This document shows positions 1 through 61,895 of a stretch of 61,895 nt of DNA, one piece after another. Origin of the DNA: a virus. The translations under genes and the position numbers were made by a program. The notes below the pieces were generated by a model. It had not been told where the DNA came from, searched no databases, and saw only the letters and a program-made list of their open reading frames with translations. Location: IMG/VR virus record IMGVR_UViG_3300035564_000051, positions 1-61,895 of that record; one strand, written 5' to 3'. How positions within the stretch are numbered: the first letter of the stretch is position 1; the number at the start of each line of letters is the position of its first letter.

Positions 1-823
1 AACCATGCCGGGTTATACAACTCTAACATCTGGAAATGCAAAAGTAGCAAAGGCAGATTCATCAACAATGCCCGGGTATGTCACACGCTCGCAAATCCTG
101 ACAGACTCAACCAATCGAAACGCCCTCCTTGCCCTCAAGGCTCCTTTAGCCTCTCCGACCTTTACCGGAACACCCGCGGCTCCTACGGCCTCAGTAGGAA
201 CAAATACAACCCAAATAGCTACCACGGCTTTTGTACTGGCTAACGCAGGAGCCGGTGCAACCGATTCGATCAAGGTCAAAGCCTCTGATGAAACCGACAC
301 CGGAACAGCCCTGCAAAATGATGATGATTTGAAATTCGGTATTGGAGCGAATCAGACTTGGATTGGATATGCGTTTTTGGATTGTCACGCTCAAAATGGA
401 ACTGATGGTGTTGGAACAAACACTTGCGGAATTATCTTTGCGATAAATGGCCCCAGTGGAGCTACCCTTACATTCAGTCTGTCCAATCAATACATCAATG
501 ACAATTATGGTGTTTCTGTCTATAACTATTATGAAACAAGACAGACTGCACTCAATACCAACACAAATGCACCTTTCCAAAATACCACCCCTGGCATTGC
601 CGGAAACTCTGACAAAATTGTCCACGTAACTTTTCTTGTAAAAAGTAGTAGCACAACCGGAACAATACAACTGCGCTGGTATCCTATTGCGGGAATTGAC
701 TCTGATCCTGGCCCAACAACTCAGTCTGCAACCGTTCGCGCCCGAAGCTATCTCTATGCAAGGAAGGTGGGTTCAATCATGTTTCTGATAATCTTCATAC
801 CGAAGCGACGTAAGGCGAACTAA
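1..823 (+). CDS. Tail fibre, C-terminal part (gene enters from the other end of the window)
   Basis: The frame is already open at base 2, so the ATG at 5 is an internal Met of an MPGY repeat and not the gene start. Two repeat copies (MPGY at bases 5 and 68) are followed near base 146 by the collagen-like phage fibre motif LASPTFTGTP...TTQIATTAFV, then a beta-rich region. A C-terminal module (about 610-775) has the pattern VHVTFLV...TGTIQLRWYP...RSYLYARKV and is shared in outline with the genes at 58944 and 60035. The N-terminal half, including a signal peptide, is at 61299-61895. The role is probably receptor binding. The fibre family is clear from the repeats; the receptor is unknown. Confidence 0.8.
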   Translation, partial: TMPGYTTLTSGNAKVAKADSSTMPGYVTRSQILTDSTNRNALLALKAPLASPTFTGTPAAPTASVGTNTTQIATTAFVLANAGAGATDSIKVKASDETDTGTALQNDDDLKFGIGANQTWIGYAFLDCHAQNGTDGVGTNTCGIIFAINGPSGATLTFSLSNQYINDNYGVSVYNYYETRQTALNTNTNAPFQNTTPGIAGNSDKIVHVTFLVKSSSTTGTIQLRWYPIAGIDSDPGPTTQSATVRARSYLYARKVGSIMFLIIFIPKRRKAN

Positions 824-1128
824 TGAAGAAACTTTTCTTCCTGTTGGCGATACCGTTGCTGGCTTGCGCCCAAGGGAAGTCTGATGAAATGGCTCCTTTG
901 TCATATTGGCGAGCACTAAAATATCAGGACACACTTGCAGTCCTGCAACATCAGCGTGACAGTCTGATTGTGCTGGCAAAAACATTCAAGTCGGCAAAGT
1001 CCAAAATCACAACACAAAGTGAAATCACCTACAAGTTCTCAGATGCAATGAAGATGATTGATTATTTGGATGCAGTCCAAGCGATTGAGCAAAAGATTGC
1101 GGTGCTGAAAAATCAACTTGCACAATGA
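823..1128 (+). CDS. Small lipoprotein
   Basis: This 101-aa protein starts in a TAATG overlap with the fibre stop. Residues 1-15 are a lipoprotein signal peptide: MKK, a hydrophobic core, then the lipobox LLAC, with Cys15 as the predicted lipidated residue. The rest is helical and ends in a probable coiled coil (EQKIAVLKNQLAQ). Lying directly after the fibre gene, it could be exported to the host envelope, for example for superinfection exclusion or receptor masking, but nothing in the sequence proves that. It contains two D-(S/T)-L motifs (QDTL, RDSL). I do not recognise a family. Confidence 0.7.
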   Translation: MKKLFFLLAIPLLACAQGKSDEMAPLSYWRALKYQDTLAVLQHQRDSLIVLAKTFKSAKSKITTQSEITYKFSDAMKMIDYLDAVQAIEQKIAVLKNQLAQ

Positions 1129-1182
1129 CAAAACCACCGATCATAGGAATCTACTAACAGAAAGGCATCAGGCGATTCTAAT

Positions 1183-1749
1183 ATGCCAAACTTCTCAGCC
1201 AATGGACCGAACACCTACGGCGATGTCATTCAGGGTCTCACACAACTAAACCCATCCTCTGAAGGCATCAACACCATTGAGGATATAAGAAAACGCTTTG
1301 GCCTGACGGCAAGCCCCAGTACAGCCTTCGGCTCGGCACGGAAGAATCTCGCCAGTCAAAAGGCTAGAACTCTTGCCTCGACCAGTGCCCGAATGTCATC
1401 TAGGGTAGCCAACCCTGAAGCTATTTTCTCTGGCGTAGAAGGTGACTACGCCAATGCAGAGGGGAACCTTGAAGGCCAGCAAGCCAACGCGGAGCTCGGT
1501 CAGCAAATGAGTTTTGCCCAGATGCTTCAGTCGATGCTTCAAGGCCGCGATGCTTTCAACCTGAACAAGTCCTCTCAGATGTCCCAGAACGTCGGCGGAG
1601 CCCTTCAGCAACAGAACTATGAAGAATCTAAGCCCGGAGTGTTGGATGATTTTCTAGCAATACTGAAAACCGTTGGCGGAACAGCGGCGGGCGCAGCGAC
1701 GGGCGCGGGTGCGCTTGGATGGAAACCATTTGGTGCAAAACCGTCATAA
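1183..1749 (+). CDS. Small internal virion/ejection-type protein
   Basis: A 188-aa protein rich in Ala, Gln, Ser and Asn, with an amphipathic helical middle (FAQMLQSMLQGRDAFNLNKS) and a Gly/Ala-rich C-terminus (GGTAAGAATGAGALG) that could insert in a membrane. Such composition, together with its place in front of two large low-complexity proteins, is like the small ejection proteins of short-tailed phages (P22 gp7, T7 gp14). No homology is recognised directly, so the role is inferred from position and composition. Confidence 0.5.
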   Translation: MPNFSANGPNTYGDVIQGLTQLNPSSEGINTIEDIRKRFGLTASPSTAFGSARKNLASQKARTLASTSARMSSRVANPEAIFSGVEGDYANAEGNLEGQQANAELGQQMSFAQMLQSMLQGRDAFNLNKSSQMSQNVGGALQQQNYEESKPGVLDDFLAILKTVGGTAAGAATGAGALGWKPFGAKPS

Positions 1750-1781
1750 ACAGCTTCACTTGAAAAGGATGCGTGATCTTC

Positions 1782-2900
1782 ATGGCCGGACAAATCTATC
1801 GAGCCTTGCAACGAAACCCCGATCCACTGGGCGGACTCTCCAGCTTGGCGCAGATGTATCTCTCGCACTTGGATCAGGAGCAGCGTAAGAAAGCTGTCTT
1901 TGACCGTCTCTCACAAACGAGCGTTAGACCCGTGATGGGAAATGAGGCGACTGTTCCGGTAGCCAATCCACCGGCAGCCGCGCCAGCACAAGCCCCGGCT
2001 CCTACCATGCAGCATCCGGTAGATGCCCAAGGTCTAGTCGGAATGCTTCCCAAAGAACCCGCCACAACCGAACTACCGCGCTTCCAGGGTACAGAGACCA
2101 CCACAAGACTGCGGCAACCATCAGAACTTTCAACACAGGAGAGGTTTGGACTCGGTAGTGATTTAGGAATGAACGCAGGTCAGATCCTGGATTTTCTAGC
2201 CAAGCCAGCACCACAGACTCACTTCGCTCCAGCTGGAAGTCAGCCGGGGTACTTTGATGCAACGGGAAAATTCGTTCCAAGTGGGGATCGGATTCCGAGA
2301 GAATTCCAGCCCCGAGCGCCGCAGCGACCACTTGCGCCGCAGAAGCCGGAATCTGTATTCTTGCGGTCTGAACCCGTAACAAAAAACGGAGTGACCAAGA
2401 TTTACGACCTCTACGGTCACAAGGACGCAAGCAATAAGGAAGTCGTCACCGAGCGCAAGCCGCAAGACTTCACAGAGAAATCCCCGTCCTCTCAAGGCTC
2501 TGGCGGAGCCGCCGATCATCGCGCAACCGAGGCGCAGATCACTAAACTCACTTCCACCAATCAGGAACTAGGCCGACAGATCACCTCCATTCAAAATGGT
2601 GTCTCGTCAATTCCTGAAGTAAAGGGAGAGAAACCCGAAGACAGGGCTACGCGACAAAAGGCGTACGTTGACAAACTCCGTTCAACCATCGACGAGAATG
2701 AAACCCACATAGAGCGATTGAACAAGCAAATCGGCGGCACATGGCGCAAGGGCGATTCAGAACAAGGCCAAGCCGCATCCGACAAACCCAAAATGAAACT
2801 CTCCGACATCAAATCAAAATGGGGAGCCGAAGCCGTTCAAGGATATTCCGACGATGAACTCAGGGATTATCTCAAGAAGCAAAACGTCGAGGTCGAATAG
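1782..2900 (+). CDS. Internal virion/ejection-type protein
   Basis: 372 aa from ATG 1782. An in-frame GTG at 1773 lies only 3 nt after the AAAGGA site, which is too close, so 1782 is preferred. The N-terminal 35 residues are helical (LSSLAQMYLSHLDQEQRKK). The middle is disordered and rich in Pro, Ala and Gln. Residues about 225-310 form a coiled coil with TEAQITKLTSTNQELGRQI. The C-terminus (KLSDIKSKWGAEAVQGYSD) is acidic and helical. It overlaps the next gene at TAGTG. With its neighbours it looks like a set of proteins ejected with the DNA, by position and composition only. Confidence 0.5.
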   Translation: MAGQIYRALQRNPDPLGGLSSLAQMYLSHLDQEQRKKAVFDRLSQTSVRPVMGNEATVPVANPPAAAPAQAPAPTMQHPVDAQGLVGMLPKEPATTELPRFQGTETTTRLRQPSELSTQERFGLGSDLGMNAGQILDFLAKPAPQTHFAPAGSQPGYFDATGKFVPSGDRIPREFQPRAPQRPLAPQKPESVFLRSEPVTKNGVTKIYDLYGHKDASNKEVVTERKPQDFTEKSPSSQGSGGAADHRATEAQITKLTSTNQELGRQITSIQNGVSSIPEVKGEKPEDRATRQKAYVDKLRSTIDENETHIERLNKQIGGTWRKGDSEQGQAASDKPKMKLSDIKSKWGAEAVQGYSDDELRDYLKKQNVEVE

Positions 2901-5900
2901 TGTCAATGCCAGCCTTTGACATACCGCCCCCACCGCCGAAGAAAGTAGCTGCCGCTGGTGAGTTTAACATTCCACCACCGCCACCGAAGAAGCCTGTTCA
3001 AACTCCCGGCCTCGGCAATACCGCGGCTTTCAACAAAGGAATTGATGTATCTACCCCAGAAGGTGCAAAAAAAGCACAAGGGCAAGCCAGCGTCAAAACC
3101 GAACCTTCAATTCTTCCGGGCGTAACCGTCACAGCCAAACGCCCAACCGAAGGCGCGATCAACCTTCCCCCGGTTCCAGAAAAAGAACTTCAAGCCGGAA
3201 TAAGGACACTACCTACTCCACCTTCGATCACAACTCCAAGTACAGAAACCGAACTCGCTTATGAGGGCTTCAAGAAGGAGATAGAGAAATCGACGGGTCA
3301 TAAGCAGCCGGAACTCTCAAGTATCGGTGAAGCGCAAAAGTATCTAGCCGAGATGGGTGGACGCGAAAGGTGGTTACAGGCCGCGCCGCTCTATGCAGAG
3401 GCGTTAAGGAAAGCTCCGTTCATTGGCCCAATCTTCGGGGGTGCGGAAACCGTAGCATTGGCAGCGAAAGAACCAGACAACCTATCGAAAGCACTTCAAG
3501 CCGCACAAGGTCTAGGTGAAGGTGCATTTGGAATTATGATGGCGCACGCCGCGGCCGCTCCCGCGATGCAGGCATTTCAAGCTATGGGACAAACCGGAAT
3601 AGATCCCGGAAAGCCTGTTCGGGAATTTTCTAGCAAGTATGCGCAGTGGGAAGCTCAGTCGAAACTCGGTATCAGCGATCCTCACCAGCTAGAAAAAGTT
3701 GGCGAGTTTGGTGGTATGGTAGGCGAACTCGGAATGTGGACGCTTGCGACGATGGCCCCCGCCTTACTGGGGAAATTTCAGGCAGGCACGGCAGGCCCGG
3801 AAGATGTCCGAGCCGCATTCGACATCATGCAGAATGCCCGCGCCGAAAACATCAAAGGCCCGGTGAGCGCGCACATCGTTGACCGCGTCGCATCTCAAGT
3901 GGGAAAGAACAAATTGGCCGGAGGACTGCTTGCCGGAATATCGAAGAAACTGGAATCTGGCGCAGCCTTATCGAATGAGGAAATGAACATTGTTCGTGAG
4001 AACTCGCCGGAGCAATACAAGACAGTCCTTGATGCTCTTCTGACCCGTCAGGAAGATGTCAGGCCATCCGAAGGCGCGACCCCGATCCTTGAAGGCAAAC
4101 CCGCACCAGAACAAGCGGGAATCGTTCAATCCAAGCCCGATGCGAATATCGCATATCGCGAACAGCAAATCTCTGACTTGATGAAGCGCAATCCATCAAT
4201 GCGCCGCGCCGATGCGGAAGCAATGGTTCAAGGCCAGAAGGCTCCTGAATCAAGACTCGTAAAGCCTCAAGGTGAAATCACTCGCACCGGAGAACAGGCA
4301 AGGGAAATTCCACCGCCACCGCCGAGAAGGATCGAATCTTCTGCGCGTACACCAGAAGTGCCGGGAAAAGGAATCACCCCGTTAGAGAAACCTATTCCAG
4401 CGATTGAAGAGAAGCCTATTCCGGCGGTGGAAAAGAAGGTTCCCGACATCAAAGAATTTGAAAAGAGGACAAAACTCTACAAGCCAGAGTTGGCACTTGG
4501 ACTACATCAGAACCCCTTCATCACTCCAGACGGTTTGCTCACGCCTCCGTACACCGCTCACAGCGACTTGGTTCGTGACTACAACGGGACGCGCGACATA
4601 CAAGGATTTATGAATGAAACGGGATATGTCAGACTGAAGGGAGAAGGCGACGCAATCAACGTCGAGATGGTGAATAAGCCAACATCCGAACAGTTTGAAA
4701 CGATTGAAACTGCATCCCCAACCGGAAAAATCCGATGGGATATTACCGGACCCGATGGGAAGATCAGGAAGAGCGGAGAGGCAGATGATTTAGAGACATT
4801 CAAACAACAAATGGATCGAGAAACTTTTTCTTCTCGACCCGCGCCTCAAACCTCTTCCGACTTCACCCAAAGAAGCCTTGAGAAGATCACAGAGAAGAAA
4901 GCAGCGAAGAAGACAGCAGTAGAACAGAGGAAAAAACCATTACCCCCCGGACAGAGGAAAAAACCATTACCCCCCGGTGAGATTCGCGGTAGCCAAGAAC
5001 CCACGTTACAGCCCGCGACGCAAGAACGTGGTGAGGCCATCGGGGAGGTAAAGGTTCCCGTCGCCCCCAAAACGATTCCACCCGGAGAACTCGAAGTCCG
5101 CAGTCTAGCCAAGCCAGCAACCGCGCCGCCATCCCCAGAGGACTTAGCCTCTCGCGCCGCAGAGAACAAAAAACAATCTCTCGGTCCAGTAAGGCATCAA
5201 GACATCACCAAAGCAGAACTAGACTACAAATCCAAGCTAGAACAATTTGGTGAGGACGCGCCCGAGACCAAAGCCGCAGAGCAAAAGGTCAAAGACCTTA
5301 CCCAGAAGTACGAAGCCGCGAAGAAACCCGCAACCGAACCTCTCCCCGAATTCAAATCATCCGAAGAGGCAGTTGAATTTGGCCGTAAGTACCCTGAGAG
5401 AATCCCAGAACTAGAAGCCCGCGCCAATGAAGCCACAGAAGCCTCACGGTCATTCAAGGATGAAGTCATTCCCGGTGAAGAACGCCCTCAAAGGTTAGAG
5501 CGCCTCAATCAAGCCATGCAACACGCAGTCCGCGCTCAACTAGCCCATGAAGCAATAGACTTCGCCAAAAATCCCAAGAGAGAAACCCCCATTGAAAAGA
5601 TCAGGAGGGAAGAGAAGGAAGCAGCAATCCCCAAGCCTCAGGCCCCAAAGGAGAAACAACCGTGGGAGCAAACCAAGGCTGAGTACATCAAGGCGAATGA
5701 AGGCGAGATCGTCCCGACCCCCGGTGAGAGGTCGAAACAGCGTCAATCCACAAAAGAAGAACGCGCATACGCTCATAAGAATATCGTTGCAAGTGCAATC
5801 GAACGCGGCGAATCTATTCCCGAATCAGTCCTCAAAGACTACCCTGATCTTGCTTTACCAAAGGAGAAAGCCGAACCAACGCTTCAAGAGAAAGCGGAAC

Positions 5901-7093
5901 CGCTAACTCGCCGCCAATCCGAATTGCAGAGGCAAATCAGGGCTATTGGCGAGAAGAAGGCTGGCAGGGCGATGGATCAGTGGGCGCAAGTTAGGGCATC
6001 CGCAGAACGAACACCCGATGGTCGCAAATTAGCAAAAGAGTACGATGAGGTTAGCCGCCAGATCATAAAGCTGGAAGAAGCCGAAACCAAACCCGAACCT
6101 CTCACTCAATCCAAGCTCGAAGAAGCCGCTCAGGCCGCTCCAAAAGCAGGACTCTCCCTTAAAGAACAGAAGAAAACATTGCTAGGGGAATTGGATAAGG
6201 CCAAAGAAATCGTTGGTGAGCGGGAACTCGGAAAGGTAGAGAAGGATCTCGTAGAAAAGACCGGAATGAATCTTCTCGATACCCGCCAAGAAATTAGCCG
6301 AATTGACAATCTGAGTAACGCAACTCGCAAACAAAGAGATTGGAAGTTCCAAGCAAGAGAGTTCTTGAAAGCCCATGAGGACGAAATCCAGAAAGAGATT
6401 GTCGATCGGTACGGCCCCGATCTAAAAAAGGCCGGACTGAAACTTGATGATGAGGGTAGAATTGTTGTTGACGTACCGGGAGACGGAACTTTTCACACGC
6501 CCATTGGTGCGATTGATGAGTATGCAAACAGAATTGAAAAGGGGTTCCCGAAGGATTCACGGCAAGCCAAAGCCGCGCCTGTTGAAGAGAAGCCAACACC
6601 TAAAGAACCCGAACAGGTTGCTCCCAAGTCTCCCGACCTCAAGAAGCGCATCAACTCTCTGGCTAACGAGAACATCTTGAACCTCTCCGGTTCTCGTAAT
6701 GCAGAATCCCGTAGAAAACTCCTTCAAGACCTCACAGGGGAAAAGGTCTCTAAGTCTGAGGCGGGAATAGGTAAGCTCCGCGATGCGCTCGCAAAAAGCG
6801 TCGGCATAGAACCAACTGAATCAGCAATCAACAAGTGGCTCCGCACCCCAGAGCCAAAGGTAGAACCACCCAAGCCACCTACACCCCAAGAGATTGCAGC
6901 AGCAAATGAGAAGATCGTCTCAGAGATTCCCCCAACTCATTTGAGAGAGATCGAAGTTGACACCAAAGTATTCGATGAGGAATCCGGCAAGGTCATTACC
7001 GAGAAACGTCCGGCAAAAGAAGCCCTTGAAGCCCTAGATGCAGATTCCAAGTTGATGAAAGCATTTCTTGATTGTGTGAAGGGACTAGCCTAA
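2900..7093 (+). CDS. Very large Pro/Lys/Glu-rich internal virion-type protein
   Basis: 1397 aa starting at GTG 2900 (or ATG 2906). Proline clusters IPPPPPKK occur at residues about 8 and 24 and IPPPPPRR near 470. A hydrophobic Ala/Gly-rich stretch at about 190-300 (GLGEGAFGIMMAHAAAAPAMQ; FGGMVGELGMWTLATMAPALLG) could be membrane-active. Most of the remainder is charged, disordered or coiled coil. A 27-bp tandem duplication lies at 4924-4977. Size, composition and position before fibre-like genes suggest a giant ejection protein comparable in role to T7 gp16 or P22 gp16/20, with no visible lytic transglycosylase motif. The function is inferred. Confidence 0.5.
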   Translation: MSMPAFDIPPPPPKKVAAAGEFNIPPPPPKKPVQTPGLGNTAAFNKGIDVSTPEGAKKAQGQASVKTEPSILPGVTVTAKRPTEGAINLPPVPEKELQAGIRTLPTPPSITTPSTETELAYEGFKKEIEKSTGHKQPELSSIGEAQKYLAEMGGRERWLQAAPLYAEALRKAPFIGPIFGGAETVALAAKEPDNLSKALQAAQGLGEGAFGIMMAHAAAAPAMQAFQAMGQTGIDPGKPVREFSSKYAQWEAQSKLGISDPHQLEKVGEFGGMVGELGMWTLATMAPALLGKFQAGTAGPEDVRAAFDIMQNARAENIKGPVSAHIVDRVASQVGKNKLAGGLLAGISKKLESGAALSNEEMNIVRENSPEQYKTVLDALLTRQEDVRPSEGATPILEGKPAPEQAGIVQSKPDANIAYREQQISDLMKRNPSMRRADAEAMVQGQKAPESRLVKPQGEITRTGEQAREIPPPPPRRIESSARTPEVPGKGITPLEKPIPAIEEKPIPAVEKKVPDIKEFEKRTKLYKPELALGLHQNPFITPDGLLTPPYTAHSDLVRDYNGTRDIQGFMNETGYVRLKGEGDAINVEMVNKPTSEQFETIETASPTGKIRWDITGPDGKIRKSGEADDLETFKQQMDRETFSSRPAPQTSSDFTQRSLEKITEKKAAKKTAVEQRKKPLPPGQRKKPLPPGEIRGSQEPTLQPATQERGEAIGEVKVPVAPKTIPPGELEVRSLAKPATAPPSPEDLASRAAENKKQSLGPVRHQDITKAELDYKSKLEQFGEDAPETKAAEQKVKDLTQKYEAAKKPATEPLPEFKSSEEAVEFGRKYPERIPELEARANEATEASRSFKDEVIPGEERPQRLERLNQAMQHAVRAQLAHEAIDFAKNPKRETPIEKIRREEKEAAIPKPQAPKEKQPWEQTKAEYIKANEGEIVPTPGERSKQRQSTKEERAYAHKNIVASAIERGESIPESVLKDYPDLALPKEKAEPTLQEKAEPLTRRQSELQRQIRAIGEKKAGRAMDQWAQVRASAERTPDGRKLAKEYDEVSRQIIKLEEAETKPEPLTQSKLEEAAQAAPKAGLSLKEQKKTLLGELDKAKEIVGERELGKVEKDLVEKTGMNLLDTRQEISRIDNLSNATRKQRDWKFQAREFLKAHEDEIQKEIVDRYGPDLKKAGLKLDDEGRIVVDVPGDGTFHTPIGAIDEYANRIEKGFPKDSRQAKAAPVEEKPTPKEPEQVAPKSPDLKKRINSLANENILNLSGSRNAESRRKLLQDLTGEKVSKSEAGIGKLRDALAKSVGIEPTESAINKWLRTPEPKVEPPKPPTPQEIAAANEKIVSEIPPTHLREIEVDTKVFDEESGKVITEKRPAKEALEALDADSKLMKAFLDCVKGLA
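4924..4977 (+). repeat. 27-bp perfect tandem duplication inside the large internal protein
   Basis: Two adjacent identical 27-bp copies (4924-4950 and 4951-4977) encode RKKPLPPG twice in a row. This is an in-frame expansion of a Lys/Pro linker, typical of replication slippage in a disordered region. Confidence 0.9.
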
Positions 7094-7410
7094 TGCCAAT
7101 CGTCAAGCACAAAGTACCATCGGCAGATCAGTTGAACGCCAAACAGGAATTTGAAGCCCTCAACGCGAACATCGAACTACTCTCGGATGCAGTCGATAAG
7201 ATTGCCGCCTCCGTAGCTGAGATCGAGTCAAAAATCAACCGGCCTGATGAACGCCTAAGTTCCCTTGCGATCAAAGTAGGAAACGTGGAAAAGGTCATTC
7301 AAGAAATGAAAGCATCTCAACCCAAGATGCCAACAAGTCTGATTCTGACCGTCACCGGAAGAAATGACATCACCGGACAAATTGACGAAGCACACATACA
7401 AGTAGACTGA
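7093..7410 (+). CDS. Small coiled-coil protein, probably virion-associated
   Basis: 105 aa, starting at ATG 7093 in a TAATG overlap with the stop of the previous gene. Residues about 12-75 are a long heptad-like helix (FEALNANIELLSDAVDKIAA...IESKINRPDERL...VEKVIQEMK). A short beta C-terminus follows (LILTVTGRNDITGQIDEAHI). It could be a trimeric stalk or adaptor for the surface proteins encoded next. No known family is recognised. Confidence 0.5.
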   Translation: MPIVKHKVPSADQLNAKQEFEALNANIELLSDAVDKIAASVAEIESKINRPDERLSSLAIKVGNVEKVIQEMKASQPKMPTSLILTVTGRNDITGQIDEAHIQVD

Positions 7411-7412
7411 TA

Positions 7413-7787
7413 ATGGACGCTCACAAAAACTTTGCATATACGACCGTAACCGTAGCTCCAACACCGGCAAGCTCGGGGCTATCTCTGACCGTGGCCGACG
7501 GGACAGTGTTTCCGGCAGTTCCATTCAACTGCCCGGTATGGCCTATCAACGTGCAACCGTTGAAATCTAACGCTGAGATCATCAGGGTTACAAACATTGT
7601 GGGCAATGTGTTGACAATTCTGCGGAGACAGGAAGAAAGCTCTGCAAGGGAGATTCAGGCCGGAGATCAGATCATGGCTGGTATTACCGCCAAGACCCTG
7701 ACGGATGCAGAAAATGGAAACTATGACGGCGGCATTGCTGCAAGCGTCTATGGTGGCACAACTGGAATTGATGGAGGCACGGCTTAA
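7413..7787 (+). CDS. Small beta-rich virion protein
   Basis: 124 aa, two bases after the preceding stop. It begins MDAHKNFAYTTVTVAPTPASSG, and the segment VWPINVQPLKSNAEIIRVTNI...VLTILRRQEESSAREIQAGDQI is a short all-beta domain. This kind of domain, in which residues of the form EIIRVT...TI.R.QE..., is frequent at the start of phage tail proteins that fix decorations to the baseplate. A Gly-rich tail follows. Structural role inferred. Confidence 0.5.
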   Translation: MDAHKNFAYTTVTVAPTPASSGLSLTVADGTVFPAVPFNCPVWPINVQPLKSNAEIIRVTNIVGNVLTILRRQEESSAREIQAGDQIMAGITAKTLTDAENGNYDGGIAASVYGGTTGIDGGTA

Positions 7788-7788
7788 T

Positions 7789-8238
7789 ATGGCATCGACA
7801 ATTCAAATCCGAAGGGACACGCTGGCGAATTGGGCATCGGCAAACCCAACGCTTGCTCAAGGTGAAATCGGAATCGAATCCGATACCAGGAAGATGAAGT
7901 TCGGCGATGGTGCGACCGCCTGGAACAGCCTGCCGTACTTCACAGGCATTGCATCATCCAATCCGATCAAGGGAAGTGCTGTTGTGGACTTCGGCAACGC
8001 TCCGGGCAAACAGCGAACAACCGTCACGGTCAACGATGCGAATGTGCTCACAGCATCGAAGGTCATGGTGTTCATAGATCCCACAGCAACGGCAAAGCAC
8101 AACGCGTATGAGCACAGCATGGTTCCCCTTGTCTTGTCTGCGGGAAGCATCGTCAATCAAACGTCATTCGTCATCACAGCAATTTGTGAATGGCCTCTGA
8201 CCGGGACTTTTAACGTAGCCTATATCATAAACATCTAA
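7789..8238 (+). CDS. Fibre-like protein with hyaluronidase/Mtd-type N-terminal domain
   Basis: 149 aa from ATG 7789; the open frame extends further upstream, but a TAATG overlap with the previous gene fixes the start. Residues 4-50 carry the well-known phage fibre attachment motif: IQIRRDTLANWASANPTL, then AQGEIGIESDTRKMKFGDG, then AWNSLPYF. This domain occurs at the N-termini of phage tropism determinants and hyaluronate-lyase-type fibres and binds the tail. The remaining 95 residues form a small beta domain (VVDFGNAPGKQRTTVTVND...FNVAYII), possibly the receptor-facing part. Confidence 0.7.
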   Translation: MASTIQIRRDTLANWASANPTLAQGEIGIESDTRKMKFGDGATAWNSLPYFTGIASSNPIKGSAVVDFGNAPGKQRTTVTVNDANVLTASKVMVFIDPTATAKHNAYEHSMVPLVLSAGSIVNQTSFVITAICEWPLTGTFNVAYIINI

Positions 8239-8251
8239 ACAGGAGGTTGTC

Positions 8252-9787
8252 ATGGGTTTTCAAAAAGAAGGTTCCAGCGGTAACGTCCAAGACGTTGACG
8301 TTAACCACAATGCTCTAGTTGCTCTTCCCGGTCATACTGCCGCAGGGGTTCCCCGTGGAGGTGGGCAGTCAGAGGCTGGTGATGTCGCACTGTTCTCTGA
8401 AATTGATGAGGGTGTAGTCACTGGGGTGCGCGAACTTATCAGTCCCGAGACTGATACCGACGGCAGGCTTCGTGTAACGGAAGATCATTTGCTGGACCAG
8501 GAGTTCTTCAACTACACAACGCACAATACAAGCAAGCACACCTTCACCTTTACCACGATGGCTGCAACTTGCACCGCCGCGGGGATTACGACAAACTCAG
8601 GCAGCGTCACAACGACTTCTATTGGTCTGACCTTTGGGACGTTTGCGGCCTTTCCCGTTGGCGGAAATCAGACAACGATCTGTGAAACAAGTGCCTCATT
8701 CACCGCGTTGGCGAACGACAATACCAACATTGATTTCGGATTGTTCTTGCGCGGAGCTACAACCGCTTTCGCACCGAGTGATGGAATCTACTTCCGTCTA
8801 TCTCCGGCGGGGTGGCAGGGTGTGGCAAACAACAACGGCAGTGAAGTTGCTACCACGGTATTCAAAGCAACTCCCGGTGGTGCGAACTGGACTCATGCCC
8901 TCAATACCATCTACCGCTTCAAGCTCCAGGTCAACAACACTAAGGCATCGTTCTTCATCAACGGTGTCAAGATGGGAGAAATACCCACACCTGTTGGTTC
9001 TGGTTTCCTGTGTTCCAACGTCTCTTTGCCGTGGAGTTTCCGTCATGCCATCGTTGGTGGCGTGGCTGGCGCAATTTGCTCTGCGGTGTTCAGTGATTAC
9101 AAAGTGATGGTCCGCGGTGCGATGTTCGCTCAGGACATGGGCAGTGTAGGCAATCGTATCTATGGTTCATACCAATACCTCTCAGGTCAAGGCGCGGTCG
9201 GTCAGATGATGGCTGGCACGGTTACAACGGGAACACTGGTCAAGCCGACAGCCGCGGTTCCGCTGAATACATCACTGGCGGCGAACCTTGCGGCTGGACT
9301 TTCGGGACGTTCGATAGAAACACTTAGCAGCGGTCTTGCTGTGAACGTGGATGGCATTCTCGCGCAGTATCAAGTCCCGGCGGGAACAAACATCATCCCC
9401 GGACGCAGGCTCAAGATCGTGGGCCTCAAACTTTCGAGTATCATTACGACGGTTATTGGCGGTGGCACGGCTGGCAGTGTGGAAGTCTGGATCGGTTACG
9501 GCAATACAGCGACCTCATTGCAAACCGCCGAGACCGGCTCAATGGTCACAGCCACAACGAAGGCTCCGCGGCGTGTGTTCTGCCCATCCTTGACTCAGCA
9601 CTATGTTGTCACTCAGGCCGCAGACACAGGGGTTGCTCAGAACGCATACTACGAAGATTTTTCAGCCGCGCCGATCTACGTCAATGCTGGCGAGTTTGTG
9701 GAAATCATTATATGCAAGTCATTCACGACCATTCCGACTTCTGGGATAGTTCAACACGCGTTCCAATTCGTTTACAGTTGGGAGTAA
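8252..9787 (+). CDS. Beta-rich virion surface protein
   Basis: 511 aa with a strong AGGAGG site ending 6 nt before ATG 8252. Residues about 75-300 look like a jelly-roll or lectin-type domain (FTFTTMAATCTAAG..., IDFGLFLRG, GIYFRLSP, YRFKLQVNNTKASFFINGVK). 'FKLQVNNTKASFFINGVKMG' resembles the carbohydrate-binding LamG-like strand pattern in which a ligand-bearing loop precedes an 'F.ING' turn. A second beta domain, about 340-511, ends FVYSWE. Probably a decoration or receptor-binding protein; the exact role is unknown. Confidence 0.55.
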   Translation: MGFQKEGSSGNVQDVDVNHNALVALPGHTAAGVPRGGGQSEAGDVALFSEIDEGVVTGVRELISPETDTDGRLRVTEDHLLDQEFFNYTTHNTSKHTFTFTTMAATCTAAGITTNSGSVTTTSIGLTFGTFAAFPVGGNQTTICETSASFTALANDNTNIDFGLFLRGATTAFAPSDGIYFRLSPAGWQGVANNNGSEVATTVFKATPGGANWTHALNTIYRFKLQVNNTKASFFINGVKMGEIPTPVGSGFLCSNVSLPWSFRHAIVGGVAGAICSAVFSDYKVMVRGAMFAQDMGSVGNRIYGSYQYLSGQGAVGQMMAGTVTTGTLVKPTAAVPLNTSLAANLAAGLSGRSIETLSSGLAVNVDGILAQYQVPAGTNIIPGRRLKIVGLKLSSIITTVIGGGTAGSVEVWIGYGNTATSLQTAETGSMVTATTKAPRRVFCPSLTQHYVVTQAADTGVAQNAYYEDFSAAPIYVNAGEFVEIIICKSFTTIPTSGIVQHAFQFVYSWE

Positions 9788-9790
9788 GAG

Positions 9791-10063
9791 ATGTTCGGTG
9801 GATGCTATTTCGGTCAGACATATCCTTCAGGGCAAGTTCAGTGGGTGGCATCTCCAACTCCGCCACCCCCTGTTCCTGTACCGGAGGTCGTGACTCTTCC
9901 CGATCACACTGGAGGAAGCCCTACAAGGTACCGAAGAGATGAATATGAATGGCCTGAGATACTCCGCACACAAGTAAGGGAAAGGGCTTTAGTCAGAAAT
10001 GAATCAGACATCAGAGACATTGTTCAACTCGTAAGGATAGCTCTAGAGGAACTATGCCGGTAA
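9791..10063 (+). CDS. Small protein with proline-rich linker
   Basis: 90 aa, starting 3 nt after the preceding stop and overlapping the next gene by 10 bp. It has an aromatic/Gly N-terminus (MFGGCYFGQTYPSGQVQW), a proline linker (PTPPPPVPVPEVV) and a helical acidic/basic C-terminus (LVRNESDIRDIVQLVRIALEEL). No family is recognised; position suggests a minor virion component or assembly factor. Confidence 0.45.
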   Translation: MFGGCYFGQTYPSGQVQWVASPTPPPPVPVPEVVTLPDHTGGSPTRYRRDEYEWPEILRTQVRERALVRNESDIRDIVQLVRIALEELCR

Positions 10064-13000
10064 ACCCATGCTTCGCAAAATACTTTCCTCAACTGGTCAA
10101 AGCTGATAGAGACCTCATCAGAGAATCTACCCAAGACTATATCAAGAAAGGGATGGATGAGAGAGAGGCTGCCCAAAAAGCTGTTAGTGATAAGATAGAT
10201 TCTCTCAATGCAGATCGCCGCCGCATCCACGAACAGCTCATCGCGGAATCTGAAAAGCTCAATCCTGAATTGGTGAAGGGACTCAGGGAGAAGTACGCGC
10301 CAAAACCAGAGGCCGCGCCGGAAGCAAAGGCCGAACCAACGTCGCAAGAAAAGAAGGAACCCGCGCCAGCCCAAGAAGAACCACCTCTTCGTAAAACCGG
10401 CACAGCCGGAATGCCTCTCTACTCCTTCGCCGCAGGTACAGTCCTCGGCATTCAAAAAGACGATGAAGGCAAGTACACCTACAACCCCGCCATAGGATTA
10501 CTTGGTGGTTTAGCTCTTGGAATGTTATCTCAAAAAGCCCTTGGAGCGTTAAAAGAGATTGAAACGGCTATTGCGAAAAAGGGACTCTCAGCCAAAGCCG
10601 CGGCAACAGAGTTCCAATCTGAGGTAAAGACCTATCTCGAAACTGAGGGCAAGTCGATGAAGCCCGAAGAGAAGGCCGAGATGGAGAAGTTGGCTACGTC
10701 AGAGCGCATCGCCCGTGCAATCCGAATCCAAGAAGGCAAGCAGGAACCTCTCGGTGGCGAGTTCACGCGCAAGCAGGGAATGACCAAGACCCTTCTTGCC
10801 TCAGCCGAAAAGAAGATCAGAGAACAAAGACTCAAGACATCCAGACCCCAGGAGATCACCGTTGAAGGTGGCGGACAGTTCAAAGAAGCTCTGAACAACC
10901 ACCGCCTCGACGCGTTGATGAAGGGCTTGACCGGAAAAGAACTTGTGGACTATGTGAGGCAGAAAGCAGTAGAAGAAATCTCCGCCGCCAAAGAACTAAA
11001 GCAGAAAGACGTTGATTCAGTTGCTCGCTGGCTGCAAAGGCTCGAAATCCGGCAGAAGCGATATGATGTTGAGCAGCGCGTCCGTGATCGTCGCTATGAG
11101 ATTGCCAACAATCTTGCCGACAAGATATTCACCGACAAACTGCCGAAGGAGCTTCAGGAACAGCTTCTTCAAACCGCTTCCCAGTTCCGTCGATCATCCG
11201 ACACGCAAGGAAAGTTCCTAGCAGGCTTCAAATCCCGCGTTTCCGTCATGGCCGATAGCTACGGCGCAGCCGGGGGAGAACTCTCAAACCGCATGTATCA
11301 AGGTGACATCTCCCGCAATCACTTCATGGAACTCGGTGAAGATGCCATTGGTAAGATCAGGGACACCTACGATGACCTCAAGAGCCCGTTTGAGAAACAG
11401 AAGGTCTCTGATGCCGTTATCAACGCTCTCGAACACCGGGACAACCCCAACGAGTATTTGAAAACCGAGCAGCAAAAGGAAGTATTCAAAACCGCAAAGG
11501 GACTCCTTGACCAGTTCAAAACAGAACTCAAGGCAAAGGCGTATGAGGTTCGGGAGGACTATTTCACCCACATCAGGGACGTTGATATTGTTGAACAGGT
11601 AATGAACGACGTTCTCGACCCCAAGAGGGAAAGCGTCGGCAGTCTGAATCAGATGATAAGCGACAAGTCAAGATTCCTGAAACCCCGCATTGATGCAGAA
11701 ATGGAGATTAGGCGGGATCTGCCGTACGTGCTCTCGACCTACGTACGATCGGTCTCGAAAGAACTTGCCTACCGGGATGCAGTCGAATACTACTACTCCC
11801 AATTCCAGAAAGACATTCCCGCAGCCTTGAGGCGCAATAGCATGGATCGGGCAGTAAGGATGATGCGCGGCGCACTGAATCCCGAACGGGGAAGGGGATT
11901 ATTCTACAACGGCATCAGCTTCATCCGTTCAAACGAGTACAGGAACTTCCTCGGAATGAACCTCAAGGCATCAGCCCAGAACATGACTCAGCCGGACTTT
12001 GCGCGTTGGAGATGGTCGCCGGAGGCCAATGCCCTTCAGAAAGAAGTCTGGTCAAAGCGCAAGTCGATCACTGGTCCGCTTGCCGATGCGATTTCAGTTG
12101 CTTCAAGTGATACTCCCCGTTTCCTCGAACTCATCAAGGAGCCAGGAGAAGAGAGAAAACATCTTCTCACAGAGAAGTTCAACCAGATTGACACCTTCCA
12201 ACTCTCTGAAGGCCGCAACTGGTCTGTCTCGGAGATGGGCGCAATACTCAATTCAGCAATGAAGGAACCGAGCTATAAAAAAGCCCTTGAGGCAGCCAAG
12301 GGTGACAAACTCAAGGCCGTTAATACGGTGCTGAAGAGTCAGGATGCCTTTGACCGCGCCGTAAGGGATGCAGCGGTGACATCAGCCGAAACGCAAGTAG
12401 CAAGCGCACCCTCGATGCGTGGAGAGTTCTACGACGATCCCCTAAAGCGTGTTATCGGAATGTTCACAGCATTCAAGATGCGCCAGTTGCAGGTACTCGG
12501 GGCCGCCCTCGGCAAACAGGAAGGAATCAACGGAGCTCGCGCCAAGATGATCCTGCGGCGCGGAATGAGTGGTGAAGTTGCTCCCGTGGAAGTATTGCGT
12601 GAAGTCGAAACAAACCGCGTAGCTCTTGAGAAGATGCTCAAAGAAGCCCAAAAGACCAAAGAGGACATTGGCGTTTCCTATGACAATGCCCAGACGTACA
12701 TCAATTATCTAAAGACTCAAGAACAAAGTCTCAATCAAATCATCAAGCAGATCGAACCCCTGGGCGGTGGCCGCGGCCGTCAGAGCGCGCTCGTCGGGAA
12801 ATACTTTCTGAAGGTCGCCGGAATCTCAATGGCATTCTCCCTTCTCTGGGATTCAGTGGACTACGCCATCACTGGAAACGAAAAGAAACAAGAGGACATG
12901 GTTCCTCGCGCAATGCAGAAGGCATTCTGGGATGTCTTTCCCTCTCCGATGTATGGCATGGACCCCGGCAAGTTCCTTGTCTCTCCGGTACTTCCAAGTC

Positions 13001-13290
13001 TTGAACACGCTATGAACTACGGGAAATTCTCAGGCCGCGGATTGGCAACAGACATTACCAGCTATGGATTGAATATGCTTCCGTTCCTCGGATTGATCGA
13101 CCGCGCCACGGGAAAGCATCTCGCAAAAGGAATTGTGAATCTCGTCGTTCCGCCTAAAGAAAAGCAAGCGCCATCGGGCATCAAGGCCGCGCCGATAGGA
13201 AAACAGACCGGGAAAACAAAGATTGGCGGCAAGTCCATCGGTTCAAACACACCGGACTACCTGGGAATGCTCGCGAACTCTAGGTCTTGA
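10054..13290 (+). CDS. Large internal virion protein
   Basis: 1078 aa. The first 45 residues are helical (FPQLVKADRDLIRESTQDYI). A Pro/Glu/Ala linker (about 80-115) precedes a Gly/Ala membrane-like segment (AIGLLGGLALGMLSQKALG, about 145-170). Residues about 350-1000 are predominantly helical, with conserved-looking stretches such as YNGISFIRSNEYRNFLGMN and SDTPRFLELIKE. A second hydrophobic segment lies near 920 (KVAGISMAFSLLWDSVDYAI). Size, helical content and two possible membrane segments fit an ejected channel-forming protein of a short-tailed phage. It sits directly before the ATP-grasp/GNAT/C39 genes. Confidence 0.5.
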   Translation: MPVNPCFAKYFPQLVKADRDLIRESTQDYIKKGMDEREAAQKAVSDKIDSLNADRRRIHEQLIAESEKLNPELVKGLREKYAPKPEAAPEAKAEPTSQEKKEPAPAQEEPPLRKTGTAGMPLYSFAAGTVLGIQKDDEGKYTYNPAIGLLGGLALGMLSQKALGALKEIETAIAKKGLSAKAAATEFQSEVKTYLETEGKSMKPEEKAEMEKLATSERIARAIRIQEGKQEPLGGEFTRKQGMTKTLLASAEKKIREQRLKTSRPQEITVEGGGQFKEALNNHRLDALMKGLTGKELVDYVRQKAVEEISAAKELKQKDVDSVARWLQRLEIRQKRYDVEQRVRDRRYEIANNLADKIFTDKLPKELQEQLLQTASQFRRSSDTQGKFLAGFKSRVSVMADSYGAAGGELSNRMYQGDISRNHFMELGEDAIGKIRDTYDDLKSPFEKQKVSDAVINALEHRDNPNEYLKTEQQKEVFKTAKGLLDQFKTELKAKAYEVREDYFTHIRDVDIVEQVMNDVLDPKRESVGSLNQMISDKSRFLKPRIDAEMEIRRDLPYVLSTYVRSVSKELAYRDAVEYYYSQFQKDIPAALRRNSMDRAVRMMRGALNPERGRGLFYNGISFIRSNEYRNFLGMNLKASAQNMTQPDFARWRWSPEANALQKEVWSKRKSITGPLADAISVASSDTPRFLELIKEPGEERKHLLTEKFNQIDTFQLSEGRNWSVSEMGAILNSAMKEPSYKKALEAAKGDKLKAVNTVLKSQDAFDRAVRDAAVTSAETQVASAPSMRGEFYDDPLKRVIGMFTAFKMRQLQVLGAALGKQEGINGARAKMILRRGMSGEVAPVEVLREVETNRVALEKMLKEAQKTKEDIGVSYDNAQTYINYLKTQEQSLNQIIKQIEPLGGGRGRQSALVGKYFLKVAGISMAFSLLWDSVDYAITGNEKKQEDMVPRAMQKAFWDVFPSPMYGMDPGKFLVSPVLPSLEHAMNYGKFSGRGLATDITSYGLNMLPFLGLIDRATGKHLAKGIVNLVVPPKEKQAPSGIKAAPIGKQTGKTKIGGKSIGSNTPDYLGMLANSRS

Positions 13291-13468
13291 TGCGGGAGAA
13301 AACGTAGCTGTAAGAGAAGAAGAAAGCCCAACACACAGCACAGTAAAAGGCGGCTCGAATGAAGTTGGAAACATCAAGAACTTGTCCGACAAAGAACAAA
13401 GCACACGCGACAACGCTGATTCCAAGAAAGGCCAGTAGCCGGTATGTATCAACTTTCTTCACACACAA
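13280..13468 (-). CDS. Candidate minus-strand small membrane protein
   Basis: A 62-codon minus-strand frame fills a plus-strand gap. Its product has two hydrophobic stretches, LLAFLGISVVACALFFVG and FIRAAFYCAVCWAFFFSYSYV, and ends SRIKT. The start is uncertain: TTG at 13468 or GTG at 13462. A TTGACA box lies 17 nt before TAGGTT on the same strand (13468-13496), which would place transcription initiation close to the GTG, that is, leaderless. It overlaps the end of the large plus-strand gene by 11 bp. It would be the only minus-strand gene in the window. The role could be exclusion or holin-like; this is not shown. Confidence 0.45.
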   Translation of the reverse strand: MCVKKVDTYRLLAFLGISVVACALFFVGQVLDVSNFIRAAFYCAVCWAFFFSYSYVFSRIKT

Positions 13469-13496
13469 ACCTACTCATTCTGTGAATGACTGTCAA
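13468..13496 (-). promoter_or_regulatory. Candidate minus-strand promoter
   Basis: Read on the minus strand: TTGACA (13496-13491), a 17-nt spacer, then TAGGTT (13473-13468). The -35 is perfect; the -10 keeps only the T, A and final T of the consensus. It points at the candidate membrane gene. Confidence 0.4.
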
Positions 13497-13536
13497 CTGG
13501 ACAAATATGTCGCACTCACTTTGAGCCTTGAAAACA

Positions 13537-15867
13537 ATGGATGAATCACTCAAAAGTAAATGTTGCTGCGTGATAGATTTCGGAACCTGGCCCGAATTAG
13601 CCATCCGCCTCTCGCGTGAGTTCGGACGGGTACTCTATTTCTCCGCGTGGATTCAGGCATTCCCGAAACGAAACGACTATCAGGTAGGCATTGGTCTCGA
13701 CGGTGTAGAGCGAATAAGCGATTGGGAATCTCACTTTGACGAGATCGACCTTTTTGTTTTCCCACACCTCTACAACGCGCCGCTGCAAAATCTTCTTCGC
13801 TCGATGGGGAAACTCGTCTGGGGCAACGGTGGTGCAGAAGAAGCCGAACTCGACCGCTTCGCATTCAAGAAGTGGATGGAGCAGGTTGGCCTTCCGGTAG
13901 TTCCTACCGCGCAAATCATCGGCATGAAAGCTCTGAGAGACCATCTGAAGAAGGTCGAGGACAAGTACATCAAGACCAGCCGCTTTAGAGGCGATCAAGA
14001 AACCTGGCATCATGTCGATTATGAAACCTCAGAATCCTTCCTCGACAAAAGAGAGTACTCACTTGGCCCAATCAAAGATCAGGTGGAGTTCTTGGTGGAA
14101 GATTCAGTCAAGGGCATTGAGGTAGGTTTTGACGGCTGGACAATCAACGGGCAGTACCCCGAAGTGGCCTCACTGGGTTATGAGATCAAGGATGTCGGAT
14201 TTGTCGGAGTCATCAAACCCTATTCTGAATTTCCACCTGAGATGACAGCCATCAACGAGAAGATGTCGATGATCTTTCAGACAAATAAGTCTCGCGGATG
14301 GTACTCGAATGAAGTGCGAATCACGGAGGATGGAAGATTCTATTTGACTGATCCTACAATTCGATGCTTCAGCTCTGACACGGAGATTCTTACCGAGAAT
14401 GGATGGAAGTTGTTCCCCAATCTCATTCGCGGCGAGAAAGTAGCAACGCTGAACCCCGAGACCCGCCAGATCGAATATCAATCACCAACGGCATACATCG
14501 GCTATCCGTACGCAGGGGAGATGGTCTCGATTAAGTCGGACGGAAGAAGCCTTGACCAGCTCGTTACGCCCAATCACAACGTCTGGTATCTGACGCGCAA
14601 AGATACGGGACACGCCGAGCGGCTAACATCCTGCCGCGCCGATCAAATGTCCGGCAAGATGCGAATTCCCCGAACGGGAACATGGGTGGGGGAAGAACAG
14701 CCATTCTTCCAGCTTCCCGCGTATTCAAACGAATGGGATTCTGGAATGAATGGAAAAATTCACAAGAGAAAATACTGCCCGCCGATTGACATTGAGATGG
14801 ACCTTTGGCTCAAGTTCCTTGGGTTCTATTTGTCTGAGGGATCTTGTCATGGTGGCGGATGGTCGGTTCAGGTGACGCAGACGAAGCACCTAGAGGAATT
14901 CAGGTTCGTTATCGCACAACTTCCGTTTCCTTGGGGCGAGGACAAGGGCGGGCTTGCGCTACACTCGGTTCAGCTTCATCAATACCTAAGACAGTTCGGG
15001 CTTTGCGACAAGAAGTTCGTTCCTGATTTCGTTAAGAGGTTATCGCCACGCCAAATCAACATTTTCCTTGATGCGTACACGATGGGAGATGGCTACGTCA
15101 AGGGTGGCATCCAAAGAATAATCTCCACGACATCAAAACGAATGGCTGATGATCTTCAAGAGCTTTTCTTCAAGGTGGGTTCATTGGCGAACATCCGAAG
15201 AGACAGAGTAAAAGGAACACCAATGAGTGTTCGAGGTGGAAAAATCTATATCAGAAATCACGATGGCTATGTAGTGAAGGAGCGATCCCGCCGCTCGGTA
15301 TTCTATCTCGATACCTGCGACAAACGGTATAATTACGTCAAGCGCGTTCCATACGAAGGAATGGTGTTCGATGTGACAGTTCCCAACGGAATCGTCTATG
15401 TTCGCCGCAATGGGAAGCCCGGATGGTCCGGCAACTGTCCCTATCCACCCGGCGAAGCTCTGATGGAAGTCTATGAGAACCTCGGGGAAATTCTTTACTA
15501 CGGCGCGCAAGGCCAAATGGTAGTTCCGCGACCCTTAACCAAATACTTCGCCATTGCGCGCATCGAAGCTCCGACAAGTGAGGATGATTGGAACACTCTC
15601 TTCTTCCCGCCCGAACTCCGTCAGTGGATCAAGCTCCACGATCTTACCATCATCAATGGCAGATCCTATACCGTTCCCCACAGAATCGAAGAGTGGACGC
15701 GCATAGGAAGTGTGATTGGTTTTGGCGATACGGTCGATGATGCGATTGGAACAGTAAGGGAAAGAGCCGAGCAACTCAAGGGGTTCAAGCTCAGTACCAC
15801 CGAAGACAAACTTGATGAGGCGAAAGACGCGATTCAGGCAGGAGAGGAAGCAGGAATTGAATTCTAG
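13537..15867 (+). CDS. ATP-grasp carboxylate-amine ligase, interrupted by an intein
   Basis: 776-aa precursor from ATG 13537 (TTG 13528 is possible); about 419 aa after splicing. The extein opens with a pre-ATP-grasp strand (CCCVIDFGTWPELA) and contains YIKTSRFRGDQETW, VEFLVEDSVKGIEVGFDG and, at the metal site, EVRITEDGRFYLTDPTIR. These fit ATP-grasp enzymes, which activate a carboxylate as acyl phosphate and join it to an amine. The intein sits exactly at the 'DPTIR/CPYPPG' metal/ATP-site motif. The next two genes are a GNAT and a C39-like peptidase, suggesting peptide or protein modification. The substrate is unknown. Confidence 0.75.
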   Translation: MDESLKSKCCCVIDFGTWPELAIRLSREFGRVLYFSAWIQAFPKRNDYQVGIGLDGVERISDWESHFDEIDLFVFPHLYNAPLQNLLRSMGKLVWGNGGAEEAELDRFAFKKWMEQVGLPVVPTAQIIGMKALRDHLKKVEDKYIKTSRFRGDQETWHHVDYETSESFLDKREYSLGPIKDQVEFLVEDSVKGIEVGFDGWTINGQYPEVASLGYEIKDVGFVGVIKPYSEFPPEMTAINEKMSMIFQTNKSRGWYSNEVRITEDGRFYLTDPTIRCFSSDTEILTENGWKLFPNLIRGEKVATLNPETRQIEYQSPTAYIGYPYAGEMVSIKSDGRSLDQLVTPNHNVWYLTRKDTGHAERLTSCRADQMSGKMRIPRTGTWVGEEQPFFQLPAYSNEWDSGMNGKIHKRKYCPPIDIEMDLWLKFLGFYLSEGSCHGGGWSVQVTQTKHLEEFRFVIAQLPFPWGEDKGGLALHSVQLHQYLRQFGLCDKKFVPDFVKRLSPRQINIFLDAYTMGDGYVKGGIQRIISTTSKRMADDLQELFFKVGSLANIRRDRVKGTPMSVRGGKIYIRNHDGYVVKERSRRSVFYLDTCDKRYNYVKRVPYEGMVFDVTVPNGIVYVRRNGKPGWSGNCPYPPGEALMEVYENLGEILYYGAQGQMVVPRPLTKYFAIARIEAPTSEDDWNTLFFPPELRQWIKLHDLTIINGRSYTVPHRIEEWTRIGSVIGFGDTVDDAIGTVRERAEQLKGFKLSTTEDKLDEAKDAIQAGEEAGIEF
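14365..15435 (+). other. Intein with LAGLIDADG homing-endonuclease domain
   Basis: 357-codon in-frame insertion. It starts at Cys (CFSSDTEILTENGWK, block A), has a TPNHNVW block B, then two LAGLIDADG-type motifs (FLGFYLSEGSC and LDAYTMGDGYVKGG), and ends with GMVFDVTVPNGIVYVRRNG then WSGN before a +1 Cys. The usual penultimate His is replaced by Gly, while the terminal Asn and +1 Cys are intact. The exteins join as ...DPTIR-CPYPPG.... Boundaries are set by these motifs. Confidence 0.88.
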
Positions 15868-15876
15868 GAGAATGAT

Positions 15877-16380
15877 ATGATTATCAGATTCAAACCTGAA
15901 CAATGGAACCGATTCAAAGCGCAGATCATGGAACTTGAGAGAATCTGTTTCGGTGGCAAACTGGAAATGAGCGAGGCCGACACAAAGGAATGTATGTGTG
16001 CGCCGGGGGCGCTGGTCTATCTGGCAACATTCAACGGCGTTGTGATTGGAAATACCTATGGAAACATTCTCTCGAAGATTGACAAAGCATGGTTTGAGAA
16101 TCATTGGAACCCGCGCAACTATAAGCACGATGGCCCCAAGACGGTCTATATCACATCAACAGCCGTTCATCCCGACTTCCGCGGTCAGCACATTGCGACG
16201 AAGCTAAAAAAGGCAATGATGAAGGATTTGAGACAGAGGGGTTTCCGGTATGTCATTGGTCACGCGCACAAAGGCCCCATGCTCACAATCAACGAGAAAC
16301 TAGGCGCAAAGGTCATTCAGAAATTCCCGCGCTGGTACGGTTCAAAACAAACGCACTACCTATATGAGATCGAACTTTAA
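15877..16380 (+). CDS. GNAT-family N-acetyltransferase
   Basis: 167 aa with an AGGAG site at 15866-15870. The GNAT core is visible: a start helix, the strand LVYLATFNGVVIGNTYG, the central strand TVYITSTAVHPDFRGQHIATKL, whose 'R-G-Q-H-I-A' is the acetyl-CoA pyrophosphate loop, and a final part NEKLGAKVIQKFPRWYG. It transfers an acetyl or other acyl group from CoA to an amine. Its gene follows the ATP-grasp ligase by 9 nt and overlaps the peptidase gene, so all three are probably co-translated. The substrate is unknown; amino acids or peptides are plausible. Confidence 0.75.
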   Translation: MIIRFKPEQWNRFKAQIMELERICFGGKLEMSEADTKECMCAPGALVYLATFNGVVIGNTYGNILSKIDKAWFENHWNPRNYKHDGPKTVYITSTAVHPDFRGQHIATKLKKAMMKDLRQRGFRYVIGHAHKGPMLTINEKLGAKVIQKFPRWYGSKQTHYLYEIEL

Positions 16381-16804
16381 GCAGGATAGAGACTACAACT
16401 GTGGCATCTTCGCGAGCATGTATGTGTTGTGGAATTTCTGCGGCATTCGGAAACTCAACCCGCGATTCTTGGAAGAACTCGCATGGACCAAAAAGAGAGA
16501 TGGTACTAGACACGAAGGAATCTGTGAGATATTCAGGCACTATCAGATTGACACCGAATATGGAACCGGAACAATCGACCTCATTCGCGGCAAGGTTCCA
16601 GTGATCGTCAACTTCCAGCTTGACAGAAGCGGGCACTACGGCGTTATCATTGGTTGGAATGGTAGTGAAGTTCACCTATGGGAACCCTGGGGTGCGAAAA
16701 GTTATTGGTTGAGAGGGTCGGACTTCGATAAAATTTGGTTCAGCAAAAGGTTCGGTTCGCACTGGTTTTTACATCCATTTAACACGAAGGCGGCTTTGAC
16801 CTAG
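16364..16804 (+). CDS. C39-like (papain-fold) cysteine peptidase
   Basis: 146 aa, overlapping the GNAT gene by 17 bp. The N-terminal motif QDRDYNCGIFASMYVLWN places the catalytic Cys at about residue 14. SGHYGVIIGWNG supplies the catalytic His (about residue 88) and VHLWEPWG the Asp/Asn-type region. This matches C39-like peptidases, which cut after double-Gly leaders or act as papain-like amidases or transpeptidases. No transporter lies nearby. With the ATP-grasp and GNAT genes it could process or edit a ligated peptide or tag, but this is an inference from context. Confidence 0.7.
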   Translation: MRSNFKQDRDYNCGIFASMYVLWNFCGIRKLNPRFLEELAWTKKRDGTRHEGICEIFRHYQIDTEYGTGTIDLIRGKVPVIVNFQLDRSGHYGVIIGWNGSEVHLWEPWGAKSYWLRGSDFDKIWFSKRFGSHWFLHPFNTKAALT

Positions 16805-16845
16805 AAACTTATGAATCTTAACACGCGGCTACCAGCGGAGGCTTT

Positions 16846-17262
16846 ATGATGTCCAAGAAAGAAAGAGAGATGTTTTTGGATCTTCACGCGAAAGTCACGG
16901 AAACACACGAAGGCATACAATTCATCCGTTACGGAATCAAGGTCAATGGACAGGAGGGATTGGAGCCGATTCTGGCAGAAAATCATGCGGTCAACAAAGA
17001 ACTCAAGTCTGATGTTAAAGACCTCAAAGACCGAACGAACTTCCTTTGGAAGATCACCGCCAAAACTCGCACCAGTTATGAACTCTGGGGTGCAATCCAA
17101 AGATGGGCCGAGCAGCACAAGATGTTCGCCTTCATGTTCAAAATACTTCTCAACAAGACAATGGCAAAGGTGCTGCTGATATTTTTGGGGATTATCTGTG
17201 TTGCTCTCTTTGGTGATAGCGCGCTCAACCTGCTAAACAGAATTGCTCACTTACTCAAATAG
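16846..17262 (+). CDS. Coiled-coil protein with C-terminal membrane segment
   Basis: 138 aa from ATG 16846, or ATG 16849, which is better spaced from GGAGG at 16837. Residues 10-75 are charged and helical. Near the C-terminus VLLIFLGIICVALFG (about 107-122) is a single membrane span followed by an amphipathic tail. The tail-anchored topology and its place before two more membrane proteins and an M15-like peptidase suggest a role in lysis (holin, antiholin or spanin-type). No family is recognised. Confidence 0.5.
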   Translation: MMSKKEREMFLDLHAKVTETHEGIQFIRYGIKVNGQEGLEPILAENHAVNKELKSDVKDLKDRTNFLWKITAKTRTSYELWGAIQRWAEQHKMFAFMFKILLNKTMAKVLLIFLGIICVALFGDSALNLLNRIAHLLK

Positions 17263-17272
17263 GAGGATAGTC

Positions 17273-17644
17273 ATGCACCCAATTCTCGCTATAAAACATT
17301 TCTTTGCCGGACTGTGGAAAGTGATTGTCGCGGTGGTAAGTTTCTTCGCCGCTGCTCTGACAGAAGCAGACGGCAACGGTGGCAAGGCTTCATTTGCCCG
17401 ACTGATGGGAACCTACGTCACCATCAGGATTGTAGAGTCAGAGATTCGCGGCGGCGCGGTCTCGCCCAATCTTATGACAATCTTCTGGGTGCTGGTAGGT
17501 TTTGCAATGGTCTCGAAAGTGCTGGCTCAGATGTCGCCTGCCGTGCTTGATATTGCAAGATCGTTTCTCGTCAAGGCTGGTGTTACGGTGAAATTGCCGG
17601 AGACCACGACTACCACTACCACACAGACGGAGACAAAGACATGA
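17273..17644 (+). CDS. Holin-like membrane protein
   Basis: 123 aa starting at ATG 17273, preceded by AGGAGG at 17261-17266; an upstream in-frame codon at 17243 lacks such a site. Two hydrophobic segments, LWKVIVAVVSFFAAALT and IFWVLVGFAMVSKVLAQM, are followed by a threonine run (ETTTTTTTQTETKT). It overlaps the next gene by ATGA. Size, topology and neighbourhood fit a holin, but no holin family signature is visible. Confidence 0.45.
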   Translation: MHPILAIKHFFAGLWKVIVAVVSFFAAALTEADGNGGKASFARLMGTYVTIRIVESEIRGGAVSPNLMTIFWVLVGFAMVSKVLAQMSPAVLDIARSFLVKAGVTVKLPETTTTTTTQTETKT

Positions 17645-18054
17645 TCGAGCTTCTCGCTATCCTTCTGTTCGCCATAAGCCCGTTTGTCTGGGCGTGGTTT
17701 GAACATTTCATCTTTGACCTGCGGGATCTTCACATCGGCCCGCCGGATGTTCCCATTCCCGAGGTTCAACTTGTCTGGGAGTATCACGGTCCAATGGCCT
17801 TCATCGTCTTTACGCTCTCGGCGCTTCTCTCCATAATCTTCACAACTTGGCTCTGCCTGCTCTTGGCTGGCATCTGGCTCTTTGTTGAGGATGTTGCTTA
17901 CACGGTGATATTCTACCTGTGGAAGCGGAAGAAGGGACTATCGCAAAAGGATGCTTGGGCTGCAGCCGTTGAAGCCGATACGTTCGGCAAATACATCTAC
18001 TACGCATGGACTGTCGGATTCATCTACACCGTGACGGTGCTGTTTATTCTCTAA
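17641..18054 (+). CDS. Multi-span membrane protein
   Basis: 137 aa with three or four hydrophobic helices: residues about 3-19 (ELLAILLFAISPFVWAW), 52-75 (MAFIVFTLSALLSIIFT), 77-95 and 117-137 (WTVGFIYTVTVLFIL). The Trp-rich aromatic ends are typical of integral membrane proteins. It lies in the putative lysis segment, overlapping the preceding gene by 4 bp. The function is unknown. Confidence 0.55.
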   Translation: MIELLAILLFAISPFVWAWFEHFIFDLRDLHIGPPDVPIPEVQLVWEYHGPMAFIVFTLSALLSIIFTTWLCLLLAGIWLFVEDVAYTVIFYLWKRKKGLSQKDAWAAAVEADTFGKYIYYAWTVGFIYTVTVLFIL

Positions 18055-18072
18055 CAATCTGACAGGGAGATT

Positions 18073-19131
18073 ATGGCGACAAAGCCAATCAGCGAGAATG
18101 TAAATTTCCCGAAATGGATGGCAAGGTTCAAAGAAATCAAGCATCTCGGCGGATATGTACAAGCTAGAAAGATGCGGAAGTTATTCGGTGGAAGTCTCAA
18201 TACATGGAAGACGCGAGTTGGTATGTTGGCAGATTTACTTGACGACCAATCGCGTAAAGAACGGCAACTCACCGAACAGGAAAAAGAGCAATACTTCGTA
18301 CAGAAAATCCTACTGCGGCCATATCCCTACCGCTTCCCCGGCCACAAGTTTGCAAGGAAGATCGACCTCGCCAAGACCCTGATTATCAGTGATCCACACG
18401 CGCCATACGAAAGCAAGAAACTCCAGGCTAAGATCCTTGCCGAAGAACACAATGCCGGACATTTGCACATCAATGGAGATGCGGCAGACTTCTATTCCAA
18501 GTCAAGGTTCCCAAAGGCTCAAGGACACATTGACTTCTATGCAGAGATCAGGGGTGTGTTCGACTATCTTGAGTGGTGCGCGATTCATTGGCATCGGGTA
18601 ACGATCATCCGGGGCAACCACGATGACCGACCAAAGAAAATGCTCATCGACTCACTCAAGTCTGATGAACTCTGGATGGTTGACTACGACCTCTTGAAAA
18701 GAATCACCTCCTACCTGCCGAACATCGAGCTGGTAGGGGAGAGGGTCAAGTCTGAGGAAAACGGTGATGTGCCGATAGAATTTGTTTGGCAGTTCGGGGA
18801 TGTGGTTTTCACTCACATCGAACGCTCACAGGTGCAGGCAAGCGGACTGCTCAAGACGGTTCACGATATGCTCATTGAGTGGTCGGAACATTTCAACCTG
18901 CAACCGTTCAAGTTCTTCGTTCAGGGACACAACCATAGGTGTGATACGAACCTTGTCGGGGGAAAGACTGGGTTCCTCTGTCCAATGGCCGCAGATCCAA
19001 CGGGAATGGGATTGAGGTATATCTATCATCCTTCAATGAGGGGGAAAGCCCCGGTTCTCGGTTACGCGGTTCTTGTCCGTGAGCATGGAAAAACAGTTTT
19101 CAACAAATCAAGAATCTATCGCTTGGAGTGA
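18073..19131 (+). CDS. Calcineurin-type metallophosphoesterase
   Basis: 352 aa. The catalytic metal motifs are in order: LIISDPHAPYES (D-x-H, about residue 107), HINGDAADFY (GDxxD, about 136), IIRGNHDD (GNHD/E, about 178), FTHIERS (H, about 248) and FVQGHNHR (GHxH, about 281). The first 75 residues are a basic helical region that could bind nucleic acid. Enzymes of this fold hydrolyse phosphodiesters or phosphomonoesters, including DNA, RNA and nucleotides; which one cannot be told. It lies between the membrane genes and a deoxyribosyltransferase-like gene. Confidence 0.8.
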   Translation: MATKPISENVNFPKWMARFKEIKHLGGYVQARKMRKLFGGSLNTWKTRVGMLADLLDDQSRKERQLTEQEKEQYFVQKILLRPYPYRFPGHKFARKIDLAKTLIISDPHAPYESKKLQAKILAEEHNAGHLHINGDAADFYSKSRFPKAQGHIDFYAEIRGVFDYLEWCAIHWHRVTIIRGNHDDRPKKMLIDSLKSDELWMVDYDLLKRITSYLPNIELVGERVKSEENGDVPIEFVWQFGDVVFTHIERSQVQASGLLKTVHDMLIEWSEHFNLQPFKFFVQGHNHRCDTNLVGGKTGFLCPMAADPTGMGLRYIYHPSMRGKAPVLGYAVLVREHGKTVFNKSRIYRLE

Positions 19132-19132
19132 A

Positions 19133-19486
19133 ATGAAAACAGTGTACGTAGCAGGACCGTATAGCAAAGGGGATTGCGCTCGCAATGTCCGCAACGCTAT
19201 CGACCTTCAAGAGTATCTCTACTGCAAGGGTTTCCATGTGTACAATCCACTGCTGACGCATTTCGTACACATGGTTCATCACCGGCCCTATGCTTTCTGG
19301 TTGAAAGAAGATATGTACTGGCTCTCAAAGTGTGATGCTCTAGTGAGGATTCAAGGTGAATCTTCCGGCGCTGACGGAGAAGTACAGGAAGCAATCAAAC
19401 TGAAAATCCCAGTAGGGGAGTTCCTCGGATTTTCTGCCGCGGGATTAAGTGCGCTGGATAAGTGGCTCGAAACATTGGAGGCTTAA
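19133..19486 (+). CDS. DUF4406/nucleoside 2-deoxyribosyltransferase-like protein
   Basis: 117 aa from ATG 19133, 1 nt after the metallophosphoesterase stop; a longer frame from 19073 lies inside that gene. VYVAGPYS at residues 3-10 and the C-terminal half SKCDALVRIQGESSGADGEVQEAIKLKIPV match the DUF4406/deoxyribosyltransferase fold: a glycine loop, then a D-x-x-G/S loop that binds the sugar. Phages use such enzymes in nucleotide salvage or base exchange. Here the substrate is not shown. Confidence 0.65.
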   Translation: MKTVYVAGPYSKGDCARNVRNAIDLQEYLYCKGFHVYNPLLTHFVHMVHHRPYAFWLKEDMYWLSKCDALVRIQGESSGADGEVQEAIKLKIPVGEFLGFSAAGLSALDKWLETLEA

Positions 19487-19759
19487 ATGGACTGGATAGG
19501 AAATGTTTTCATCGTCATTGGACTTTGGTTCATCGGCAACAAGAAAAGGTGGGCGTTCATCTTTTCAGTCATCGGCGAGACCGCTTGGATTATCTACGCG
19601 CTGACGATTGGGCTTTACAGTCTCGCGATCATCTGTACGGTGTTCGCTGGCCTTGCCGTGCGTAGCTACTGGAAGTGGGGCAAAGAGCAAACCCCTGCCG
19701 AGCGCGCCGCATGGACAATGAAACTCAAAGATGTTGGCAACGTGAAGGAGGTAAAGTGA
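19487..19759 (+). CDS. Small membrane protein, PnuC-like
   Basis: 90 aa with three hydrophobic helices in the first 65 residues (WIGNVFIVIGLWFIGNKKRW, FIFSVIGETAWIIYALTIG, LAIICTVFAGLAVRSYWKW). The pattern GNK.RW.F...GE..W..YA resembles the end of the PnuC nicotinamide riboside transporter and related small phage membrane proteins. It is too short for a whole transporter. The C-terminal tail is charged. Confidence 0.45.
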   Translation: MDWIGNVFIVIGLWFIGNKKRWAFIFSVIGETAWIIYALTIGLYSLAIICTVFAGLAVRSYWKWGKEQTPAERAAWTMKLKDVGNVKEVK

Positions 19760-20298
19760 AATCCAATTCCAACAAGTTCCTGACCATCGCCGCAGGAGTA
19801 ATCCTCACCGACGATCTGGATGATTTTGCAGTGAGTCTCGATCCACACTTTGAACTCTTTGGCGTTCATGCGATAATCACTTCCGCTGTTCGCACCGAAG
19901 CCTCTCAAATGGAGTTGATTCGTAAGAAAGCCATCGAGTGCAATCTCACCTTCGCATGGCCGGTTGAAACAATGAACATGGAAGAGCTTGTCGAGTGGGG
20001 TGATAAGACCGTTCCCTTCTGGCAAGTCGTCTGGTCGCAACTTCTTTCCATCGGTCAAATGATAAATCCCCCAATCCCCGCCAAAGCAGAATTTGAATAC
20101 ATCCATGCAGACGGAAGACACATTCCACCAGGGCATGAGGTAGGCATCAGTGAGCATCAGGAGAAGAAAGCCATTGACATCGCCCGCAATGAACTCCACC
20201 TGATTGAGAAATGTCTGGATCACGCGAAGCTCTCAGGTGTGAATCTCAAATATCTCATTGAGCCAAAGAACGGCTGTGTACACACGGTGAAGGTATGA
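19756..20298 (+). CDS. M15-like peptidase, candidate endolysin
   Basis: 180 aa from GTG 19756, chosen because GGAGG lies 5-9 nt upstream (19747-19751) and the start overlaps the previous stop. Metal-ligand-like motifs are ITSAVRTEASQ (compare 'TSGYRS' of M15 enzymes), ISEHQEKKAIDI (S-x-H-x-x-x-x-A-x-D) and a terminal VHTVKV (compare 'HVHV'). M15 enzymes cut D-Ala or L-Ala/D-Glu links of peptidoglycan. The H...D...H order fits, but the G of the SxHxxGxAxD motif is a Lys. Location among membrane genes supports lysis. Confidence 0.5.
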   Translation: MKSNSNKFLTIAAGVILTDDLDDFAVSLDPHFELFGVHAIITSAVRTEASQMELIRKKAIECNLTFAWPVETMNMEELVEWGDKTVPFWQVVWSQLLSIGQMINPPIPAKAEFEYIHADGRHIPPGHEVGISEHQEKKAIDIARNELHLIEKCLDHAKLSGVNLKYLIEPKNGCVHTVKV

Positions 20299-20990
20299 AA
20301 GCCCTCGACATCTTGAAGAAGGTTCTCGAGTACTCCAAGTTCATCATCGCCATCTGTGTTGGCCTAGCCATCTACCATTTCTTCCTTCCGTCAAAGACCG
20401 TGTACGTTCAAAAGCCTGTGCCCGTCTACGACTCAGCGCGTGTAGCTGAAGCAAGCCAGAGGTATCAAAAGCTCATGGCCGATACAGTAGCAACTTTGTG
20501 GGAGAAGATTCTGGGGCTGAAACAGCGCACCGCGCCAACAGGTTACTACGGAAAGCTAGATCCCCTGCCAATTAGCCTCGGTGTACCAATCAAGTACGGC
20601 CATGACAGTCTGATAACCTACACGCCTCTAGCCTTCGACGTACCGATTGCAATGGAGGCAACGAGAGATCAAGTGAGCATTACGACTGAAAACCCCGCCA
20701 ATGCCGCAAGGGGAGAGCCTGCGGTCAAACTGTACCAATGGCCCAGAGTGACAAGAGATTTCTTCTTTGCGATTGCCCCGACAAGTGACTATGCAAGTCT
20801 AAATGGAATCAATCTAGTCTTCAAGAAGCGCGCCTTTGAATTTGATGGCTTCGGAATCATCCTCGGGGCTGGCTATCCAAGAGAGTATTACGCCGGAGTA
20901 GATGCGAGGTTCATCTTCTGGGAGCAGCTCGAACTCACACCGCGGCTATTGAGCACTCAAGCCAACATCGAGGCAAGGTGGAAGTTCTAG
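20295..20990 (+). CDS. Membrane-anchored periplasmic protein, spanin-like candidate
   Basis: 231 aa, overlapping the previous gene (ATGA). A basic N-terminus is followed by one membrane helix (FIIAICVGLAIYHFF, about 16-31). The remainder would be periplasmic and beta-rich, with repeated strands such as FEFDGFGIILGAGYP, YAGVDARFIF and LELTPRL, ending in ARWKF. A terminal Phe is the hallmark of outer-membrane beta strands, so the C-terminus may interact with the outer membrane. Linking both membranes is the job of spanins, which fits its place last in the lysis region. This is an inference. Confidence 0.45.
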   Translation: MKALDILKKVLEYSKFIIAICVGLAIYHFFLPSKTVYVQKPVPVYDSARVAEASQRYQKLMADTVATLWEKILGLKQRTAPTGYYGKLDPLPISLGVPIKYGHDSLITYTPLAFDVPIAMEATRDQVSITTENPANAARGEPAVKLYQWPRVTRDFFFAIAPTSDYASLNGINLVFKKRAFEFDGFGIILGAGYPREYYAGVDARFIFWEQLELTPRLLSTQANIEARWKF

Positions 20991-21044
20991 GTAAAATAAG
21001 AAATTCCATATTTTAGGTTAGGCTGATTGTCTAAACCTCAGGAT

Positions 21045-21062
21045 GGGAGTTGACAACTTCCC
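21045..21062. promoter_or_regulatory. Palindromic operator-like site
   Basis: A perfect 11-bp palindrome AGTTG-A-CAACT (21048-21058) is flanked by GGG and TCCC. It contains a TTGACA hexamer, but no good -10 box follows at the usual distance. It may be an operator or a weak hairpin between the late and early regions. Confidence 0.35.
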
Positions 21063-21145
21063 AACTCGGCACGGCTTTTGTAGTCGTAAACAAGTTGTAA
21101 ACCGTGGCACAGTTCTTTCCGCACAGAATTTTGTAAAATGAGGTA

Positions 21146-21174
21146 TTGACTTTCGACCCTCGCGGTTGTATCAT
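21146..21174 (+). promoter_or_regulatory. Strong sigma70-like promoter for the early region
   Basis: TTGACT (21146-21151), a 17-nt spacer and TATCAT (21169-21174): the best plus-strand promoter match I see. It lies in the longest non-coding gap (20991-21224) and faces the early genes. A second possible -10 (TAAAAT, 21134-21139) lies just upstream without a clear -35. The rest of the gap shows no other feature apart from the palindrome near 21053. Confidence 0.6.
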
Positions 21175-21224
21175 TACACCGTCATCTCGCAGCAATGACT
21201 CACAGTAGTCGGAGCTAAGAAACC

Positions 21225-21380
21225 GTGACCACAGCGCTCACCAAGAACTCTCTCATCGTTCAAGATCGTGGCTGCATCCGTCAGTACCACTTCCGCGCGT
21301 GTCTGTGTGTGTTCACATTAGCCTTCCGTGATTATCAAAACACTTGGAAGGTCATGCTGGCAAAAGTAGGGAGCAACTAA
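21225..21380 (+). CDS. Small early ORF, 51 aa
   Basis: GTG-start frame of 51 codons (VTTALTKNSLIVQDRGCIR... ending LAKVGSN) with GGAG at 21211-21214. It ends 1 nt before the next gene and is the first frame after the promoter. It contains three Cys and many aromatic and Arg residues. No family is recognised. Such a first early gene could be a host-takeover peptide, but coding is not certain. Confidence 0.4.
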   Translation: MTTALTKNSLIVQDRGCIRQYHFRACLCVFTLAFRDYQNTWKVMLAKVGSN

Positions 21381-21381
21381 C

Positions 21382-21612
21382 GTGCTCTGTGTTCAACTAA
21401 CCAACGCGAGATTAAGCAAGGCAAAGGCGCTGTCTTTTGCCAGAGCATTTTCGCGTCACATCACTTGCTACCTGCATCGCACTCCCTGGTCAAAGGACAA
21501 GAACAAACTCTATTCAGTTGTACGTCCCTATGAAGAAGCACCAGTATCTAAGACTGACAAAGTGAAGAAGATCCCAGATCAGAAGTTAGAGAAGGTGACA
21601 ATCACGAAGTAA
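21382..21612 (+). CDS. Small basic early protein
   Basis: 76 aa from GTG 21382, with GGGAG 7-11 nt upstream, inside the end of the preceding frame. It is very basic (KAKALSFARAFSRHITCYLHR; KTDKVKKIPDQKLEKVTITK), consistent with nucleic-acid binding or a host-directed early protein. No family is recognised. Confidence 0.5.
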   Translation: MLCVQLTNARLSKAKALSFARAFSRHITCYLHRTPWSKDKNKLYSVVRPYEEAPVSKTDKVKKIPDQKLEKVTITK

Positions 21613-21696
21613 CCCGTGGATGGCTCCCTGTTCGTCCCTTCCAGGACGGCGGGGAGTCTGAAGCGGTTTTCAAAACATCCTGGAAGGATAAACCAA

Positions 21697-21987
21697 ATGG
21701 AAAACTCACTCTTCGTAATCGTTCCCGATCAGAGAAGGGTTCTTGCAGAACGGAAAGACTTAGGCCAGATCGAGTCGTTCCTGCGCGAACACGCGTACAA
21801 GTCAGATGCTCAAGAAGCCTGCGAATCTCTGGGCGCGGTGATTGCGATTGATTTCACCCTTGCCGCGGAAATGGAACACCGCGCGTATGTCAAGGGCTAC
21901 CAGCGCGCCATCACCGACCTTCGCAACCCCAAGAACGCACACATGAAGATTCATCGCTTCGCAACCGTGGAGGCCAATCATGGCTAA
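21697..21987 (+). CDS. Hypothetical early protein
   Basis: 96 aa from ATG 21697, chosen for its GGAAGGA site at 21682-21688 over the longer frame from 21616. It starts MENSLFVIVPDQRRVLAERKDLGQI and is mostly helical afterwards (AACESLGAV-type helix, then EMEHRAYVKGYQRAITDL). It overlaps the zinc-ribbon gene by 8 bp. The function is unknown. Confidence 0.55.
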   Translation: MENSLFVIVPDQRRVLAERKDLGQIESFLREHAYKSDAQEACESLGAVIAIDFTLAAEMEHRAYVKGYQRAITDLRNPKNAHMKIHRFATVEANHG

Positions 21988-22201
21988 CATGAGCCTGCCC
22001 GGAATCAATCCGCCAAAGTCTACACACGAAGGCGCGCTCTTTGAGCCGACCCTTCACCGATCCTGCGATCATTCAAACGATCATCAGCTGACGCATCAAG
22101 ACAATTTCGTCACCTGTTACTTTTGCGGACGCGAATATATCTGGACATACGAACCCTGCCGATGTCCAGATTGCAAACGCCATCAACCCGATATTTTCTA
22201 A
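21980..22201 (+). CDS. Small zinc-ribbon-like protein
   Basis: 73 aa. CDH...H...H, then CYFCGREY and CRCPDCKRH provide two knuckles typical of a treble-clef or zinc-ribbon domain. Probably DNA- or protein-binding. It lies upstream of the OB-like and recombination-associated genes, in the same transcription direction. Confidence 0.55.
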   Translation: MANMSLPGINPPKSTHEGALFEPTLHRSCDHSNDHQLTHQDNFVTCYFCGREYIWTYEPCRCPDCKRHQPDIF

Positions 22202-22225
22202 TCAATCCCTGGAAGGAGCACTACA

Positions 22226-22750
22226 ATGCCCAACAAACCGCAAATGGAGTTTCCGTCAAACGTGCCGCAGACCGTTGAACTGGTCAAGATGTTCAAGCAC
22301 GGTCAGAACGATCACGGCGAGTACTACGCGTGGGAATTCAAGCACGAAGGAGTAAGCAAAGTCTTTTTCGCCAAAGAAGCCCTTCAGAAGAAATTGGTAG
22401 AGTTCAAGGCGGGTCAAACCGTTGTCGTCAATTACCAAGAGAAAAAGGGAGAGAAGGGAACATTCCATGTGTGGGATGTGAAGGAAGCACTCTTTGATGA
22501 AAAGGGCAAAGCCCCGAAACAGACTCCGCCTGACATCACCAAGAGCGAACCGGCGTACAAGACCTACCGCGAGAATCGCGTCCGCCTGATGAAAGAGAAT
22601 CTTCAGGATGCGGCGACAATCGCGCAAGGCTTTAACGAATGGCTCGGCAAACAAGGCAACGGCGAGTGGACCCGCCTGATGCTCGATCATTCGGATGTTC
22701 GCGCAATCGCGGTGAGCTTTGGAATCAGCTACGAAAGGAAAACCGCCTGA
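22226..22750 (+). CDS. OB-fold-like single-strand DNA-binding candidate
   Basis: 174 aa with GGAAGGAG before the ATG. Residues 15-95 alternate beta strands in an OB-like order (VELVKMFKHG, YYAWEFKHEG, KVFFAKEAL, QTVVVNYQEKKG, GTFHVWDVKEA). The second half is helical with an acidic/basic end. It lies immediately before the coiled-coil recombination-associated protein and a DnaQ-type exonuclease, as phage SSBs often do. I see no exact SSB signature, so the assignment is by fold pattern and context. Confidence 0.45.
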   Translation: MPNKPQMEFPSNVPQTVELVKMFKHGQNDHGEYYAWEFKHEGVSKVFFAKEALQKKLVEFKAGQTVVVNYQEKKGEKGTFHVWDVKEALFDEKGKAPKQTPPDITKSEPAYKTYRENRVRLMKENLQDAATIAQGFNEWLGKQGNGEWTRLMLDHSDVRAIAVSFGISYERKTA

Positions 22751-23484
22751 TGGAAACCACCGAACTGAGCATCTACCAAAAGGGCGAGATCACCCTGGCT
22801 GAGATTCAAGAGAAAGCCAAAACCCTTCAGATCACCGATGAATCTCTCGGCTACTGGGCGGAGTCAATGGCTATTGCAAGGAAACTCGCAACCAGCCTCG
22901 ATGCCGAGAGAAAACGCGAGAAAGAAGAACCCTTGCTCAAATGTCAGGAGATCGACGCTCGATACGGCGCGCTTATCAAGCCCTGTCAGGAACTCGGCGT
23001 GAAGATCGAAAACACCATTGCAGCCTTCAACCGGGCGAAGAAGGAAGAAGCCGAACGCAAGCAACGCGAGTACGAGCGTCAAGTCAGAGAAGCAGAAGAA
23101 GCCCGACTCGCAGAAGAACGCCGGAAGAAAGAAGAATACGAGCGAGAACTTGCCGAAGCCAAGAAGAAGCAAGAGGAACAAGCGAAGGAAGCGGAGAAGA
23201 AGGGCGTTGAACCCTTCCCTCCGGCAGAGATTCCGAAGCCACCCGAACCAGTGGTCCCGGTCTACGTCGCCCCGCCTCCGCCGATTGAGCCTCCAAAAGC
23301 AAAAATCGCAACCACACTCGGTAGTGTGAAGATCAAAGAGCGATGGACGTATGAAGTGGTGGACTTCAACCTCGTTCCGCGGGAGTTCATGATGGTCGAT
23401 CAAAGGGGCGTAATTGGTGCGATCAACGCCAAGATCGGATTTGTCCGAACCATCCCCGGACTCAGAATCTTTCCAGAGGAATAA
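22750..23484 (+). CDS. Coiled-coil recombination-associated phage protein
   Basis: 244 aa from ATG 22750 in a TGATG overlap. A helical N-terminus is followed by a long, highly charged coiled coil (about 80-155; KKEEAERKQREYERQVREAE and on). A Pro-rich linker (about 160-185) then leads to a small C-terminal domain: WTYEVVDFNLVPREFMMVD...IPGLRIFPEE. This C-terminal pattern, ending in 'IPG.RI..E', recurs in phage proteins encoded beside RecT/ERF recombinases and single-strand binding proteins. No recombinase is recognised here. Role in recombination inferred from family resemblance. Confidence 0.55.
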   Translation: METTELSIYQKGEITLAEIQEKAKTLQITDESLGYWAESMAIARKLATSLDAERKREKEEPLLKCQEIDARYGALIKPCQELGVKIENTIAAFNRAKKEEAERKQREYERQVREAEEARLAEERRKKEEYERELAEAKKKQEEQAKEAEKKGVEPFPPAEIPKPPEPVVPVYVAPPPPIEPPKAKIATTLGSVKIKERWTYEVVDFNLVPREFMMVDQRGVIGAINAKIGFVRTIPGLRIFPEE

Positions 23485-23486
23485 CC

Positions 23487-24044
23487 ATGCCAAAGTATTG
23501 CTTCCTCGACAGTGAGACCGGCGGAACCGACCCCAAGCGCCACGCACTCCTTCAGGTGGCGGGAATCATCGTCACCAACGATCAAGAAGTAGCCTCATTC
23601 AACTTCCACATTCAACCCTTCCCAACGGATGTGGTAGAAGATTCCGCTCTGGCAATCAACGGTATCAAGCGGGAAGAACTCTCAGGCTACGAAGATCCCA
23701 AGAAGGTACACGATATGCTTGTAGGGGCGTTGGGGATTCATGTGGACAAGTTCGACAAGCATGACAAGTACGTTTTCACTGGTTACAAAGCTCAGTTCGA
23801 CTACGACTTCCTCAGAGCATTTTTTGAGAAGTGCGGAGATCAGTACTTCGGCTCGTTTTTCTGGAACCCCGCGCTGGACATAATGACACTGGCATATTCA
23901 AAGCTACTTTCCCGGCGACCGATGATGCCAAACTTCAAACTGGGAACGGTAGCAGCAGAATTTAGCCTGAAGCCCGAAGGAACGCTGCATGATGCCCTGG
24001 CAGACATTCGCCTGACAAAACAACTATTCGACAAACTGAAATGA
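23487..24044 (+). CDS. DnaQ-like 3'-5' exonuclease (DEDDh)
   Basis: 185 aa. Exo I is FLDSETGGTDPKRHALLQVAG (D8, E10); Exo II is YKAQFDYDFLRAFFE; Exo III is LHDALADIRLTKQLF with the H-x(4)-D pair. These give a complete DEDDh set. The enzyme degrades single-stranded DNA or RNA from the 3' end and usually acts in proofreading or nucleic-acid turnover. No polymerase is encoded in the window, so it may act with a host polymerase or in host DNA degradation. It overlaps the zinc-hook gene. Confidence 0.85.
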   Translation: MPKYCFLDSETGGTDPKRHALLQVAGIIVTNDQEVASFNFHIQPFPTDVVEDSALAINGIKREELSGYEDPKKVHDMLVGALGIHVDKFDKHDKYVFTGYKAQFDYDFLRAFFEKCGDQYFGSFFWNPALDIMTLAYSKLLSRRPMMPNFKLGTVAAEFSLKPEGTLHDALADIRLTKQLFDKLK

Positions 24045-24436
24045 CCCCCTCAACAACGTCCGCGCTTTCAGAGAACTCTTTGGTGGGAATCGGGACCCTG
24101 GAGGCGCGGGCGAAGGAGAAAAAGAAACAGTACCTGACCGAGCAAAAGGTCTACCAGCAATCACTCATCACGTTTGAGAACTTGCGCGAAGAACTGGAAG
24201 AGACCGAACGAGCTATCGGAGATTTTGATGACGGCACATGCCCCGTCTGCCACAATCAGCCAGCAAAGACATTCGCTGACCTCAAGGCCAAGCGCACCGA
24301 ACTGGAAACTAAACTTGCAAAAGCCAACGAAGAAAAGGAAGAGAAGAACGTGCTTCTCTATGACATTAGCCTTGAAGTGAATAACCTCGAAACCGAGATC
24401 CATCAGGAACTTCTTAGACAGAGAGGGAAGCTATGA
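24041..24436 (+). CDS. Free-standing Rad50/SbcC-type zinc-hook coiled-coil protein
   Basis: 131 aa, overlapping the exonuclease by ATGA. Two charged coiled-coil arms (about 20-62 and 80-130) flank a CPVC motif at about residue 68 (DGTCPVCHNQPAKT). C-P-x-C between antiparallel coils is the zinc hook by which Rad50/SbcC dimers clasp one metal. The ATPase halves are absent. It could dimerise by zinc, or interfere with host SbcCD/Rad50, a nuclease that attacks phage DNA; the interference idea is an inference. Confidence 0.65.
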   Translation: MTPSTTSALSENSLVGIGTLEARAKEKKKQYLTEQKVYQQSLITFENLREELEETERAIGDFDDGTCPVCHNQPAKTFADLKAKRTELETKLAKANEEKEEKNVLLYDISLEVNNLETEIHQELLRQRGKL

Positions 24437-24636
24437 TCGACCGTACCATGCTCTACTGTTTCGGAAGCCTGATGATTCTCTTTGTTGGCGGTGGTTATGC
24501 AGGGTGGTATCTGGCCGGTGACGATTGGACGCTTCGGGGTATGTTCACATTCGCCGGAGCATTCATAGGAAGTGCATTGTGGTTTATAGGAATGTTCGCA
24601 TGGATGAAATGGAAAACGTACAAAGGAACAAATTAA
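24433..24636 (+). CDS. Small two-span membrane protein
   Basis: 67 aa, overlapping the previous gene by 4 bp. Two hydrophobic helices (LYCFGSLMILFVGGGYAGWYL and MFTFAGAFIGSALWFIGMF) are linked by a short acidic loop, with a basic C-terminus (WMKWKTYKGTN). No family is recognised. Confidence 0.55.
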   Translation: MIDRTMLYCFGSLMILFVGGGYAGWYLAGDDWTLRGMFTFAGAFIGSALWFIGMFAWMKWKTYKGTN

Positions 24637-24649
24637 ACTAGGAGGAAAA

Positions 24650-25171
24650 ATGAAACGCACATCGCTTTACGGAATTCTTATCGCACTTGTGGCAGTCCTA
24701 TTTATGATTGGCCTGACCGCGCTGGTCCAGGGAGATTCCCCTGGAGCTTCAAAGGCATCTGTGTTTCGACAGAAAGCCAATAGGATAGTTCAACTCAGAG
24801 CGCACAATACACCAGTTTCAAAGGATGATTACCTATTGATGGGGTGTGACAATTCTTGCGCGCGCCGCAATCACCCACAGGTTCCAGAAGACGAACTAAG
24901 AGAGTTTATTTGGATGGCCGGAGGTGAAGATTTGAGCGAGCGAGAGGCGGGATATAATGCCGAGGCCACTCAGGATGCTAAAACCGGAAAATGGCACATT
25001 GATAGATTTTTGAACGACTGTACGAAATCCAAATATCAGGCATCTCCAGAGGAAGTCGCATGGCATTATTTGCGCGTGGTGGAACTCCGCGCAAAGGGAA
25101 TACCGAGAGATGAACGTATCGCTACAATGACGGCAGAAGCAAAGGGTAAGCCGTGGTTAAAGCTCAAATGA
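24650..25171 (+). CDS. Protein with N-terminal membrane anchor or signal
   Basis: 173 aa, AGGAGG upstream. MKR is followed by a long hydrophobic segment (LYGILIALVAVLFMIGLTALV), then a charged helical body with four Cys (CDNSCARR..., DCTKSK). The anchor could be a signal peptide or a single span with the body outside the inner membrane. The gap that follows (25172-25287) contains no gene. The function is unknown. Confidence 0.55.
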   Translation: MKRTSLYGILIALVAVLFMIGLTALVQGDSPGASKASVFRQKANRIVQLRAHNTPVSKDDYLLMGCDNSCARRNHPQVPEDELREFIWMAGGEDLSEREAGYNAEATQDAKTGKWHIDRFLNDCTKSKYQASPEEVAWHYLRVVELRAKGIPRDERIATMTAEAKGKPWLKLK

Positions 25172-25287
25172 GTATTGAACCTTAACCCGCTTGTTCTTTT
25201 GTCATTTGGTGTAAGGTCTGACTCGCAGCAACTACATAAGCCATTGTAGTATCGGCGGCGGGTTGGGGTTCTTAAAAGGAAAGAAGG

Positions 25288-25821
25288 ATGGATCATTACG
25301 AATACACTAACGCAGACCGGGAAGCGCTCAAGCGCCAATACCGGAAAAAGTGGGCTGACGAAGAATGGGAACTTCAGCGACAACTTTGGGAAAAACGGGA
25401 AAGGGAAAGAAGGATGAAACTCTACATCTACGATGGGCCTGATGGAATCTTTTGGTCCAAGTATCCACCGAGCGCTCAAAGTCCACTTGTTCTCGGCACA
25501 ATCGAAGTCCAAGAGCCGGGGGAACGATTGCAAATCTTCGATGAACTCTGCCTGAAGTCGGAACTTAAACAGGTAGATGACCTTTTGGCCCGACTGGAAA
25601 TTGAACGATTCGGTTCGACATTTCGGACAAACAGACGAATCGAGCGCATTCTAGGATTGACGAGCGCCCCCAAGAAAACCGTGGTGAAGGAAATACCACT
25701 GCAACTCGTTCCACCAACACCGCGCACTCTGGATTCTGATGGCAATGTTCGTCATTCAATCGCGGTTGGTCTTCCTCCCAAGGCGTTCAACATAAAACTG
25801 ATCTACGAGGATGAACAGTGA
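25288..25821 (+). CDS. Hypothetical protein upstream of the glycan cassette
   Basis: 177 aa with AAGGAAAGAAGG before ATG 25288. The N-terminal 42 residues are highly charged and helical (REALKRQYRKKWADEEWEL). A small alpha/beta part follows (MKLYIYDGPDGIFWSKYPP). Its stop overlaps the GTG start of the membrane glycosyltransferase, so the two are co-translated. No family is recognised. Confidence 0.5.
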   Translation: MDHYEYTNADREALKRQYRKKWADEEWELQRQLWEKRERERRMKLYIYDGPDGIFWSKYPPSAQSPLVLGTIEVQEPGERLQIFDELCLKSELKQVDDLLARLEIERFGSTFRTNRRIERILGLTSAPKKTVVKEIPLQLVPPTPRTLDSDGNVRHSIAVGLPPKAFNIKLIYEDEQ

Positions 25822-27260
25822 AGTTCTCCAAGCGCGACTACATCTTTCTTGCCGTGATAGCAGCCGCAGTTCTGAGCGCGTACAGCCTGCGGTGGCTCTG
25901 TGACGATGTTTTCATAACCCTCCGCTACTCTCAGAACTGGTTAGCCGGAAACGGGATTGTCTACAACATCGGAGAACGGGTCGAAGGTTACACCCATCCA
26001 TTATGGCTAGGGCTCATCACTCTAGGATCTTGGTTAGGTGGAAAGCCTGAGACCCTTGTTCTCTACATGGGACTTGCCTCGCTTGGTGCTGTGCTGTGGT
26101 TCTCCGGCAAGCTGAATATCTTTGCGGCCATACTGCTTGCGATAAATTACGATTTCAGAGTTTGGGCGACGGGTGGCCTGGAGACCATGTTTTTCTCCAT
26201 GCTGCTCGTCGTCGGGGTTTGGTCTCTCTGGCGTGAGAAGTTTCTCTTGGCGGGAATCGCCATGAGTCTTGCGGTATTGACCAGACCAGATGGGATTATC
26301 TTCGCTGCCGTAGGGCTCGCATACATTTTCTACAATGACCGCTTTGAATTGTGGCACTACCTACCTCCATTCATGCTTGTGGTGATTCATCTTCTCTGGC
26401 GGTATTCCTACTACGGCGATCTACTTCCCATGAGCTACTACGCCAAATCAGGTGGGGGCGTGTACTTCTCACAGGGTTTTGAATATCTGTGGACATGGTT
26501 TGGGACCTACCCGTTGAGCCTGATATTCCTGCTGGCACTTCCACTCTTGCGGCGGAATAAGTTTCTCTCATTCCTGTTCGCCTCCATCACGTTCTACCTG
26601 ATACTCTTTGTCGCGCGTGTTGGAGGGGATTTCATGTTTGCCCGGTTTGTCATTCCGGTGCTTCCGATGATGTATCTGTGCGGAGCACTCTCAATCCAAG
26701 CCCTCTGGCCTAACTCCAAGACCTCGATACTCATAGTTCTCTGTGTTCTTTCGATCCGTGAGTCTTCCGTCAGGGATGAAATTCTCACGGCCAAACGTGA
26801 TGGATGGGTAGTAGAAGGAAGGATCATGGACGAGCATTACTTCTGGGTATCTAGTGACAAGCTGGAATCCAGCCGAAGCCTCGGCCTGATAGTGAAGGAT
26901 TATTTTGAAGGTGAAAAGGTAAGGGTTCTGCTTCGCGGTGGTCAAGATGCTTTTGGTTATTACGCCCAGTTCGACTACTGCATGGAAGCTGCGGGATTGA
27001 CAGATGCTCACATTGCAAAATCAGAACTGAGCCAGCGCGGTCAACCCGGACACGAACACGCAGCAACCTTAGACTACATCAAGGAAAAAGGAATTCACTT
27101 CGTATTCTTTCGCCGTGCCTATGACAGGGCCAACGCACAGATATTTTTGAACTTCGGCTCTGGTTACGGTCATGGAGAGATCATCACGCGAGATGATTCG
27201 ATGCTTGCGCGGCTCACAAGGAAATGGGGCAACGCCGTACTGATAGGAGAGAAGGAGTGA
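25818..27260 (+). CDS. GT-C integral membrane glycosyltransferase
   Basis: 480 aa from GTG 25818. About ten hydrophobic spans lie in residues 8-310, followed by a soluble C-terminal domain. The first extracytoplasmic loop after span 1 has LCDDVFITLRYSQNWLAGNG and GERVEGYTHPLWLG, the D-D and 'G.T.P.W' pattern of GT-C enzymes of the PMT/ArnT-like class. These take sugars from polyprenyl-phosphate donors and transfer them outside the cytoplasmic membrane to lipids, glycans or proteins. It begins the glycan cassette. A phage-borne GT-C is uncommon. The acceptor is unknown. Confidence 0.75.
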   Translation: MKFSKRDYIFLAVIAAAVLSAYSLRWLCDDVFITLRYSQNWLAGNGIVYNIGERVEGYTHPLWLGLITLGSWLGGKPETLVLYMGLASLGAVLWFSGKLNIFAAILLAINYDFRVWATGGLETMFFSMLLVVGVWSLWREKFLLAGIAMSLAVLTRPDGIIFAAVGLAYIFYNDRFELWHYLPPFMLVVIHLLWRYSYYGDLLPMSYYAKSGGGVYFSQGFEYLWTWFGTYPLSLIFLLALPLLRRNKFLSFLFASITFYLILFVARVGGDFMFARFVIPVLPMMYLCGALSIQALWPNSKTSILIVLCVLSIRESSVRDEILTAKRDGWVVEGRIMDEHYFWVSSDKLESSRSLGLIVKDYFEGEKVRVLLRGGQDAFGYYAQFDYCMEAAGLTDAHIAKSELSQRGQPGHEHAATLDYIKEKGIHFVFFRRAYDRANAQIFLNFGSGYGHGEIITRDDSMLARLTRKWGNAVLIGEKE

Positions 27261-27562
27261 TGGTAAACGAGGTAAAAAGTCATTCAGGATCGCCTACAAG
27301 CGCGCAAAGAGACCTCTTGATACCTGAGTATAGGCGCAGGCTTCGCCTCGTGCTACGACGATATAAACGCGGAAAGTCACTTCGCTCACTATCGAAGGCT
27401 TTGGGGCTTTCTCATCCGACGGTGCGGACAATACTAGAGCATCCGAACACTTCCGTATCACTGAAGACCATGATGAAAGTTTTGAGAGCAACAAGCAAGC
27501 GCAGGATTCACCTAACCCTGAGTCTGATCGGTCATGTAACAAAAGCCCGGTGTCCGTTCTAA
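27260..27562 (+). CDS. Helix-turn-helix DNA-binding protein
   Basis: 100 aa from ATG 27260 (TGATG overlap). After a basic N-terminus, KSLRSLSKALGLSHPTVRTIL (about 45-65) reads as a Cro/XRE-like HTH with a recognition helix, followed by LKTMMKVLRATSKR. It sits between two glycosyltransferases and may regulate the cassette. Family by pattern only. Confidence 0.55.
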   Translation: MVNEVKSHSGSPTSAQRDLLIPEYRRRLRLVLRRYKRGKSLRSLSKALGLSHPTVRTILEHPNTSVSLKTMMKVLRATSKRRIHLTLSLIGHVTKARCPF

Positions 27563-28641
27563 TGAAGGTCGCAATCATACTTAATCAGGTCTTCCCCTAC
27601 CGCAGTCCGGTGTTCGATCTACTGGGGTCTCACTATACGGTGATTTACAGTTGCCAGAAGGAGGGGAATAGGGGTTGGGAATCTCCCGAACTGAAGCACG
27701 ACTACATTTTCCTCAAACCCCGGATGATTCCCTATGGAGTAGAGGGATTCGCTCATGTCAATTTCGACATATTCAAAGCCTTGAGAGAAGTAGATCCCGA
27801 CGTAATCATTCTCTACGGCTTTGGCCCGACACAGCAACTAGCCTACCTTTGGGCGCGGCTTCACCGTAGAAAGATCGTCACATGGTTCGATGGATGGTCA
27901 CACACAGAGCGAAACAGAAGTAACCGGCAGCTTTGGATTCAGAGAATGTTCGTACGGCATTCTGAGGCGTGTATTGCGAGTAGCCAGAAGGGAAGTCGTT
28001 ACTTCTATTCACTCGGAGCATCAAAAGTATTTGTTGCACCAATGGCAGTTGACAATTCCAGATTCGCACCGGCAAAGAATAAACGTCCCTTCGATCTTCT
28101 CTTCGTCGGCCAGTTGATAGAACGCAAGGGGGTGCTCTTTCTTCCTGAGTTGATGAAAGAACTCCACGACAAGAAGCTAATGATTGTCGGTGACGGACCC
28201 CTGAAGGAAGAATTGCTCAAAAGGCTAATGAACATCCACGCAGACTTTCATCATGTGAGGTTCGTTCCCTGGGAAGAAATCCATTGGTATTATCAAAGGT
28301 CAAAGATACTTCTCTTTCCAACGCTGGATGATTCATGGGGGCTGGTTTGCAATGAAGCACTTGCCGCTGGATGTCCGGTCATAACCACAGACAAAGCCGG
28401 ATGTGCGGGAGAGCTGGTTCGTCACGCGGTTAATGGCGCGATTCCAGTAAGCATGGAACCCGTGTGGTTGTGGGCGCGACCAATAGATGAACTCTGCAAA
28501 CCCAAGTACCGGCGCGCCGCAATCGAATCAGTCAAAGGCTACACCCTCCAAGCTCAAGCCCAAGCGATAAGAGATGCAGTGGCTTGCGCGGCAAAAGAAA
28601 TTCTGTACAGAGAAACGAGAGATGTCTATGAAGAAAACTAG
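27562..28641 (+). CDS. GT4-type glycosyltransferase
   Basis: 359 aa from ATG 27562 in a TAATG overlap. The N-terminal Rossmann half begins MKVAIILNQVFPYRSPVF. The C-terminal half starts near residue 178 with FDLLFVGQLIERKGVLFL and contains IVGDGPL and DSWGLVCNEALAAGCPVITT, the E-x(7)-E region of GT-B family 4 enzymes. These use nucleotide sugars in the cytoplasm to extend lipid-linked glycans. Next to a GT-C enzyme, it could build the donor glycan. Acceptor and sugar are unknown. Confidence 0.85.
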   Translation: MKVAIILNQVFPYRSPVFDLLGSHYTVIYSCQKEGNRGWESPELKHDYIFLKPRMIPYGVEGFAHVNFDIFKALREVDPDVIILYGFGPTQQLAYLWARLHRRKIVTWFDGWSHTERNRSNRQLWIQRMFVRHSEACIASSQKGSRYFYSLGASKVFVAPMAVDNSRFAPAKNKRPFDLLFVGQLIERKGVLFLPELMKELHDKKLMIVGDGPLKEELLKRLMNIHADFHHVRFVPWEEIHWYYQRSKILLFPTLDDSWGLVCNEALAAGCPVITTDKAGCAGELVRHAVNGAIPVSMEPVWLWARPIDELCKPKYRRAAIESVKGYTLQAQAQAIRDAVACAAKEILYRETRDVYEEN

Positions 28642-28879
28642 TCGCGCAATCATTCTAACGCTCGCTTTCTTTGCCCTCCACGTTCTTGTCCGCATGATGG
28701 GAGATAAGTGGAATCCAACCGATGCCTTCATCTTCGGCTACACATGGGGTGGATGGGAATTTGAACTCTGGAAATTGGCCGGAACCCTGACGACGGTTAT
28801 TGTGTGCGTTGCGCTGGCTCTCGGCTTTGGATGGAATCTGGATGCGCTGCTCAAGAAATCGAAGATGAGTCAGAATTGA
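28622..28879 (+). CDS. Small membrane protein in the glycan cassette
   Basis: 85 aa from ATG 28622, overlapping the GT4 gene's end. Two membrane segments are visible: AIILTLAFFALHVLVRMMG and WKLAGTLTTVIVCVALALGFG. The middle is aromatic (TWGGWEFELW). It may be an accessory subunit for membrane sugar transfer, which is an inference from its neighbours. Confidence 0.5.
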   Translation: MSMKKTSRAIILTLAFFALHVLVRMMGDKWNPTDAFIFGYTWGGWEFELWKLAGTLTTVIVCVALALGFGWNLDALLKKSKMSQN

Positions 28880-29178
28880 AACTATCGAAGGTCATAGGGT
28901 TGGTTCAGGAATCTCCGGCACTATTTCTCTTTGCACTAGCCTGCATCTGGGTTGTGTTTATCGAACTGTTCAGAAAGGGATTTCCGATGGATTACACATT
29001 CAAGGTCGAAATCATTCGTGAGGGAGAGGATAGCGAAACGATCCATCGGGCCGTTTCTGCAACCAGCTTCGATGAAGCACTCAAGAAATTGCGTAATGAA
29101 ATCAGGAAGCGCCGCCCCTTGGATAAGTACTACCCCCTGGTGAGAGTTCTCTGGTTTGAAATTAACAAAGTCATTTGA
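28876..29178 (+). CDS. Small membrane-anchored protein
   Basis: 100 aa if it starts at TTG 28876, which overlaps the previous stop. It has one hydrophobic span (ALFLFALACIWVVFIELF) followed by a small alpha/beta domain (DYTFKVEIIREGEDSETIHRAV...FDEALKKLR). A start at ATG 28987 would remove the span. The C-terminus overlaps the methyltransferase gene. The function is unknown. Confidence 0.45.
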   Translation: MKLSKVIGLVQESPALFLFALACIWVVFIELFRKGFPMDYTFKVEIIREGEDSETIHRAVSATSFDEALKKLRNEIRKRRPLDKYYPLVRVLWFEINKVI

Positions 29179-29857
29179 GGCGGAATTGAACAAAGAACTC
29201 ACATACGACAGACTGTTTGAAGTGATGAAGGCTCGCTCAAGCGACTACGACACAGAGCGTCGAGCCTATTGGCTTGTTGACCGTTTCTTGTATGGTAAGC
29301 TCTATGACAAGAAGGTGCTGGATGTCGGAGCCGGATGTGGCTATGCGACTCGGAAGTTAATAAACGACTTGGGGGATGTTACTGCGCTAGATATAAGCCC
29401 GAAGATGGTCGAACACCTTTCGCACTTTTGTTATGCTCAACAAGCAAACATCTTTGACGTGTGCGGGTATTTCGGAGCCAGTGCGTTTGATATTGTCCAT
29501 TCATCCGAGTGCATCGAGCACACCCCGAATCCCCCGGCTGCAATCCGTCAGATGTGTTGGGTGTTAAAACCCGGAGGCTATCTTGCACTCAGCACACCGA
29601 ACCTTTTGTGGTGGCCGATTGTAAAACTGGCGAGCATCTTGAAACTCCGACCCTTTGACGGCTATGAGAACTTCAGCACGTTCGCCGGTCTCAGAAAAAC
29701 TCTTGAAGATGCAGGAATGGAAGTCATAGAAGCGCGGGGTTTGCATCTGTTCCCATTTCAGATCCCGCTACACGACCTGTCAGGTTGGTGCGATATTCAC
29801 CTGCAATGCCTGAAGCACTTGATGATAAACATACTCATCCTCGCGAGGAAGAAATGA
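29156..29857 (+). CDS. Class I SAM-dependent methyltransferase
   Basis: 233 aa; start taken at TTG 29156. Motif I is KKVLDVGAGCGYATRKL (about 52), then VTALDISPKMVEHL, motif IV FDIVHSSECIEHTPNP and LKPGGYLALSTPN. This is the standard small-molecule methyltransferase fold (UbiG/Methyltransf_11 type). In a run of glycosyltransferases it could methylate a sugar. It overlaps the preceding small protein and is followed by a membrane protein. Confidence 0.8.
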   Translation: MKLTKSFEAELNKELTYDRLFEVMKARSSDYDTERRAYWLVDRFLYGKLYDKKVLDVGAGCGYATRKLINDLGDVTALDISPKMVEHLSHFCYAQQANIFDVCGYFGASAFDIVHSSECIEHTPNPPAAIRQMCWVLKPGGYLALSTPNLLWWPIVKLASILKLRPFDGYENFSTFAGLRKTLEDAGMEVIEARGLHLFPFQIPLHDLSGWCDIHLQCLKHLMINILILARKK

Positions 29858-30168
29858 AAACCGGAAACATCTGGAAAGATCGAGGTAACTACAAGATTTA
29901 TTTCGACCGATGGAGAAACTACCTGGGAAGCGCCCAGTTCCTCTTGATCCTCATAATGTTCATCATTCAAACCAAGATGAGTCTATGGTGGATCGTTGGT
30001 GGATTTCTTCTGTCAGTAGTCTGGATGTGGGTTGACGTTCGCTACATCCTTTCGGCTGAGTACGAATCTCAACAGCGCAAGAACTGGGAACTCACATCGA
30101 GGATGAAGAAGATCGACCACATAGAAACGATGTTGGAGAAACTAACAGGAGAAAAGAATGCAGGGTGA
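29854..30168 (+). CDS. Two-span membrane protein
   Basis: 104 aa from ATG 29854 (the longer frame from 29785 is inside the methyltransferase). Two hydrophobic helices (AQFLLILIMFIIQTK and MSLWWIVGGFLLSVVWMWV) are followed by a charged coiled-coil tail (MKKIDHIETMLEKLTGE). Probably a membrane accessory or unrelated phage membrane protein; no family recognised. Confidence 0.5.
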   Translation: MKTGNIWKDRGNYKIYFDRWRNYLGSAQFLLILIMFIIQTKMSLWWIVGGFLLSVVWMWVDVRYILSAEYESQQRKNWELTSRMKKIDHIETMLEKLTGEKNAG

Positions 30169-30715
30169 AGGAATGAGATGTAGCGTTGATGGTTGTGATG
30201 TAGCCTACCACTCTCGCGGTCTATGCCATAATCACTACCGAATGTTTTTGAAATATGGCAGGTATTTCATTAGACACGCGGTGCGCGGCCCCAACCACGG
30301 ACTTTCCCGGACTCCTGAGTACGTAAGCTGGACATGCATGAAGGGCCGATGCTATAATCGCGCCATAAAGAGCTTCAAGCATTACGGCGGTCGGGGGATA
30401 AAAGTTTGTGATCGGTGGCTGCAATCCTTCGAGAACTTTCTCGCAGACATGGGTGAGCGCCCTTCACTGAGGCACACGATTGAGCGGATAAACAATGACG
30501 GAAACTACGAGCCGAATAACTGCAAGTGGATAATAGCGGAGCATCAGGCATTGAACAGGCGAAGCACAAAGATAACCCGAAGTCAGATAGCGGACGTTGT
30601 TGACCTTATTCGATCAAAGGACTATACGCACCTAGAGATAGCGAAAATCTACGGCGTATCGGAAAGCAATATTGCCTATTACCACAAGAAATATGCGAAG
30701 GGAGCAGCGGAATGA
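30158..30715 (+). CDS. HNH homing-endonuclease-like protein
   Basis: 185 aa. A CxxxxC...C..H knuckle (MRCSVDGCDVAYHSRGLCHNHY) is followed by the phage HNH pattern: YVSWTCMKGRCYN, HYGGRGIKVCDRWLQSFENF, DMGERPS...TIERINNDGNYEPNNCKW. A C-terminal resolvase-like HTH (LEIAKIYGVSESNIAYYHKK) would bind DNA. It lies inside the glycan cassette, between a membrane gene and the radical SAM pair, and is typical of mobile free-standing homing nucleases. Confidence 0.8.
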   Translation: MQGEGMRCSVDGCDVAYHSRGLCHNHYRMFLKYGRYFIRHAVRGPNHGLSRTPEYVSWTCMKGRCYNRAIKSFKHYGGRGIKVCDRWLQSFENFLADMGERPSLRHTIERINNDGNYEPNNCKWIIAEHQALNRRSTKITRSQIADVVDLIRSKDYTHLEIAKIYGVSESNIAYYHKKYAKGAAE

Positions 30716-31338
30716 GCCGGTACTACAGAGGTCTATTCTTCAAGAGGGGATATAGTGTGCGAATCTCGCTTTTGTTCGAGTGCTCGCTCCAACCTTTGTG
30801 TTCCTACTGTTGTTTGACGGTTCCGACGGGTCAACGGGCGAAATCTCGACGCGCAACACTTGAGGAATGGAAAACCTTCATCGAGAACTTCCCCCTCAAG
30901 ATCAAAGAACTCCATCTCTGCGGTGGGGAACCTTCTTTGCTATCGTGGATGCCACGACTCGCCAACTGGCTTCTCGACAAAGGGCATCACGTAACGATCT
31001 ACACCAATCTTCACAATGTAGAAACGCTTTGCCGAATCCGTCCGTCGAAAAGGTTGATGATTATTTCCACCTATCATCATCAGGATGATGCCCTCAAGTA
31101 CACGCGTTCCTACGAGCGATTGACTGCGGCGGGTTACGAGGTAAGGGTGGGGGAAATGAACGACGGTTCTCCGGGCTGGAAGAAGGTCATGCCCTATTCC
31201 AAACTCAAGACGCTCTATCCCGATCAAAAATCTCTCCACGACATTTCCGACAGGGAGCGACAACTCATCGTTGCGCCCGATCTGACGATCTACTCGGGTT
31301 GCTGGGAGCAATACATGGACAAGGGGAGGCCACAATGA
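30712..31338 (+). CDS. Radical SAM enzyme 1
   Basis: 208 aa. The cluster-binding cysteines are in ECSLQPLCSYCC (C-x5-C-x2-C, a widened spacing compared with C-x3-C-x2-C). LCGGEPSL is the GGE motif that binds SAM, and WLLDKGHHVTIYTNL follows. It would use a 4Fe-4S cluster and SAM to make a 5'-deoxyadenosyl radical. It is paralogous to the next gene. Its context (glycosyl- and methyltransferases) suggests sugar or peptide modification; the substrate is unknown. No SPASM domain follows. Confidence 0.7.
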   Translation: MSRYYRGLFFKRGYSVRISLLFECSLQPLCSYCCLTVPTGQRAKSRRATLEEWKTFIENFPLKIKELHLCGGEPSLLSWMPRLANWLLDKGHHVTIYTNLHNVETLCRIRPSKRLMIISTYHHQDDALKYTRSYERLTAAGYEVRVGEMNDGSPGWKKVMPYSKLKTLYPDQKSLHDISDRERQLIVAPDLTIYSGCWEQYMDKGRPQ

Positions 31339-31958
31339 CCCGCTTCCTCGGTATTGAACTGTACGAGAAAACCAAGTTGCTCAAGCGCGGGGAATCTGTG
31401 GTCCTGATGATAACCTTCGATTGCAACCTGGACTGTTCTTTCTGTCTGATTCACCTTCCCGGCGGCAAGAGGGCATACATGGAAAGTGAAGGAATCGGCT
31501 ATTGGAAACACGCCGTGGAACTGCTTCCGGTCAAGGTCAGGGAGTTCTACATATCAGGCGGAGAATTGACCCTGCCGCAATTTTCTTGGCTGCCAGAATT
31601 TCTCACATGGCTCTTAGATAAAGGCTATCACGTTACACTCACAACCAATCTCTATGACATCGCGCCGATACTGAAGATTCCGAAAAGGCACAACTTCCAG
31701 ATCAGTTCGACCTTCCACCCCGAGGCTGACCTGTGGGATTTTGATAACAAGTTTTGGAAGCTGAGAAACGCTGGCTACCGGATTGAGGCAAAGGAACTCG
31801 GCAAGAAGAAACTCCTGACCTATTCAACCCTGGAGCCGATCAGAAGTAAGGAGATGCTCTACTTTGACAAACGGATGCTTCACCTATGCAGTAAAAACAG
31901 AATCTACATCGGGGAATACGAGATGTCGATTGCATGTACACCGAAGGAGGCCAAATGA
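31335..31958 (+). CDS. Radical SAM enzyme 2
   Basis: 207 aa from ATG 31335 in an ATGA overlap. DCNLDCSFC is a canonical C-x3-C-x2-C cluster motif, ISGGELTL is the GGE motif, and WLLDKGYHVTLTTNL mirrors the previous protein. It appears to be a tandem duplicate of radical SAM enzyme 1 with a divergent second half, including LHLCSKNRIYIGEYEMSIAC near the end. A pair could act on one product in two steps, or as a complex. Confidence 0.78.
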   Translation: MTRFLGIELYEKTKLLKRGESVVLMITFDCNLDCSFCLIHLPGGKRAYMESEGIGYWKHAVELLPVKVREFYISGGELTLPQFSWLPEFLTWLLDKGYHVTLTTNLYDIAPILKIPKRHNFQISSTFHPEADLWDFDNKFWKLRNAGYRIEAKELGKKKLLTYSTLEPIRSKEMLYFDKRMLHLCSKNRIYIGEYEMSIACTPKEAK

Positions 31959-32608
31959 GCTTCTTCGCCCGGTTCAAAATACTTCGTCTCTTGAAAAGAT
32001 TCATCTGGGTGCATCTGAACATCTGGGCCTACCCCGATACGATCGTACGAGATGCGATCCTAAAGCATGTCAAGCCCGGAACTCGGTGTATTGATGTGGG
32101 TGCTCACAGGGGGAGAATGACAGACCTGATGCTCAAATGCTGTGGCACTTCGGGAATGGTCAACGCCTTTGAACCCCTGCCGGATTTTTGCCATGCCCTA
32201 GAGGACAAATACCGTCGGACGAGGAATGTGTTTGTGTTTAACACCGCGCTTGGTGATATACCACCTAGAAGGATGCCCTCAGTAGCTTGTTTTGCTCGAA
32301 CCGAAGATCCGCTGATGTCATCATTTCATCCCGACTCGAAGTGCAAGGTTATCGAGTTCCTCACGGTCTCTGTCCGATCTCTCGACTCATACCATTTTGA
32401 AGGAATCGGCTTTATCAAGATCGACGTAGAAGGATGGGAACCGGAAGTCCTGAAGGGTGCGGAAGAGACCATCAACAAGTATCACCCCGTGATAATCGCG
32501 GAATGTTTGCCCGGTTCAAAGAATGCAAGTCCGATGATAGAGTTTTTTGAATCACACGGATATGGAACAATCCACTATCCATACGAAATCCTTGCGGTGA
32601 AGATATGA
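31955..32608 (+). CDS. FkbM-family methyltransferase
   Basis: 217 aa from ATG 31955, chosen for AAGGAGG at 31944-31950. It contains CIDVGAHRGRMTDLML (motif I), NAFEPLPDFCHAL, LTVSVRSLDSYHFEGIGFIKIDVEGWEPEVLKGA and PVIIAECL. The FIKIDVEG block is diagnostic of FkbM-type O-methyltransferases, which often methylate sugars of surface glycans or natural products. It lies between the radical SAM pair and a GT9 gene. Confidence 0.88.
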   Translation: MSFFARFKILRLLKRFIWVHLNIWAYPDTIVRDAILKHVKPGTRCIDVGAHRGRMTDLMLKCCGTSGMVNAFEPLPDFCHALEDKYRRTRNVFVFNTALGDIPPRRMPSVACFARTEDPLMSSFHPDSKCKVIEFLTVSVRSLDSYHFEGIGFIKIDVEGWEPEVLKGAEETINKYHPVIIAECLPGSKNASPMIEFFESHGYGTIHYPYEILAVKI

Positions 32609-33459
32609 TGCTGAGAGAGCGTATCCACGACAGGCTTCTTCACTCGTACAGCAATCTCGTCATGCCAAGCGGCCAGCCGGGGGGAAGGGTTCTGATTCCC
32701 TGCAATGTGGGCTACGGAGACTTGGTATTTCTGCTTCCGGTCCTGCGGGCATTAGATGGTAAAGACACCACGCTGGTTCTTGATGATACCGACAAAGCAG
32801 ACTTCTTGCGGCAGGTGGGAATCCAGAACGCATGGATATTCCCCTGGGAGCGGCTTCATGCCACAGAGTATGATACCATCATCTGCACCCATGCCCAACA
32901 GTGGACTCCGATCATCTACCAGGTGATCGACAAAAGGATTCCATGCCGGATCGGGCATATCTGGAGGGAAAAGTACTCATGGGCTTGGACTCACAAGGTT
33001 CCGTTCGTGGACGGTTGGCATGAGAGAACCAATAACGCATCGCTCTTGGAACCATTTAAGTTGAAACCGATACACAGGAAGATCGAGATAGAACCCGAGC
33101 GAGGATTCGACGTTCTCATTGCCCCAAACACAACGAGTCCCGAGAAGGATTGGGATGGTTACGATGAACTTGCAAGGAAAATATTTGCGACACCGAACAC
33201 ATTCTCGTTCACAACGATATACGAGAAACTTCCGATGAATAAGCTCTTACGGGCCATCGCCGGTGCTCGCCTTATCATTGGCAACGACTCAGGGCTCCCC
33301 AAGATTGCCGATGCAATGGGAATACCTGCGATACAGATATTCAAAGCATGTGGCTGGCAACCATCGCGTTCAGGGCTCTCTCATGGAATTGACCTTGTAG
33401 AACCAACGGTAGATGAAGTTTTCACTCGCGCACAAATAATCTTACAGGAGAAACAATGA
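32605..33459 (+). CDS. GT9-like (heptosyltransferase-type) glycosyltransferase
   Basis: 284 aa, overlapping the FkbM gene. The N-terminal half has RVLIPCNVGYGDLVFLLPVLRAL, the acceptor-side signature of GT9, and DTIICTHAQQ. The C-terminal half has VLIAPNTTSPEKDWDGYDEL and GARLIIGNDSGLPKIADAMGIP, the nucleotide-sugar site of GT9. These enzymes add heptose or other sugars to lipopolysaccharide core. A role in modifying a surface glycan is likely; the exact sugar is unknown. It ends the cassette. Confidence 0.78.
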   Translation: MMLRERIHDRLLHSYSNLVMPSGQPGGRVLIPCNVGYGDLVFLLPVLRALDGKDTTLVLDDTDKADFLRQVGIQNAWIFPWERLHATEYDTIICTHAQQWTPIIYQVIDKRIPCRIGHIWREKYSWAWTHKVPFVDGWHERTNNASLLEPFKLKPIHRKIEIEPERGFDVLIAPNTTSPEKDWDGYDELARKIFATPNTFSFTTIYEKLPMNKLLRAIAGARLIIGNDSGLPKIADAMGIPAIQIFKACGWQPSRSGLSHGIDLVEPTVDEVFTRAQIILQEKQ

Positions 33460-33749
33460 CCAAACAACTCTCTCTCATCACCGAGGACAAGTTAGATCCT
33501 CAGATAGCCAAAGACGCTGATCGTTACGTCGAGGCCGTCAAAGAGGTTAAGGACGCAACCGAGCGCAGGAAGAAGTTCGCGGGCCTGATTGTCCGCGCCC
33601 TGAAGAAGCTCGGCAAGTCAAAGGTTCGTCATGGCGACATCATCATCGAGGTCGCATCGAAGGAAGCCATTGACACCATCAAGATCAAGAAGGCAAAGGC
33701 CGCGCCCGTGAAGAAGGTTCAGCCAATCAAAGCGCCGGAAAAGAAATGA
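33456..33749 (+). CDS. Small Lys-rich protein
   Basis: 97 aa, overlapping the GT9 gene (ATGA). Helical N-terminal two thirds (DADRYVEAVKEVKDATERRKK...ALKKLGKSKVRHGDIIIEV), then a Lys/Ala/Pro tail (KKAKAAPVKKVQPIKAPEKK) resembling a histone-like disordered tail that might bind DNA. It is near the size of small phage nucleoid-type proteins, but no family is recognised. Confidence 0.5.
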   Translation: MTKQLSLITEDKLDPQIAKDADRYVEAVKEVKDATERRKKFAGLIVRALKKLGKSKVRHGDIIIEVASKEAIDTIKIKKAKAAPVKKVQPIKAPEKK

Positions 33750-34048
33750 GTGTTGACCGTACTCCATCCGACAAGTTTGAGCGCTCCGAGACTCAGGCGC
33801 GCAATACTGCCAGAGGCCAATTAGAGATCATCCTTGCCAATCCGAAAGCACTTTTGTCTCTCAGGGGAGGGACAAAGAAGTTATCGGACGCAAGAGACCT
33901 TGACAAGCGAATGAAATCCGGCGAGCCGTTCAGTCCGGGGCAGTACTCGTACGTGGATGGTTTGTACGAAGCAACGATGAAAGGTCTCGGGCTTCCATCG
34001 GTAGATAATCACCGGGACAGACGATCAACACTGAGGCATCCCGTATGA
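33746..34048 (+). CDS. Small basic hypothetical protein
   Basis: 100 aa, overlapping the previous gene. Contains a helix (TQARNTARGQLEIILANPKALLSL) and a conserved-looking DLDKRMKSGEPFSPGQYSYVDGLYEATMKGLGLPS. No family recognised. It is part of a dense run of overlapping small genes. Confidence 0.5.
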   Translation: MSVDRTPSDKFERSETQARNTARGQLEIILANPKALLSLRGGTKKLSDARDLDKRMKSGEPFSPGQYSYVDGLYEATMKGLGLPSVDNHRDRRSTLRHPV

Positions 34049-34140
34049 CCTCTTCCACCAGATACATTCTTGCATGGTTGGGGATGTGTATTTGTTTTCT
34101 GGCAATCTGTCAACTCTTAGTACCGTTGGTTATGAATTAA
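34045..34140 (+). CDS. 31-aa membrane peptide
   Basis: ATG at 34045 overlaps the previous stop (ATGA). The product is MTSSTRYI, then one hydrophobic helix (LAWLGMCICFLAICQLLVPLV) ending VMN. The overlap and the clean hydrophobic span support coding. Confidence 0.45.
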   Translation: MTSSTRYILAWLGMCICFLAICQLLVPLVMN

Positions 34141-34150
34141 GGAGGATGAA

Positions 34151-34318
34151 ATGGAAGCAATGAAACGCGCAGAAGAATTCGTTAAAAAATACCCCGAACT
34201 GTTCACTCGGCACGTACCCCGAGAACTCATAACCACTCGGCTTGCGATCCTGATTTTGGAAGCAGAGCGCGATGAAGTCAAGGCCGGAAGAAAAATGATT
34301 CAGGGGGTGAAAGTATGA
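34151..34318 (+). CDS. 55-aa helical protein
   Basis: ATG at 34151 preceded by AAGGAGG. All-helical acidic/basic peptide (MEAMKRAEEFVKKYPELF, then RLAILILEAERDEVKAG). It ends in an ATGA overlap with the next gene. The function is unknown. Confidence 0.5.
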   Translation: MEAMKRAEEFVKKYPELFTRHVPRELITTRLAILILEAERDEVKAGRKMIQGVKV

Positions 34319-34527
34319 CCTTCCGCGAGAGAATAGACTCATTTCCCGAACCACATAGGTCTCAGATGCTTGCTAACGCGAGCGAGGAAGTTCTGAAGTC
34401 TGAGGACAACAAACACACTGATGCGGGAATAGTTGCATCTGCTTTCAAGTGGGATGATTCACCGGAGATGTATGATTACTGGAGATCATTCTACCGAGAG
34501 CTTGACAAGAAGGAGAAGCCGCTATGA
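34315..34527 (+). CDS. Small helical protein
   Basis: 70 aa between two ATGA overlaps. Helical and acidic with an aromatic C-terminus (FKWDDSPEMYDYWRSFYREL). No family recognised. Confidence 0.5.
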   Translation: MTFRERIDSFPEPHRSQMLANASEEVLKSEDNKHTDAGIVASAFKWDDSPEMYDYWRSFYRELDKKEKPL

Positions 34528-34724
34528 ACCGGCGAGGATTCTTTGGAGGACTGGCAGCATTACCGCTCGCGCTGAAAAATCAAGCCACAGAGGACAAAAC
34601 TATAACAGTCGAGCCGATTGAAGGTCACGAAATCTACGCAGGCGATATGCTGATGGTAACACAAACAGATGATCGGAAACTGAGAGCTTTCCCTGTGTTC
34701 TCTGCCGCAAAGGAAAAACCATGA
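34524..34724 (+). CDS. Small protein with a twin-arginine signal peptide
   Basis: 66 aa. The N-terminus MNRRGFFGGLAALPLALKNQ has the Tat pattern R-R-x-F-F followed by a short, weakly hydrophobic Ala/Leu stretch. The remaining 46 residues are a small beta-like domain (IEGHEIYAGDMLMVTQTDDR...). If real, the protein would be exported folded. No Cys or metal motif is visible. The function is unknown. Confidence 0.55.
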   Translation: MNRRGFFGGLAALPLALKNQATEDKTITVEPIEGHEIYAGDMLMVTQTDDRKLRAFPVFSAAKEKP

Positions 34725-35185
34725 GTGCCACAGAGATTGACGCGCGGCTCCGACCCCTATTCGATGAGATTCAAAAAGCCCGTACATGGGGAGTTACACA
34801 CGATCAGCTCGCAGATACCTTCGAGCGCGCCATAGGACGGACTGACTTCGAGAGATTCCTTGAGACGCGGAAGAACGCCAAACTTCAACCGGGCAACCTG
34901 AGAGAAAAGCGCAAGCACTATTCGCCATCCTACAAACAGAAACTCTATGACCATCAAGGCGGTGCGTGTCCCTGGTGTCCCGAACCCTTATTCATTCCAG
35001 CCAAGAGAAACGAGGTCGATCACATTAACGTGAACCTTCCGCCGGAAGAATATGAGACAAGGAAGAATCATTGTTTGGCTCACCCGAAATGCAATCGGTC
35101 AAAGAACGCAACGTCATTGGCCGATCTGTCTAAGCGAACCGGGATCACGATGGTAGAAATTCTCTCGAAGGGATTAGAAGCATGA
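34721..35185 (+). CDS. HNH endonuclease
   Basis: 154 aa. The HNH core is YDHQGGACPWCPEPL (C-x2-C), NEVDHINVNLP (the D-H of the beta-beta-alpha metal finger) and CLAHPKCNRSKNAT (C-N-x-x-K-x). It is preceded by a helical N-terminus with a DNA-binding feel (VTHDQLADTFERAIGRTD). Free-standing HNH proteins in phages are homing nucleases or packaging-associated nickases. Here the neighbours are accessory genes, not terminase. Confidence 0.75.
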   Translation: MSATEIDARLRPLFDEIQKARTWGVTHDQLADTFERAIGRTDFERFLETRKNAKLQPGNLREKRKHYSPSYKQKLYDHQGGACPWCPEPLFIPAKRNEVDHINVNLPPEEYETRKNHCLAHPKCNRSKNATSLADLSKRTGITMVEILSKGLEA

Positions 35186-35361
35186 AGCGAATAAGCACGA
35201 AGAGCGCGTCGGGGCCAGCCGTGTCAAAGTGTCAATGTCCAAAAGAAGAAATGAAGTTTTGGACTTTTCGCAAGTCTGACGGCAAACCGATCTATCTTTG
35301 CAACAAGCACAATACATCGCGCGTACTGGATATTCCAATCACTGAGGTCAAGCGTGACTAA
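35182..35361 (+). CDS. 59-aa zinc-ribbon-like peptide
   Basis: ATG 35182 overlaps the HNH gene stop. Cys pair CQC (residues about 17-19) with a later C-N-K-H (LCNKHN) suggests a small zinc site. Basic ends (MKRISTKSAS; EVKRD). It overlaps the next frame by 8 bp. The function is unknown. Confidence 0.45.
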   Translation: MKRISTKSASGPAVSKCQCPKEEMKFWTFRKSDGKPIYLCNKHNTSRVLDIPITEVKRD

Positions 35362-35470
35362 GACCAGCAGAATGTTCCTTACCATTGCGATCATCTTAGC
35401 CATTGCAGAGACTTTAAGGCGCGTAAAGAGAGCATTTGGGCCAAGAGAGGACGATCAATGGTGGATATGA
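35354..35470 (+). CDS. 38-aa membrane peptide
   Basis: GTG 35354 start; one hydrophobic span (MFLTIAIILAIAETL) then a basic and aromatic tail (RRVKRAFGPREDDQWWI). It overlaps both neighbours (8 and 13 bp). Supported only by its hydrophobic core and the overlaps. Confidence 0.35.
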   Translation: MTKTSRMFLTIAIILAIAETLRRVKRAFGPREDDQWWI

Positions 35471-35796
35471 GCACATACTTAAACTCTGACCCGCGCCAGC
35501 TCAACATTTTCCATTTGGCCACCGAAACACGCGATGAGTCCTACCATGCAATGATAAAGGATCTCACCAACCGACAAAAGTCAGTTTATGACATTCTTTG
35601 TAGGGGGGATAGGTGCAATGAAGAGATTGCGGCAGCCCTAGGCTGGCCAATCAATAGGGTAACTGGAAGGGTGTATGAACTCAGAGGATTATCGAAGTCG
35701 CACCCGATGGACCCTCCGAGAGTATTTTCAGCCGGAAAAGAGATTAGACCCGGTACAAACAGGCGCGTAGAAGTCTGGACTGTTAAGAAACCATAA
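35458..35796 (+). CDS. Winged-helix DNA-binding protein
   Basis: 112 aa from ATG 35458 with AAGAGAGG upstream. LTNRQKSVYDILCRGDRCNEEIAAALGWPINRVTGRVYELRG (about 35-78) has the spacing of a winged-helix/MarR-like HTH: helix, 'N-E-E-I-A-A-A-L', recognition helix, then wing residues KSHPM...RRVEVWTV. Likely a transcriptional regulator or DNA-binding accessory. Confidence 0.55.
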   Translation: MVDMSTYLNSDPRQLNIFHLATETRDESYHAMIKDLTNRQKSVYDILCRGDRCNEEIAAALGWPINRVTGRVYELRGLSKSHPMDPPRVFSAGKEIRPGTNRRVEVWTVKKP

Positions 35797-35808
35797 GGAG
35801 TTCACCCC

Positions 35809-35862
35809 ATGATCCAAGTACTTACCGGCGATGCCTTGGAAGTGAAAGGACAAGGGAAATGA
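35809..35862 (+). other. 17-codon mini-ORF resembling a DNA methyltransferase N-terminus
   Basis: AAGGAG precedes ATG 35809. The product MIQVLTGDALEVKGQGK opens like many phage/bacterial DNA methyltransferases ('..GDaLevL..') and then stops, overlapping the ATG of the next gene. It is either a decayed methyltransferase start or a translational leader. Confidence 0.35.
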
Positions 35863-36677
35863 AAACTTCAATCGAATGGACTGATGCAACGTGGAATCCA
35901 GTCACAGGATGCACGAAGGTCTCTCCCGGATGTAAGAATTGCTATGCGGAAGCGATTGCGCTTCGCCTGTGGGGTCGTCGGAAGTTCACCGACGTTCGAC
36001 TTGAATCTGCGCGCCTCAAATATCCGCTTCATTGGCGCAAACCGCGAATGGTTTTCGTGAACTCAATGAGTGACCTATTCCACCCAGACGTTCCATTCGA
36101 TTTTGTGGACGCGGTTTTCGAGACGATCTGCACCGCCAAGCATCACACCTATCAAATTCTCACCAAGCGGGGCGCGCGCATGAGAGAATACTTTGACCTG
36201 ATGAACAAGAACGCCTTCATCCCGGAAAATGTTTTGATTGGTGTTTCGTGCGAGAACCGCGAAATGGCGACCTTACGAATACCACAACTTCAAGACATTG
36301 ATCTTGCGCGGCGATTCATCAGCTTCGAGCCGCTCCTTGAGGACGCGGGCGAACTTGACCTCACGGGAATCGAATGGGTAATCATTGGAGGCGAATCTGG
36401 CCCGAACGCGAGACCCTTCAATATCGAATGGGCGCGCAACATTATCCGGCAATGCAAGGCCGCGAAAATCCCGGTATTTATGAAACAGGTGGGATCGAAT
36501 CCAGATGTTTACGACATAACGACGACGCGGCAAGGTGATACTGTTCGCATCAGAGAAAAGCGCGCGCGCTTGAAATCTCGCAAGGGTTCCGACCCATCTG
36601 AATGGCCAAAAGATTTGAGAGTGCGCGAATATCCTTCCCTTGCCTCAATCAATCCTCTTTTTTCAAAGGACCCATAA
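35859..36677 (+). CDS. DUF5131 (phage Gp37/Gp68 family) protein
   Basis: 272 aa. The N-terminus MKTSIEWTDATWNPVTGCTKV with SPGCKNCYAE is diagnostic of the family: a radical-SAM-like C-x(6)-C-x2-C cluster, with the order WNP..GC....GC.NCYA. Also present are MVFVNSMSDLFHPDVP, TKRGARM, IGVSCEN and VIIGGESGPNARP. The cysteine set suggests a 4Fe-4S cluster. Its biochemical role is not established, although it is frequent in phages and mobile elements. Confidence 0.88.
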   Translation: MKTSIEWTDATWNPVTGCTKVSPGCKNCYAEAIALRLWGRRKFTDVRLESARLKYPLHWRKPRMVFVNSMSDLFHPDVPFDFVDAVFETICTAKHHTYQILTKRGARMREYFDLMNKNAFIPENVLIGVSCENREMATLRIPQLQDIDLARRFISFEPLLEDAGELDLTGIEWVIIGGESGPNARPFNIEWARNIIRQCKAAKIPVFMKQVGSNPDVYDITTTRQGDTVRIREKRARLKSRKGSDPSEWPKDLRVREYPSLASINPLFSKDP

Positions 36678-36719
36678 CCAAATGACACAGAGAGAGCACC
36701 CCTCACTATTGGAGGCACA

Positions 36720-36974
36720 ATGAGCGAACAAACCTTACTTGAAAAAGCGAAATCATTCAAGCCGCCAGTTAATTCTCACGAAAAATTCAGCGACGAATAC
36801 GTTGAGTTGGCTGTGGCTTTTTTGAATGGCGAAGTAAGTAACTCTCAAGTGAAGCGTGCCATCGACAAGGAGAGGGCGGGGTCAAGTTATATTTACAGAA
36901 TCGGAATCGCTATTCGCACCGCTATTGCCGACGGTAGGCTCGAACCGATAACATTCAAACGGGAGGCCAAATGA
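36720..36974 (+). CDS. Small hypothetical protein
   Basis: 84 aa with GGAGG before ATG 36720. Helical (EQTLLEKAKSFKPPV; DEYVELAVAFLNGEVSNSQVKRAIDKERAG), the middle resembling a helix-turn-helix (LNGEVSNSQVKRAI). It overlaps the coiled-coil gene that starts the boundary-repeat array. The function is unknown. Confidence 0.45.
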   Translation: MSEQTLLEKAKSFKPPVNSHEKFSDEYVELAVAFLNGEVSNSQVKRAIDKERAGSSYIYRIGIAIRTAIADGRLEPITFKREAK

Positions 36975-37498
36975 GCGACCCTGAAATTCTCACCGAGGAA
37001 AAGCTGGACGAAATCTTAGCCGATCATCCACACCCCGAATCAGTAGCGCGAGACTATGTAGTCCACGAACTGATATTCAACATTCGGGAGGCGAGGAAAG
37101 AATTAGCGAAGGTAAGGGAAGAACACGCTGTTGTCATTCAGAATATCAACGACAACTGGCAAGGGCTTTACAATGCGAGAATTGAACAGGCAAACGCCCA
37201 ACTCTCTCAGGCAAAGGCAGAGGTGGAGAGACTTCAATCAATTACCCTTCACGATACAGGTCGTGTAGTAGATGCAGAAGCGAAGGTTGTTGCGCTTGAG
37301 GTCGATGTTGCCACCCTTCGCCGTGACTTGTCAGAGGCGTATGAGGCAATTAGGAAATCGCAAGCTGTTCTTGCGGGATGGATTGTTCCCGATAGCATTG
37401 TGACTGACGCTGAAGCTCTGGACAAACTACTCGGAATCCTCGATGACAAGAAACTTGTAGCGTTTCTCACCGCACAGAAAGCGAGGGATGGGGAATGA
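36971..37498 (+). CDS. Coiled-coil protein, array member 1
   Basis: 175 aa, ATGA start overlap. A long charged coil (about 40-135) includes LSEAYEAIRKSQ, shared with the genes at 37844 and 39044. It ends AFLTAQKARDGE, a C-terminus shared with three other array genes. The gene finishes inside a repeated boundary sequence that also carries the next gene's ribosome site. The function is unknown; it looks like a mosaic of recombined segments. Confidence 0.55.
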   Translation: MSDPEILTEEKLDEILADHPHPESVARDYVVHELIFNIREARKELAKVREEHAVVIQNINDNWQGLYNARIEQANAQLSQAKAEVERLQSITLHDTGRVVDAEAKVVALEVDVATLRRDLSEAYEAIRKSQAVLAGWIVPDSIVTDAEALDKLLGILDDKKLVAFLTAQKARDGE

Positions 37499-37659
37499 CA
37501 AGCCGAATAGTGGCACTGATTGCACTTATTCTGATGATTCATGGATGGTTGATAGAAAGCACTCCGATGATGGTTGATGGTGTGGTTGCTACATTCATAT
37601 CAATCTTCATTCGTGGCATTGAAGAAACTCGGAAAAAGAAAGCGAGGGATGGGAAATGA
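37495..37659 (+). CDS. 54-aa membrane protein, array member 2
   Basis: ATG 37495 lies in the boundary repeat. One hydrophobic stretch (MTSRIVALIALILMIHGWLI) and a second weaker one (VVATFISIFIRG) are followed by a basic end ETRKKKARDGK, whose last residues match the shared array C-terminus. This gene therefore seems to have been inserted between two boundary repeats. Confidence 0.5.
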   Translation: MTSRIVALIALILMIHGWLIESTPMMVDGVVATFISIFIRGIEETRKKKARDGK

Positions 37660-37847
37660 CACCGAAAGAACGAAAACAAGTAAGGTCGCTCATCAAGGTG
37701 TATGATGGTTACATCGAATTGCTCAACGCTGAACTTGAGGAAATTATTGTGCTTGCGACTTTGCACGGGTGGAAAAGTCACCGATACGAGGACGGCTTGA
37801 AAATGCGGAATCGAATCGCAGAACTGAAAAGGAGCATTTCACAATGA
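37656..37847 (+). CDS. 63-aa helical protein, array member 3
   Basis: Starts MTPKERKQVRSLIKVYDGYI within a boundary repeat (the MTPKE start is shared). It is helical throughout (NAELEEIIVLATLHGW; DGLKMRNRIAELKRSISQ). It lacks the KARDG ending, so its downstream boundary differs. It overlaps the next ATG. The function is unknown. Confidence 0.5.
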   Translation: MTPKERKQVRSLIKVYDGYIELLNAELEEIIVLATLHGWKSHRYEDGLKMRNRIAELKRSISQ

Positions 37848-38398
37848 CCGCGAAAGAACTGAGAGAACAAATAACTGACGAGGTTCAGCGGGAGTTTTCA
37901 ATCAATGCCGAAGGGTGGAAGTTGGAAGGAGTCTATACTCGCACCGTCGGAAACAAAACTGTTCAAGCCGTTCCATCGGCACACGATACGAAACGGTTGC
38001 GTAATGCGGTGATTGAAGCCCGTCTATCTGCTCGCCAGCTTGAGTCCCTTCTGTCCGACTCACAGAAAGAGGTGGCGAAGGCAGAGAAGGGATGGACAGA
38101 GGAACGCAACCACGCCGAAGATTCAGAGTTGCAACTATTCGGCATCTCTCGAAAACTCAACATTGAGGGTAGCATTAAGAACTGGCAGACTTCAATCTAC
38201 AAGGCAATCGCTGACCTTCAGAAACAGTTGTCAGAGGCGTATGAGGCGATAAGGGAAGATTGGCCTATTTGGATAGGTCAAACACCATTGGCTTATTCGT
38301 GCTCCAGATGCAGGGCGTTTGGGGAGACCAAAGAAAACTTTCCTCACAAGCCCACCTGCATCGTTCTCACCGCACAGAAAGCGAGGGATGGGAAATGA
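37844..38398 (+). CDS. Coiled-coil protein, array member 4
   Basis: 184 aa from ATG 37844. Begins MTAKELREQITDE, a variant of the shared array start. Central LSARQLESLLSDSQKEVAKAEK and LSEAYEAIREDW are shared with the genes at 39044 and 36971. A CxxC zinc-like pair (SCSRCRAFG) and a later Cys precede the shared ending LTAQKARDGK. This protein combines almost every repeated segment of the array. The function is unknown. Confidence 0.55.
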   Translation: MTAKELREQITDEVQREFSINAEGWKLEGVYTRTVGNKTVQAVPSAHDTKRLRNAVIEARLSARQLESLLSDSQKEVAKAEKGWTEERNHAEDSELQLFGISRKLNIEGSIKNWQTSIYKAIADLQKQLSEAYEAIREDWPIWIGQTPLAYSCSRCRAFGETKENFPHKPTCIVLTAQKARDGK

Positions 38399-38679
38399 AA
38401 CCATTGATTATGCCAATTCAGCGAACAAGGGAACAGAAAGAGGCCGGCTGTCCGCAATTTATCCCTTTTGCAAACATCGACACATATGAAATTCGCAAAC
38501 AAGCCCTTGCTAATCACGACCAAACATTGGAGAGGCTGGCTGAACGTGTAGGAATGAGTCCACAAGAGATGTATGCGATGGCTCACGGGATTCGTGGTAG
38601 GGATACTGAAAAGATTCTGATGGCAACGGCAATTCAATGGTTGATTCTCACCGCACAGAAAGCGAGGGATGGGGAATGA
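38395..38679 (+). CDS. HTH-like protein, array member 5
   Basis: 94 aa from ATG 38395, where the previous boundary repeat ends. TLERLAERVGMSPQEMYAMAHGIR (about 47-70) reads as a helix-turn-helix of the Cro/XRE kind. The protein ends QWLILTAQKARDGE, the shared array C-terminus, at a boundary repeat. Confidence 0.5.
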   Translation: MKPLIMPIQRTREQKEAGCPQFIPFANIDTYEIRKQALANHDQTLERLAERVGMSPQEMYAMAHGIRGRDTEKILMATAIQWLILTAQKARDGE

Positions 38680-38705
38680 CACCGAAAGAACTGAGAGAAC
38701 AATGA
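38676..38705 (+). pseudogene. Nine-codon remnant of an array gene start
   Basis: The boundary repeat's start MTPKELREQ is followed at once by TGA that overlaps the next ATG (38702). It therefore keeps the array start sequence but has lost its body, as expected if a different gene was joined behind it by recombination. Confidence 0.6.
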
Positions 38706-38917
38706 CAATTCTCTGCGATAGATGTGGCAAGCCGATGGAGATTGATGAAAACCAGCCGACGGACTTCGGAGGCAATCCCTGTACTTTCGGGGAATACGTT
38801 GCTCTTGCGAAGAACAATGAGTGTGTTTGGATTTGTTGCCAACCATGCTGTGATGCAATGCCCGACGCTGGACACTTTTTTGAAACGGGAAACTTCACCG
38901 CCATTCCATTGAACTAA
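38702..38917 (+). CDS. Small Cys-rich zinc-finger-like protein
   Basis: 71 aa from ATG 38702. TILCDRCGKPM gives a C-x2-C knuckle, with ICCQPCCDAMPDAGHFF as the second cluster. The frame extends upstream, but the remnant stop/start overlap marks the start. Probably a metal-binding accessory protein. Confidence 0.55.
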   Translation: MTILCDRCGKPMEIDENQPTDFGGNPCTFGEYVALAKNNECVWICCQPCCDAMPDAGHFFETGNFTAIPLN

Positions 38918-38931
38918 CGAGGGAAAGCCAA

Positions 38932-39054
38932 ATGAATCTACTTTTGCCAATACAGGCAATCATTGGTGTCATCATTGGCATCTTGGTAATCAACGGATTT
39001 GCCCAACTGGTTGTCAATTTTTTAATTAAGGAGAAACAACACCATGAATGCTGA
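38932..39054 (+). CDS. 40-aa membrane peptide
   Basis: ATG 38932 with GAGGGAAAG upstream. MNLLLPIQ is followed by one long hydrophobic helix (AIIGVIIGILVINGFAQLVV) and a charged end (KEKQHHEC). It overlaps the next gene by 11 bp. Confidence 0.5.
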   Translation: MNLLLPIQAIIGVIIGILVINGFAQLVVNFLIKEKQHHEC

Positions 39055-39511
39055 TGAATTAAGACAGCAATATGCTGACGAAACGAAGAGATGGTTACTT
39101 AATCACGATGCTGAAATGCCCTATCCCCAGTGGCTTGAGTCCCTTCTGTCTGACTCGCAGAAAGAGGTGGAGAGACTGACGAAAATCACTGACGACTATC
39201 CCGACTACGTCAAGGGTCTGCAAACAGATTTGTATGTGTTGAACGCTTCTAACGTTGCGTTGAGGTCAACATATCTTGGCGTGGCAAAAGAAAGCGATTC
39301 CCTTCGCCAATCCTTGCAGGAAGCCAGAGAAGCGATAGAATGGTGCGAGTCTCACAAGTCTCTGATTCTGGATGCAGAGAATAATCCTGTCGCAATTGAA
39401 GTGAAAGTGCCGGTGAGCGATTTTATTCATGGATTTGTCGATGCAATTAAACTCCAACGCTCCACAGAGAAAGGAGAGAAAGATGAAACTTCCAACGAAG
39501 AAAGACATTGA
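39044..39511 (+). CDS. Coiled-coil protein, array member 6
   Basis: 155 aa with AAGGAG upstream. MNADELRQQYADETKRW is a diverged form of the array start. It contains PQWLESLLSDSQKEVERL and LRQSLQEAREAIEWC, related to the genes at 37844 and 36971. The C-terminal half differs (IEVKVPVSDFIHGFVDAIKL). It lacks the KARDG end. Likely a paralogue that diverged before the boundary repeats homogenised. The function is unknown. Confidence 0.55.
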   Translation: MNADELRQQYADETKRWLLNHDAEMPYPQWLESLLSDSQKEVERLTKITDDYPDYVKGLQTDLYVLNASNVALRSTYLGVAKESDSLRQSLQEAREAIEWCESHKSLILDAENNPVAIEVKVPVSDFIHGFVDAIKLQRSTEKGEKDETSNEERH

Positions 39512-39776
39512 GGCGATGAGGGTCGCGACACTTGAAAAGGCTAAGAACGCTACGCTTTCAGACAAGGCATTGATGGTTATTGACTCACTTCTCTCTGAGT
39601 GTGACGATGGGCGCGAAAATTCGCTCCTGAATAAAATCTATCGCATCGCGCATGGTTGTAGTCCGTTCACAAGTTGCTACAATGTTCACGGCGACTGGCG
39701 AAAAGAAACACTCATCGAATATGAAAACATCATTGCTGAATTGGAATCTTCCACCTCCAAGGAGACAGAGGGATGA
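39483..39776 (+). CDS. Small helical protein
   Basis: 97 aa from ATG 39483, preceded by AAAGGAGAG. Helical with a Cys-containing middle (IAHGCSPFTSCYNVHGDW). It overlaps the previous and next genes. No family is recognised. Confidence 0.5.
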   Translation: MKLPTKKDIEAMRVATLEKAKNATLSDKALMVIDSLLSECDDGRENSLLNKIYRIAHGCSPFTSCYNVHGDWRKETLIEYENIIAELESSTSKETEG

Positions 39777-40015
39777 ACGGTCAACAAGATGGTGAGAAAA
39801 TCAAATGTCCCAAATGTGGGCATTGGTATTATCAGATAATGAAACGGGAGTACGGTGGCGGTCCGTCTATCTTCGTGCAATGTATGGCCTTCGGGTGTGC
39901 ATGGAGTACCGGCCAATATGAAACGCTGGAAGGGGCAATGGAAGAATTTCGCACCGGCCGCAAACCTCAAACCAGATGGCAACGCATCAAGAGTATTTTT
40001 TCCCCACCCCAATAG
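39773..40015 (+). CDS. Lar-like zinc-ribbon protein
   Basis: 80 aa. IKCPKCGHWYYQI...VQCMAFGCAWSTGQYET gives a C-x2-C...C-x4-C ribbon whose layout resembles restriction-alleviation (Lar-type) proteins: CP.CG....., then C..C/G...., then a helix (LEGAMEEFRT). If it is Lar-like, it would modulate a host restriction enzyme, near the phage's own DNA methyltransferase. Resemblance only. Confidence 0.55.
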   Translation: MNGQQDGEKIKCPKCGHWYYQIMKREYGGGPSIFVQCMAFGCAWSTGQYETLEGAMEEFRTGRKPQTRWQRIKSIFSPPQ

Positions 40016-40027
40016 GAGAGAGACAGA

Positions 40028-40408
40028 ATGAACGAACTGAATAGACACATTAACATTATGGCGGGGCATTTCTTCTCTGCTATGAGTCAAGCGAACTTAG
40101 GAGAGATGGACGTCGCTAACAGTTATGCCGAAGAAGCCAAGAAGGAACTTGAATTGGTTAAGTCCCTTTCCACCCCTGCGCCAGATTGGGACGGTGGAAA
40201 AGAAGAATGTGGTGGGGGTTTGCACTTCTCACCGCGTCCGTCGGCAGCATTAGCCTTTGACAATCTCGCAACAAGGTTTATTGCCTGTCCGGTACTGCTC
40301 AAAGAAATCAAGGTTCACTCAAACGCGACTTACCCTGAAAAGGTGAAAGCCCCGCGAGTCTATAAACCATGCTATGAAGTGGACATTGACGGAAACAAAA
40401 AAGCCTGA
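40028..40408 (+). CDS. Hypothetical protein with CGGGLHFS domain
   Basis: 126 aa. The N-terminal helix is acidic (NRHINIMAGHFFSAMSQANLG). The C-terminal half, ECGGGLHFSPRPSAALAF...RFIACPVLLKEI, resembles a small domain found in phage proteins in which 'CGGGLH' is conserved. Its function is unknown. Confidence 0.45.
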   Translation: MNELNRHINIMAGHFFSAMSQANLGEMDVANSYAEEAKKELELVKSLSTPAPDWDGGKEECGGGLHFSPRPSAALAFDNLATRFIACPVLLKEIKVHSNATYPEKVKAPRVYKPCYEVDIDGNKKA

Positions 40409-40421
40409 TGGAGTTATTCAC

Positions 40422-40463
40422 ATGATCTACTCAGGAATTACTCTCTACTGCGGGGGAAAATGA
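40422..40463 (+). other. 13-codon mini-ORF resembling a methyltransferase start
   Basis: ATG 40422 gives MIYSGITLYCGGK and stops in an ATGA overlap with the DNA methyltransferase gene. 'ITLYCGD' is how many DNA methyltransferases start, so it is either a leftover of another methyltransferase or a leader peptide for the real one. Confidence 0.35.
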
Positions 40464-41305
40464 ACGAGCGCGGTCCTAAAAAGTTGCAGCACGTTCTCAT
40501 CAATGACCATTTCCAGAACTATAAGCCGTATCAGATTCCAAAGGCGCAGTTGGTTATCGCTGACATTCCGTACAACGTGGGGAAGAACGCCTATGGTTCT
40601 AATCCAGCTTGGTATGTTGACGGCGACAATGCAAACGGGGAAAGCAATTTGGCGGGTACGGAGTTCTTCGACACTGACAAGGATTTTAGATTGTCCGAGT
40701 TCCTTCATTTCTGTTCAACGATGTTGGTCAAGGAGCCGAAGGAGCGAGGGCGCGCCCCGGCGATGATTGTGTTTTGTGAGTTCGAGCAACAGTTTGAATT
40801 GATCGAAAAGGCGAAGCCATACGGTTTGAACGGGTATATCAATCTTGTTTTCCGCAAGAACTTCTCGGCGCAAGTTCTCAAGGCTAATATGCGGATCGTT
40901 GGCAACTGTGAGTATGGGCTTGTTCTGTACCGAGACAAACTACCGAAGTTCAACAACGATGGGAAAATGGTATTCAACTGCTTCGATGTAGAACGCGACA
41001 ACAAAACCCCGAAGATTCACCCGACGCAAAAGTCTGTACCGCTTCTCGAAACGCTGATAAAGATTTTCACAGATGAGGGCGACGTTGTTATCGACCCCGT
41101 TGCAGGAAGCGGTACAACGCTCTTAGCCGCAATCAACACAGGGCGAAGCGCGTACGGCTTCGAGATCAAAAAGAACTTCCACGCCGCCGCACAACAACTC
41201 ATAAGCGATCGACTTCTCGCCCTTGAGGAAATCAAGAAATATGGATTCGCGAAAACCGAAATGGGAAAAGAACACGCGTCATTATTCGATAAATACGAAG
41301 TTTAA
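40460..41305 (+). CDS. DNA adenine/cytosine-N4 methyltransferase
   Basis: 281 aa. LVIADIPYNVG is the DPPY-type catalytic motif IV (here D-I-P-Y), and KIHPTQKSVPLLETLIK with DVVIDPVAGSGTTLLAAINTGR (motif I, FxGxG type) comes after it. The catalytic motif before motif I is the beta-class order. It would methylate adenine N6 or cytosine N4 in host or phage DNA, protecting phage DNA from restriction. No cognate nuclease is adjacent, so it is an orphan. Confidence 0.88.
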   Translation: MNERGPKKLQHVLINDHFQNYKPYQIPKAQLVIADIPYNVGKNAYGSNPAWYVDGDNANGESNLAGTEFFDTDKDFRLSEFLHFCSTMLVKEPKERGRAPAMIVFCEFEQQFELIEKAKPYGLNGYINLVFRKNFSAQVLKANMRIVGNCEYGLVLYRDKLPKFNNDGKMVFNCFDVERDNKTPKIHPTQKSVPLLETLIKIFTDEGDVVIDPVAGSGTTLLAAINTGRSAYGFEIKKNFHAAAQQLISDRLLALEEIKKYGFAKTEMGKEHASLFDKYEV

Positions 41306-41400
41306 TCCTTTCCCTCACTTGGAGTTGAAATTCAAATGAATGTTGCACCAATGGGTACCTTTTACCGAATATGGACACCAAGAGCAAGGAACAGAGAGGG

Positions 41401-42033
41401 ATGCCTAAACTAAACTCGGAAGAGATCAACGCTGCAAAGCTGAAGTGTGCCACGCGTGATGGGCTCCGTTGTAACAACCCAGAGTGCCACAAGAAGCCAG
41501 GGGAGACCTATCTCGATTCTCATAACCAAGAGAAAAAGACCTATCTCGAACTCGATCATGTTGACGGAAATCCAGAGAACAATCCCCCCGATGGTAGTAA
41601 CTGGCAACTGTTGTGTGTTCCCTGCAATCGGTTAAAAAGCGCGCCGGACCGAAAAAGGAAACCTAAGTTCCGAAGTTTTGAGCAGTTGAAGAAGTGTAAG
41701 CTAGAGCGTGTGAGAAAGTATGGTAAGATGAATACTGAAAGTCTCTTAGTTCAATATGCGAGCATGCAGAAGAATCTAGTGGCAGAACCGATAGTAACAG
41801 TCTTCATCGACAGGACGGTTGAGGATCTGGGTTCAGTGGATCGCTCCGTGCTGATTAACGCCGCAGCCCAAGAGGTTTCGCTTCAAACAAAGGGAAAGTC
41901 GAGCATCGGTCAGGGAGCCGTGAGGGGTTATCTGGACAGAAGGTGCAATCCCATCAATGGAACACTGGAGTACTTCGAGCACCCCAAGCAATCCGGCCAT
42001 TGGATGGTACGTAAACGCAAGGAGGAAAAGTGA
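41401..42033 (+). CDS. HNH endonuclease
   Basis: 210 aa from ATG 41401, with AGGA 9 nt upstream; ATG 41371 gives 10 more residues but has no ribosome site. The HNH core is RCNNPECHKK (C-x4-C), YLELDHVDGNPENN (the D-H), and WQLLCVPCNRLKSA (C-x2-C-N). The C-terminal domain after about residue 100 is of unknown type. Probably a homing or accessory nuclease. It lies after the DNA methyltransferase, but no restriction pairing is shown. Confidence 0.7.
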   Translation: MPKLNSEEINAAKLKCATRDGLRCNNPECHKKPGETYLDSHNQEKKTYLELDHVDGNPENNPPDGSNWQLLCVPCNRLKSAPDRKRKPKFRSFEQLKKCKLERVRKYGKMNTESLLVQYASMQKNLVAEPIVTVFIDRTVEDLGSVDRSVLINAAAQEVSLQTKGKSSIGQGAVRGYLDRRCNPINGTLEYFEHPKQSGHWMVRKRKEEK

Positions 42034-42383
42034 GCATCATAGGAAAGCCTATTGAGTGCAATCCCGAGGACTACTGCAAGACCTTCGGCCATAAACCCCG
42101 CAAGTACGGCGACGGGATCTTCTGTGAAACCTGCGATATTCCTATGGCTGATGCTATTCCAATCGTTCAAGACGGCAAGAAGCACGTATTCGTCATCAGG
42201 GATGATAAAGCCGTGGAGGTTCCCCCCGATCAGGTAAGAATCATTCAGAACCCGAACGCGCCTCAAGGGTGTACCTGTGGCACTGATAAAACCTGTTGGA
42301 AGCACGAGCGGCCCCATGATCTCGGTGAGTATTTCCCAAGCGGAAAGTTGCCGAGCAACGAGCCAATAAACTTTGAGGGATGA
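42030..42383 (+). CDS. Small Cys-rich hypothetical protein
   Basis: 117 aa from GTG 42030 with GGAGG upstream. Cysteines appear as CNPEDYC, CETC and CTCGTDKTCWKH, which may bind two metals. It overlaps the next zinc-ribbon gene by ATGA. No family is recognised. Confidence 0.5.
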   Translation: MSIIGKPIECNPEDYCKTFGHKPRKYGDGIFCETCDIPMADAIPIVQDGKKHVFVIRDDKAVEVPPDQVRIIQNPNAPQGCTCGTDKTCWKHERPHDLGEYFPSGKLPSNEPINFEG

Positions 42384-42640
42384 TGGCAGCCACCAGGTGT
42401 AAATGCGGAAAGAAGAAACTCCCCCAATCTCCGTGGTGTCAATCCTGTGGTCAGCGAAACCGCGCCAAGACCGAAAAGAAGCACGGTCATTGCCCTGTGT
42501 GTGGATTCTACATTGGAAACAATCGCGCCCCCGGTCGCAAGGAAGTGGTCTGCGTCTACTGTCTCAACCCCGTTCCAAAGGAAGCCAAGTCTAAGCATCG
42601 CCGCAGTGAAGCGGTCTGGGTGAACGTGAAAGTTGCCTGA
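42380..42640 (+). CDS. Small double zinc-ribbon protein
   Basis: 86 aa. CKCGKK...CQSCGQRNR and CPVCGFYIG...CVYCLNP give two C-x2-C pairs each. Very basic between them. Likely nucleic-acid binding. It is the last gene before terminase. Confidence 0.6.
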   Translation: MMAATRCKCGKKKLPQSPWCQSCGQRNRAKTEKKHGHCPVCGFYIGNNRAPGRKEVVCVYCLNPVPKEAKSKHRRSEAVWVNVKVA

Positions 42641-42698
42641 CCCGCGAAAATCTTCTTTGAATCCTATTCCTTCTCGGTACATTTGTAGTAGGAACTAG

Positions 42699-42714
42699 CA
42701 TCGCACATGCGATG
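42699..42714 (+). promoter_or_regulatory. Hairpin before the terminase small subunit
   Basis: CATCGC-acat-GCGATG: a 6-bp stem with a 4-nt loop directly upstream of the GAGG site. It may influence translation of the small terminase. The rest of the gap (42641-42698) shows no promoter I trust. Confidence 0.35.
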
Positions 42715-42726
42715 AGGATGGAACAA

Positions 42727-43257
42727 ATGAAACTTACTCGCAAGGAGCAAAAGTTCTGTGAACTGGTGCTCACCGGAAAATCTCAAACGCAATCGTACAA
42801 AGAGGCTGGCTACAAGTCGAAGAATGATCGCTCCGCTGGCGCGTGTGCCGTTCAAGTACTCGCGAAACCAAGGGTAGCGGAATACATCGCGAAGCGTCAA
42901 CTTGAGATCAATGAAAAGCTCAAAGAGGCCACACAGGTAACGAAGGAAAGGATTGTCGCCGAACTTGCCAAAGTTGCATTTGCGAACATGAGTGACTTCG
43001 CGAAAATAGATGGTCAGACGGTCACGTTCACAAATTTTGAGAATCTAAAACCAGATCAGTTGAGCGCAGTATGTGAGGTTGGGGAAACAGTGGGACGGAG
43101 TGGAGTATCACTTCACCTGAAACTGCACAACAAGATTGACGCGCTGACAAAACTTGGTGAGCAACTTGGAATCTTTCAGCCACGCAAAATTCAGTTATCA
43201 ACAGAAGATGGTCAGGCGCTTCCGTTTTGCCTAATCCCGGCGCAAAGGAAGAAATGA
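42727..43257 (+). CDS. terS: Terminase small subunit
   Basis: 176 aa from ATG 42727 (GAGG at 42714-42717; ATGs at 42712 and 42718 are alternatives). MKLTRKEQKFCELVLTGKSQTQSYKEAGYKSKND is the N-terminal HTH of Terminase_2-type small subunits, which recognise the packaging site. A helical oligomerisation part follows (RVAEYIAKRQLEINEKLKEA) and a C-terminal segment likely binds the large subunit. It overlaps the large subunit by 4 bp. Confidence 0.88.
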   Translation: MKLTRKEQKFCELVLTGKSQTQSYKEAGYKSKNDRSAGACAVQVLAKPRVAEYIAKRQLEINEKLKEATQVTKERIVAELAKVAFANMSDFAKIDGQTVTFTNFENLKPDQLSAVCEVGETVGRSGVSLHLKLHNKIDALTKLGEQLGIFQPRKIQLSTEDGQALPFCLIPAQRKK

Positions 43258-44822
43258 ACATCATCACCGCATCACAGGTCAAAGAAACCCCCGATAAGTT
43301 CAAGCTCGTATGGCAACCCGACGCACTCCCAACAGAGAAACCCGTTGAAGGCAAGCAATATGAATTCTTAACAGCAGGTGAAGATTATGTCGGGCTTGAT
43401 GGTGGCAAAGGTTCCGGCAAATCGGACCTGCTGATTTTCGATTGCATCCGTCCCGAAAAACTCTCAAGCCCTAGGTGGCACGGCGTTATTTTCCGTCGAG
43501 AGTACAAGCGTCTCACTGAAGTCATTGACCGCGCAACCTTTTGGTTCAACAAACTCCCGCAACTGAAAGCTCACTGGCAGGGCAATCAATCTCGTTTCGT
43601 ATTCCCCTCGGGTGGCTGGCTCGCATTTCATAACGTAGAGAACTTGGGCGATGAAGAAAAGTATCAGGGATGGGAGATAACCGACCTCAAGTTCGATCAG
43701 CTCGAAGAATTCGAAGAGTCGATGTTCGACTTCCTCGTATTGCAGAATCGCACCACCGACCCGAACCTCAAGGCGACAATCCGTTGGACGGCGAACCCCG
43801 GTGGGGTTGGTCACGCATGGGTCAAGCGCCGGTTTGTTGATTTTAAAGAACCGGGAAATGTTTACACATTCACTCAAACAGCCCGAGGCAAAGAGTACGT
43901 CCTAACTTATCGTCGTATCTTCGCCACAGTATTCGACAATCCCTACTATCGCAACGATTCAAAGTATATTGCACGACTTTTCAACGACCCGAATCCCCAT
44001 CGCCGCAAAGCGCTTGCTGAGGGAGACTGGTCGAGCGTGTTCGGTCAATTCTTCTCTGAGTTCTCTTCTCCCGTTCACGTTATCAAGTCGAAAACTCTTC
44101 CCGCAGAGTGGGAGCGGCTTACAGGGCTTGACTACGGAAATGTGAAAACAATGGAATTCCTCAGGGTAGACTATGAAGGCCGCGTCTACGTCGAGCATGA
44201 ATTCCACACCGAACCCAATGAACAACACCCATCAGGACTAACCGCCTCAGAATTTGGTGAACAATCAGCAAAATGGATGTTAGAGCGCGGATTGGGAGAG
44301 AACCTCTCAGTGATTGCCGATACAAATATGTGGTCTGCCACTGGTCGGGATGTTGGCAGTAATAAGACCCCGGAGCGCATCGTTTCGGAAATCTGGGAGG
44401 CGGCATTCAAAGCCAAAGACAAACTCCCGCCAATTCTGTTTCCCGCTTCAAAAAAAGCCAGAGAAGAATATCGCTTCCGCATCGCTTGTAACAGCGCCAC
44501 ACAAGACTATTTGCATTACGAGGCCGACGTATCAGGCAAGATCGGAAAGCCAGCAAGACTGTTCTTCTTGGATCGCTGCAAGTCCATCATTCAAACCTTG
44601 CCAGCGCTTGTGGTAGACCCTAATGACCCCAATGACATCAAAGATAAACAGGACGACCACGATTACGATTCCTTCAAATATGCTTTCATGCAGTTGATTG
44701 CGACCGACAGAAAGGCCGCGCCCAGGAAGAAAGAATGGTTCGAGGAAATTGCTCAATCCAATTCCGGCAACGAAGAAGAAGAATATTCGATATATAACCC
44801 GTTTAAGGTGAGCGGAGAATGA
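43254..44822 (+). CDS. terL: Terminase large subunit
   Basis: 522 aa from ATG 43254. The Walker A is DGGKGSGKSDLL (about 50-61) and the Walker-B region is LKFDQLEEFEES. The C-terminal nuclease domain has LTGLDYGNVKTMEF (first Asp), VIADTNMW and KQDDHDYDSFKYAF (last acidic pair). It pumps DNA into the prohead and cuts it. No intein or break is seen. An HNH-AP2 gene follows at once. Confidence 0.92.
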   Translation: MNIITASQVKETPDKFKLVWQPDALPTEKPVEGKQYEFLTAGEDYVGLDGGKGSGKSDLLIFDCIRPEKLSSPRWHGVIFRREYKRLTEVIDRATFWFNKLPQLKAHWQGNQSRFVFPSGGWLAFHNVENLGDEEKYQGWEITDLKFDQLEEFEESMFDFLVLQNRTTDPNLKATIRWTANPGGVGHAWVKRRFVDFKEPGNVYTFTQTARGKEYVLTYRRIFATVFDNPYYRNDSKYIARLFNDPNPHRRKALAEGDWSSVFGQFFSEFSSPVHVIKSKTLPAEWERLTGLDYGNVKTMEFLRVDYEGRVYVEHEFHTEPNEQHPSGLTASEFGEQSAKWMLERGLGENLSVIADTNMWSATGRDVGSNKTPERIVSEIWEAAFKAKDKLPPILFPASKKAREEYRFRIACNSATQDYLHYEADVSGKIGKPARLFFLDRCKSIIQTLPALVVDPNDPNDIKDKQDDHDYDSFKYAFMQLIATDRKAAPRKKEWFEEIAQSNSGNEEEEYSIYNPFKVSGE

Positions 44823-45316
44823 AAACAATCCCATTGACTCAAGGTATGGTTGCACTCGTTGACGATGAGGATTATGCAGATCTCGCACAGTTCAAATGGT
44901 ATGCACGAAAGAGCCCGAAGGATCACACATATTACGCAGCGCGTAACGTGAAACAGGCGGGCAGGCAAATAACAGAGCGAATGCACCGCCGCATTCTCAA
45001 CGCTCAGGTCGGGCAAATTGTTGACCACGAAAACCATAATGGCCTTGACTGTCAAAGACACAACATTAGGATTTGTACGCAACGTCAAAACAATGGCAAC
45101 CGCAGGAGAAACATTCACAGTTCAAGCAGATTCAAGGGTGTTACGTGGTACGGTCGTTACAAGAAATGGCGCGCACAAATTCAGAATAACGGAAAAGAGA
45201 TCCATCTCGGCTATTTTGATGACGAAGAACAAGCCGCTCATGCATACGACAAGAAAGCCATAGAGCTATTTGGTGAGTTTGCTTGTCTCAATTTTCCAGA
45301 ACGTAAGGCGGCATAA
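44819..45316 (+). CDS. HNH homing endonuclease with AP2 domain
   Basis: 165 aa, overlapping terL and the portal gene by 4 and 1 bp. The N-terminal part is MKTIPLTQGMVALVDDEDYADL with FKWYARKS; the HNH is MHRRIL...VDHENHNGLDCQRHNIRICTQRQN; the AP2-type DNA-binding end is RFKGVTWYGRYKKWRAQIQNN...HLGYFDDEEQAAHAYDKKA. This is the classic free-standing HNH-AP2 mobile gene. Its insertion between terminase and portal is typical of homing. Confidence 0.92.
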   Translation: MKTIPLTQGMVALVDDEDYADLAQFKWYARKSPKDHTYYAARNVKQAGRQITERMHRRILNAQVGQIVDHENHNGLDCQRHNIRICTQRQNNGNRRRNIHSSSRFKGVTWYGRYKKWRAQIQNNGKEIHLGYFDDEEQAAHAYDKKAIELFGEFACLNFPERKAA

Positions 45317-47526
45317 TGTCAACGCCAACAACACTCGATCACTCTCAAATTCTTTCCGGACCGCAGTCGCCCCAACCCCAGGCAGCGGGCGCGCAACCGT
45401 CCAAAGCGGTAAGCGCCAAACTGCCATTTGATATTTTTGACTCGGCGGATAAACAGCGTTGCGACAACCAGATGAAAAGTTGGTTAACAGAGGCGGATGC
45501 CGTCCATTCTCAGTATTGGCAAGAATGGAATAGCATTGATTCCCGTTTGGCCGGAGATATAATATTACCAGGGTTTACAAAATTATACTCTCAGAACCTT
45601 GCGGACCGCAACGATCCCCGAACCCGTGAAGCCGCAAAGCACACCAAGAGCTTCGTCAGTCTCAACCGCGCCCGTCCGAATCAGGAAGCCTTGCTCGGTG
45701 ATTTTCTCGCCACTCCGAAGAAACTTGAAGTCGAAGGTCGCACCCCGAACGACCAGAATATTGCCAAGGCCATGCGAGCCCGCATCGAGTATATCGAAGA
45801 CTCTGAGATGTTGCCCTCGAAGATATACTTTCCCGTGATGGACAATTCTTTTGCCTGTGGCCTGCACTGGATCAAAGGGGGCTTTAACCCGAGGAAGAAC
45901 CGTCTCCGCGGCAAGTTCGAGATCACCGAAGTCAACACCCGCGACATGCTCATTGATGCCAAAACCCGCGGCCCGTTCTTCGGCACGATGCACTACCTGA
46001 TTCACCGCAAGCAACTCTCGATCACAGAAGCCAGAAAGAAGTTCAAACGCTATAAACTCTTCAACGGAAATTCCCTTGCAGCCGACACCGACTATGACCG
46101 TCCGTACGGAAAAACAGAAGCCAGTAACACAGAGTATGCCACCTTCTACGAAGTCGAATGGAAGGAGACCGTCAATCACTGGTACTCCGCCGTAACCGGA
46201 GAAGCCGTTGAGATAAGCGAAGAGCAGTATGACCAGGCGCTAGATGATCCCCAACAAGAACCGTTCGTGTTTGAAGGTGAAGAGGAAGACAAGTACTACA
46301 TTGCCTTCTTCCACGGTGTGCAGGGATGTTTCTATCTTGCCGAAAATCCGCTTGGAATGTTCACAGCGATTCCGCTTATCAACATCGAAACCAACGGAAG
46401 ACTCTACCCCCAAGGCGATGTGCTGGTTTATTCAGAACTGCTTGACCTTGTAGATACCCTGATGACCGCGTACTTGGAGAATGTGAAGAACGCGAACAAG
46501 CCACGCGCCCGTGTCCGAGAAGACATCTACCGGAAATTCCAAACTCAGATCGACGCTGCCATTGCCAAGGGTGGAGCTGTGCCGGGACTGGAAGAAATGT
46601 TCTGGCCGACTGGAATCAACGCTGGCCTGCAAGGGCTTCTCAACATGCTCTTCGAGCAGATTCAAGACTCGGTATCAAAACACGCTGCATCCCGGGGAGA
46701 ACTACCTTCAAAGCAAATCGCCAAGGAAACCGTGCAGGCTCTCATGGCCAAGGACCGGCAGGCACAGGGACGGAAAGATATTATGGTCTCCTACACCCTG
46801 ACCATGCTTGCCAAAATGCTCTGCAAGATGATCGCCCTTTATGACAGCGAACCGGATTTCTTCCAGGTCACAGACAAGACCCCCGGCAAACGCGGCTACA
46901 TTCCCATCAATCAACGCTGGACAGAAGTAGAATATCTCTCATGGCTTCAGACGTTGGCGGGTATCCCGATGCCAAAGGATCAGTCTCAGGTTCCTCAGTT
47001 CGACCAAATGCTCGCCCAGTTCCGCGAGAAGTTTGAATCTGAGAACGATGTGAAGGAAGAAGAAATTGACGGATTTGTCATCCCCGGTCTTCCGCCCGGA
47101 GCCAACACCTTCAAGCCCGAAGAGGTCTCTTCATTGATCGAAGCGAAGGGATGGCCGCAGGAACTCTTCTGGCTCGTCTATCAACCGCAACCAGTCAAGA
47201 TGAAGATGTTTGTGGTCAACGACCTGTCCCGAGACCCGGATCTCAACATTCGCTACTTCATCGACAGCGATGAAAAGAACACCCCTGAGTATCAGGCGAA
47301 CCTTGCTCTTATGCTCAACGCAAAGGGAATGAAGTCTCGCGTTGATACCCTCAAGGCACTTGGACAGGTCAACCCCGAAGAGATGATCGAGAACGTGGAC
47401 AAAGAAAACCAGACGATCCAACTCGCCAAGCAACTTGCCTCGAATCCGAAGGCAATGGAAGCAGTAAAGATGATCTTAAGTCAACCCGCGGCAATGGCTC
47501 CCGCGGCAGCAAATCAAGGTCAATAG
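45316..47526 (+). CDS. Portal protein (P22-like, large)
   Basis: 736 aa, following the HNH-AP2 gene and terL. It is the size of podovirus portals. Features include RARPNQEALLGDFLATPKKLEV, FPVMDNSFACGLHWIKGGF, IPLINIETNGRLYPQGDV, and a long helical part with SVSKHAASRGELPSKQIAKETVQALMAKDRQ. It would form the 12-mer ring for DNA passage and hold the tail. The family is judged by size, position and these stretches. Confidence 0.8.
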   Translation: MSTPTTLDHSQILSGPQSPQPQAAGAQPSKAVSAKLPFDIFDSADKQRCDNQMKSWLTEADAVHSQYWQEWNSIDSRLAGDIILPGFTKLYSQNLADRNDPRTREAAKHTKSFVSLNRARPNQEALLGDFLATPKKLEVEGRTPNDQNIAKAMRARIEYIEDSEMLPSKIYFPVMDNSFACGLHWIKGGFNPRKNRLRGKFEITEVNTRDMLIDAKTRGPFFGTMHYLIHRKQLSITEARKKFKRYKLFNGNSLAADTDYDRPYGKTEASNTEYATFYEVEWKETVNHWYSAVTGEAVEISEEQYDQALDDPQQEPFVFEGEEEDKYYIAFFHGVQGCFYLAENPLGMFTAIPLINIETNGRLYPQGDVLVYSELLDLVDTLMTAYLENVKNANKPRARVREDIYRKFQTQIDAAIAKGGAVPGLEEMFWPTGINAGLQGLLNMLFEQIQDSVSKHAASRGELPSKQIAKETVQALMAKDRQAQGRKDIMVSYTLTMLAKMLCKMIALYDSEPDFFQVTDKTPGKRGYIPINQRWTEVEYLSWLQTLAGIPMPKDQSQVPQFDQMLAQFREKFESENDVKEEEIDGFVIPGLPPGANTFKPEEVSSLIEAKGWPQELFWLVYQPQPVKMKMFVVNDLSRDPDLNIRYFIDSDEKNTPEYQANLALMLNAKGMKSRVDTLKALGQVNPEEMIENVDKENQTIQLAKQLASNPKAMEAVKMILSQPAAMAPAAANQGQ

Positions 47527-47541
47527 AAGGAGAACTGACCA

Positions 47542-47970
47542 ATGGCAAACGGTAACGGTGAAGCAAAAGTGCTCCCGATCAAGCGTAAGATGGAACCCTT
47601 GGTACCCGCGGCAGATTTCAGTGAAGTCATCATGCAACTGGTCGGTGATCCCAACTGTAAGACCTGTGGCGGGCGCTATTGGATTGGATTCATCAAAGTT
47701 CCCGACGGAGCGGTCAAACTTCAGGTCTGCCATTGTGCGAGCTTTGCCGAGACTCAGGTAGTCACAGTTCTTCGCGCCGTGGCTGTTATGGCCAACGATC
47801 AGGACGCGAGCAATAAAGCGATCATCGAGATTCTCACGCGCACCGAGAAGACTCAAAGCGCAATTCTTGAGATGCTGAAACCCAAGCCATACGTATTCAC
47901 GCGGGTGTTTGAGCACTTCAAGACTGTCAAAGAAACCATTGACAAGCACGACGAACCAAAGGTCGAGTAG
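47542..47970 (+). CDS. Small zinc-finger protein after portal
   Basis: 142 aa with AGAAGGAG upstream. CKTCGGRYWIG...VCHCASF gives a C-x2-C...C-x-C knuckle in the first half; the second half is helical (NKAIIEILTRTEKTQSAILEML). It ends where the metallopeptidase-like gene begins (shared TAGTG). No family is recognised. Confidence 0.5.
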   Translation: MANGNGEAKVLPIKRKMEPLVPAADFSEVIMQLVGDPNCKTCGGRYWIGFIKVPDGAVKLQVCHCASFAETQVVTVLRAVAVMANDQDASNKAIIEILTRTEKTQSAILEMLKPKPYVFTRVFEHFKTVKETIDKHDEPKVE

Positions 47971-48356
47971 TGACGGACAGGGAATATGCAGCCCAAAAGA
48001 AACGAATCAAGACTCTGTTCAACAAATGGGTCAGCCCTCTTGGACTCGGCTCATGGAAGATCGAGATTCTCTTCGCCCGTTTGGGAATTCGTGAAAACGA
48101 CAAGGATGAAAAATGGCTGGCCTACTTCATAACAGAATGTCGATGGGAATATCAGCAGGCTCTTATCCGCGTCTCTGCGCCGGATGTTGCCACGTTGGAC
48201 GACAGAGAACTTGAGCGAGACTTCGTACACGAACTGGCGCATTGTATCTTGAATGAGGCGAAGCATTTTTCAGCAGAGGACGGTTCTGAACACGAGGAAA
48301 GGGTGGCAACCCAGTTGACAAACGCATTTATTTGGCTACGGGAGGAAAAGGCTTGA
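47970..48356 (+). CDS. Zincin-type metallopeptidase-like protein
   Basis: 128 aa from GTG 47970. RDFVHELAHCILNEAKHFSAED has the HExxH zinc/catalytic motif (about residue 90), and a downstream Glu-rich helix (EHEERVATQL) could give the third ligand. Such small phage zincins lie beside portal and scaffold genes. It could process the prohead or scaffold, or be unrelated to assembly; only the motif is shown. Confidence 0.6.
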   Translation: MTDREYAAQKKRIKTLFNKWVSPLGLGSWKIEILFARLGIRENDKDEKWLAYFITECRWEYQQALIRVSAPDVATLDDRELERDFVHELAHCILNEAKHFSAEDGSEHEERVATQLTNAFIWLREEKA

Positions 48357-48502
48357 CACCAGAGAAACTCGATAAGCTGCTTCAGAAGCTACGCGAGAAA
48401 CTCCGTCAGGACACGGTTCCCGACGATCTAACAGGAAGTATCACGATCAATGTTCAGTCGGGCGGACTATCAGGGAGTGTAACGGTAGAACAAAAACTCT
48501 AG
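48353..48502 (+). CDS. 49-aa protein
   Basis: TTG 48353 start with GGGAGG upstream and a TTGA overlap with the previous stop. Helical start (LDKLLQKLREKLRQ), then a short beta end (GSITINVQSGGLSGSVTVEQKL). The function is unknown. Confidence 0.5.
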   Translation: MTPEKLDKLLQKLREKLRQDTVPDDLTGSITINVQSGGLSGSVTVEQKL

Positions 48503-48550
48503 GACATATCTCGGCTCACGATAAGTAGCGCCGCAAGCGTTCAGCTCATC

Positions 48551-48597
48551 AAGCCACAGTTGGAACAGGGTACAGACCCTTCCGGCTGTGGCTTTTT
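48551..48597 (+). terminator. Rho-independent terminator-like hairpin before scaffold
   Basis: AAGCCACAG (48551-48559) pairs with CTGTGGCTT (48586-48594), followed by a T run. An inner hairpin can form from GGAAcaGGGT/ACCCTTCC. It separates the portal cluster from the scaffold/capsid genes. Confidence 0.6.
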
Positions 48598-48634
48598 CAT
48601 TTAAGGGTGGCACAAGCCACAGGAGAATAATCAA

Positions 48635-49960
48635 ATGGCAGACGAACTCATAGACCTTCATCAATCCGATGCCCTTGAAGATGCGATCCGCATTCAGGGT
48701 AAGGCCGAACCAGTTTCCGGAATGACTCAACCCGCAGAACTGGAAAGAAAAGAAGCCGGTCTGCCGCCGGTAGTTCCGGCCCCCGTCGTCACCGAACCGG
48801 AGAAGAAGGAACCCGAAGTCAAGCCCGAGCCCGTCGTCCTTGAGGACTTGGAAAAGAAGCTCGCCACGGGAACCGAAGCGCTCACCGCCGACGAGCAGGC
48901 CGTTGTCGATGACATCAAGAAAAAGGAAGAGGATGCTGCCGCGGAAGCTGCAAAGAAGGAAGCTGAAACCAAAGCCGACCTCGGCAAGATCACTCACAAC
49001 ATCGGTGGAAAGAATTACAGCTTCGAGGAACTCGAAAAGAAAGCCCGAGAGGAAATGAAGTTCGGCAATGTGGACCTCTCCGTTGAAGCCAGAAAGAATC
49101 TCGTTGAAACCTATGTCAAGGCCGCCAACCGTTCCGATGCTGCCTACGCAGTCGGTGAGCGCCAGAAAGCCGTTGCCGCCGAACGAAAGCAGCTCGATGC
49201 AGAGAAGCTCGCTGCCAAGGCTGCCCTGGACACGACAAACGCACGGCTGAAGGCTCAACAGGAGATGCTCGCAACTCAGCGCACCCAGATGGAAAAGCGC
49301 AAGGTTAATCTGGAGAAAGCCGCGAAGAGCACCATCACCGAAGAGGAAACATTCAACGAGGAAACAGGCCGCCCGAACCTCGCCAAGCAAGCCGAATACA
49401 TGGAAAAGATTCGCGCCGAAAAGGAACTCGCCGCGCTTGCTGAAGAAGAAGAACAAGTTACAGCGGAGTCCGCGAAGCTCGAAGAGGCAGCCCTGCGGAA
49501 TCAGATCGACGAACTTGTCTTTGAGCACCCGCAGTACAAGACATCAGAGGATATAAACGAAGTATCGAAGAAAATGAGGTCCGGGGGTAATGTCACACCT
49601 GAAGATGCAGCGAGAGTGCTGGCGCTGATCGGCATGGTGACGACGGCTTCTACAATGAAGCTCCCACTAAAGACTGTCTATGAGTCACAGAAACTCATGG
49701 GGCAGACATTACCGGAAGAGGCCGCACAGACGACCAAACTGGAAGATTTGCCAGCATTACCAAAACCAAATCAATCTGCGGCTGACATGATTAGACGTCA
49801 TCGCGAACGTCTTGCAAAAGCCCCCGCATCACTCGGAGGCGGAGGTACCGGAGGCCAGCGCGGTTCCGGCAAAGTCTCCCGTGCAGCGGAAATGATCGCT
49901 GAGAGTGCCGAGATCATGGGGCATGACAATGATGCGCGCGAAGTGAACAAGCTGTTTTAG
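48635..49960 (+). CDS. Scaffold-like protein
   Basis: 441 aa with AGGAG upstream. Very acidic and Ala/Lys/Glu-rich, long coiled coils at about 60-300 (KKEEDAAAEAAKKEAETK; LDAEKLAAKAALDTTNARLK; MEKIRAEKELAALAEEEEQV). A Gly-rich patch near 400 (LGGGGTGGQRGSG) precedes the C-terminus. The position just before the capsid candidate and the composition are those of a capsid scaffold. The antisense strand has a long open frame produced by this composition. Confidence 0.65.
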   Translation: MADELIDLHQSDALEDAIRIQGKAEPVSGMTQPAELERKEAGLPPVVPAPVVTEPEKKEPEVKPEPVVLEDLEKKLATGTEALTADEQAVVDDIKKKEEDAAAEAAKKEAETKADLGKITHNIGGKNYSFEELEKKAREEMKFGNVDLSVEARKNLVETYVKAANRSDAAYAVGERQKAVAAERKQLDAEKLAAKAALDTTNARLKAQQEMLATQRTQMEKRKVNLEKAAKSTITEEETFNEETGRPNLAKQAEYMEKIRAEKELAALAEEEEQVTAESAKLEEAALRNQIDELVFEHPQYKTSEDINEVSKKMRSGGNVTPEDAARVLALIGMVTTASTMKLPLKTVYESQKLMGQTLPEEAAQTTKLEDLPALPKPNQSAADMIRRHRERLAKAPASLGGGGTGGQRGSGKVSRAAEMIAESAEIMGHDNDAREVNKLF

Positions 49961-50018
49961 TCAGTCTCAGAGCTTTCCAGTTAAAGCAAAATACATCTGA
50001 AAGGATGGTTTGTTGAAT

Positions 50019-51197
50019 ATGGCCCTTCCAGTGCCAGTAGTTTACGGTGCTCGTACAATGGATTCGTCCGTTGTCACGACCGAAAGGGTTGACTTCTCAA
50101 CGGAGTTGACCAAGGATCACGAGAGCGAAGCCGTGCTCATTACGCTCTTGAACAAAATGAAATCCCAGAAGGTCAAGACGCATGACTTCAAGTATGCCGT
50201 CCAGCGGTTTGCGCCAACCAAGTCAACGGTTGTCACTGGCGCAGCGGCGGGATCTTCTGTCGATGCAATCATCACAATCGTTTTGACAGCAGCCGAGGCA
50301 GTCTATTTCCTGCCCGAAGATGTGATCGAAATTCAGCCACACGTTGATGATGCCACGTACACCTGGCAACTCCGTGTGGTCACTTCCGACGGCTCGGCAA
50401 CGATCACAGCCCGACCGTACAATCACACGCTGTATAGCGGTGTAGTCTCCGTCGGCGATACCGTCCAGATCATCAGCTCTGCAATGGGTGAGAAGTCCGA
50501 TGGAAGAGATTCTCGTCAGACTGTGCCAACGGTCAACACGCAGTATTGCCTCTCTCAAGAGGACTACTACGATGTGACGCGAATCGTTGACGTTGACGAT
50601 CAGTACACCGGCCCCGAGCGCGCTCGTCTGCGGGAAGAGTGCCGCATAAAGCACTTGATGGACGCTGAACGTGCCGGGTTCTTCCTGAAGAAAGCCGCCG
50701 ATCCGTACACCACGGGCAGTTATCGGTATCAGCCCGATGGTCTGTACGCTCTCTTGGGCGATAACCTGCTTGAATACAGCACCGCGCTGACGGACGACAA
50801 GCTGTATGACTTCATGCTCAAGATTCACAACCCGGCGTACTCCGGTGGCATGAAGCGGATTGTTCTCTCATCCGGCCAGTTGCTCGGATGGATCAACAAG
50901 ATCGCATCTCCGAAGATCCGCATTACCCCGCGCGATTCAACCTGGGGTCCGCAGATTTCGGAAGTTCAGTTCGCAGGCAAGGTATGGAGCTTCGTTGAAG
51001 CGCCTGTTCTGTCCGCAATGCGGCCCGGAGAGGGCATTGTCATTCAGCCGATGTTCCTGAAGAAACGCGTTCACACGCCCACGGTCTATGAACAGAACGT
51101 GCAAACCCGAATTGCCAAGTACTACAAGGACGGATTCTACTCAGTGTGGGCTCCGCAATACACGCTGGTGGAAACGGGTGGAACGATTCGTCCGTAA
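50019..51197 (+). CDS. Major capsid protein candidate
   Basis: 392 aa from ATG 50019; TTG 50010 or 50013 are nearer the AAAGGATGG site and possible. Starts MALPVPVVYGARTMDSSVVTT; SETVLITLL-like ESEAVLITLLNKMKSQKV suggests the N-arm seen in SU10/HK97-fold capsids, and later regions such as GYHMIV-like GGMKRIVLSSGQLLGWINKI and ITPRDSTWGPQISEVQFAGK fit the same class. The strongest reason is position and size directly after the scaffold-like gene. Confidence 0.65.
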   Translation: MALPVPVVYGARTMDSSVVTTERVDFSTELTKDHESEAVLITLLNKMKSQKVKTHDFKYAVQRFAPTKSTVVTGAAAGSSVDAIITIVLTAAEAVYFLPEDVIEIQPHVDDATYTWQLRVVTSDGSATITARPYNHTLYSGVVSVGDTVQIISSAMGEKSDGRDSRQTVPTVNTQYCLSQEDYYDVTRIVDVDDQYTGPERARLREECRIKHLMDAERAGFFLKKAADPYTTGSYRYQPDGLYALLGDNLLEYSTALTDDKLYDFMLKIHNPAYSGGMKRIVLSSGQLLGWINKIASPKIRITPRDSTWGPQISEVQFAGKVWSFVEAPVLSAMRPGEGIVIQPMFLKKRVHTPTVYEQNVQTRIAKYYKDGFYSVWAPQYTLVETGGTIRP

Positions 51198-51229
51198 TCA
51201 TTCACGCATTAAAATGAAAGGTCACTCAC

Positions 51230-51625
51230 ATGAGTGCCAACAAAATGTATCACTTCGAGGCTTCTTCTTCCGGCGCACTGTTCTATATCCCGGATGGAAA
51301 CGGCAAAGAAATCAAGCTGGATTTCTCCAACGGTCACTGCGCTGTCGTTCTATCGGCAGAGGAACTGGCGGAGGTAAAGAAATACCGATCATACGGCGGA
51401 GCCTTTGCCTTGCAGGGCAAGCTCAAGAACCCTGCCAGTGGACATCAGGTGCAGGTAATCATCTCCAAAGGTGCATCACCGGGAGCGCCGCCGCCATCGA
51501 CATCGCTTGAAACGAACCTCACCGATGCCGAGGAACTCGAAGAGCAGAGAGCAGAAACCGCGCGTATCCAAATGGCTCTTGCACAGCAAGAAGCCGAAGA
51601 GAAGGCGCGGAACAAGAAACCGTAG
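51230..51625 (+). CDS. Capsid-associated protein candidate
   Basis: 131 aa right after the capsid candidate. The N-terminal half is a small beta domain (MYHFEASSSGALFYIPDGN, HCAVVLSAEELAEVKKYRS, AFALQGKLKN). A Pro/Ala linker and a charged coiled coil follow (LEEQRAETARIQMALAQQEA). Size and place fit a decoration or head-completion protein. The family is unknown. Confidence 0.5.
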   Translation: MSANKMYHFEASSSGALFYIPDGNGKEIKLDFSNGHCAVVLSAEELAEVKKYRSYGGAFALQGKLKNPASGHQVQVIISKGASPGAPPPSTSLETNLTDAEELEEQRAETARIQMALAQQEAEEKARNKKP

Positions 51626-51671
51626 CAAAACGAACCGTTCTATCAATCGTCATCTGAAAGGATGAAATGCA

Positions 51672-52244
51672 ATGAAACACATTATGAAACTCACAGCTCT
51701 CCTTGTCGTGCTTGCCTTGTTTGCGACCCCTGTGTTGATGGGTCAGGCGCAGTACAGGGTAGGCTACAAGATTATGACGGCAAAGGATGGGTGGACCTAC
51801 TACCGCTTCAGCGGGACGTTCATCTCGGCTACCGATACATTCTACTGCCCGGTGGCATCGCCCTTGCCAATCGGAATCAATGACACGATCAAGTTCGTTG
51901 TCAACCTTCAGACCGCGGCCTACTCTGCCACGCAGGACTCCATCAAGGTCTCGCTGGATTACCAGTGGTCGAGCTCTGACTTCTTGACTGCATCAGGTCA
52001 AACCGAAGCGGCTGTTGGCACGAGAGCATCACTCTTGTACGACTCGACTGCACAGGCCAATACTCTCTATAAGCTAAAGACAGCGGTTGTCGGCCATGAT
52101 GTTCTCAATGGTGGCTCTGCTCAACCCTTCAGCAGATTTAGGGTCCGGGGGGTGGCCGCTGCCACCGGCGGAGTTGCCAACCGAATTGGGGTTAAGTGGA
52201 TTCTCGATGTCATAGTCCCGAAGAAGTTGCCAGTGGTCCAGTAG
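51672..52244 (+). CDS. Exported beta-rich protein in the head module
   Basis: 190 aa. Signal peptide: MKHIMKLTALLVVLALFATPVLMGQAQYRVG, with a cleavable end at G-Q-A or A-Q. ATG 51684 is an alternative start. The body alternates beta strands (YYRFSGTFISA, TIKFVVNLQT, DSIKVSLDYQW, YKLKTAVVGH, RFRVRGVAAATG, RIGVKWILDVIVPKK). Contains NDTI, QDSI and YDST. It sits between a capsid-associated gene and an adaptor gene and is followed by a terminator-like hairpin. An exported protein here is unexpected. Confidence 0.65.
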   Translation: MKHIMKLTALLVVLALFATPVLMGQAQYRVGYKIMTAKDGWTYYRFSGTFISATDTFYCPVASPLPIGINDTIKFVVNLQTAAYSATQDSIKVSLDYQWSSSDFLTASGQTEAAVGTRASLLYDSTAQANTLYKLKTAVVGHDVLNGGSAQPFSRFRVRGVAAATGGVANRIGVKWILDVIVPKKLPVVQ

Positions 52245-52261
52245 CAGAAACTCAGGTGATG

Positions 52262-52334
52262 GGCCCGGTCGAAACAGTTAGACTAACTCCTTCTTCTGAT
52301 TGTTTCTGTGCCCTGACCGGGCCTGTCTTCTTTT
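52262..52334 (+). terminator. Terminator-like hairpin
   Basis: GGCCCGGTC (52262-52270) pairs perfectly with GACCGGGCC (52315-52323); the loop includes a second perfect palindrome AGTTAG-A-CTAACT. A T-rich stretch (tgtcttcttttg) follows. It marks the end of the capsid unit. Confidence 0.55.
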
Positions 52335-52352
52335 GTCGAATGAGGAAACACC

Positions 52353-53237
52353 ATGAATAGCGATTATCTCGTACGAGCCATAGCATCACATAGCATCTGG
52401 AAAAAACTGGGGAGCACTCCCGAGAAAGACCGGATCTACCTTGCCGGAACCTTCGCTCAGAAGGAGGTTCTGAACGAACTGAAATTGCTCGAACAGGTAG
52501 GCAATCTGGTGCTCGTCTCCGGTCAGGAGCGCTATCAGTTTCCACCCATTGCAATCACGGGCGGAACGGCTACGACTCCGATTCAACTTACAATCACCGG
52601 ACATCTATTCAACACAGGTGATACGGTGGTTATTACCGGGGTAAGTGGTCTTACGGGCGCAAACGGCAAATGGTCTACGATCACGAAGGTCGATGCAAAT
52701 ACAATTTCCCTTGACGGTTCAATCGGTGGAGGCACTTACACCGCAGCCACAGGCATAGCCTACCACATCCTGAGTGCAGCGGGCGATGTCAAGATGATTC
52801 GCAAAACCGGAAGCGCGACAGGACGCATACCGGAGATTTCACTCGTACAGTCAGAAACCGAGCGCGCTGATTTCGGTTCTCTGAACTCGGATGCCTCACA
52901 AGTAGGCGGTCACTATGTCATCTACGACGACCCTTTGATCCTCGGCTTTCGGGGCACTCCAGGAGCGACGATTCCAACAGAACTAACGATCTATCGCATT
53001 CCACTTCCATCGGAAGACATCAGCGCGACGGTTAATCCGATCATACCCGCGCAGTATGACAAACTCCTGTACAGGGCAACGCTCTACCATGTCTTTGACT
53101 TGATGGACGATCCCGCCTCAGAAGAAGTTCAAGCTCTTGCACTTTCAAAGTATGAGCAGGAGAAAGAGCGCGTCCGCAGCACGATGGGCGATAACAGACT
53201 TATTAAGCAAGAAGATTCAGACACACTTATCCTCTAG
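52353..53237 (+). CDS. Head-tail adaptor-size protein 1
   Basis: 294 aa. Helical N-terminus (DYLVRAIASHSIWKKLG; FAQKEVLNELKLLEQVG), a beta insertion with a repeat-like fold (PIQLTITGHLFNTGDTVVITGVSGL...KWSTITKVDANTISLDG, a pattern used by many phage tail beta domains), then a second helical end (DKLLYRATLYHVFDLMDD, ALSKYEQEKERVRSTM). Position after the capsid unit suggests the head completion or portal-to-nozzle adaptor. Inferred. Confidence 0.55.
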   Translation: MNSDYLVRAIASHSIWKKLGSTPEKDRIYLAGTFAQKEVLNELKLLEQVGNLVLVSGQERYQFPPIAITGGTATTPIQLTITGHLFNTGDTVVITGVSGLTGANGKWSTITKVDANTISLDGSIGGGTYTAATGIAYHILSAAGDVKMIRKTGSATGRIPEISLVQSETERADFGSLNSDASQVGGHYVIYDDPLILGFRGTPGATIPTELTIYRIPLPSEDISATVNPIIPAQYDKLLYRATLYHVFDLMDDPASEEVQALALSKYEQEKERVRSTMGDNRLIKQEDSDTLIL

Positions 53238-53251
53238 AGGAGGAATGCAAC

Positions 53252-53824
53252 ATGAAAAAGATTCTCTGTATCTCAATCCTGCTTCTGGTCATCTCGACCA
53301 TAGCCTTCTCTCAGGTCTATTGGAACCGCGTCGAGTTCCGGCGAGTCCCAAACCTGACCGCCTATACCATCGGTGATGTTGTCGGTCCAGACACGACCTC
53401 GGGAGCCTCCAATCTTTTCGCTCTTACAGGTCTCTCGCCGTCAGGTGGAGGCTATATCACAGGAATCAGACTGACAGCCGACACAGCGGTTGTCGCAACC
53501 GCAAGGTTCCGAATCTACTGGTACGCCGACACCGTGGGAAATGCCCGTCCACTGGACAACGCCGCATTTGTCCGAAGCATGAAAGAGGATAGTCTGATCT
53601 TCGCCTATACCGACCTCAATCTGCTCTCAATAGCTGGCACGGGCTCGGGCACTACGACCGCAGCGATTGATACAACCTTGAGTACGCCGATTCCTGTTCG
53701 CACGGTCAAGTTGACGACAGCTAAAATGTCTCAGACCTTCTTTGCCCGTATCGTTGCTATTGCTGCATACACACCGGCATTCAAAGGTAGGTTTCGGCTC
53801 GAAGTGTTTGTCAAACCAAACTAG
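53252..53824 (+). CDS. Exported beta-rich protein between adaptor genes
   Basis: 190 aa with AGGAGG upstream. Signal peptide: MKKILCISILLLVISTIAFSQ, cleavage likely at S-Q or A-F-S. A mature beta domain follows (VYWNRVEFRRVP, GGYITGIRLTADTAVVAT, ARFRIYWYADTV, VRTVKLTTAKMSQTFFARI, GRFRLEVFVKPN). Five D-(S/T)-hydrophobic/T motifs occur (DTT, DTA, DTV, DSL, DTT). Lying between two adaptor-type genes, it seems to be a virion-cluster protein that carries a secretion signal. Confidence 0.65.
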   Translation: MKKILCISILLLVISTIAFSQVYWNRVEFRRVPNLTAYTIGDVVGPDTTSGASNLFALTGLSPSGGGYITGIRLTADTAVVATARFRIYWYADTVGNARPLDNAAFVRSMKEDSLIFAYTDLNLLSIAGTGSGTTTAAIDTTLSTPIPVRTVKLTTAKMSQTFFARIVAIAAYTPAFKGRFRLEVFVKPN

Positions 53825-53838
53825 GGGTCAGCAAAGCG

Positions 53839-54720
53839 ATGACAACCTATCTCAATAATCTTATCCTTGCCGCTGCAAGAAAGCTGAAGGACGAACGCAC
53901 CTCTGCCGCCTCATCGGATGATACGGGTCATGTGTATTCCTCTGCTCTCTTGACCGAGTATGCCAACCGCGCCGTGAGGGACTATCTGGCCGCCGAACTG
54001 AACAGTCTGGGGATAAAAGCCTTCACCCGTAAATATCCTGAGTACGTCAAACAGTCAAGCGCTCTCTCGCTTTCAAGTGGTTCAGTGGCTAAACCCGCGG
54101 ACGCGCTATTCGTCTTTGACCTGGTGCTGAGTGATCTGTCATTAAGGTTCGATCCCATTTCTCAGGAGAATGTTGCCCAGGCTCTCGCCGGTGAAGCAGG
54201 GCTCGGCGCTCCAAGCGCAACTCATCCAGGGTTCTATGAAGAATCTGGGAATATCAAGACCCTCGGAGTAACCTCGGGAACCGTGCTGGCGCGCTACATC
54301 AGTGTTCACCCCGATCTTGCAGTCATCACCACAGCCACAAGCGTTGGGATAATCTACACCACAGCCGCGAATCTCACATGGACAGCCGCAACGAAACTCT
54401 TGACCGTCGATGGTGAACTTCATCTTTTCGACACCATAGATCCCACCAACCAGATAATTCAGTTCTGGAAAAGCGGTGTGGTCTATACCGGACGAGTTTC
54501 GAGCTATCACATAACAATCGGTGGAGACGCAGAGGTTTATGTTCAGGGCGAGGCTCTCCCGGCAACTGATATTACTCCATCGAGCCTTCTCGGGCTTGCT
54601 ATAAGCGGACACGGCCCGGAAGCTGATGACTTGAAGTTGAACGAGCAATGGCACGGCGAAATCTTAGAGCGCATGGTTCAAATGGGCCAAGCCGATGCAG
54701 AACGATTAACGCAGCAATAG
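53839..54720 (+). CDS. Head-tail adaptor-size protein 2
   Basis: 293 aa. Helical start (YLNNLILAAARKLKDERT; LLTEYANRAVRDYLAAEL) with beta-rich middle (YISVHPDLAVITTATSVG; YTTAANLTWTAATKLLTVDG) and a helical end (LKLNEQWHGEILERMVQMGQ). The NRAVRDYL type of N-terminal region is frequent in phage adaptor and completion proteins. One of three tandem genes of 290-315 codons. Inferred from position. Confidence 0.5.
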   Translation: MTTYLNNLILAAARKLKDERTSAASSDDTGHVYSSALLTEYANRAVRDYLAAELNSLGIKAFTRKYPEYVKQSSALSLSSGSVAKPADALFVFDLVLSDLSLRFDPISQENVAQALAGEAGLGAPSATHPGFYEESGNIKTLGVTSGTVLARYISVHPDLAVITTATSVGIIYTTAANLTWTAATKLLTVDGELHLFDTIDPTNQIIQFWKSGVVYTGRVSSYHITIGGDAEVYVQGEALPATDITPSSLLGLAISGHGPEADDLKLNEQWHGEILERMVQMGQADAERLTQQ

Positions 54721-54739
54721 CCCAGGAGGGTGATTCACA

Positions 54740-55681
54740 ATGCGTAACTACACAACCTTTCTCGAACTCGATACCGAATGCCAGCGCGCCGCGCAGATCA
54801 ACGCCGACCAAATTCAATCGGCAGTCAGGCAGAGGATCATCAACCATGCCATCTACCAGACCTACGGCCTATTGGATGGAGCGAATCATCCATGGTGGAG
54901 GCGCATCATCAGCCTTGCAAGCTCTACTGACCTTGAGTTTCTGGCTGATTCAACGGTAAACAGTGGACTGCTGACCGCTTTGGATGCAAGCGCTCACACC
55001 ATCACCCGCAGCAATGGCGCTTTTGCCGCAGGTCAGTTGCTTGACATCGTGCTTGTCTTACGGTCAACCGGAGCCCGCGTTGCCCAGTATAAAGCGTTGG
55101 TGGTCTCGGGAACATCCACCTGCATCTACTCAGTCATTGGTTCTGTGACGGGAACAGAGACAACCTATGCTTCGGCAACGCATTGCTTATATGTGACGGG
55201 CCTCAAGAAATTCTCTGCCACCAGTTACGACCTCTCGTCATGGTACATCAAGGACATCATCAGGGTCTTCGACAACGCAGGCACGGGTGGAAAAGAACGC
55301 TCATTCCGGCAGATAATGGACTCGAAAATCTTCGGCTCTGTCTGGGACGATCCTTTCCATGTCAATGAGGTAGCTGTCTATCACGGCGGCGACACGCTGT
55401 ATTTTGATGTCGGCTCATCGGCTTCGGCGCTCTCACTGGTTCAGGCAGAAGTCACCATCAAGCCGGGAATCTACACCGATGCGACAAAGAACACACCGGT
55501 TGATTATCCGCCTGACGAAAATGGAACGGTCAAAGACCTCGTTGTTGCTGAATACCTGAGAGAGACCGGGGGAACACCGTCAGACAGCTTGCAGAAGTCG
55601 TTGGCTCTGATTCAGAAGCGCACCGAGCAGGCACAAGCCGACCGGATGAAAACAATGGAACTCCGGGGGAAATCCGAGTAG
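54740..55681 (+). CDS. Head-tail adaptor-size protein 3
   Basis: 313 aa with CAGGAGG upstream. Helical start (TFLELDTECQRAAQINADQIQ), beta middle (SAHTITRSNGAFAAGQLLDI), an internal aromatic stretch (YDLSSWYIKDIIRVFDNAG) and a helical C-terminus (KSLALIQKRTEQAQADRMKT). It ends in TAGATG, the start of the nozzle-like gene. Likely an adaptor or tail-gate protein. Inferred. Confidence 0.5.
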   Translation: MRNYTTFLELDTECQRAAQINADQIQSAVRQRIINHAIYQTYGLLDGANHPWWRRIISLASSTDLEFLADSTVNSGLLTALDASAHTITRSNGAFAAGQLLDIVLVLRSTGARVAQYKALVVSGTSTCIYSVIGSVTGTETTYASATHCLYVTGLKKFSATSYDLSSWYIKDIIRVFDNAGTGGKERSFRQIMDSKIFGSVWDDPFHVNEVAVYHGGDTLYFDVGSSASALSLVQAEVTIKPGIYTDATKNTPVDYPPDENGTVKDLVVAEYLRETGGTPSDSLQKSLALIQKRTEQAQADRMKTMELRGKSE

Positions 55682-58600
55682 ATGCCTTCTCCACTCCATA
55701 ATGCGTTTCTGGGTCACAAACCAGACGTAGCAAACCCGCCTTTTAACTCCGCGAAGGCAGGACAGAATTACTCCATCCATCGTCACCGCGACCGTGAAAA
55801 CAAAATCGCTGGCTGGATTGAGCAATCAGACGGGTACGCGAAGAAGTTCTCCGCACTCCCGGCGAATGACTTGGCTATCAAGAAGATTGCGAACATCTCC
55901 TATCAAGATATTTACAATCTCTGGATTCCAGACCACGGCGGCCAGAATGTCACCGTTGTAGTAGCCACCTACACCAAAACAGGCTATGAACTCGCAACTC
56001 TTACCGGAACCGCTTGGGCCGTTGCTGGTGGCAGTCTCACCAAAGTCACCGGCACAGGAACCAAGTTTCTAACCGAGACCGCACCGGGTTCAAACATACT
56101 TCTTGATTCAACGCAGAAGGTAGTTCTCTCGGTCACAAGCGATACCGAACTGTATGTCACTGTGGCCTTCGGTGGAGCCGCAAGCGGAACGTCTCTTGCC
56201 GGTTCAGCTGTCATTAACCGTTTTGGAATCTTTATCAGACCCTATTGGAACGGCTCGACATGGATTGATGAATGGTTTGAAACAACCGAGATGATGATAT
56301 TCGAGATTGACAGTCTCGGAACGGGGGATGGTTCTGCGTTCTTAAATTCTTCCGGGTGGGTTGTTGATGGTCTTGGGTTCTGGTCCGGCAGTTTTGCCGC
56401 TGGCTGGACTCACTCAGCTCTTGGGGGCGCGGGAAGTACCGATCCACTCACACAAACGACCGCCGCGGTGAATGCAACATACTACGACATCTCCTGGACA
56501 GTCACAGGTCGAACCAATGGCTCATTCACGATTGCCTTTGGTGGTAATACGATCTCGGGCTTGACCGCAACCGGCACTCAGAGAATCAAATCATCTTCCA
56601 CGGGAAATCTTGTCATTACCCCGACATCGAACTTTGATGGGAAAATTGTCTTCTCCATCATCACCGAAGGCAATGTGAAGAAAATATATCTGGATGACAT
56701 CACCTCATCCAAGTATCACTTCCCAACCATTGACTCTGGCGCAACAGTATTCAAAACCGACTACTTCAAGAACTGGACGATTGTTGACCGGGATTTCCAC
56801 GGCGGCGACAATTACGAACTGGTAGCCGCGTCCGGTTACGACGGCTCTCAGTACTATCTTGGGCTGATTCACCCCAACAACGAATTCTATTCAGCTTGGA
56901 CCGCAGGCGACAAGTTGCTCGTCTATCGCTCGCTGCTGGAACTAACCTCAACGGGAACTGAAAAGCAACTCCCATCATCCATAGACTCATTCATCTACGG
57001 ACTCTTATCTGAGGCGCGCCTTACAACGGGAAACGATACAACCGATGTGGTGCTCTCACTGGCAAGCAAGACAACCGCATTCACCACGATCAGCACTCAC
57101 ACCTCAGATCCCTATGTAAAAACCATTGACGAGGTAATCGCAGGACCGGGAGTATTGGACATCTGGAAGTATGCTGCCGTCATCTCCTTTGAACCCACCC
57201 CGATTCCAGATGCAGCCGGACTCCCTGCGGGAACGTATTATCTCAAACATTCAATCGTGATGGATGATGGAAGCGAGACCGCGCTGTACGATTCACCCTC
57301 GGAAGTTGGCGGCTCTCCCGCAGATTGGTCGGGCACGAACTTCCTGACGCTGACAGAAGCATCAAACATCAAGATATATGCTCATCGCAGTTGGGGAACA
57401 CTTCCGGCTAGAGGCCGATTCCTGAGATGCTACGTCAGTGATGACAATGTGTATTTCTACAAGATGAAAGACTTCGATCTGAGAAGCTCTACACTCTTCG
57501 ACGCTGCTGCAATGCGCGGCATATCGCTTCTTGGTGGACAACACTACTTTGCGGTTGGTTACGCCGGATACCTCTTGACAGACCTTGATTGGTCCGCCGC
57601 CACGGGCGATTCCGGCATAGAAGCAACCGCGCAAATTGGAAGAAAGATTGATGATACAGGAGTTATTCAATTCAAAGCCGCCACAGTTGCAGGCCGCATC
57701 TGCTATGCTATCGGTGTAAGAAAAGATGCCACGGTCTCACCGAACACAATCTTTGCCAGCCTCCAGACGGGCGATGGCGCACCGGCGCGGGATGTTTTCG
57801 GACTCGTTGCCAACAACATGATTGACCTGGAATATGGTGACGGGGATGAACTGGCTGGCATCTACTCAAAGGGTGATGTAGTTCTCGCATGGAAACGCCA
57901 AAGGCTCATGTCGGTTCGTGAGGGCTCGGATGCTAACGGAAAAGTAGTCTATCTCGCGGACACGATCACTCAGGCCGATGGACTATGCAGCAGAAGGTCA
58001 ATAGTTGGTTTCGAGGATGTCATCTACTGGGCAGGTTACAACGGGATCTACTCGTACTCATCTCAGGGTGTACTCACACTCAACCGTGATTGGCTCGAAG
58101 AATGGAAAGCGGTCGATGTCGCGTACAAGGAAACAGCAGTAGCCAGCTTCGATCGTACCAACCGGCAGTATAGGATCGCCTACAATGGTCTTGAACGCTT
58201 GCTTGACATTGACACTGGAGAATGGACCCCCGGAGTTCCAACCGATCAACCGGCGGTATTTGCCGCCAACCAACGGCTCGGCACGGTGGATTTCCTCTCG
58301 GGCAGTCTGATTCAAACCCTCGGCTCCGGAACACGGCATGACGGTGTAAACTTCAGCATGGAGTATTTCAATAACGATTTTCTTGCACATCAACTAGACC
58401 CTAAGGGTCGCGCAACTCAGAATTGGGATGTCTTGCTATATGATGTGCGCGTTGCATACAACTCTAGTGTTGCGCTCACGCTGACTCTTTACCGGGACGG
58501 CATTGCACAAAGCCCCGTCGCGGGCGCAGCAGGGAACGGCTCAGTCACAATCAAAGCAGGGAAATCATTCCGTTGCAAAAAGTTTGGCCTTAAGATTATA

Positions 58601-58975
58601 GCCACAACGACCGCTGATAACCAGGTAGTCCAAATAAAAGAGATTCAACCGCGCTATGATCTAATTCCAACCGGAGTCTCTACACCAGCCTTTGCAAGTG
58701 AAGGCACTGCCGCAGCCATAGATCAGCGTCCAATGGCACTGGCCGATATAAGATCAGGCAAATACAACCTGACTGCCGGAGTGCTCACGACGGTTCCGTA
58801 CTCATATCCGTTCTCAGTTGCAGTAGGAACCGACTACCAACTCAAAGCCGATGTGTACAACAATGCTGGCGAGTGGATCATGTCCGCCGAAGCATCAAAT
58901 CAAACCCGAAATGGATTCGACATCACAAGCCCCGAGGATGGGTATGTTCGCTATATCGCCGCGTCAAATCAGTAA
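55682..58975 (+). CDS. Tail nozzle-like protein
   Basis: 1097 aa. The C-terminal half has the blade pattern typical of podovirus nozzle/tail-tube B proteins: DGDELAGIYSKGDVVLAWKR, RLMSVREGSDANGKVVYLAD, ITQADGLCSRRSIVGFED, VIYWAGYNGIYSYSSQGV, RQYRIAYNGLERLLDIDTGEW. The N-terminus, MPSPLHNAFLGHKPDVANPP, and a region with repeated Gly/Thr/Ser strands (about 90-190) complete it. It should close the tail channel and attach fibres. No signal peptide is seen. Confidence 0.7.
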   Translation: MPSPLHNAFLGHKPDVANPPFNSAKAGQNYSIHRHRDRENKIAGWIEQSDGYAKKFSALPANDLAIKKIANISYQDIYNLWIPDHGGQNVTVVVATYTKTGYELATLTGTAWAVAGGSLTKVTGTGTKFLTETAPGSNILLDSTQKVVLSVTSDTELYVTVAFGGAASGTSLAGSAVINRFGIFIRPYWNGSTWIDEWFETTEMMIFEIDSLGTGDGSAFLNSSGWVVDGLGFWSGSFAAGWTHSALGGAGSTDPLTQTTAAVNATYYDISWTVTGRTNGSFTIAFGGNTISGLTATGTQRIKSSSTGNLVITPTSNFDGKIVFSIITEGNVKKIYLDDITSSKYHFPTIDSGATVFKTDYFKNWTIVDRDFHGGDNYELVAASGYDGSQYYLGLIHPNNEFYSAWTAGDKLLVYRSLLELTSTGTEKQLPSSIDSFIYGLLSEARLTTGNDTTDVVLSLASKTTAFTTISTHTSDPYVKTIDEVIAGPGVLDIWKYAAVISFEPTPIPDAAGLPAGTYYLKHSIVMDDGSETALYDSPSEVGGSPADWSGTNFLTLTEASNIKIYAHRSWGTLPARGRFLRCYVSDDNVYFYKMKDFDLRSSTLFDAAAMRGISLLGGQHYFAVGYAGYLLTDLDWSAATGDSGIEATAQIGRKIDDTGVIQFKAATVAGRICYAIGVRKDATVSPNTIFASLQTGDGAPARDVFGLVANNMIDLEYGDGDELAGIYSKGDVVLAWKRQRLMSVREGSDANGKVVYLADTITQADGLCSRRSIVGFEDVIYWAGYNGIYSYSSQGVLTLNRDWLEEWKAVDVAYKETAVASFDRTNRQYRIAYNGLERLLDIDTGEWTPGVPTDQPAVFAANQRLGTVDFLSGSLIQTLGSGTRHDGVNFSMEYFNNDFLAHQLDPKGRATQNWDVLLYDVRVAYNSSVALTLTLYRDGIAQSPVAGAAGNGSVTIKAGKSFRCKKFGLKIIATTTADNQVVQIKEIQPRYDLIPTGVSTPAFASEGTAAAIDQRPMALADIRSGKYNLTAGVLTTVPYSYPFSVAVGTDYQLKADVYNNAGEWIMSAEASNQTRNGFDITSPEDGYVRYIAASNQ

Positions 58976-60038
58976 GGTTCTCATACTCTCGATTTTTCTG
59001 CCGCTGATGGTACTGGCTCAGAGATCAGTCACCATTCGCGTTGATACTTTGCGTCCATACCTGAACGGAAGTATCACATTCGTCCCGCCCTTGACTGGAG
59101 GCTACTGGTCCCGCACAGGTGGAAAGCTCCAACCCCTGTATTCCAGCGATACACTCTGGATGTCGTTCGCAAAACTCGATTCAATCAAGGTTAGAATTGC
59201 CTACCTCGATTCACTCTGGCTTGTGAGCACCAACGGAACGAACAAAGTTCTTCTCCAGTACACGGGAACGAACAACGGGTCTGTGATTATTCGGGACAGG
59301 GGAACCCCGGACTTCAAAGACACGATGATGACCTCAAGCAAGCTGCCCGCGTTCTTGAAGGGTCTCTTAAGTGGTAACTGGGCAGACTGGGCAAGTGGAG
59401 GTGGAGGCTATGGAAGCTATCAGGCATGGGGAACGGCAGGATTCGATACAACCAAGTTGAGAAACCCCTCGAACAATACAGTAGTCAGTATTGTCAATTC
59501 CACTTCCACATCCGATACAACGATCAACATTCTTGCGCTCGGTGGAGGCGCAAGCAATATCGGAGTAGTTGGAGTCATGGCCGACGAAACCCGAACCGAC
59601 ACAGCTCTTGTTGCCGACACCTATCTCATAGCGACGATGGCAGGAACAACAAGCCATTCATACGCGTACGGGGGAGTGTACGCGGGATATATCGACCTGT
59701 TTGTAGAAAACCCGTACACGCCGACAGGGATCGGTATTGGTTTCACCTTGCCCGACCCCGCGTACACCGTGATGAACGTGTATGCAGACTACTTCTATAC
59801 GATGGGCGACTCCGCCGTTTATCGCACCACCCCGATCACGACTGTCGTTAGTGATGCGAAAACGAACCTAACATGGACGGACGACTCACACTACTATCGC
59901 TATGTCCGATTGAATTGGTTCCTCGACAATCGCTACGGTTACTCCGGCCAACTCAAATTCCTTTGGGCTGCGCCGCCCAGTGGCACAACAACTAAAGTCC
60001 TTGCGGCAACAACCCTCGTAGGATACCGCCTCCAATGA
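58944..60038 (+). CDS. Exported fibre-like protein
   Basis: 364 aa from ATG 58944, which has GAGG 6 nt upstream. The N-terminal 28 residues are a signal peptide (MFAISPRQISKVLILSIFLPL, end VLAQ). The mature protein begins RSVTIRVDTLRPY, close to QEVKVDTLRPN of the gene at 61299. It has a glycine-rich linker (GGGGYGSYQ), and a C-terminal module YVRLNWFL...GYSGQLKFLW...LAATTLVGYRLQ like two other fibre genes. By eye it has nine D-(S/T)-(A/I/L/V/M/T) motifs. It overlaps the nozzle gene by 32 bp. Confidence 0.65.
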   Translation: MFAISPRQISKVLILSIFLPLMVLAQRSVTIRVDTLRPYLNGSITFVPPLTGGYWSRTGGKLQPLYSSDTLWMSFAKLDSIKVRIAYLDSLWLVSTNGTNKVLLQYTGTNNGSVIIRDRGTPDFKDTMMTSSKLPAFLKGLLSGNWADWASGGGGYGSYQAWGTAGFDTTKLRNPSNNTVVSIVNSTSTSDTTINILALGGGASNIGVVGVMADETRTDTALVADTYLIATMAGTTSHSYAYGGVYAGYIDLFVENPYTPTGIGIGFTLPDPAYTVMNVYADYFYTMGDSAVYRTTPITTVVSDAKTNLTWTDDSHYYRYVRLNWFLDNRYGYSGQLKFLWAAPPSGTTTKVLAATTLVGYRLQ

Positions 60039-60838
60039 AAAAACTACTTTTCATATTACTCGTAGCGATCCCACTTCAGGCTCAAGAGTTTGCCCTGAGG
60101 ATGGGAAAGGACGTAGAAACAAAAACCGCCGCTCCAATAGTCGCGGACACTTTCGACTCTGGCGTTCTTCCAGAAAATTCGACTTGGGTTGTTCAGTACG
60201 AACTTATTTTCAGACTGTGGGAGGGCAAAGGTGAGTTTTGGTGGAACCGGAACTTTGGCCCCCCTATATGGCAAAATTGGGATGATTGCCCCATTGATGG
60301 CCCCGGTGGAACTCGCTACGACTCAGTGTACAATCTCTACGGGGGTGAATGGTTTGAACGGGTTGATGTTGCGTTTCAATTTCCAGAAGGGTCGACGCTC
60401 AAGGGTCAATTCAACTATTTGTCCCATGATGAAATTTTCGACACGACGGTTGCCGATTGGGTACCCGGTGACTACCAATGGCAATGGTTGTGGATTGGTG
60501 GTGGCGACTGCTACTGGGTTTTCGTTCCCGGTTACGCAACCACGTACAGGAAGGTCAACCCCTGGCCGTACTTTGAGGAAAACAAGAAGCTGGTCGGACT
60601 AACAAACTCCGTGGGCTATCAAGACATCGTGAACGGTCGAAGTTACGAGTGCGACTTCTTTCATTCGTACCGCGGTCTTGACACTAACTATGTAAGATTG
60701 AAAATGAGTTTCATTTTAAGCGTCGGCGGTACAGCGGGACACCTCTACTTTCTTTGGTCGCCGATAAAGAATGGCGGAGAAGCCGTTTGGGTATCTCTCA
60801 AACGCGGTTCAACTCTTTGGATGAAGAGGATAAGCTAG
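60035..60838 (+). CDS. Exported fibre-tip-like protein
   Basis: 267 aa, ATGA overlap. Signal peptide: MKKLLFILLVAIPLQAQEFAL, cleavage at A-Q. The middle is Trp/Gly/Asp-rich (FWWNRNFGPPIWQNWDD; YQWQWLWIGGGDCYWVF), suggesting carbohydrate contact. The C-terminal module YVRLKMSFILSVGGTAGHLY then FLWSP...LWMKRIS is in outline the same as in the genes at 58944 and 1-823. It probably serves as an alternative tip or adhesin. Confidence 0.62.
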   Translation: MKKLLFILLVAIPLQAQEFALRMGKDVETKTAAPIVADTFDSGVLPENSTWVVQYELIFRLWEGKGEFWWNRNFGPPIWQNWDDCPIDGPGGTRYDSVYNLYGGEWFERVDVAFQFPEGSTLKGQFNYLSHDEIFDTTVADWVPGDYQWQWLWIGGGDCYWVFVPGYATTYRKVNPWPYFEENKKLVGLTNSVGYQDIVNGRSYECDFFHSYRGLDTNYVRLKMSFILSVGGTAGHLYFLWSPIKNGGEAVWVSLKRGSTLWMKRIS

Positions 60839-61302
60839 TGCTTAATCGTCTCAAAAAATTTGAATTTGAACTAACCCGAATGCTCGCCTATGGGCGCGAG
60901 AACATGGATCTTCGGCCCGTACTTACGAGCCTGGTCAAAATGCTCGGCGAGGAAGTAGACTATATCGAGAAGAATGTTACATCACAGGTCACTCCTGCCC
61001 CGGCATCAGGCGGAACGGTGATTATCAATGGAACCACCGTAGTCACTTCCGTAGGCGCTGCTCCTGTAGGAGTAATTGCGATCATCAATCAGGCTGTTGT
61101 CTCTGGAGCAAATACAATCACCTTTGCCTCACCGCTCATCAGCGCGGTCTATGGTGGCTTCTTGGTGCTGTCAGATTCAGAAGGCACATTGATCGACAGC
61201 GCGGAACTAAGAATGCGCTCTACCGGCATGACAGCCAATCAGTTCATCTACACCGCGCCATCAGCCGGACACCTGTACGGATTTGCGGTAGTCGCCACAT
61301 GA
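60838..61302 (+). CDS. Small fibre-associated protein
   Basis: 154 aa from GTG 60838, which overlaps the previous stop (TAGTG) and has AAGAGGAT upstream. Helical start (VLNRLKKFEFELTRMLAYG; LVKMLGEEVDYIEKNV) followed by an all-beta tail (GGTVIINGTTVVTSVGAAP; NTITFASPLISAVYGGFLV). No signal peptide, unlike its neighbours. Possibly a fibre linker or chaperone; not recognised. Confidence 0.5.
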   Translation: MLNRLKKFEFELTRMLAYGRENMDLRPVLTSLVKMLGEEVDYIEKNVTSQVTPAPASGGTVIINGTTVVTSVGAAPVGVIAIINQAVVSGANTITFASPLISAVYGGFLVLSDSEGTLIDSAELRMRSTGMTANQFIYTAPSAGHLYGFAVVAT

Positions 61303-61895
61303 GAAAGCTATTCTACATACTGATGATGCTTCCCTTGATTGCTCTCTCGCAGTCAACCCAGAAGCAGGCATTTCAAGAAGTGAAGGTTGACACCTTAAGA
61401 CCCAATCACTACGGACCCTCTTGGGGAATTGTCATTGCATGGCACGATACTGTCTCTGTGAAGATATTCAAGGACTCCATTCTCTTCGGGAAGGTCAGGA
61501 TTGGCTCAAGCGGTTCTTTGATCGACTCTGCAATCGTCCAAGCTGATACACTTCTGTTCTGGTCAGGGGGAAGCAAATACAAAGCTTTCAAGAACGGCAC
61601 TGGAAGCGGCTCGTCATTTGTTGCCAAAGCCGATAGCTCTCTGATGCCGGGGTACGTGACAAGAACGCAAATCGCAACTGATTCTACCAACAGAAACACT
61701 CTACTTGCACTTAAGGTTGCAAAGTCAGACTCGTCAGCTATGCCGGGTTATGTCACACGCTCGCAAATCCTAACAGACTCAACCAATCGAAACGCTTTAT
61801 TGGCCTTGAAAGTAGCGAAGTCTGATAGCAGCGCAATGCCCGGATATGCGACGCGTACAATGATTCAAACTGATTCCACGAACAGAAATGTTCTG
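61299..61895 (+). CDS. Tail fibre, N-terminal part (exported; continues at 1-823)
   Basis: 199 codons to the window edge, start overlapping the previous stop (ATGA). Signal peptide MRKLFYILMMLPLIALSQS. The mature N-terminus QEVKVDTLRPNHYG matches the gene at 58944. From about residue 115 a 32-residue repeat unit (KSDSSAMPGYVTRSQILTD then STNRNALLALKV) starts, three copies at exactly 96-bp spacing. Each has a TDST motif. The remaining repeats and the C-terminus are at 1-823; joining both ends needs a length that is 2 modulo 3. Confidence 0.78.
   Translation, partial: MRKLFYILMMLPLIALSQSTQKQAFQEVKVDTLRPNHYGPSWGIVIAWHDTVSVKIFKDSILFGKVRIGSSGSLIDSAIVQADTLLFWSGGSKYKAFKNGTGSGSSFVAKADSSLMPGYVTRTQIATDSTNRNTLLALKVAKSDSSAMPGYVTRSQILTDSTNRNALLALKVAKSDSSAMPGYATRTMIQTDSTNRNVL
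61644..61895 (+). repeat. 96-bp fibre repeats at the window end
   Basis: MPGY codons start at 61644, 61740 and 61836, exactly 96 bp apart. Two further copies open the window (MPGY at 5 and 68, the first shortened to 63 bp). About 55 bp from 68 is nearly identical to the copy at 61740, which explains why the assembly broke here. Confidence 0.92.

Follow-up and report, generated by a model that had tools for sequence, protein, structure and literature searches.

The window analysed here, a virus record of 61,895 bp (IMGVR_UViG_3300035564_000051), carries three intact and closely packed genes on its plus strand. The first (13537–15867, with an alternative upstream TTG start possible at 13528) encodes a 776-aa protein that comprises an intein and a 419-aa extein, and homology through a bridge family points to a GARS/PurD-type ATP-grasp enzyme. 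The second (15877–16380) encodes a 167-aa GNAT N-acetyltransferase and the third (16364–16804) a 146-aa stand-alone C39-like papain-fold enzyme. The gap between the ATP-grasp and GNAT genes is 9 nt, and the GNAT and C39 genes overlap by 17 bp. The earlier note, made from the letters alone, gave these coordinates, the spacing and the overlap exactly, and its enzyme classes were right, as judged for GNAT and C39 by Pfam cut-offs and for the ATP-grasp by way of the bridge family. A Shine-Dalgarno-like AGGAGA, read directly from the sequence (15866–15871, +), overlaps the ATP-grasp stop codon and lies 5 nt ahead of the GNAT start. G+C content by codon position in the three genes resembles that of the neighbouring genes, and no excess of promoters or terminators was found around them.

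Upstream of the trio lies a gene for a 1078-aa protein (10054–13290, +), which is putatively of the internal-virion or ejection type only by position and by analogy with phage MW202796.1 (ct2os315) and with the related genome G005; a profile search gave no match, and its use as a query for related loci returned no relatives. Downstream, at 16846–18054 (+), lie three small ORFs of 138, 133, and 137 aa that contain hydrophobic stretches; they are lysis-like by position only and have no confident profile match. The names "internal virion protein" and "lysis region" are used below by analogy in this sense. A minus-strand 62-aa ORF (13280–13468) with two strongly hydrophobic stretches occupies the gap before the ATP-grasp gene. 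Beyond the putative lysis region, an ORF at 19675–20298 resembles, by eye, an M15-type peptidase endolysin and is without a Pfam match; the related contig L036 bears a T4-lysozyme-like ORF (2804–3223) at roughly the same position, and a lysin swap is possible. PADLOC gave no match. In agreement with the earlier note, a search found no precursor peptide, and no transporter was seen nearby; no tRNA was found either.

The ATP-grasp ORF is interrupted by a 357-aa intein with a LAGLIDADG domain (14365–15435, +; LAGLIDADG_3, 3.5e-6), whose junctions fall between TDPTIR and C on the upstream side and between SGN and CPYPP on the downstream side. Its N-terminal end reads CFSSDTEIL and its C-terminal end WSGN, followed by Cys, and the residues just past the intein start match intein-bearing phage thymidylate synthase, RNR, and PhoH profiles. 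The penultimate residue is Gly, at a position where inteins usually have His. A homologous intein, also ending in WSGN, is found in the terminase large subunit (TerL) of the related contig L017 (G003), so that the usual penultimate His is missing from both, and the window's own terminase is without an intein. The insertion point lies directly after the conserved D-P-T-I-R, a motif with two family-invariant residues, and the intein would be expected to splice and leave the 419-aa extein.

Direct comparison of this extein with Pfam (up to E 5), PHROG (up to 10), and PDB gave no match, nor did tblastn against phages or its use as a query for related loci; direct searches of the viral collections with the ATP-grasp and C39 proteins likewise found no relative. 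Weak tblastn phage matches to the ATP-grasp core (a Serratia phage and Giantsbane) were judged to be chance because the ORFs were short, scans of viral contigs and genome contigs for a DPTxR...PP motif gave chance matches only, and an AlphaFold2 single-sequence model of the N-extein (pLDDT 35) was too poor for a fold search. The assignment came instead from the phylum to which an Acidobacteria MAG (L090/G007) belongs: in 396 genomes of that phylum, the extein had nine hits with E no higher than 0.02 (best 7.1e-6), and seven of these fell in a single family whose members are about 440–470 aa long. One acidobacterial member of this family matches GARS_A at 1.4e-15, with a GARS_C match under the cut-off, and the profile of the acidobacterial family scores 20 bits against the extein. 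When an acidobacterial member was used as a bridge, a protein of phage MW202796.1 was reached that is 30% identical to the bridge and itself exceeds the GARS_A cut-off; its gene (42140–43468) is without annotation in the deposited phage record. A profile including phage and plasmid members scored 40.7 bits against the extein, whereas none of 300 shuffles and no other ORF of the window exceeded 2.4 bits. The hhalign global probability between extein and family was 97.8%, with the best local agreement in the N-terminal half, and for a six-member alignment that includes the extein, the solved structures matched were all PurD (best 5.5e-33). On the strength of these bridge-family profile scores and PurD-only structure matches, the extein is classified by sequence as a very divergent GARS/PurD-type ATP-grasp and not as RimK-like; neither RimK nor RLAN is among the Pfam matches up to E 5. 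Bridging through bacterial paralogues can thus identify phage enzymes that have no direct profile match.

The earlier note had made the presence of ATP-grasp active-site residues, with the intein left out, a test of its reading, and the outcome is divided. G193, E195, E216, K218, T274, and R276 of the extein align with residues that are invariant in the family. On the other side, D272 stands in place of the family Glu, the ATP-binding lysine of the VVKP motif corresponds to K146 only if the alignment is shifted by one residue, and there is no GPxTGxMG loop. In the alignment that includes 5vev, the PurD motif E-F-N-x-R corresponds to D-P-T-I-R, and neither the longer E-F-N-x-R-F-G-D-P-E motif nor the GPNTGGMGA loop of PurD is kept. 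Because the active site is remodelled and this signature is not kept, catalytic activity is likely though not certain, and the enzyme probably acts on a different substrate from PurD, so that the protein is probably not a purine enzyme. That it is a phage PurD, a GAR synthetase carried as an auxiliary gene for purine synthesis, is accordingly quite improbable even though the bridging family matches PurD only: the signature is lost, and no other purine genes were found among the proteins scanned. A housekeeping role as PurD was rejected on the signature residues. The best bacterial relatives of the extein form an acidobacterial PurD-like paralogue group (L109–L115), which has T274 and R276 in common with it where PurD has Asn for the Thr, a replacement common to the whole paralogue family; the paralogue differs from the extein in being chromosomal and in retaining a GPxTGEMGT loop. 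In one acidobacterial genome (G117; L129, 1852–7400), the paralogue adjoins LPG_synthase_C (MprF-type) and VirJ genes, a context missing around the paralogue in the other two (G178 and G194).

The GNAT protein matches Pfam Acetyltransf_1 at 38.3 bits (cut-off 20.7), and its motif A reads RGQHIA. Its best PDB matches are weak (E 0.009–0.2) and include the N-alpha-acetyltransferases NAA30 and SSO0209, so that it is possibly of the N-alpha-acetyltransferase type. The C39 protein (P0003) matches Peptidase_C39 (PF03412) at 31.6 bits (cut-off 22) over nearly the whole domain, with a second, sub-threshold match to PF09778 (0.043). By eye, Q7, C13, and H91 fit the family, and E107 stands where Asp is expected. 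PF11814 was not matched by either protein in Pfam. The C39 protein gave nothing of note against PDB, no match against phages, no relatives as a query for related loci, and weak matches only in the plasmid collection; its AlphaFold2 single-sequence model (pLDDT 39.6) was too poor for a fold search.

The earlier note's preset test of conservation went against the trio as a unit. Relatives identified by the window's terminase (L001–L004 and L021) are all fragments except G005, and their records may be incomplete. In G005, the longest at 67 kb and with a terminase 62% identical, the ATP-grasp, GNAT, and C39 proteins are all without a match, and the related contig L036 starts just downstream of the position corresponding to the trio. 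Phage MW202796.1 shares with the window no BLAST-detectable protein besides the ATP-grasp. There, a GNAT gene is followed by three internal-virion-type ORFs (212, 491, and 505 aa), the GARS-type ATP-grasp, and a lysozyme-like ORF reached across the record start, the internal-virion and lysozyme labels being assigned by eye. Its ATP-grasp is of the same type as that of the window and likewise has internal-virion-type ORFs on one side, a lysis-type ORF on the other, and a GNAT nearby. In contrast, it is only about 20–23% identical and lacks an intein, its GNAT is of another subfamily, has no detectable kinship to the window GNAT and lies three genes away, and no C39 gene is present. In PfAn1 and Vibrio phage 1.264.O, similar GNATs adjoin internal virion genes without an ATP-grasp, and therefore a GNAT may act alone. 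No second occurrence of the full trio was found. Since G005 has none of the three and MW202796.1 has ATP-grasp and GNAT without C39, the trio is not a conserved unit, and the combination of ATP-grasp and GNAT recurs in the ejection–lysis interval of one unrelated phage.

GNAT and papain-like enzymes in peptide-ligase systems are a real precedent according to PMC10318531, which cites Iyer 2009; there, DUF3335 papain-fold enzymes are often fused to GNATs, these GNATs being proposed as peptide ligases or acetylases, and PF09778 is given as a close relation of DUF3335. The peptide-tag precedent invoked by the earlier note therefore holds for the GNAT and papain-fold components, but the precedent is of the RimK type, whereas the window has a GARS-type enzyme. 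The GNAT–DUF3335 (PF11814) fusions and ATP-grasp peptide-ligase operons resemble the window in combining a GNAT and a papain-fold enzyme with an ATP-grasp alongside; they differ in that the window ATP-grasp has no RimK or RLAN match and bears an intein, its peptidase matches PF03412 rather than PF11814, its GNAT and peptidase are encoded by separate overlapping genes, and all three lie in a phage late region. R2K ATP-grasp genes linked with GNATs have been proposed to perform peptide ligation and capping, with R2K.2 present in several phages (PMC4431377), and solo GNATs amid late structural genes have been suggested to be deployed in the capsid (PMC5512222). The modules of PA11, TC6, phiRIO-1, phiM6, and LUZ24-like phages also place a phage-borne ATP-grasp with other amide-forming enzymes, and in PA11, phiRIO-1, and phiM6 this different peptide-bond module has been proposed to modify host peptidoglycan (PMC6256558). 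LUZ24-like UFV-P2 carries amidoligase_2, COOH-NH2 ligase, glutamine amidotransferase, and GGCT genes in its early region. The ATP-grasps of MW202796.1 and the window showed no similarity by tblastn to any of these phages, and no amidoligase_2, COOH-NH2 ligase, or Gn_AT_II was found among the window proteins scanned.

The reading tentatively preferred, at somewhat less than an even chance, is that the trio forms a late, translationally linked module that modifies proteins or peptides. The spliced GARS-type ATP-grasp would convert a carboxylate to an acyl phosphate for coupling to an amine. The GNAT, which may be of the N-alpha type, could acetylate the ligation product or a protein amino group, and the C39-like enzyme may carry out peptide trimming or transfer. 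The likeliest target would be either a virion (ejection) protein expressed together with the three enzymes or a component of the host envelope. We infer that the ATP-grasp splices and is catalytically active, and that the three enzymes serve a shared pathway on such a target. This reading draws on the tight packing of intact ORFs with the GNAT/C39 overlap and the AGGAGA next to the GNAT start, on the Pfam scores of GNAT and C39 and the family membership of the extein, on the recurrence of ATP-grasp and GNAT close to the ejection and lysis genes of MW202796.1, and on the precedents of R2K–GNAT links (PMC4431377) and GNAT–DUF3335 fusions (PMC10318531). It is weakened by the lack of the full trio elsewhere, including the 67-kb relative with none of the three genes, by the missing C39 and the unrelated, three-genes-distant GNAT of MW202796.1, by the GNATs without ATP-grasp in PfAn1 and 1.264.O, by the partly remodelled active site, and by the lack of a visible precursor, transporter, or tRNA. 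The main rival, which is somewhat less likely, is that three independent accessory late genes, with the GNAT acetylating and the C39 enzyme processing host or virion proteins and the ATP-grasp unrelated to both, have become adjacent because the ejection–lysis stretch tolerates insertions. The lysozyme-like ORF of L036, at about the place of a differently built candidate in the window, indicates that this stretch varies, and the failure of the trio to persist as a unit and the GNATs that adjoin internal virion genes alone agree with independence; the tight coupling and overlap of the three genes, and the recurrence of both ATP-grasp and GNAT in an unrelated phage, around its internal-virion and lysis genes, do not.

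A module acting on the cell envelope, in which peptidoglycan or lipid-linked amines would be modified for entry, lysis, or superinfection exclusion, is improbable. The trio adjoins the putative lysis region, the MW202796.1 ATP-grasp adjoins a lysozyme-like ORF, and a different phage peptide-bond module has been proposed to act on host peptidoglycan (PMC6256558); one acidobacterial ATP-grasp relative also lies beside LPG-synthase-type and VirJ-type genes, but this context occurs in only one of three acidobacterial genomes, and no similarity to known phage amidoligase modules was detected. The commonest neighbours of graspetide ATP-grasps are C39 double-glycine peptidase/ABC transporter genes (PMC8939145), which would allow the C39 protein to be the leader peptidase of a graspetide-like ribosomal-peptide pathway. 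Such a pathway is highly improbable given a GARS-type ATP-grasp and a stand-alone C39 domain, and it was rejected because no precursor or transporter is nearby; a RimK-like macrocyclase and a C39–ABC transporter were not found either. A more specific form of the preferred modifying module, and a decidedly speculative one, is a phage conjugation system in which an ejected virion protein would receive an amino acid or peptide from the GARS-type ATP-grasp, the N-alpha-type GNAT would cap it, and the C39-fold enzyme would trim it; ejection proteins would then bear a covalent tag. If the modifying module works as proposed, GARS-type ligases would join the known phage protein- and peptide-modifying enzymes, and the interval between ejection-protein and lysis genes would be a place to seek virion or envelope targets that are covalently modified.

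Elsewhere in the window, genes for a GT4 glycosyltransferase, a methyltransferase, a sub-cut-off radical SAM protein, an FkbM methyltransferase, and a GT9 protein are clustered at 27550–33459, possibly as a glycan decoration cluster. In G005 (L025, 7638–17537), a protein of 3299 aa is probably a giant internal or polyvalent virion protein, and after it comes a collagen-like repeat protein of 1555 aa. The 165-aa protein encoded at 44819–45316 of the window has several homologous copies in G005, at 8191–13067 and 66001–66489.

Follow-up and report, generated by a model that had tools for sequence, protein, structure and literature searches.

Glycan-type cargo with an AftB-like membrane glycosyltransferase in an SU10-like podovirus

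Introduction

What might a podovirus do with an overlapping run of genes for glycosyltransferases, methyltransferases and radical SAM proteins, one of them a membrane enzyme of the GT-C type? The run lies at 25818-33459 of the window analysed here, which is the entire IMG/VR record IMGVR_UViG_3300035564_000051 (61,895 bases); the record is classed as linear and may therefore be a fragment of a genome. The initial annotation described the run as a phage-borne glycan assembly cassette with the content of a host surface-polysaccharide locus, which could remodel the host surface, block superinfection or modify phage proteins. On balance it seems somewhat probable that the variable cargo region of this phage encodes enzymes altering a glycan of the infected cell, likely against competing phages.

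The phage and its gene run

The record encodes a terminase (PHROG 979, E 1.9e-33), an SU10-type capsid protein (PF17236, E 1.2e-9) and an SU10 adaptor protein (PF24175, E 4.4e-7), so that the phage is an SU10-like podovirus. No integrase was identified in it, and positions 23000-37000 gave no DNA-level match in phages. Within 25818-33459 all ORFs are on the plus strand and most overlap the next one, and the genes named at the outset, for a GT-C enzyme, an HTH protein, a GT4 enzyme, a class I methyltransferase, two radical SAM proteins, an FkbM methyltransferase and a GT9 enzyme, were indeed seen in one overlapping same-strand run. The family assignment is clear for GT4, the class I methyltransferase, FkbM and GT9 and weaker for the two radical SAM proteins and the HTH protein, each of which has some further feature in its favour.

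The GT-C enzyme (480 aa) occupies 25818-27260. It is followed by a small DNA-binding protein of the HTH type, from the phage lineage (27260-27562; HTH_23, PF13384, E 2.7e-5, just below the cutoff), whose likely start, as read from the sequence, is the ATG at 27260 behind GAGAAGGAG, and by a GT4 glycosyltransferase (27562-28641, likely start ATG 27562; PF00534, E 1e-23; PHROG 2170 glycosyltransferase, E 1.8e-13). Two small membrane proteins come next, one with two predicted TM helices and no Pfam match (28622-28879) and one with a single predicted helix and an inferred TTG start at 28876 (28876-29178). A class I SAM-dependent methyltransferase (29156-29857; PF13489, E 7.5e-18) separates them from another small membrane protein, a predicted two-TM hairpin with a charged C-terminal tail and no Pfam match (29854-30168). 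Hydropathy gives three such proteins within the interval, where four had been claimed, and two further ones upstream and outside of it, at 24433-24636 and 24650-25171. The ORF at 30158-30715, previously left unnamed, encodes an HNH endonuclease (PHROG 374, E 5e-40; PHROG 3377, E 2.7e-39) and is probably a homing or mobility gene. The run is completed by the two radical SAM proteins, rSAM1 (30712-31338; PF04055, E 1.3e-5) and rSAM2 (31335-31958; PF04055, E 8.6e-4), by an FkbM-family methyltransferase (31934-32608; TIGR01444, E 2.2e-23, above the cutoff; PF05050, E 3.2e-17) and by a GT9 heptosyltransferase-like protein with a divergent N-terminal half (32605-33459; PF01075, E 5e-9, above the cutoff).

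The identified ORFs of 25818-33459 include no genes for sugar-nucleotide synthesis, an initiating transferase, Wzx/Wzy or ABC export. Neither a GtrA flippase nor a GtrB bactoprenol transferase appeared in the Pfam and PHROG matches of the cassette ORFs scanned (all but 28876-29178). The comparison with a host polysaccharide locus thus went too far, as neither sugar-nucleotide genes nor a polymerase or exporter gene turned up. The description as a phage-borne glycan cassette is supported by the enzyme content and by the phage setting, and also by a related phage in which a glycan cassette of different make-up precedes the terminase.

A sister phage with different cargo

The TerL of this sister phage, IMGVR_UViG_3300036760_000267, is 76% identical over 514 aa, and the HTH protein of the cassette shares 59% identity over 56 aa with one of its proteins. 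Around 6-12 kb upstream of its terminase lie genes for an NAD-dependent epimerase, a GT4 enzyme, a DegT-like aminotransferase (named by eye), a class I methyltransferase and small membrane proteins; the likeness between a small membrane protein there and one of the present phage was not significant. The two cassettes differ in their positions relative to the shared flanking genes, so what the two phages share is a region of variable content ahead of the terminase, and not a single defined locus. A remoter relative (67 kb) lacks GT4, and tblastn found no cassette relatives in it, although one of its tail-region genes encodes a protein that by eye is GT2-like; a capsid profile search brought no new relatives of the phage.

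A glycan cassette of other content in the sister phage points to variable cargo and makes an assembly chimera unlikely. Such a chimera, a host polysaccharide locus joined to phage contigs, would account for an enzyme content that is unusual for a phage, but the ORFs at the cassette ends overlap neighbouring phage-type ORFs, the cassette does not stand out from the record in its dinucleotide composition and contains an HNH gene, the HTH protein has its homologue in the sister phage, and the nearest GT-C protein is that of another phage. We consider this explanation extremely improbable.

The divergence between the two phages bears also on the possibility that the run is a mixed bag of unrelated cargo genes, gathered in a hypervariable region by HNH homing and recombination. 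The search for the same gene order elsewhere, proposed in the initial annotation, found no cellular locus with the combination and a quite different set in the sister phage, as would be expected of such gathering, and both the internal HNH gene and a GT-C gene that travels alone in the viral contig L102 are in keeping with it. Nevertheless, eight cassette genes overlap in one direction, six of them from glycan-type enzyme families, and the set of the sister phage is glycan-type as well, which renders a chance assortment rather unlikely.

The AftB-like GT-C enzyme

The AftB family model NF041481 matches the N-terminal part of the phage GT-C protein with E 6.7e-15. As an AftB orthologue the protein was rejected: its 54 bits are far under the 1050-bit equivalog cutoff of that model, and it is therefore AftB-like, not AftB. 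The sequence of a solved AftB (PDB 9dlf) is matched by phmmer with E 6.8e-13. An AlphaFold2 model built from a 38-sequence alignment (pLDDT 87, pTM 0.90) has two AftB entries as its top Foldseek matches in the PDB (best E 2.7e-12, TM 0.66/0.52), and ArnT and ALG9 come next. The structure-based assignment that had been suggested for this enzyme thereby upheld the GT-C fold, by sequence and by fold, with AftB as the best match. In AftB, D62 is the proposed nucleophile, and T91, R221 and R372 are located at the phosphate (PMC12041299). Residues D30, T59, R156 and R276 of the phage protein align with these four and are kept in 37-38 of the 38 relatives. As judged from the modelled fold and the alignment, the enzyme is a member of the AftB-like GT-C superfamily, with the catalytic and phosphate-binding residues present.

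In a tree of 61 proteins the phage protein pairs with the GT-C of L102 (support 99/89), and both fall within a clade with three Ignavibacteriota/Bacteroidota proteins (support 100/99), a position which suggests a phage host in that group. The L102 contig carries its GT-C gene without other recognised glycosyltransferases. Remoter relatives in viral contigs occur near terminase and portal genes (L103) and behind a tail fibre gene (L105); L103-L105 sit on long branches, whose position in the tree is uncertain. The presence of relatives in several viral contigs indicates that GT-C genes of the AftB-like kind entered phages more than once. No relatives were found in annotated phages, nor in IMG/VR by single-sequence search, and predicted viral structures gave no match at E 0.001. 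The nearest cellular GT-C genes stand alone, outside polysaccharide clusters, with two weak stray matches to cassette genes beside them, and these cellular loci, lacking the other cassette genes, also speak against the content of a host polysaccharide locus.

The lipid-linked donor

Several cellular relatives of the GT-C gene are found close to a gene for decaprenyl-phosphate phosphoribosyltransferase. In Legionella adelaidensis (L014) the GT-C relative is placed directly behind such a gene, and in L116 and L117 a phosphoribosyltransferase-like gene lies between GT-C genes; five proteins of this type pass the cutoff of NCBIfam NF008977. Co-occurrence was evaluated in the phylum of L022 (198 genomes), with a phosphoribosyltransferase match threshold of E 1e-20. 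The gene is present in 73 of the 198 genomes overall, in all 22 that contain the GT-C family vs 51 of the 176 that do not. The Fisher p of 3e-11, obtained within one phylum, ignores relatedness, so the co-occurrence is strong but not independent evidence.

No decaprenyl-phosphate phosphoribosyltransferase is encoded in the window or in the sister contig, and hence the phage GT-C, as far as gene content can tell, probably draws on a polyprenyl-phosphate pentofuranose made by the host. Regarding the identity of the pentose, a DprE1-type ALO domain was detected in 1 of 25 genomes of GT-C relatives, Corynebacterium glutamicum being positive as a control; arabinose is therefore doubtful, and a ribose donor is as likely as an arabinose one.

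The radical SAM pair

The proteins rSAM1 and rSAM2 are tandem paralogues with 35% identity. Both carry cysteine triads, CX5CX2C in rSAM1 and CX3CX2C, the usual spacing, in rSAM2, and both score below the cutoff of PF04055. The structure model was poor (pLDDT 62) and gave no significant Foldseek match. Annotated phages contained no relatives of either protein. An rSAM profile, which with two rows is a weak probe, found none in 296 genomes from the GT-C host phylum, and in IMG/VR it retrieved a QueE-like protein only. Single-sequence searches of IMG/VR with rSAM2 and with GT9 were likewise negative, as was a search with GT9 at E 1e-6 in the presumed host phylum (198 genomes). Viperins were considered for the pair and rejected, the viperin-like scores being read as superfamily resemblance.

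The pair scores weakly against QueE- and viperin-like families, whose members use nucleotides as substrates, and the phage encodes a DNA methyltransferase elsewhere. Both could be taken as signs that the glycosyltransferases, methyltransferases and radical SAM proteins hypermodify DNA or RNA against restriction. Such hypermodification is very unlikely: the proteins scanned yielded neither a base-modifying synthase nor a hydroxymethylase or deazaguanine gene, FkbM, GT9 and GT-C are families of glycan enzymes, and a membrane GT-C would be unable to act on cytoplasmic DNA. Modification of a sugar by the radical SAM pair is our guess from the context.

Proposed function

The location of the GT-C active site gives the direction in which the cassette could work. 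AftB, ArnT and PglB, all GT-C enzymes, carry out their reactions at the outer side of the inner membrane, so the product of an enzyme of the AftB fold should appear on the host surface. In the scheme proposed, the GT-C enzyme would sit in the inner membrane and, in the periplasm, transfer a pentofuranose (ribo- or arabinofuranose) to a glycan or glycoprotein of the cell surface, the donor being a polyprenyl phosphate that the host supplies. On the cytoplasmic side GT4 and GT9 would attach sugars, which the two methyltransferases would cap or decorate, and the radical SAM pair would probably change a sugar. The altered surface would most likely block the adsorption of competing phages. The analysis itself shows the gene content, the phage setting, the modelled fold and active-site residues of the GT-C enzyme and, in cells, the joint occurrence of its family with the donor-pathway gene; the scheme supposes in addition the donor, the acceptor, the time of expression, the action of all enzymes on one glycan and the benefit to the phage. 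Points against it are the solitary placement of the nearest cellular GT-C genes, the lack of sugar-nucleotide and export genes among the ORFs identified, and the divergence of GT9, rSAM1 and rSAM2, for which the searches brought no close relatives. A phage-blocking role is plausible by analogy, as TfpW, likewise a GT-C enzyme, attaches arabinose to pilins and gives protection from phages (PMC11841053), and the LPS-type genes of pelagimyophages have been suggested to guard against co-infection (PMC7029224).

GT4, GT9 and the methyltransferases would fit a surface purpose, and virion proteins could be their targets too. In that case they would decorate capsid or tail proteins in the cytoplasm, where soluble enzymes of these kinds work and where virions are assembled, and the GT-C gene would be separate cargo, as the L102 phage, with its GT-C gene and no other recognised glycosyltransferases, might suggest. 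The glycosyltransferases of one mycobacteriophage have been taken to suggest capsid glycosylation (PMC11256854). Against virion glycosylation, the cassette is around 10 kb from the structural genes and forms one overlapping run with the GT-C gene, whose product has a periplasmic active site in its solved relatives; we regard it as unlikely. Of the outcomes first envisaged, surface remodelling is thus the best fit to a periplasmic GT-C, and virion modification could still apply to the cytoplasmic enzymes.

Surface remodelling can be worded in a more complete form, in which phages of Ignavibacteriota-like hosts use the GT-C and a host polyprenyl-phosphate pentofuranose, probably ribofuranose, to furanosylate the host surface for superinfection exclusion, within an exchangeable cassette that includes a new sugar-modifying radical SAM pair. 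Taken as a whole this version is tentative and somewhat doubtful. Should surface remodelling as proposed be right, a phage exploits a host polyprenyl-phosphate pentose for it, a chemistry known mainly from mycobacterial arabinan synthesis and little described in the presumed host phylum. The donor could then be tested through the DPPR synthase of the host and the catalytic residues by mutation, and two related phages whose cassettes differ are at hand for comparison.

Comparison with known systems

With AftB (PDB 9dlf, 9dlh) the phage enzyme has in common the predicted GT-C fold, the Asp nucleophile, the Thr and two phosphate-binding Arg, and probably a polyprenyl-phosphate pentofuranose as donor. 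The phage protein is shorter, with 480 aa vs about 670 in the solved chain, and its C-terminal part is smaller; in addition, the genomes of its relatives are mostly without a recognised DprE1.

Phage gtr cassettes change the surface glycan of the host and lead to superinfection exclusion. The gtr serotype-conversion cassettes, as in Salmonella phage epsilon34 (PMC2629481), resemble the present one in being a phage-borne means of host-glycan change via a polyprenyl-phosphate sugar, whereas here GtrA and GtrB were not identified, many more enzymes are present and the donor is apparently host-made. The pelagimyophage LPS-type genes (PMC7029224) are similar in that glycosyltransferases and sugar enzymes lie in variable regions with a proposed modification of the host O-chain. 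They differ in belonging to another phage lineage and in consisting largely of GT8 and deoxy-sugar genes close to the tail fibres, and the passages considered mention neither an AftB-like GT-C nor a radical SAM pair. TfpW of Pseudomonas aeruginosa (PMC11841053), compared by description, is likewise a periplasmic-face GT-C that handles a pentofuranose, and its outcome is altered phage adsorption, as proposed for the phage enzyme; it is, however, host-encoded and paired with a pilin gene. Glycan cassettes of phages are already known; what is new is the combination of a radical SAM pair with an AftB-like GT-C that apparently depends on a polyprenyl-phosphate pentose of the host.

Genes outside the glycan cassette

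Upstream of the cassette, the window encodes a 779-aa protein (13528-15867) containing a LAGLIDADG-like domain, which is perhaps an intein or a homing insertion, and a peptidase C39 family protein (16364-16804; PF03412, E 1.7e-7). On the other side of the cassette lies the gene for a DUF5131 protein (35859-36677; PF07505, E 3.9e-83). A more distant relative of the window phage (G005, L017-L020) carries amid its tail genes a GT2-like glycosyltransferase, assigned by eye, at 40801-42090 in reversed-contig coordinates.

GT-C genes in other genomes

In L103, a phage contig unrelated to the window phage, an AftB-like GT-C (8001-9260) is preceded by another membrane protein comparable to it in size, and the pair (L103:6691-9260) is located a short distance downstream of the genes for terminase and portal protein. 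Two further GT-C loci, L051 and L057, come from a MAG titled Klebsiella pneumoniae; in the tree they cluster with an environmental gammaproteobacterial MAG, adjoining Myxococcota, and their contigs look mislabelled or mis-binned. At two Ignavibacteriota/Bacteroidota loci (L116:3060-8932 and L117:3378-9128), GT-C-like genes flank a decaprenyl-phosphate phosphoribosyltransferase gene on both sides, an arrangement that suggests chemistry based on polyprenyl-phosphate pentose in the absence of any recognisable DprE1.

Follow-up and report, generated by a model that had tools for sequence, protein, structure and literature searches.

The viral record analysed here (61,895 bases in full, hereafter the window, and possibly a fragment) carries a short gene junction that is repeated upstream of terL, in an accessory region where the genes are small and overlap. 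The evidence supports a module kept at the DNA level, with synonymous sites conserved and flanking sequence at background similarity. This module probably spread within the array through duplication of coiled-coil genes together with recombination at shared islands of sequence. Phage accessory regions turn over fast, and how their genes become joined is disputed, illegitimate recombination being set against homology at short boundaries. Where gene families common to several phages are flanked by phage-specific junctions, the boundary model becomes computationally testable, the prediction being that gene bodies follow the family and termini follow the phage.

A repeated junction at gene boundaries

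A 37-nt sequence is found at positions 37464 and 38645 (37/37) and at 38364 (35/37), and its 3′ 25 nt only are found at 37637 (24/25; Table 1). Compared with copy 4, copy 1 is identical at 37/37 nt, copy 3 matches at 37 of 39 nt, and copy 2 at 34 of 35 nt (37637-37671 against 38657-38691); when the alignment of copy 2 is begun at 37625, the initial 12 nt mismatch. Four copies of one sequence had been proposed originally, and three of these are full whereas the fourth, copy 2, is partial. The repeat encodes LTAQKARDG(E/K), places GAGG eight bases 5′ of the start and includes an ATGA overlap of the stop with the next start. All copies are located at ribosome sites, immediately upstream of the starts of several non-structural genes, so that the predicted ribosome site and overlap with the next start are indeed present. 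The statement that the next gene often begins MTPKELREQ holds in part, as two of the four starts read MTPKE (37656 and 38676) but the others read MTSRIVAL (37495) and MKPLIMPI (38395). In self-comparison of the 36.9-39.85 kb region (match +1, mismatch −1), pairs of copies scored 23-37, against 12-15 for the best matches in 12 dinucleotide shuffles, and the repetition of one sequence at gene boundaries is therefore real. No further copies occur elsewhere across the 61,895-base record.

Codon usage indicates what is being conserved. All 11 of 11 codons of the C-tail are identical, against 3.9 expected from the shared peptide (P about 5e-6), and codon identity also exceeds what the peptide needs in two islands internal to genes, S (P 3e-4) and A (P 0.007). 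A conserved RNA or promoter inside the boundary was considered and ruled out: folding z-scores of all four copies (−0.3 to 0.8) were no better than those of shuffles, the boundary region holds one promoter-like site against 4.3 expected and no terminator on the + strand, and the boundary has no match in Rfam.

Table 1. Features of the accessory stretch and its surroundings, in window coordinates.
Feature	Position	Strand	Remarks
DUF5131-like gene	35859		One flank of the accessory stretch; PHROG 2045
Coiled-coil gene, 175 aa	36971..37498	+	A-island and C-tail; partial paralogue of 37844; coiled coil judged from sequence
A-island (LSEAYEAIRK), first copy	37328..37357	+	27/30 to 38228-38257
Boundary copy 1	37464..37500	+	C-tail LTAQKARDGE*, SD-like GAGG, ATGA stop/start overlap
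Putative membrane peptide, 54 aa	37495..37659	+	Ends KARDGK; membrane character judged from sequence
Boundary copy 2 (partial)	37637..37671 (core 37637-37661)	+	KARDGK* and start MTPKE
63-aa gene	37656..37847	+	N-head MTPKERKQ, without C-tail
Coiled-coil gene, 184 aa from ATG at 37844	37844..38398	+	N-head MTAKELREQ, S-island, A-island, C-tail
S-island (LESLLSDSQKEV), first copy	38038..38078	+	38/41 to 39133-39173
A-island, second copy	38228..38257	+	
Boundary copy 3	38364..38402 (core 38364-38400)	+	LTAQKARDGK* and ATGA
NHDQTLERLAER-family gene, 94 aa	38395..38679	+	C-tail at end; weak HTH similarity
Boundary copy 4	38645..38702 (core 38645-38681)	+	LTAQKARDGE* and 9-codon start MTPKELREQ; full tail-head junction
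9-codon frame MTPKELREQ*	38676..38705	+	N-head stub; TGA overlaps next ATG
Cys-rich small gene	38702..38917	+	After stub
Coiled-coil gene	39044..39511	+	Divergent N-head MNADELRQQ, S-island, without C-tail
S-island, second copy	39133..39173	+	
DNA methyltransferase-like gene	40460		Other flank of the accessory stretch; label by eye
terL	43227		Protein scan

Genes and islands between the copies

Four kinds of island recur in this array, namely an N-head (MT.KELREQ), S, A (LSEAYEAIR) and the C-tail. Their order is the same in the genes at 36971, 37844 and 39044, with some islands missing or much diverged in each, and these three coiled-coil genes are therefore partial paralogues. The genes between the copies had been taken for unrelated, which fits the membrane peptide and the 38395 gene but not the coiled-coil genes, of which 36971 and 37844 share the A-island (27/30) and 37844 and 39044 the S-island (38/41). 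The islands within genes are 90-93% identical and embedded in unrelated sequence: the 106 nt that separate A-island from C-tail in 36971 and 37844, aligned along a single diagonal, agree at 26 positions, and the null expectation is 27.9 ± 4.6. The membrane-like peptide at 37495, which has no match in Pfam or PHROG, and the 38395 gene carry the tail as their sole island. The HTH label of the latter is weak (Pfam E 0.18). The frame of the Cys-rich gene is open from 38669 also, so an alternative upstream start is possible.

The name DUF5131 for the flanking gene at 35859 is one that we presume to apply. Among ten proteins scanned outside the region of this possibly fragmentary record, no named recombinase and no integrase were found, nor was an integrase found among the genes of the region itself. 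Elsewhere in the window, an intein-like insertion (CFSSDTEIL ... SGN; label assigned by eye) lies at 14365-15435 within a 779-aa reading frame (13528-15867).

Relatives of the window and junctions in other phages

Searches for relatives of individual genes gave no hits for the 37844 gene in the viral_contigs and phages collections, for the 36971 gene in genome_contigs and phages, or for the 39044 and Cys-rich genes in phages; the 3.1-kb stretch likewise had no relative in phages, and the boundary peptide pattern had 0 matches in viral_contigs. Across these three collections, no relative was found with the window's boundary or with any of the enclosed genes other than 38395, and no gene exchange event is therefore seen at these copies. 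A looser peptide pattern retrieved four stretches that were judged to be chance matches: two have an in-frame stop just 5′ of the match, one is a gene end without a close downstream start, and the fourth (contig L096) shows 20/23 identity ahead of a real start but has a doubtful upstream frame. This last stretch, AAAAAGCGAGGGACGGCAAATGA (L096:127-149, − strand), differs from the boundary core by 3 mismatches, lies where a methyltransferase-like gene begins and is probably due to chance.

TerL relatives of the window were found at 76% identity (L004/L005), 62% (L088), 61% (L006) and 38-42% (L007), with none in genome_contigs and 803 records in phages, every one under 60% identity. The tested accessory genes that L005 has in common with the window amount to a short match in a methyltransferase and one small gene beside terL. 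At the matching place upstream of terL it has two boundary families of its own, at 4 and about 6 starts and of varying similarity: TCAAACGGAGGGAAAGAAATGA-like boundaries at 6386, 6691, 6904 and 7359, and ACAAACCACAAAGGAGCACAACAATGAC-like boundaries at 7709, 7970, 8130, 8359, about 8520 and 8889. These repeats are mostly noncoding. Outside L004/L005, the L005 sequence ACAAACCACAAAGGAGC was found in just two contigs, at a start in L092 and away from starts in L091, too few occurrences to claim its transfer between phages. No boundary repeats of note were seen upstream of terL in L088, where the genes were judged to run the other way, as no + strand frames were convincing. In L008, a 21-nt exact boundary repeat, CCGGAGAAAGCCAGCGTTGAA, precedes two TTG starts (4100-4120 and 4611-4631) and is read by the upstream genes in two different frames, which indicates that the DNA, and not an encoded peptide, is what is conserved. 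The stop/start junction architecture thus recurs with other sequences in L005/L004 and L100 (see below), and in a smaller form in L008.

A gene family with different termini in another phage

The body of the 38395 gene matches five viral contigs, L097-L101 (5 of 22 candidate stretches confirmed), all sharing NHDQTLERLA(E/Q)R; since L098 and L099 carry the same homologue and look like one, four distinct homologous contigs remain. None of the five homologues ends in LTAQKARDG, which is weak taken alone because C-termini vary throughout the NHDQTLER family. The homologue in L100 (4920-5225) is more informative. It lies within a chain of small genes whose stop-start overlaps are mostly GTGA, and it begins MKQGTQL, as does its next neighbour (5222, membrane-like), while the preceding gene (4528, Cro-type HTH) begins MKQGTQ. 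Three consecutive genes, of Cro-type HTH, NHDQTLER-family and membrane-like type, accordingly share the start MKQGTQ, and two of the three, the homologue and the gene following it, end in RSRK. At the DNA level, the 21-nt junction CAGGAGTCGAAAGTGAAGCAG is present in two exact copies; pairs scoring 26 and 23 lie above all 20 shuffles, and 17-nt exact matches lie within the shuffle range (maximum 18 in 20). Because the L100 homologue bears L100's own head and tail, its body in this case tracks the family and its termini the phage, which lends indirect support to exchange at gene boundaries. The parallel with the window extends to a gene containing Cys, at 5386, and to a frame of seven codons, at 6781. 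Such frames of 7-9 codons that begin with the local head sequence, overlapping or near the next start, are seen at L100:6781-6804 and at 38676-38705 of the window.

Clear boundary repeats around the NHDQTLER gene are found in this one of the four distinct contigs. Around the homologue in L097 there is a 40-nt match at 70%, L101 has no repeat of 22 nt or more, and L098/L099 have no clear boundary repeats there. Gene 68 of Rhodobacter phage RcKemmy is a weak homologue (E 0.06) around which no shared boundaries are evident. Repeats of other kinds were noted in these contigs. In L098:44-1541 and L099:1-1650, a repeat of 22-38 nt that ends near GTGGATAGAAAC recurs 17-19 times at a spacing of about 65-240 nt, forming a CRISPR-like array, on viral contigs, whose repeats are unusually degenerate. 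L097:267-1637 contains nine imperfect 85-nt GGC-rich repeats, most of them ending near GGCAAGGGCACTAAGTGC.

Repeats at gene starts across contigs

Start-region repeats were surveyed in 88 contigs (87 loci and the window; 2,067 called genes), thinned to 61 independent contigs with 1,566 genes; duplicates (L001-L003, L089 and L090) were left out, and contigs from L093 onwards were not included. The sample was picked by shared methyltransferase, TerL or boundary pattern and its genes were called with a simple caller, so that the fraction is rough. Among the independent contigs, 25 of 24,029 start-region pairs, in 16 contigs, scored at least 15, compared with 0, 0, 1, 2, 0 and 0 pairs at six shifted offsets and 1.7 (scaled) across contigs. 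As many raw pairs in A/T-rich phages are of low complexity, the count used is that with A/T-rich matches removed, which gives 13 pairs scoring at least 14 in 11 contigs, against 0.67; 10 of these 13 are no more than 3 kb apart, a distance that holds for 25% of all pairs (5,961/24,121). Within-contig repeats therefore concentrate at gene starts in these 61 contigs, a signal explained in part by the ribosome-binding constraints that start regions share.

Origin of the junction

The reading that we consider probable takes the module to be the last 10-11 codons of a small gene, the ribosome-binding stretch, the ATGA overlap and, for two of the copies, the opening codons of the gene that follows. 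It would have spread by duplication of coiled-coil genes and by recombination, general or of annealase type, at shared islands of 25-41 nt, which would exchange the bodies of genes and leave their termini and the coupled start in place. Phage annealases can work with thirty to forty identical bases. Coupled translation would keep any gene inserted at the junction expressed, and we infer that the genes moved by way of recombination at the islands and that selection maintains translational coupling. The original prediction of swaps that preserve stop and start is thus borne out as regards a DNA-level junction module at stop/start overlaps and the same architecture elsewhere, but a swap at the boundary itself was not seen. 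A bolder version, which we put forward tentatively and hold to be less likely true than false, is that each phage keeps a resident junction, made up of tail codons, ribosome site, coupled start and head codons, and imprints it on incoming small genes, which would acquire resident termini, so that junctions would act as standing, sequence-specific landing sites at which cassettes could be exchanged with no need of a dedicated recombinase. The NHDQTLERLAER family, with the window's tail in the window and L100's head and tail in L100, would fit such a scheme.

Other origins have to be weighed against this. The array could have arisen by plain tandem duplication of an ancestral coiled-coil gene with N-head, S, A and C-tail, its middles diverging or being deleted and a few foreign genes dropping in, with no repeated exchange at boundaries. 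The common order of islands in 36971, 37844 and 39044 is as such a history would have it, and so is the single diagonal (offset 900) that holds both the A- and the C-islands when 36971 is aligned with 37844. Gradual divergence should however leave intermediate similarity, whereas the A-to-C stretch is at background and the islands are 90-97% identical, including most synonymous sites; the tail on the 38395 gene and on the membrane peptide would still require a junction event. We regard this origin as unlikely. A slightly better, though still doubtful, candidate is a conserved signal for translation start or coupling, bound by the ribosome or a regulator and not a site of recombination. The location of every copy at a ribosome site, the same positional bias in other phages, and the published start-associated sequences (SAS) and similar motifs (PMC3203893, PMC7302621) all agree with it. 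It does not account for similarity that covers about 33 nt of coding sequence 5′ of the stop and, in copies 2 and 4, some 13 nt beyond the start, nor for the two of four island kinds that lie inside genes, away from starts; RNA structure above shuffles and a promoter are also lacking. Finally, LTAQKARDG(E/K) might be a shared functional tail for localisation or partner binding, given that three proteins terminate in the same 9-10 residues and one more terminates in KARDGK. Codon identity in excess of peptide need, the analogous L008 repeat read in two frames, and the retention of only six residues in copy 2 make such a tag very improbable.

Comparison with known systems

Cassettes of integron type rely on attC hairpin sites and an integrase, and in RNA folding the boundary showed no structure beyond that of shuffles. 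In the ninR chain of phage lambda, small accessory genes are linked by ATGA with related junctions and short conserved boundary sequences; the window's ATGA-linked accessory genes resemble this chain in arrangement. PeSL cassettes of T4-type phages are said to have been described by Arbiol et al. in 2010 as intergenic elements that recur and by which small genes were proposed to be shuffled, and the proposal for the window is alike in this respect. PeSLs, however, carry an early promoter and a stem-loop, neither of which was found in the window's boundary. They are mentioned in PMC4503421.

The SAS of Cluster K mycobacteriophages (Pope et al. 2011, PMC3203893) and of Microbacterium cluster EF (PMC7302621) are a start-side analogue of the window's boundary: a repeated asymmetric sequence stands at the ribosome sites of different non-structural genes, and the upstream stop can fall inside it. 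Sequence and copy number differ, the SAS following a GGGATAGGAGCCC-type consensus of 13 bp that a genome carries 11-19 times, and the window's repeat measuring 25-37 nt, in four copies, and being mostly coding.

A closer parallel is offered by Island3 of Cluster I mycobacteriophages. In Pope et al. 2011 (PMC3029335), who also cite short conserved boundary sequences, gp67/gp68 are compared with Brujita: the genes share a 3′ end of 18 residues (60 bp), and the proposal is that a gene is gained or lost when the copies recombine. There, as in the window, adjoining genes share gene-end DNA, which in the window joins unrelated bodies. In that case two near-identical genomes display the event, whereas the window is without a known close relative; the window in turn has four copies that include the next start, together with islands inside genes. 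A literature search of partial coverage found no paper on the window's own boundary. What the window adds to published work is the presence of several copies within a single genome, of islands internal to genes, and the comparison of heads and tails with L100. From its sequence, the window's junction would belong with phage boundary sequences, Island3 gp67/gp68 being the closest, and the idea of gene exchange at such junctions is plausible and published in kind.
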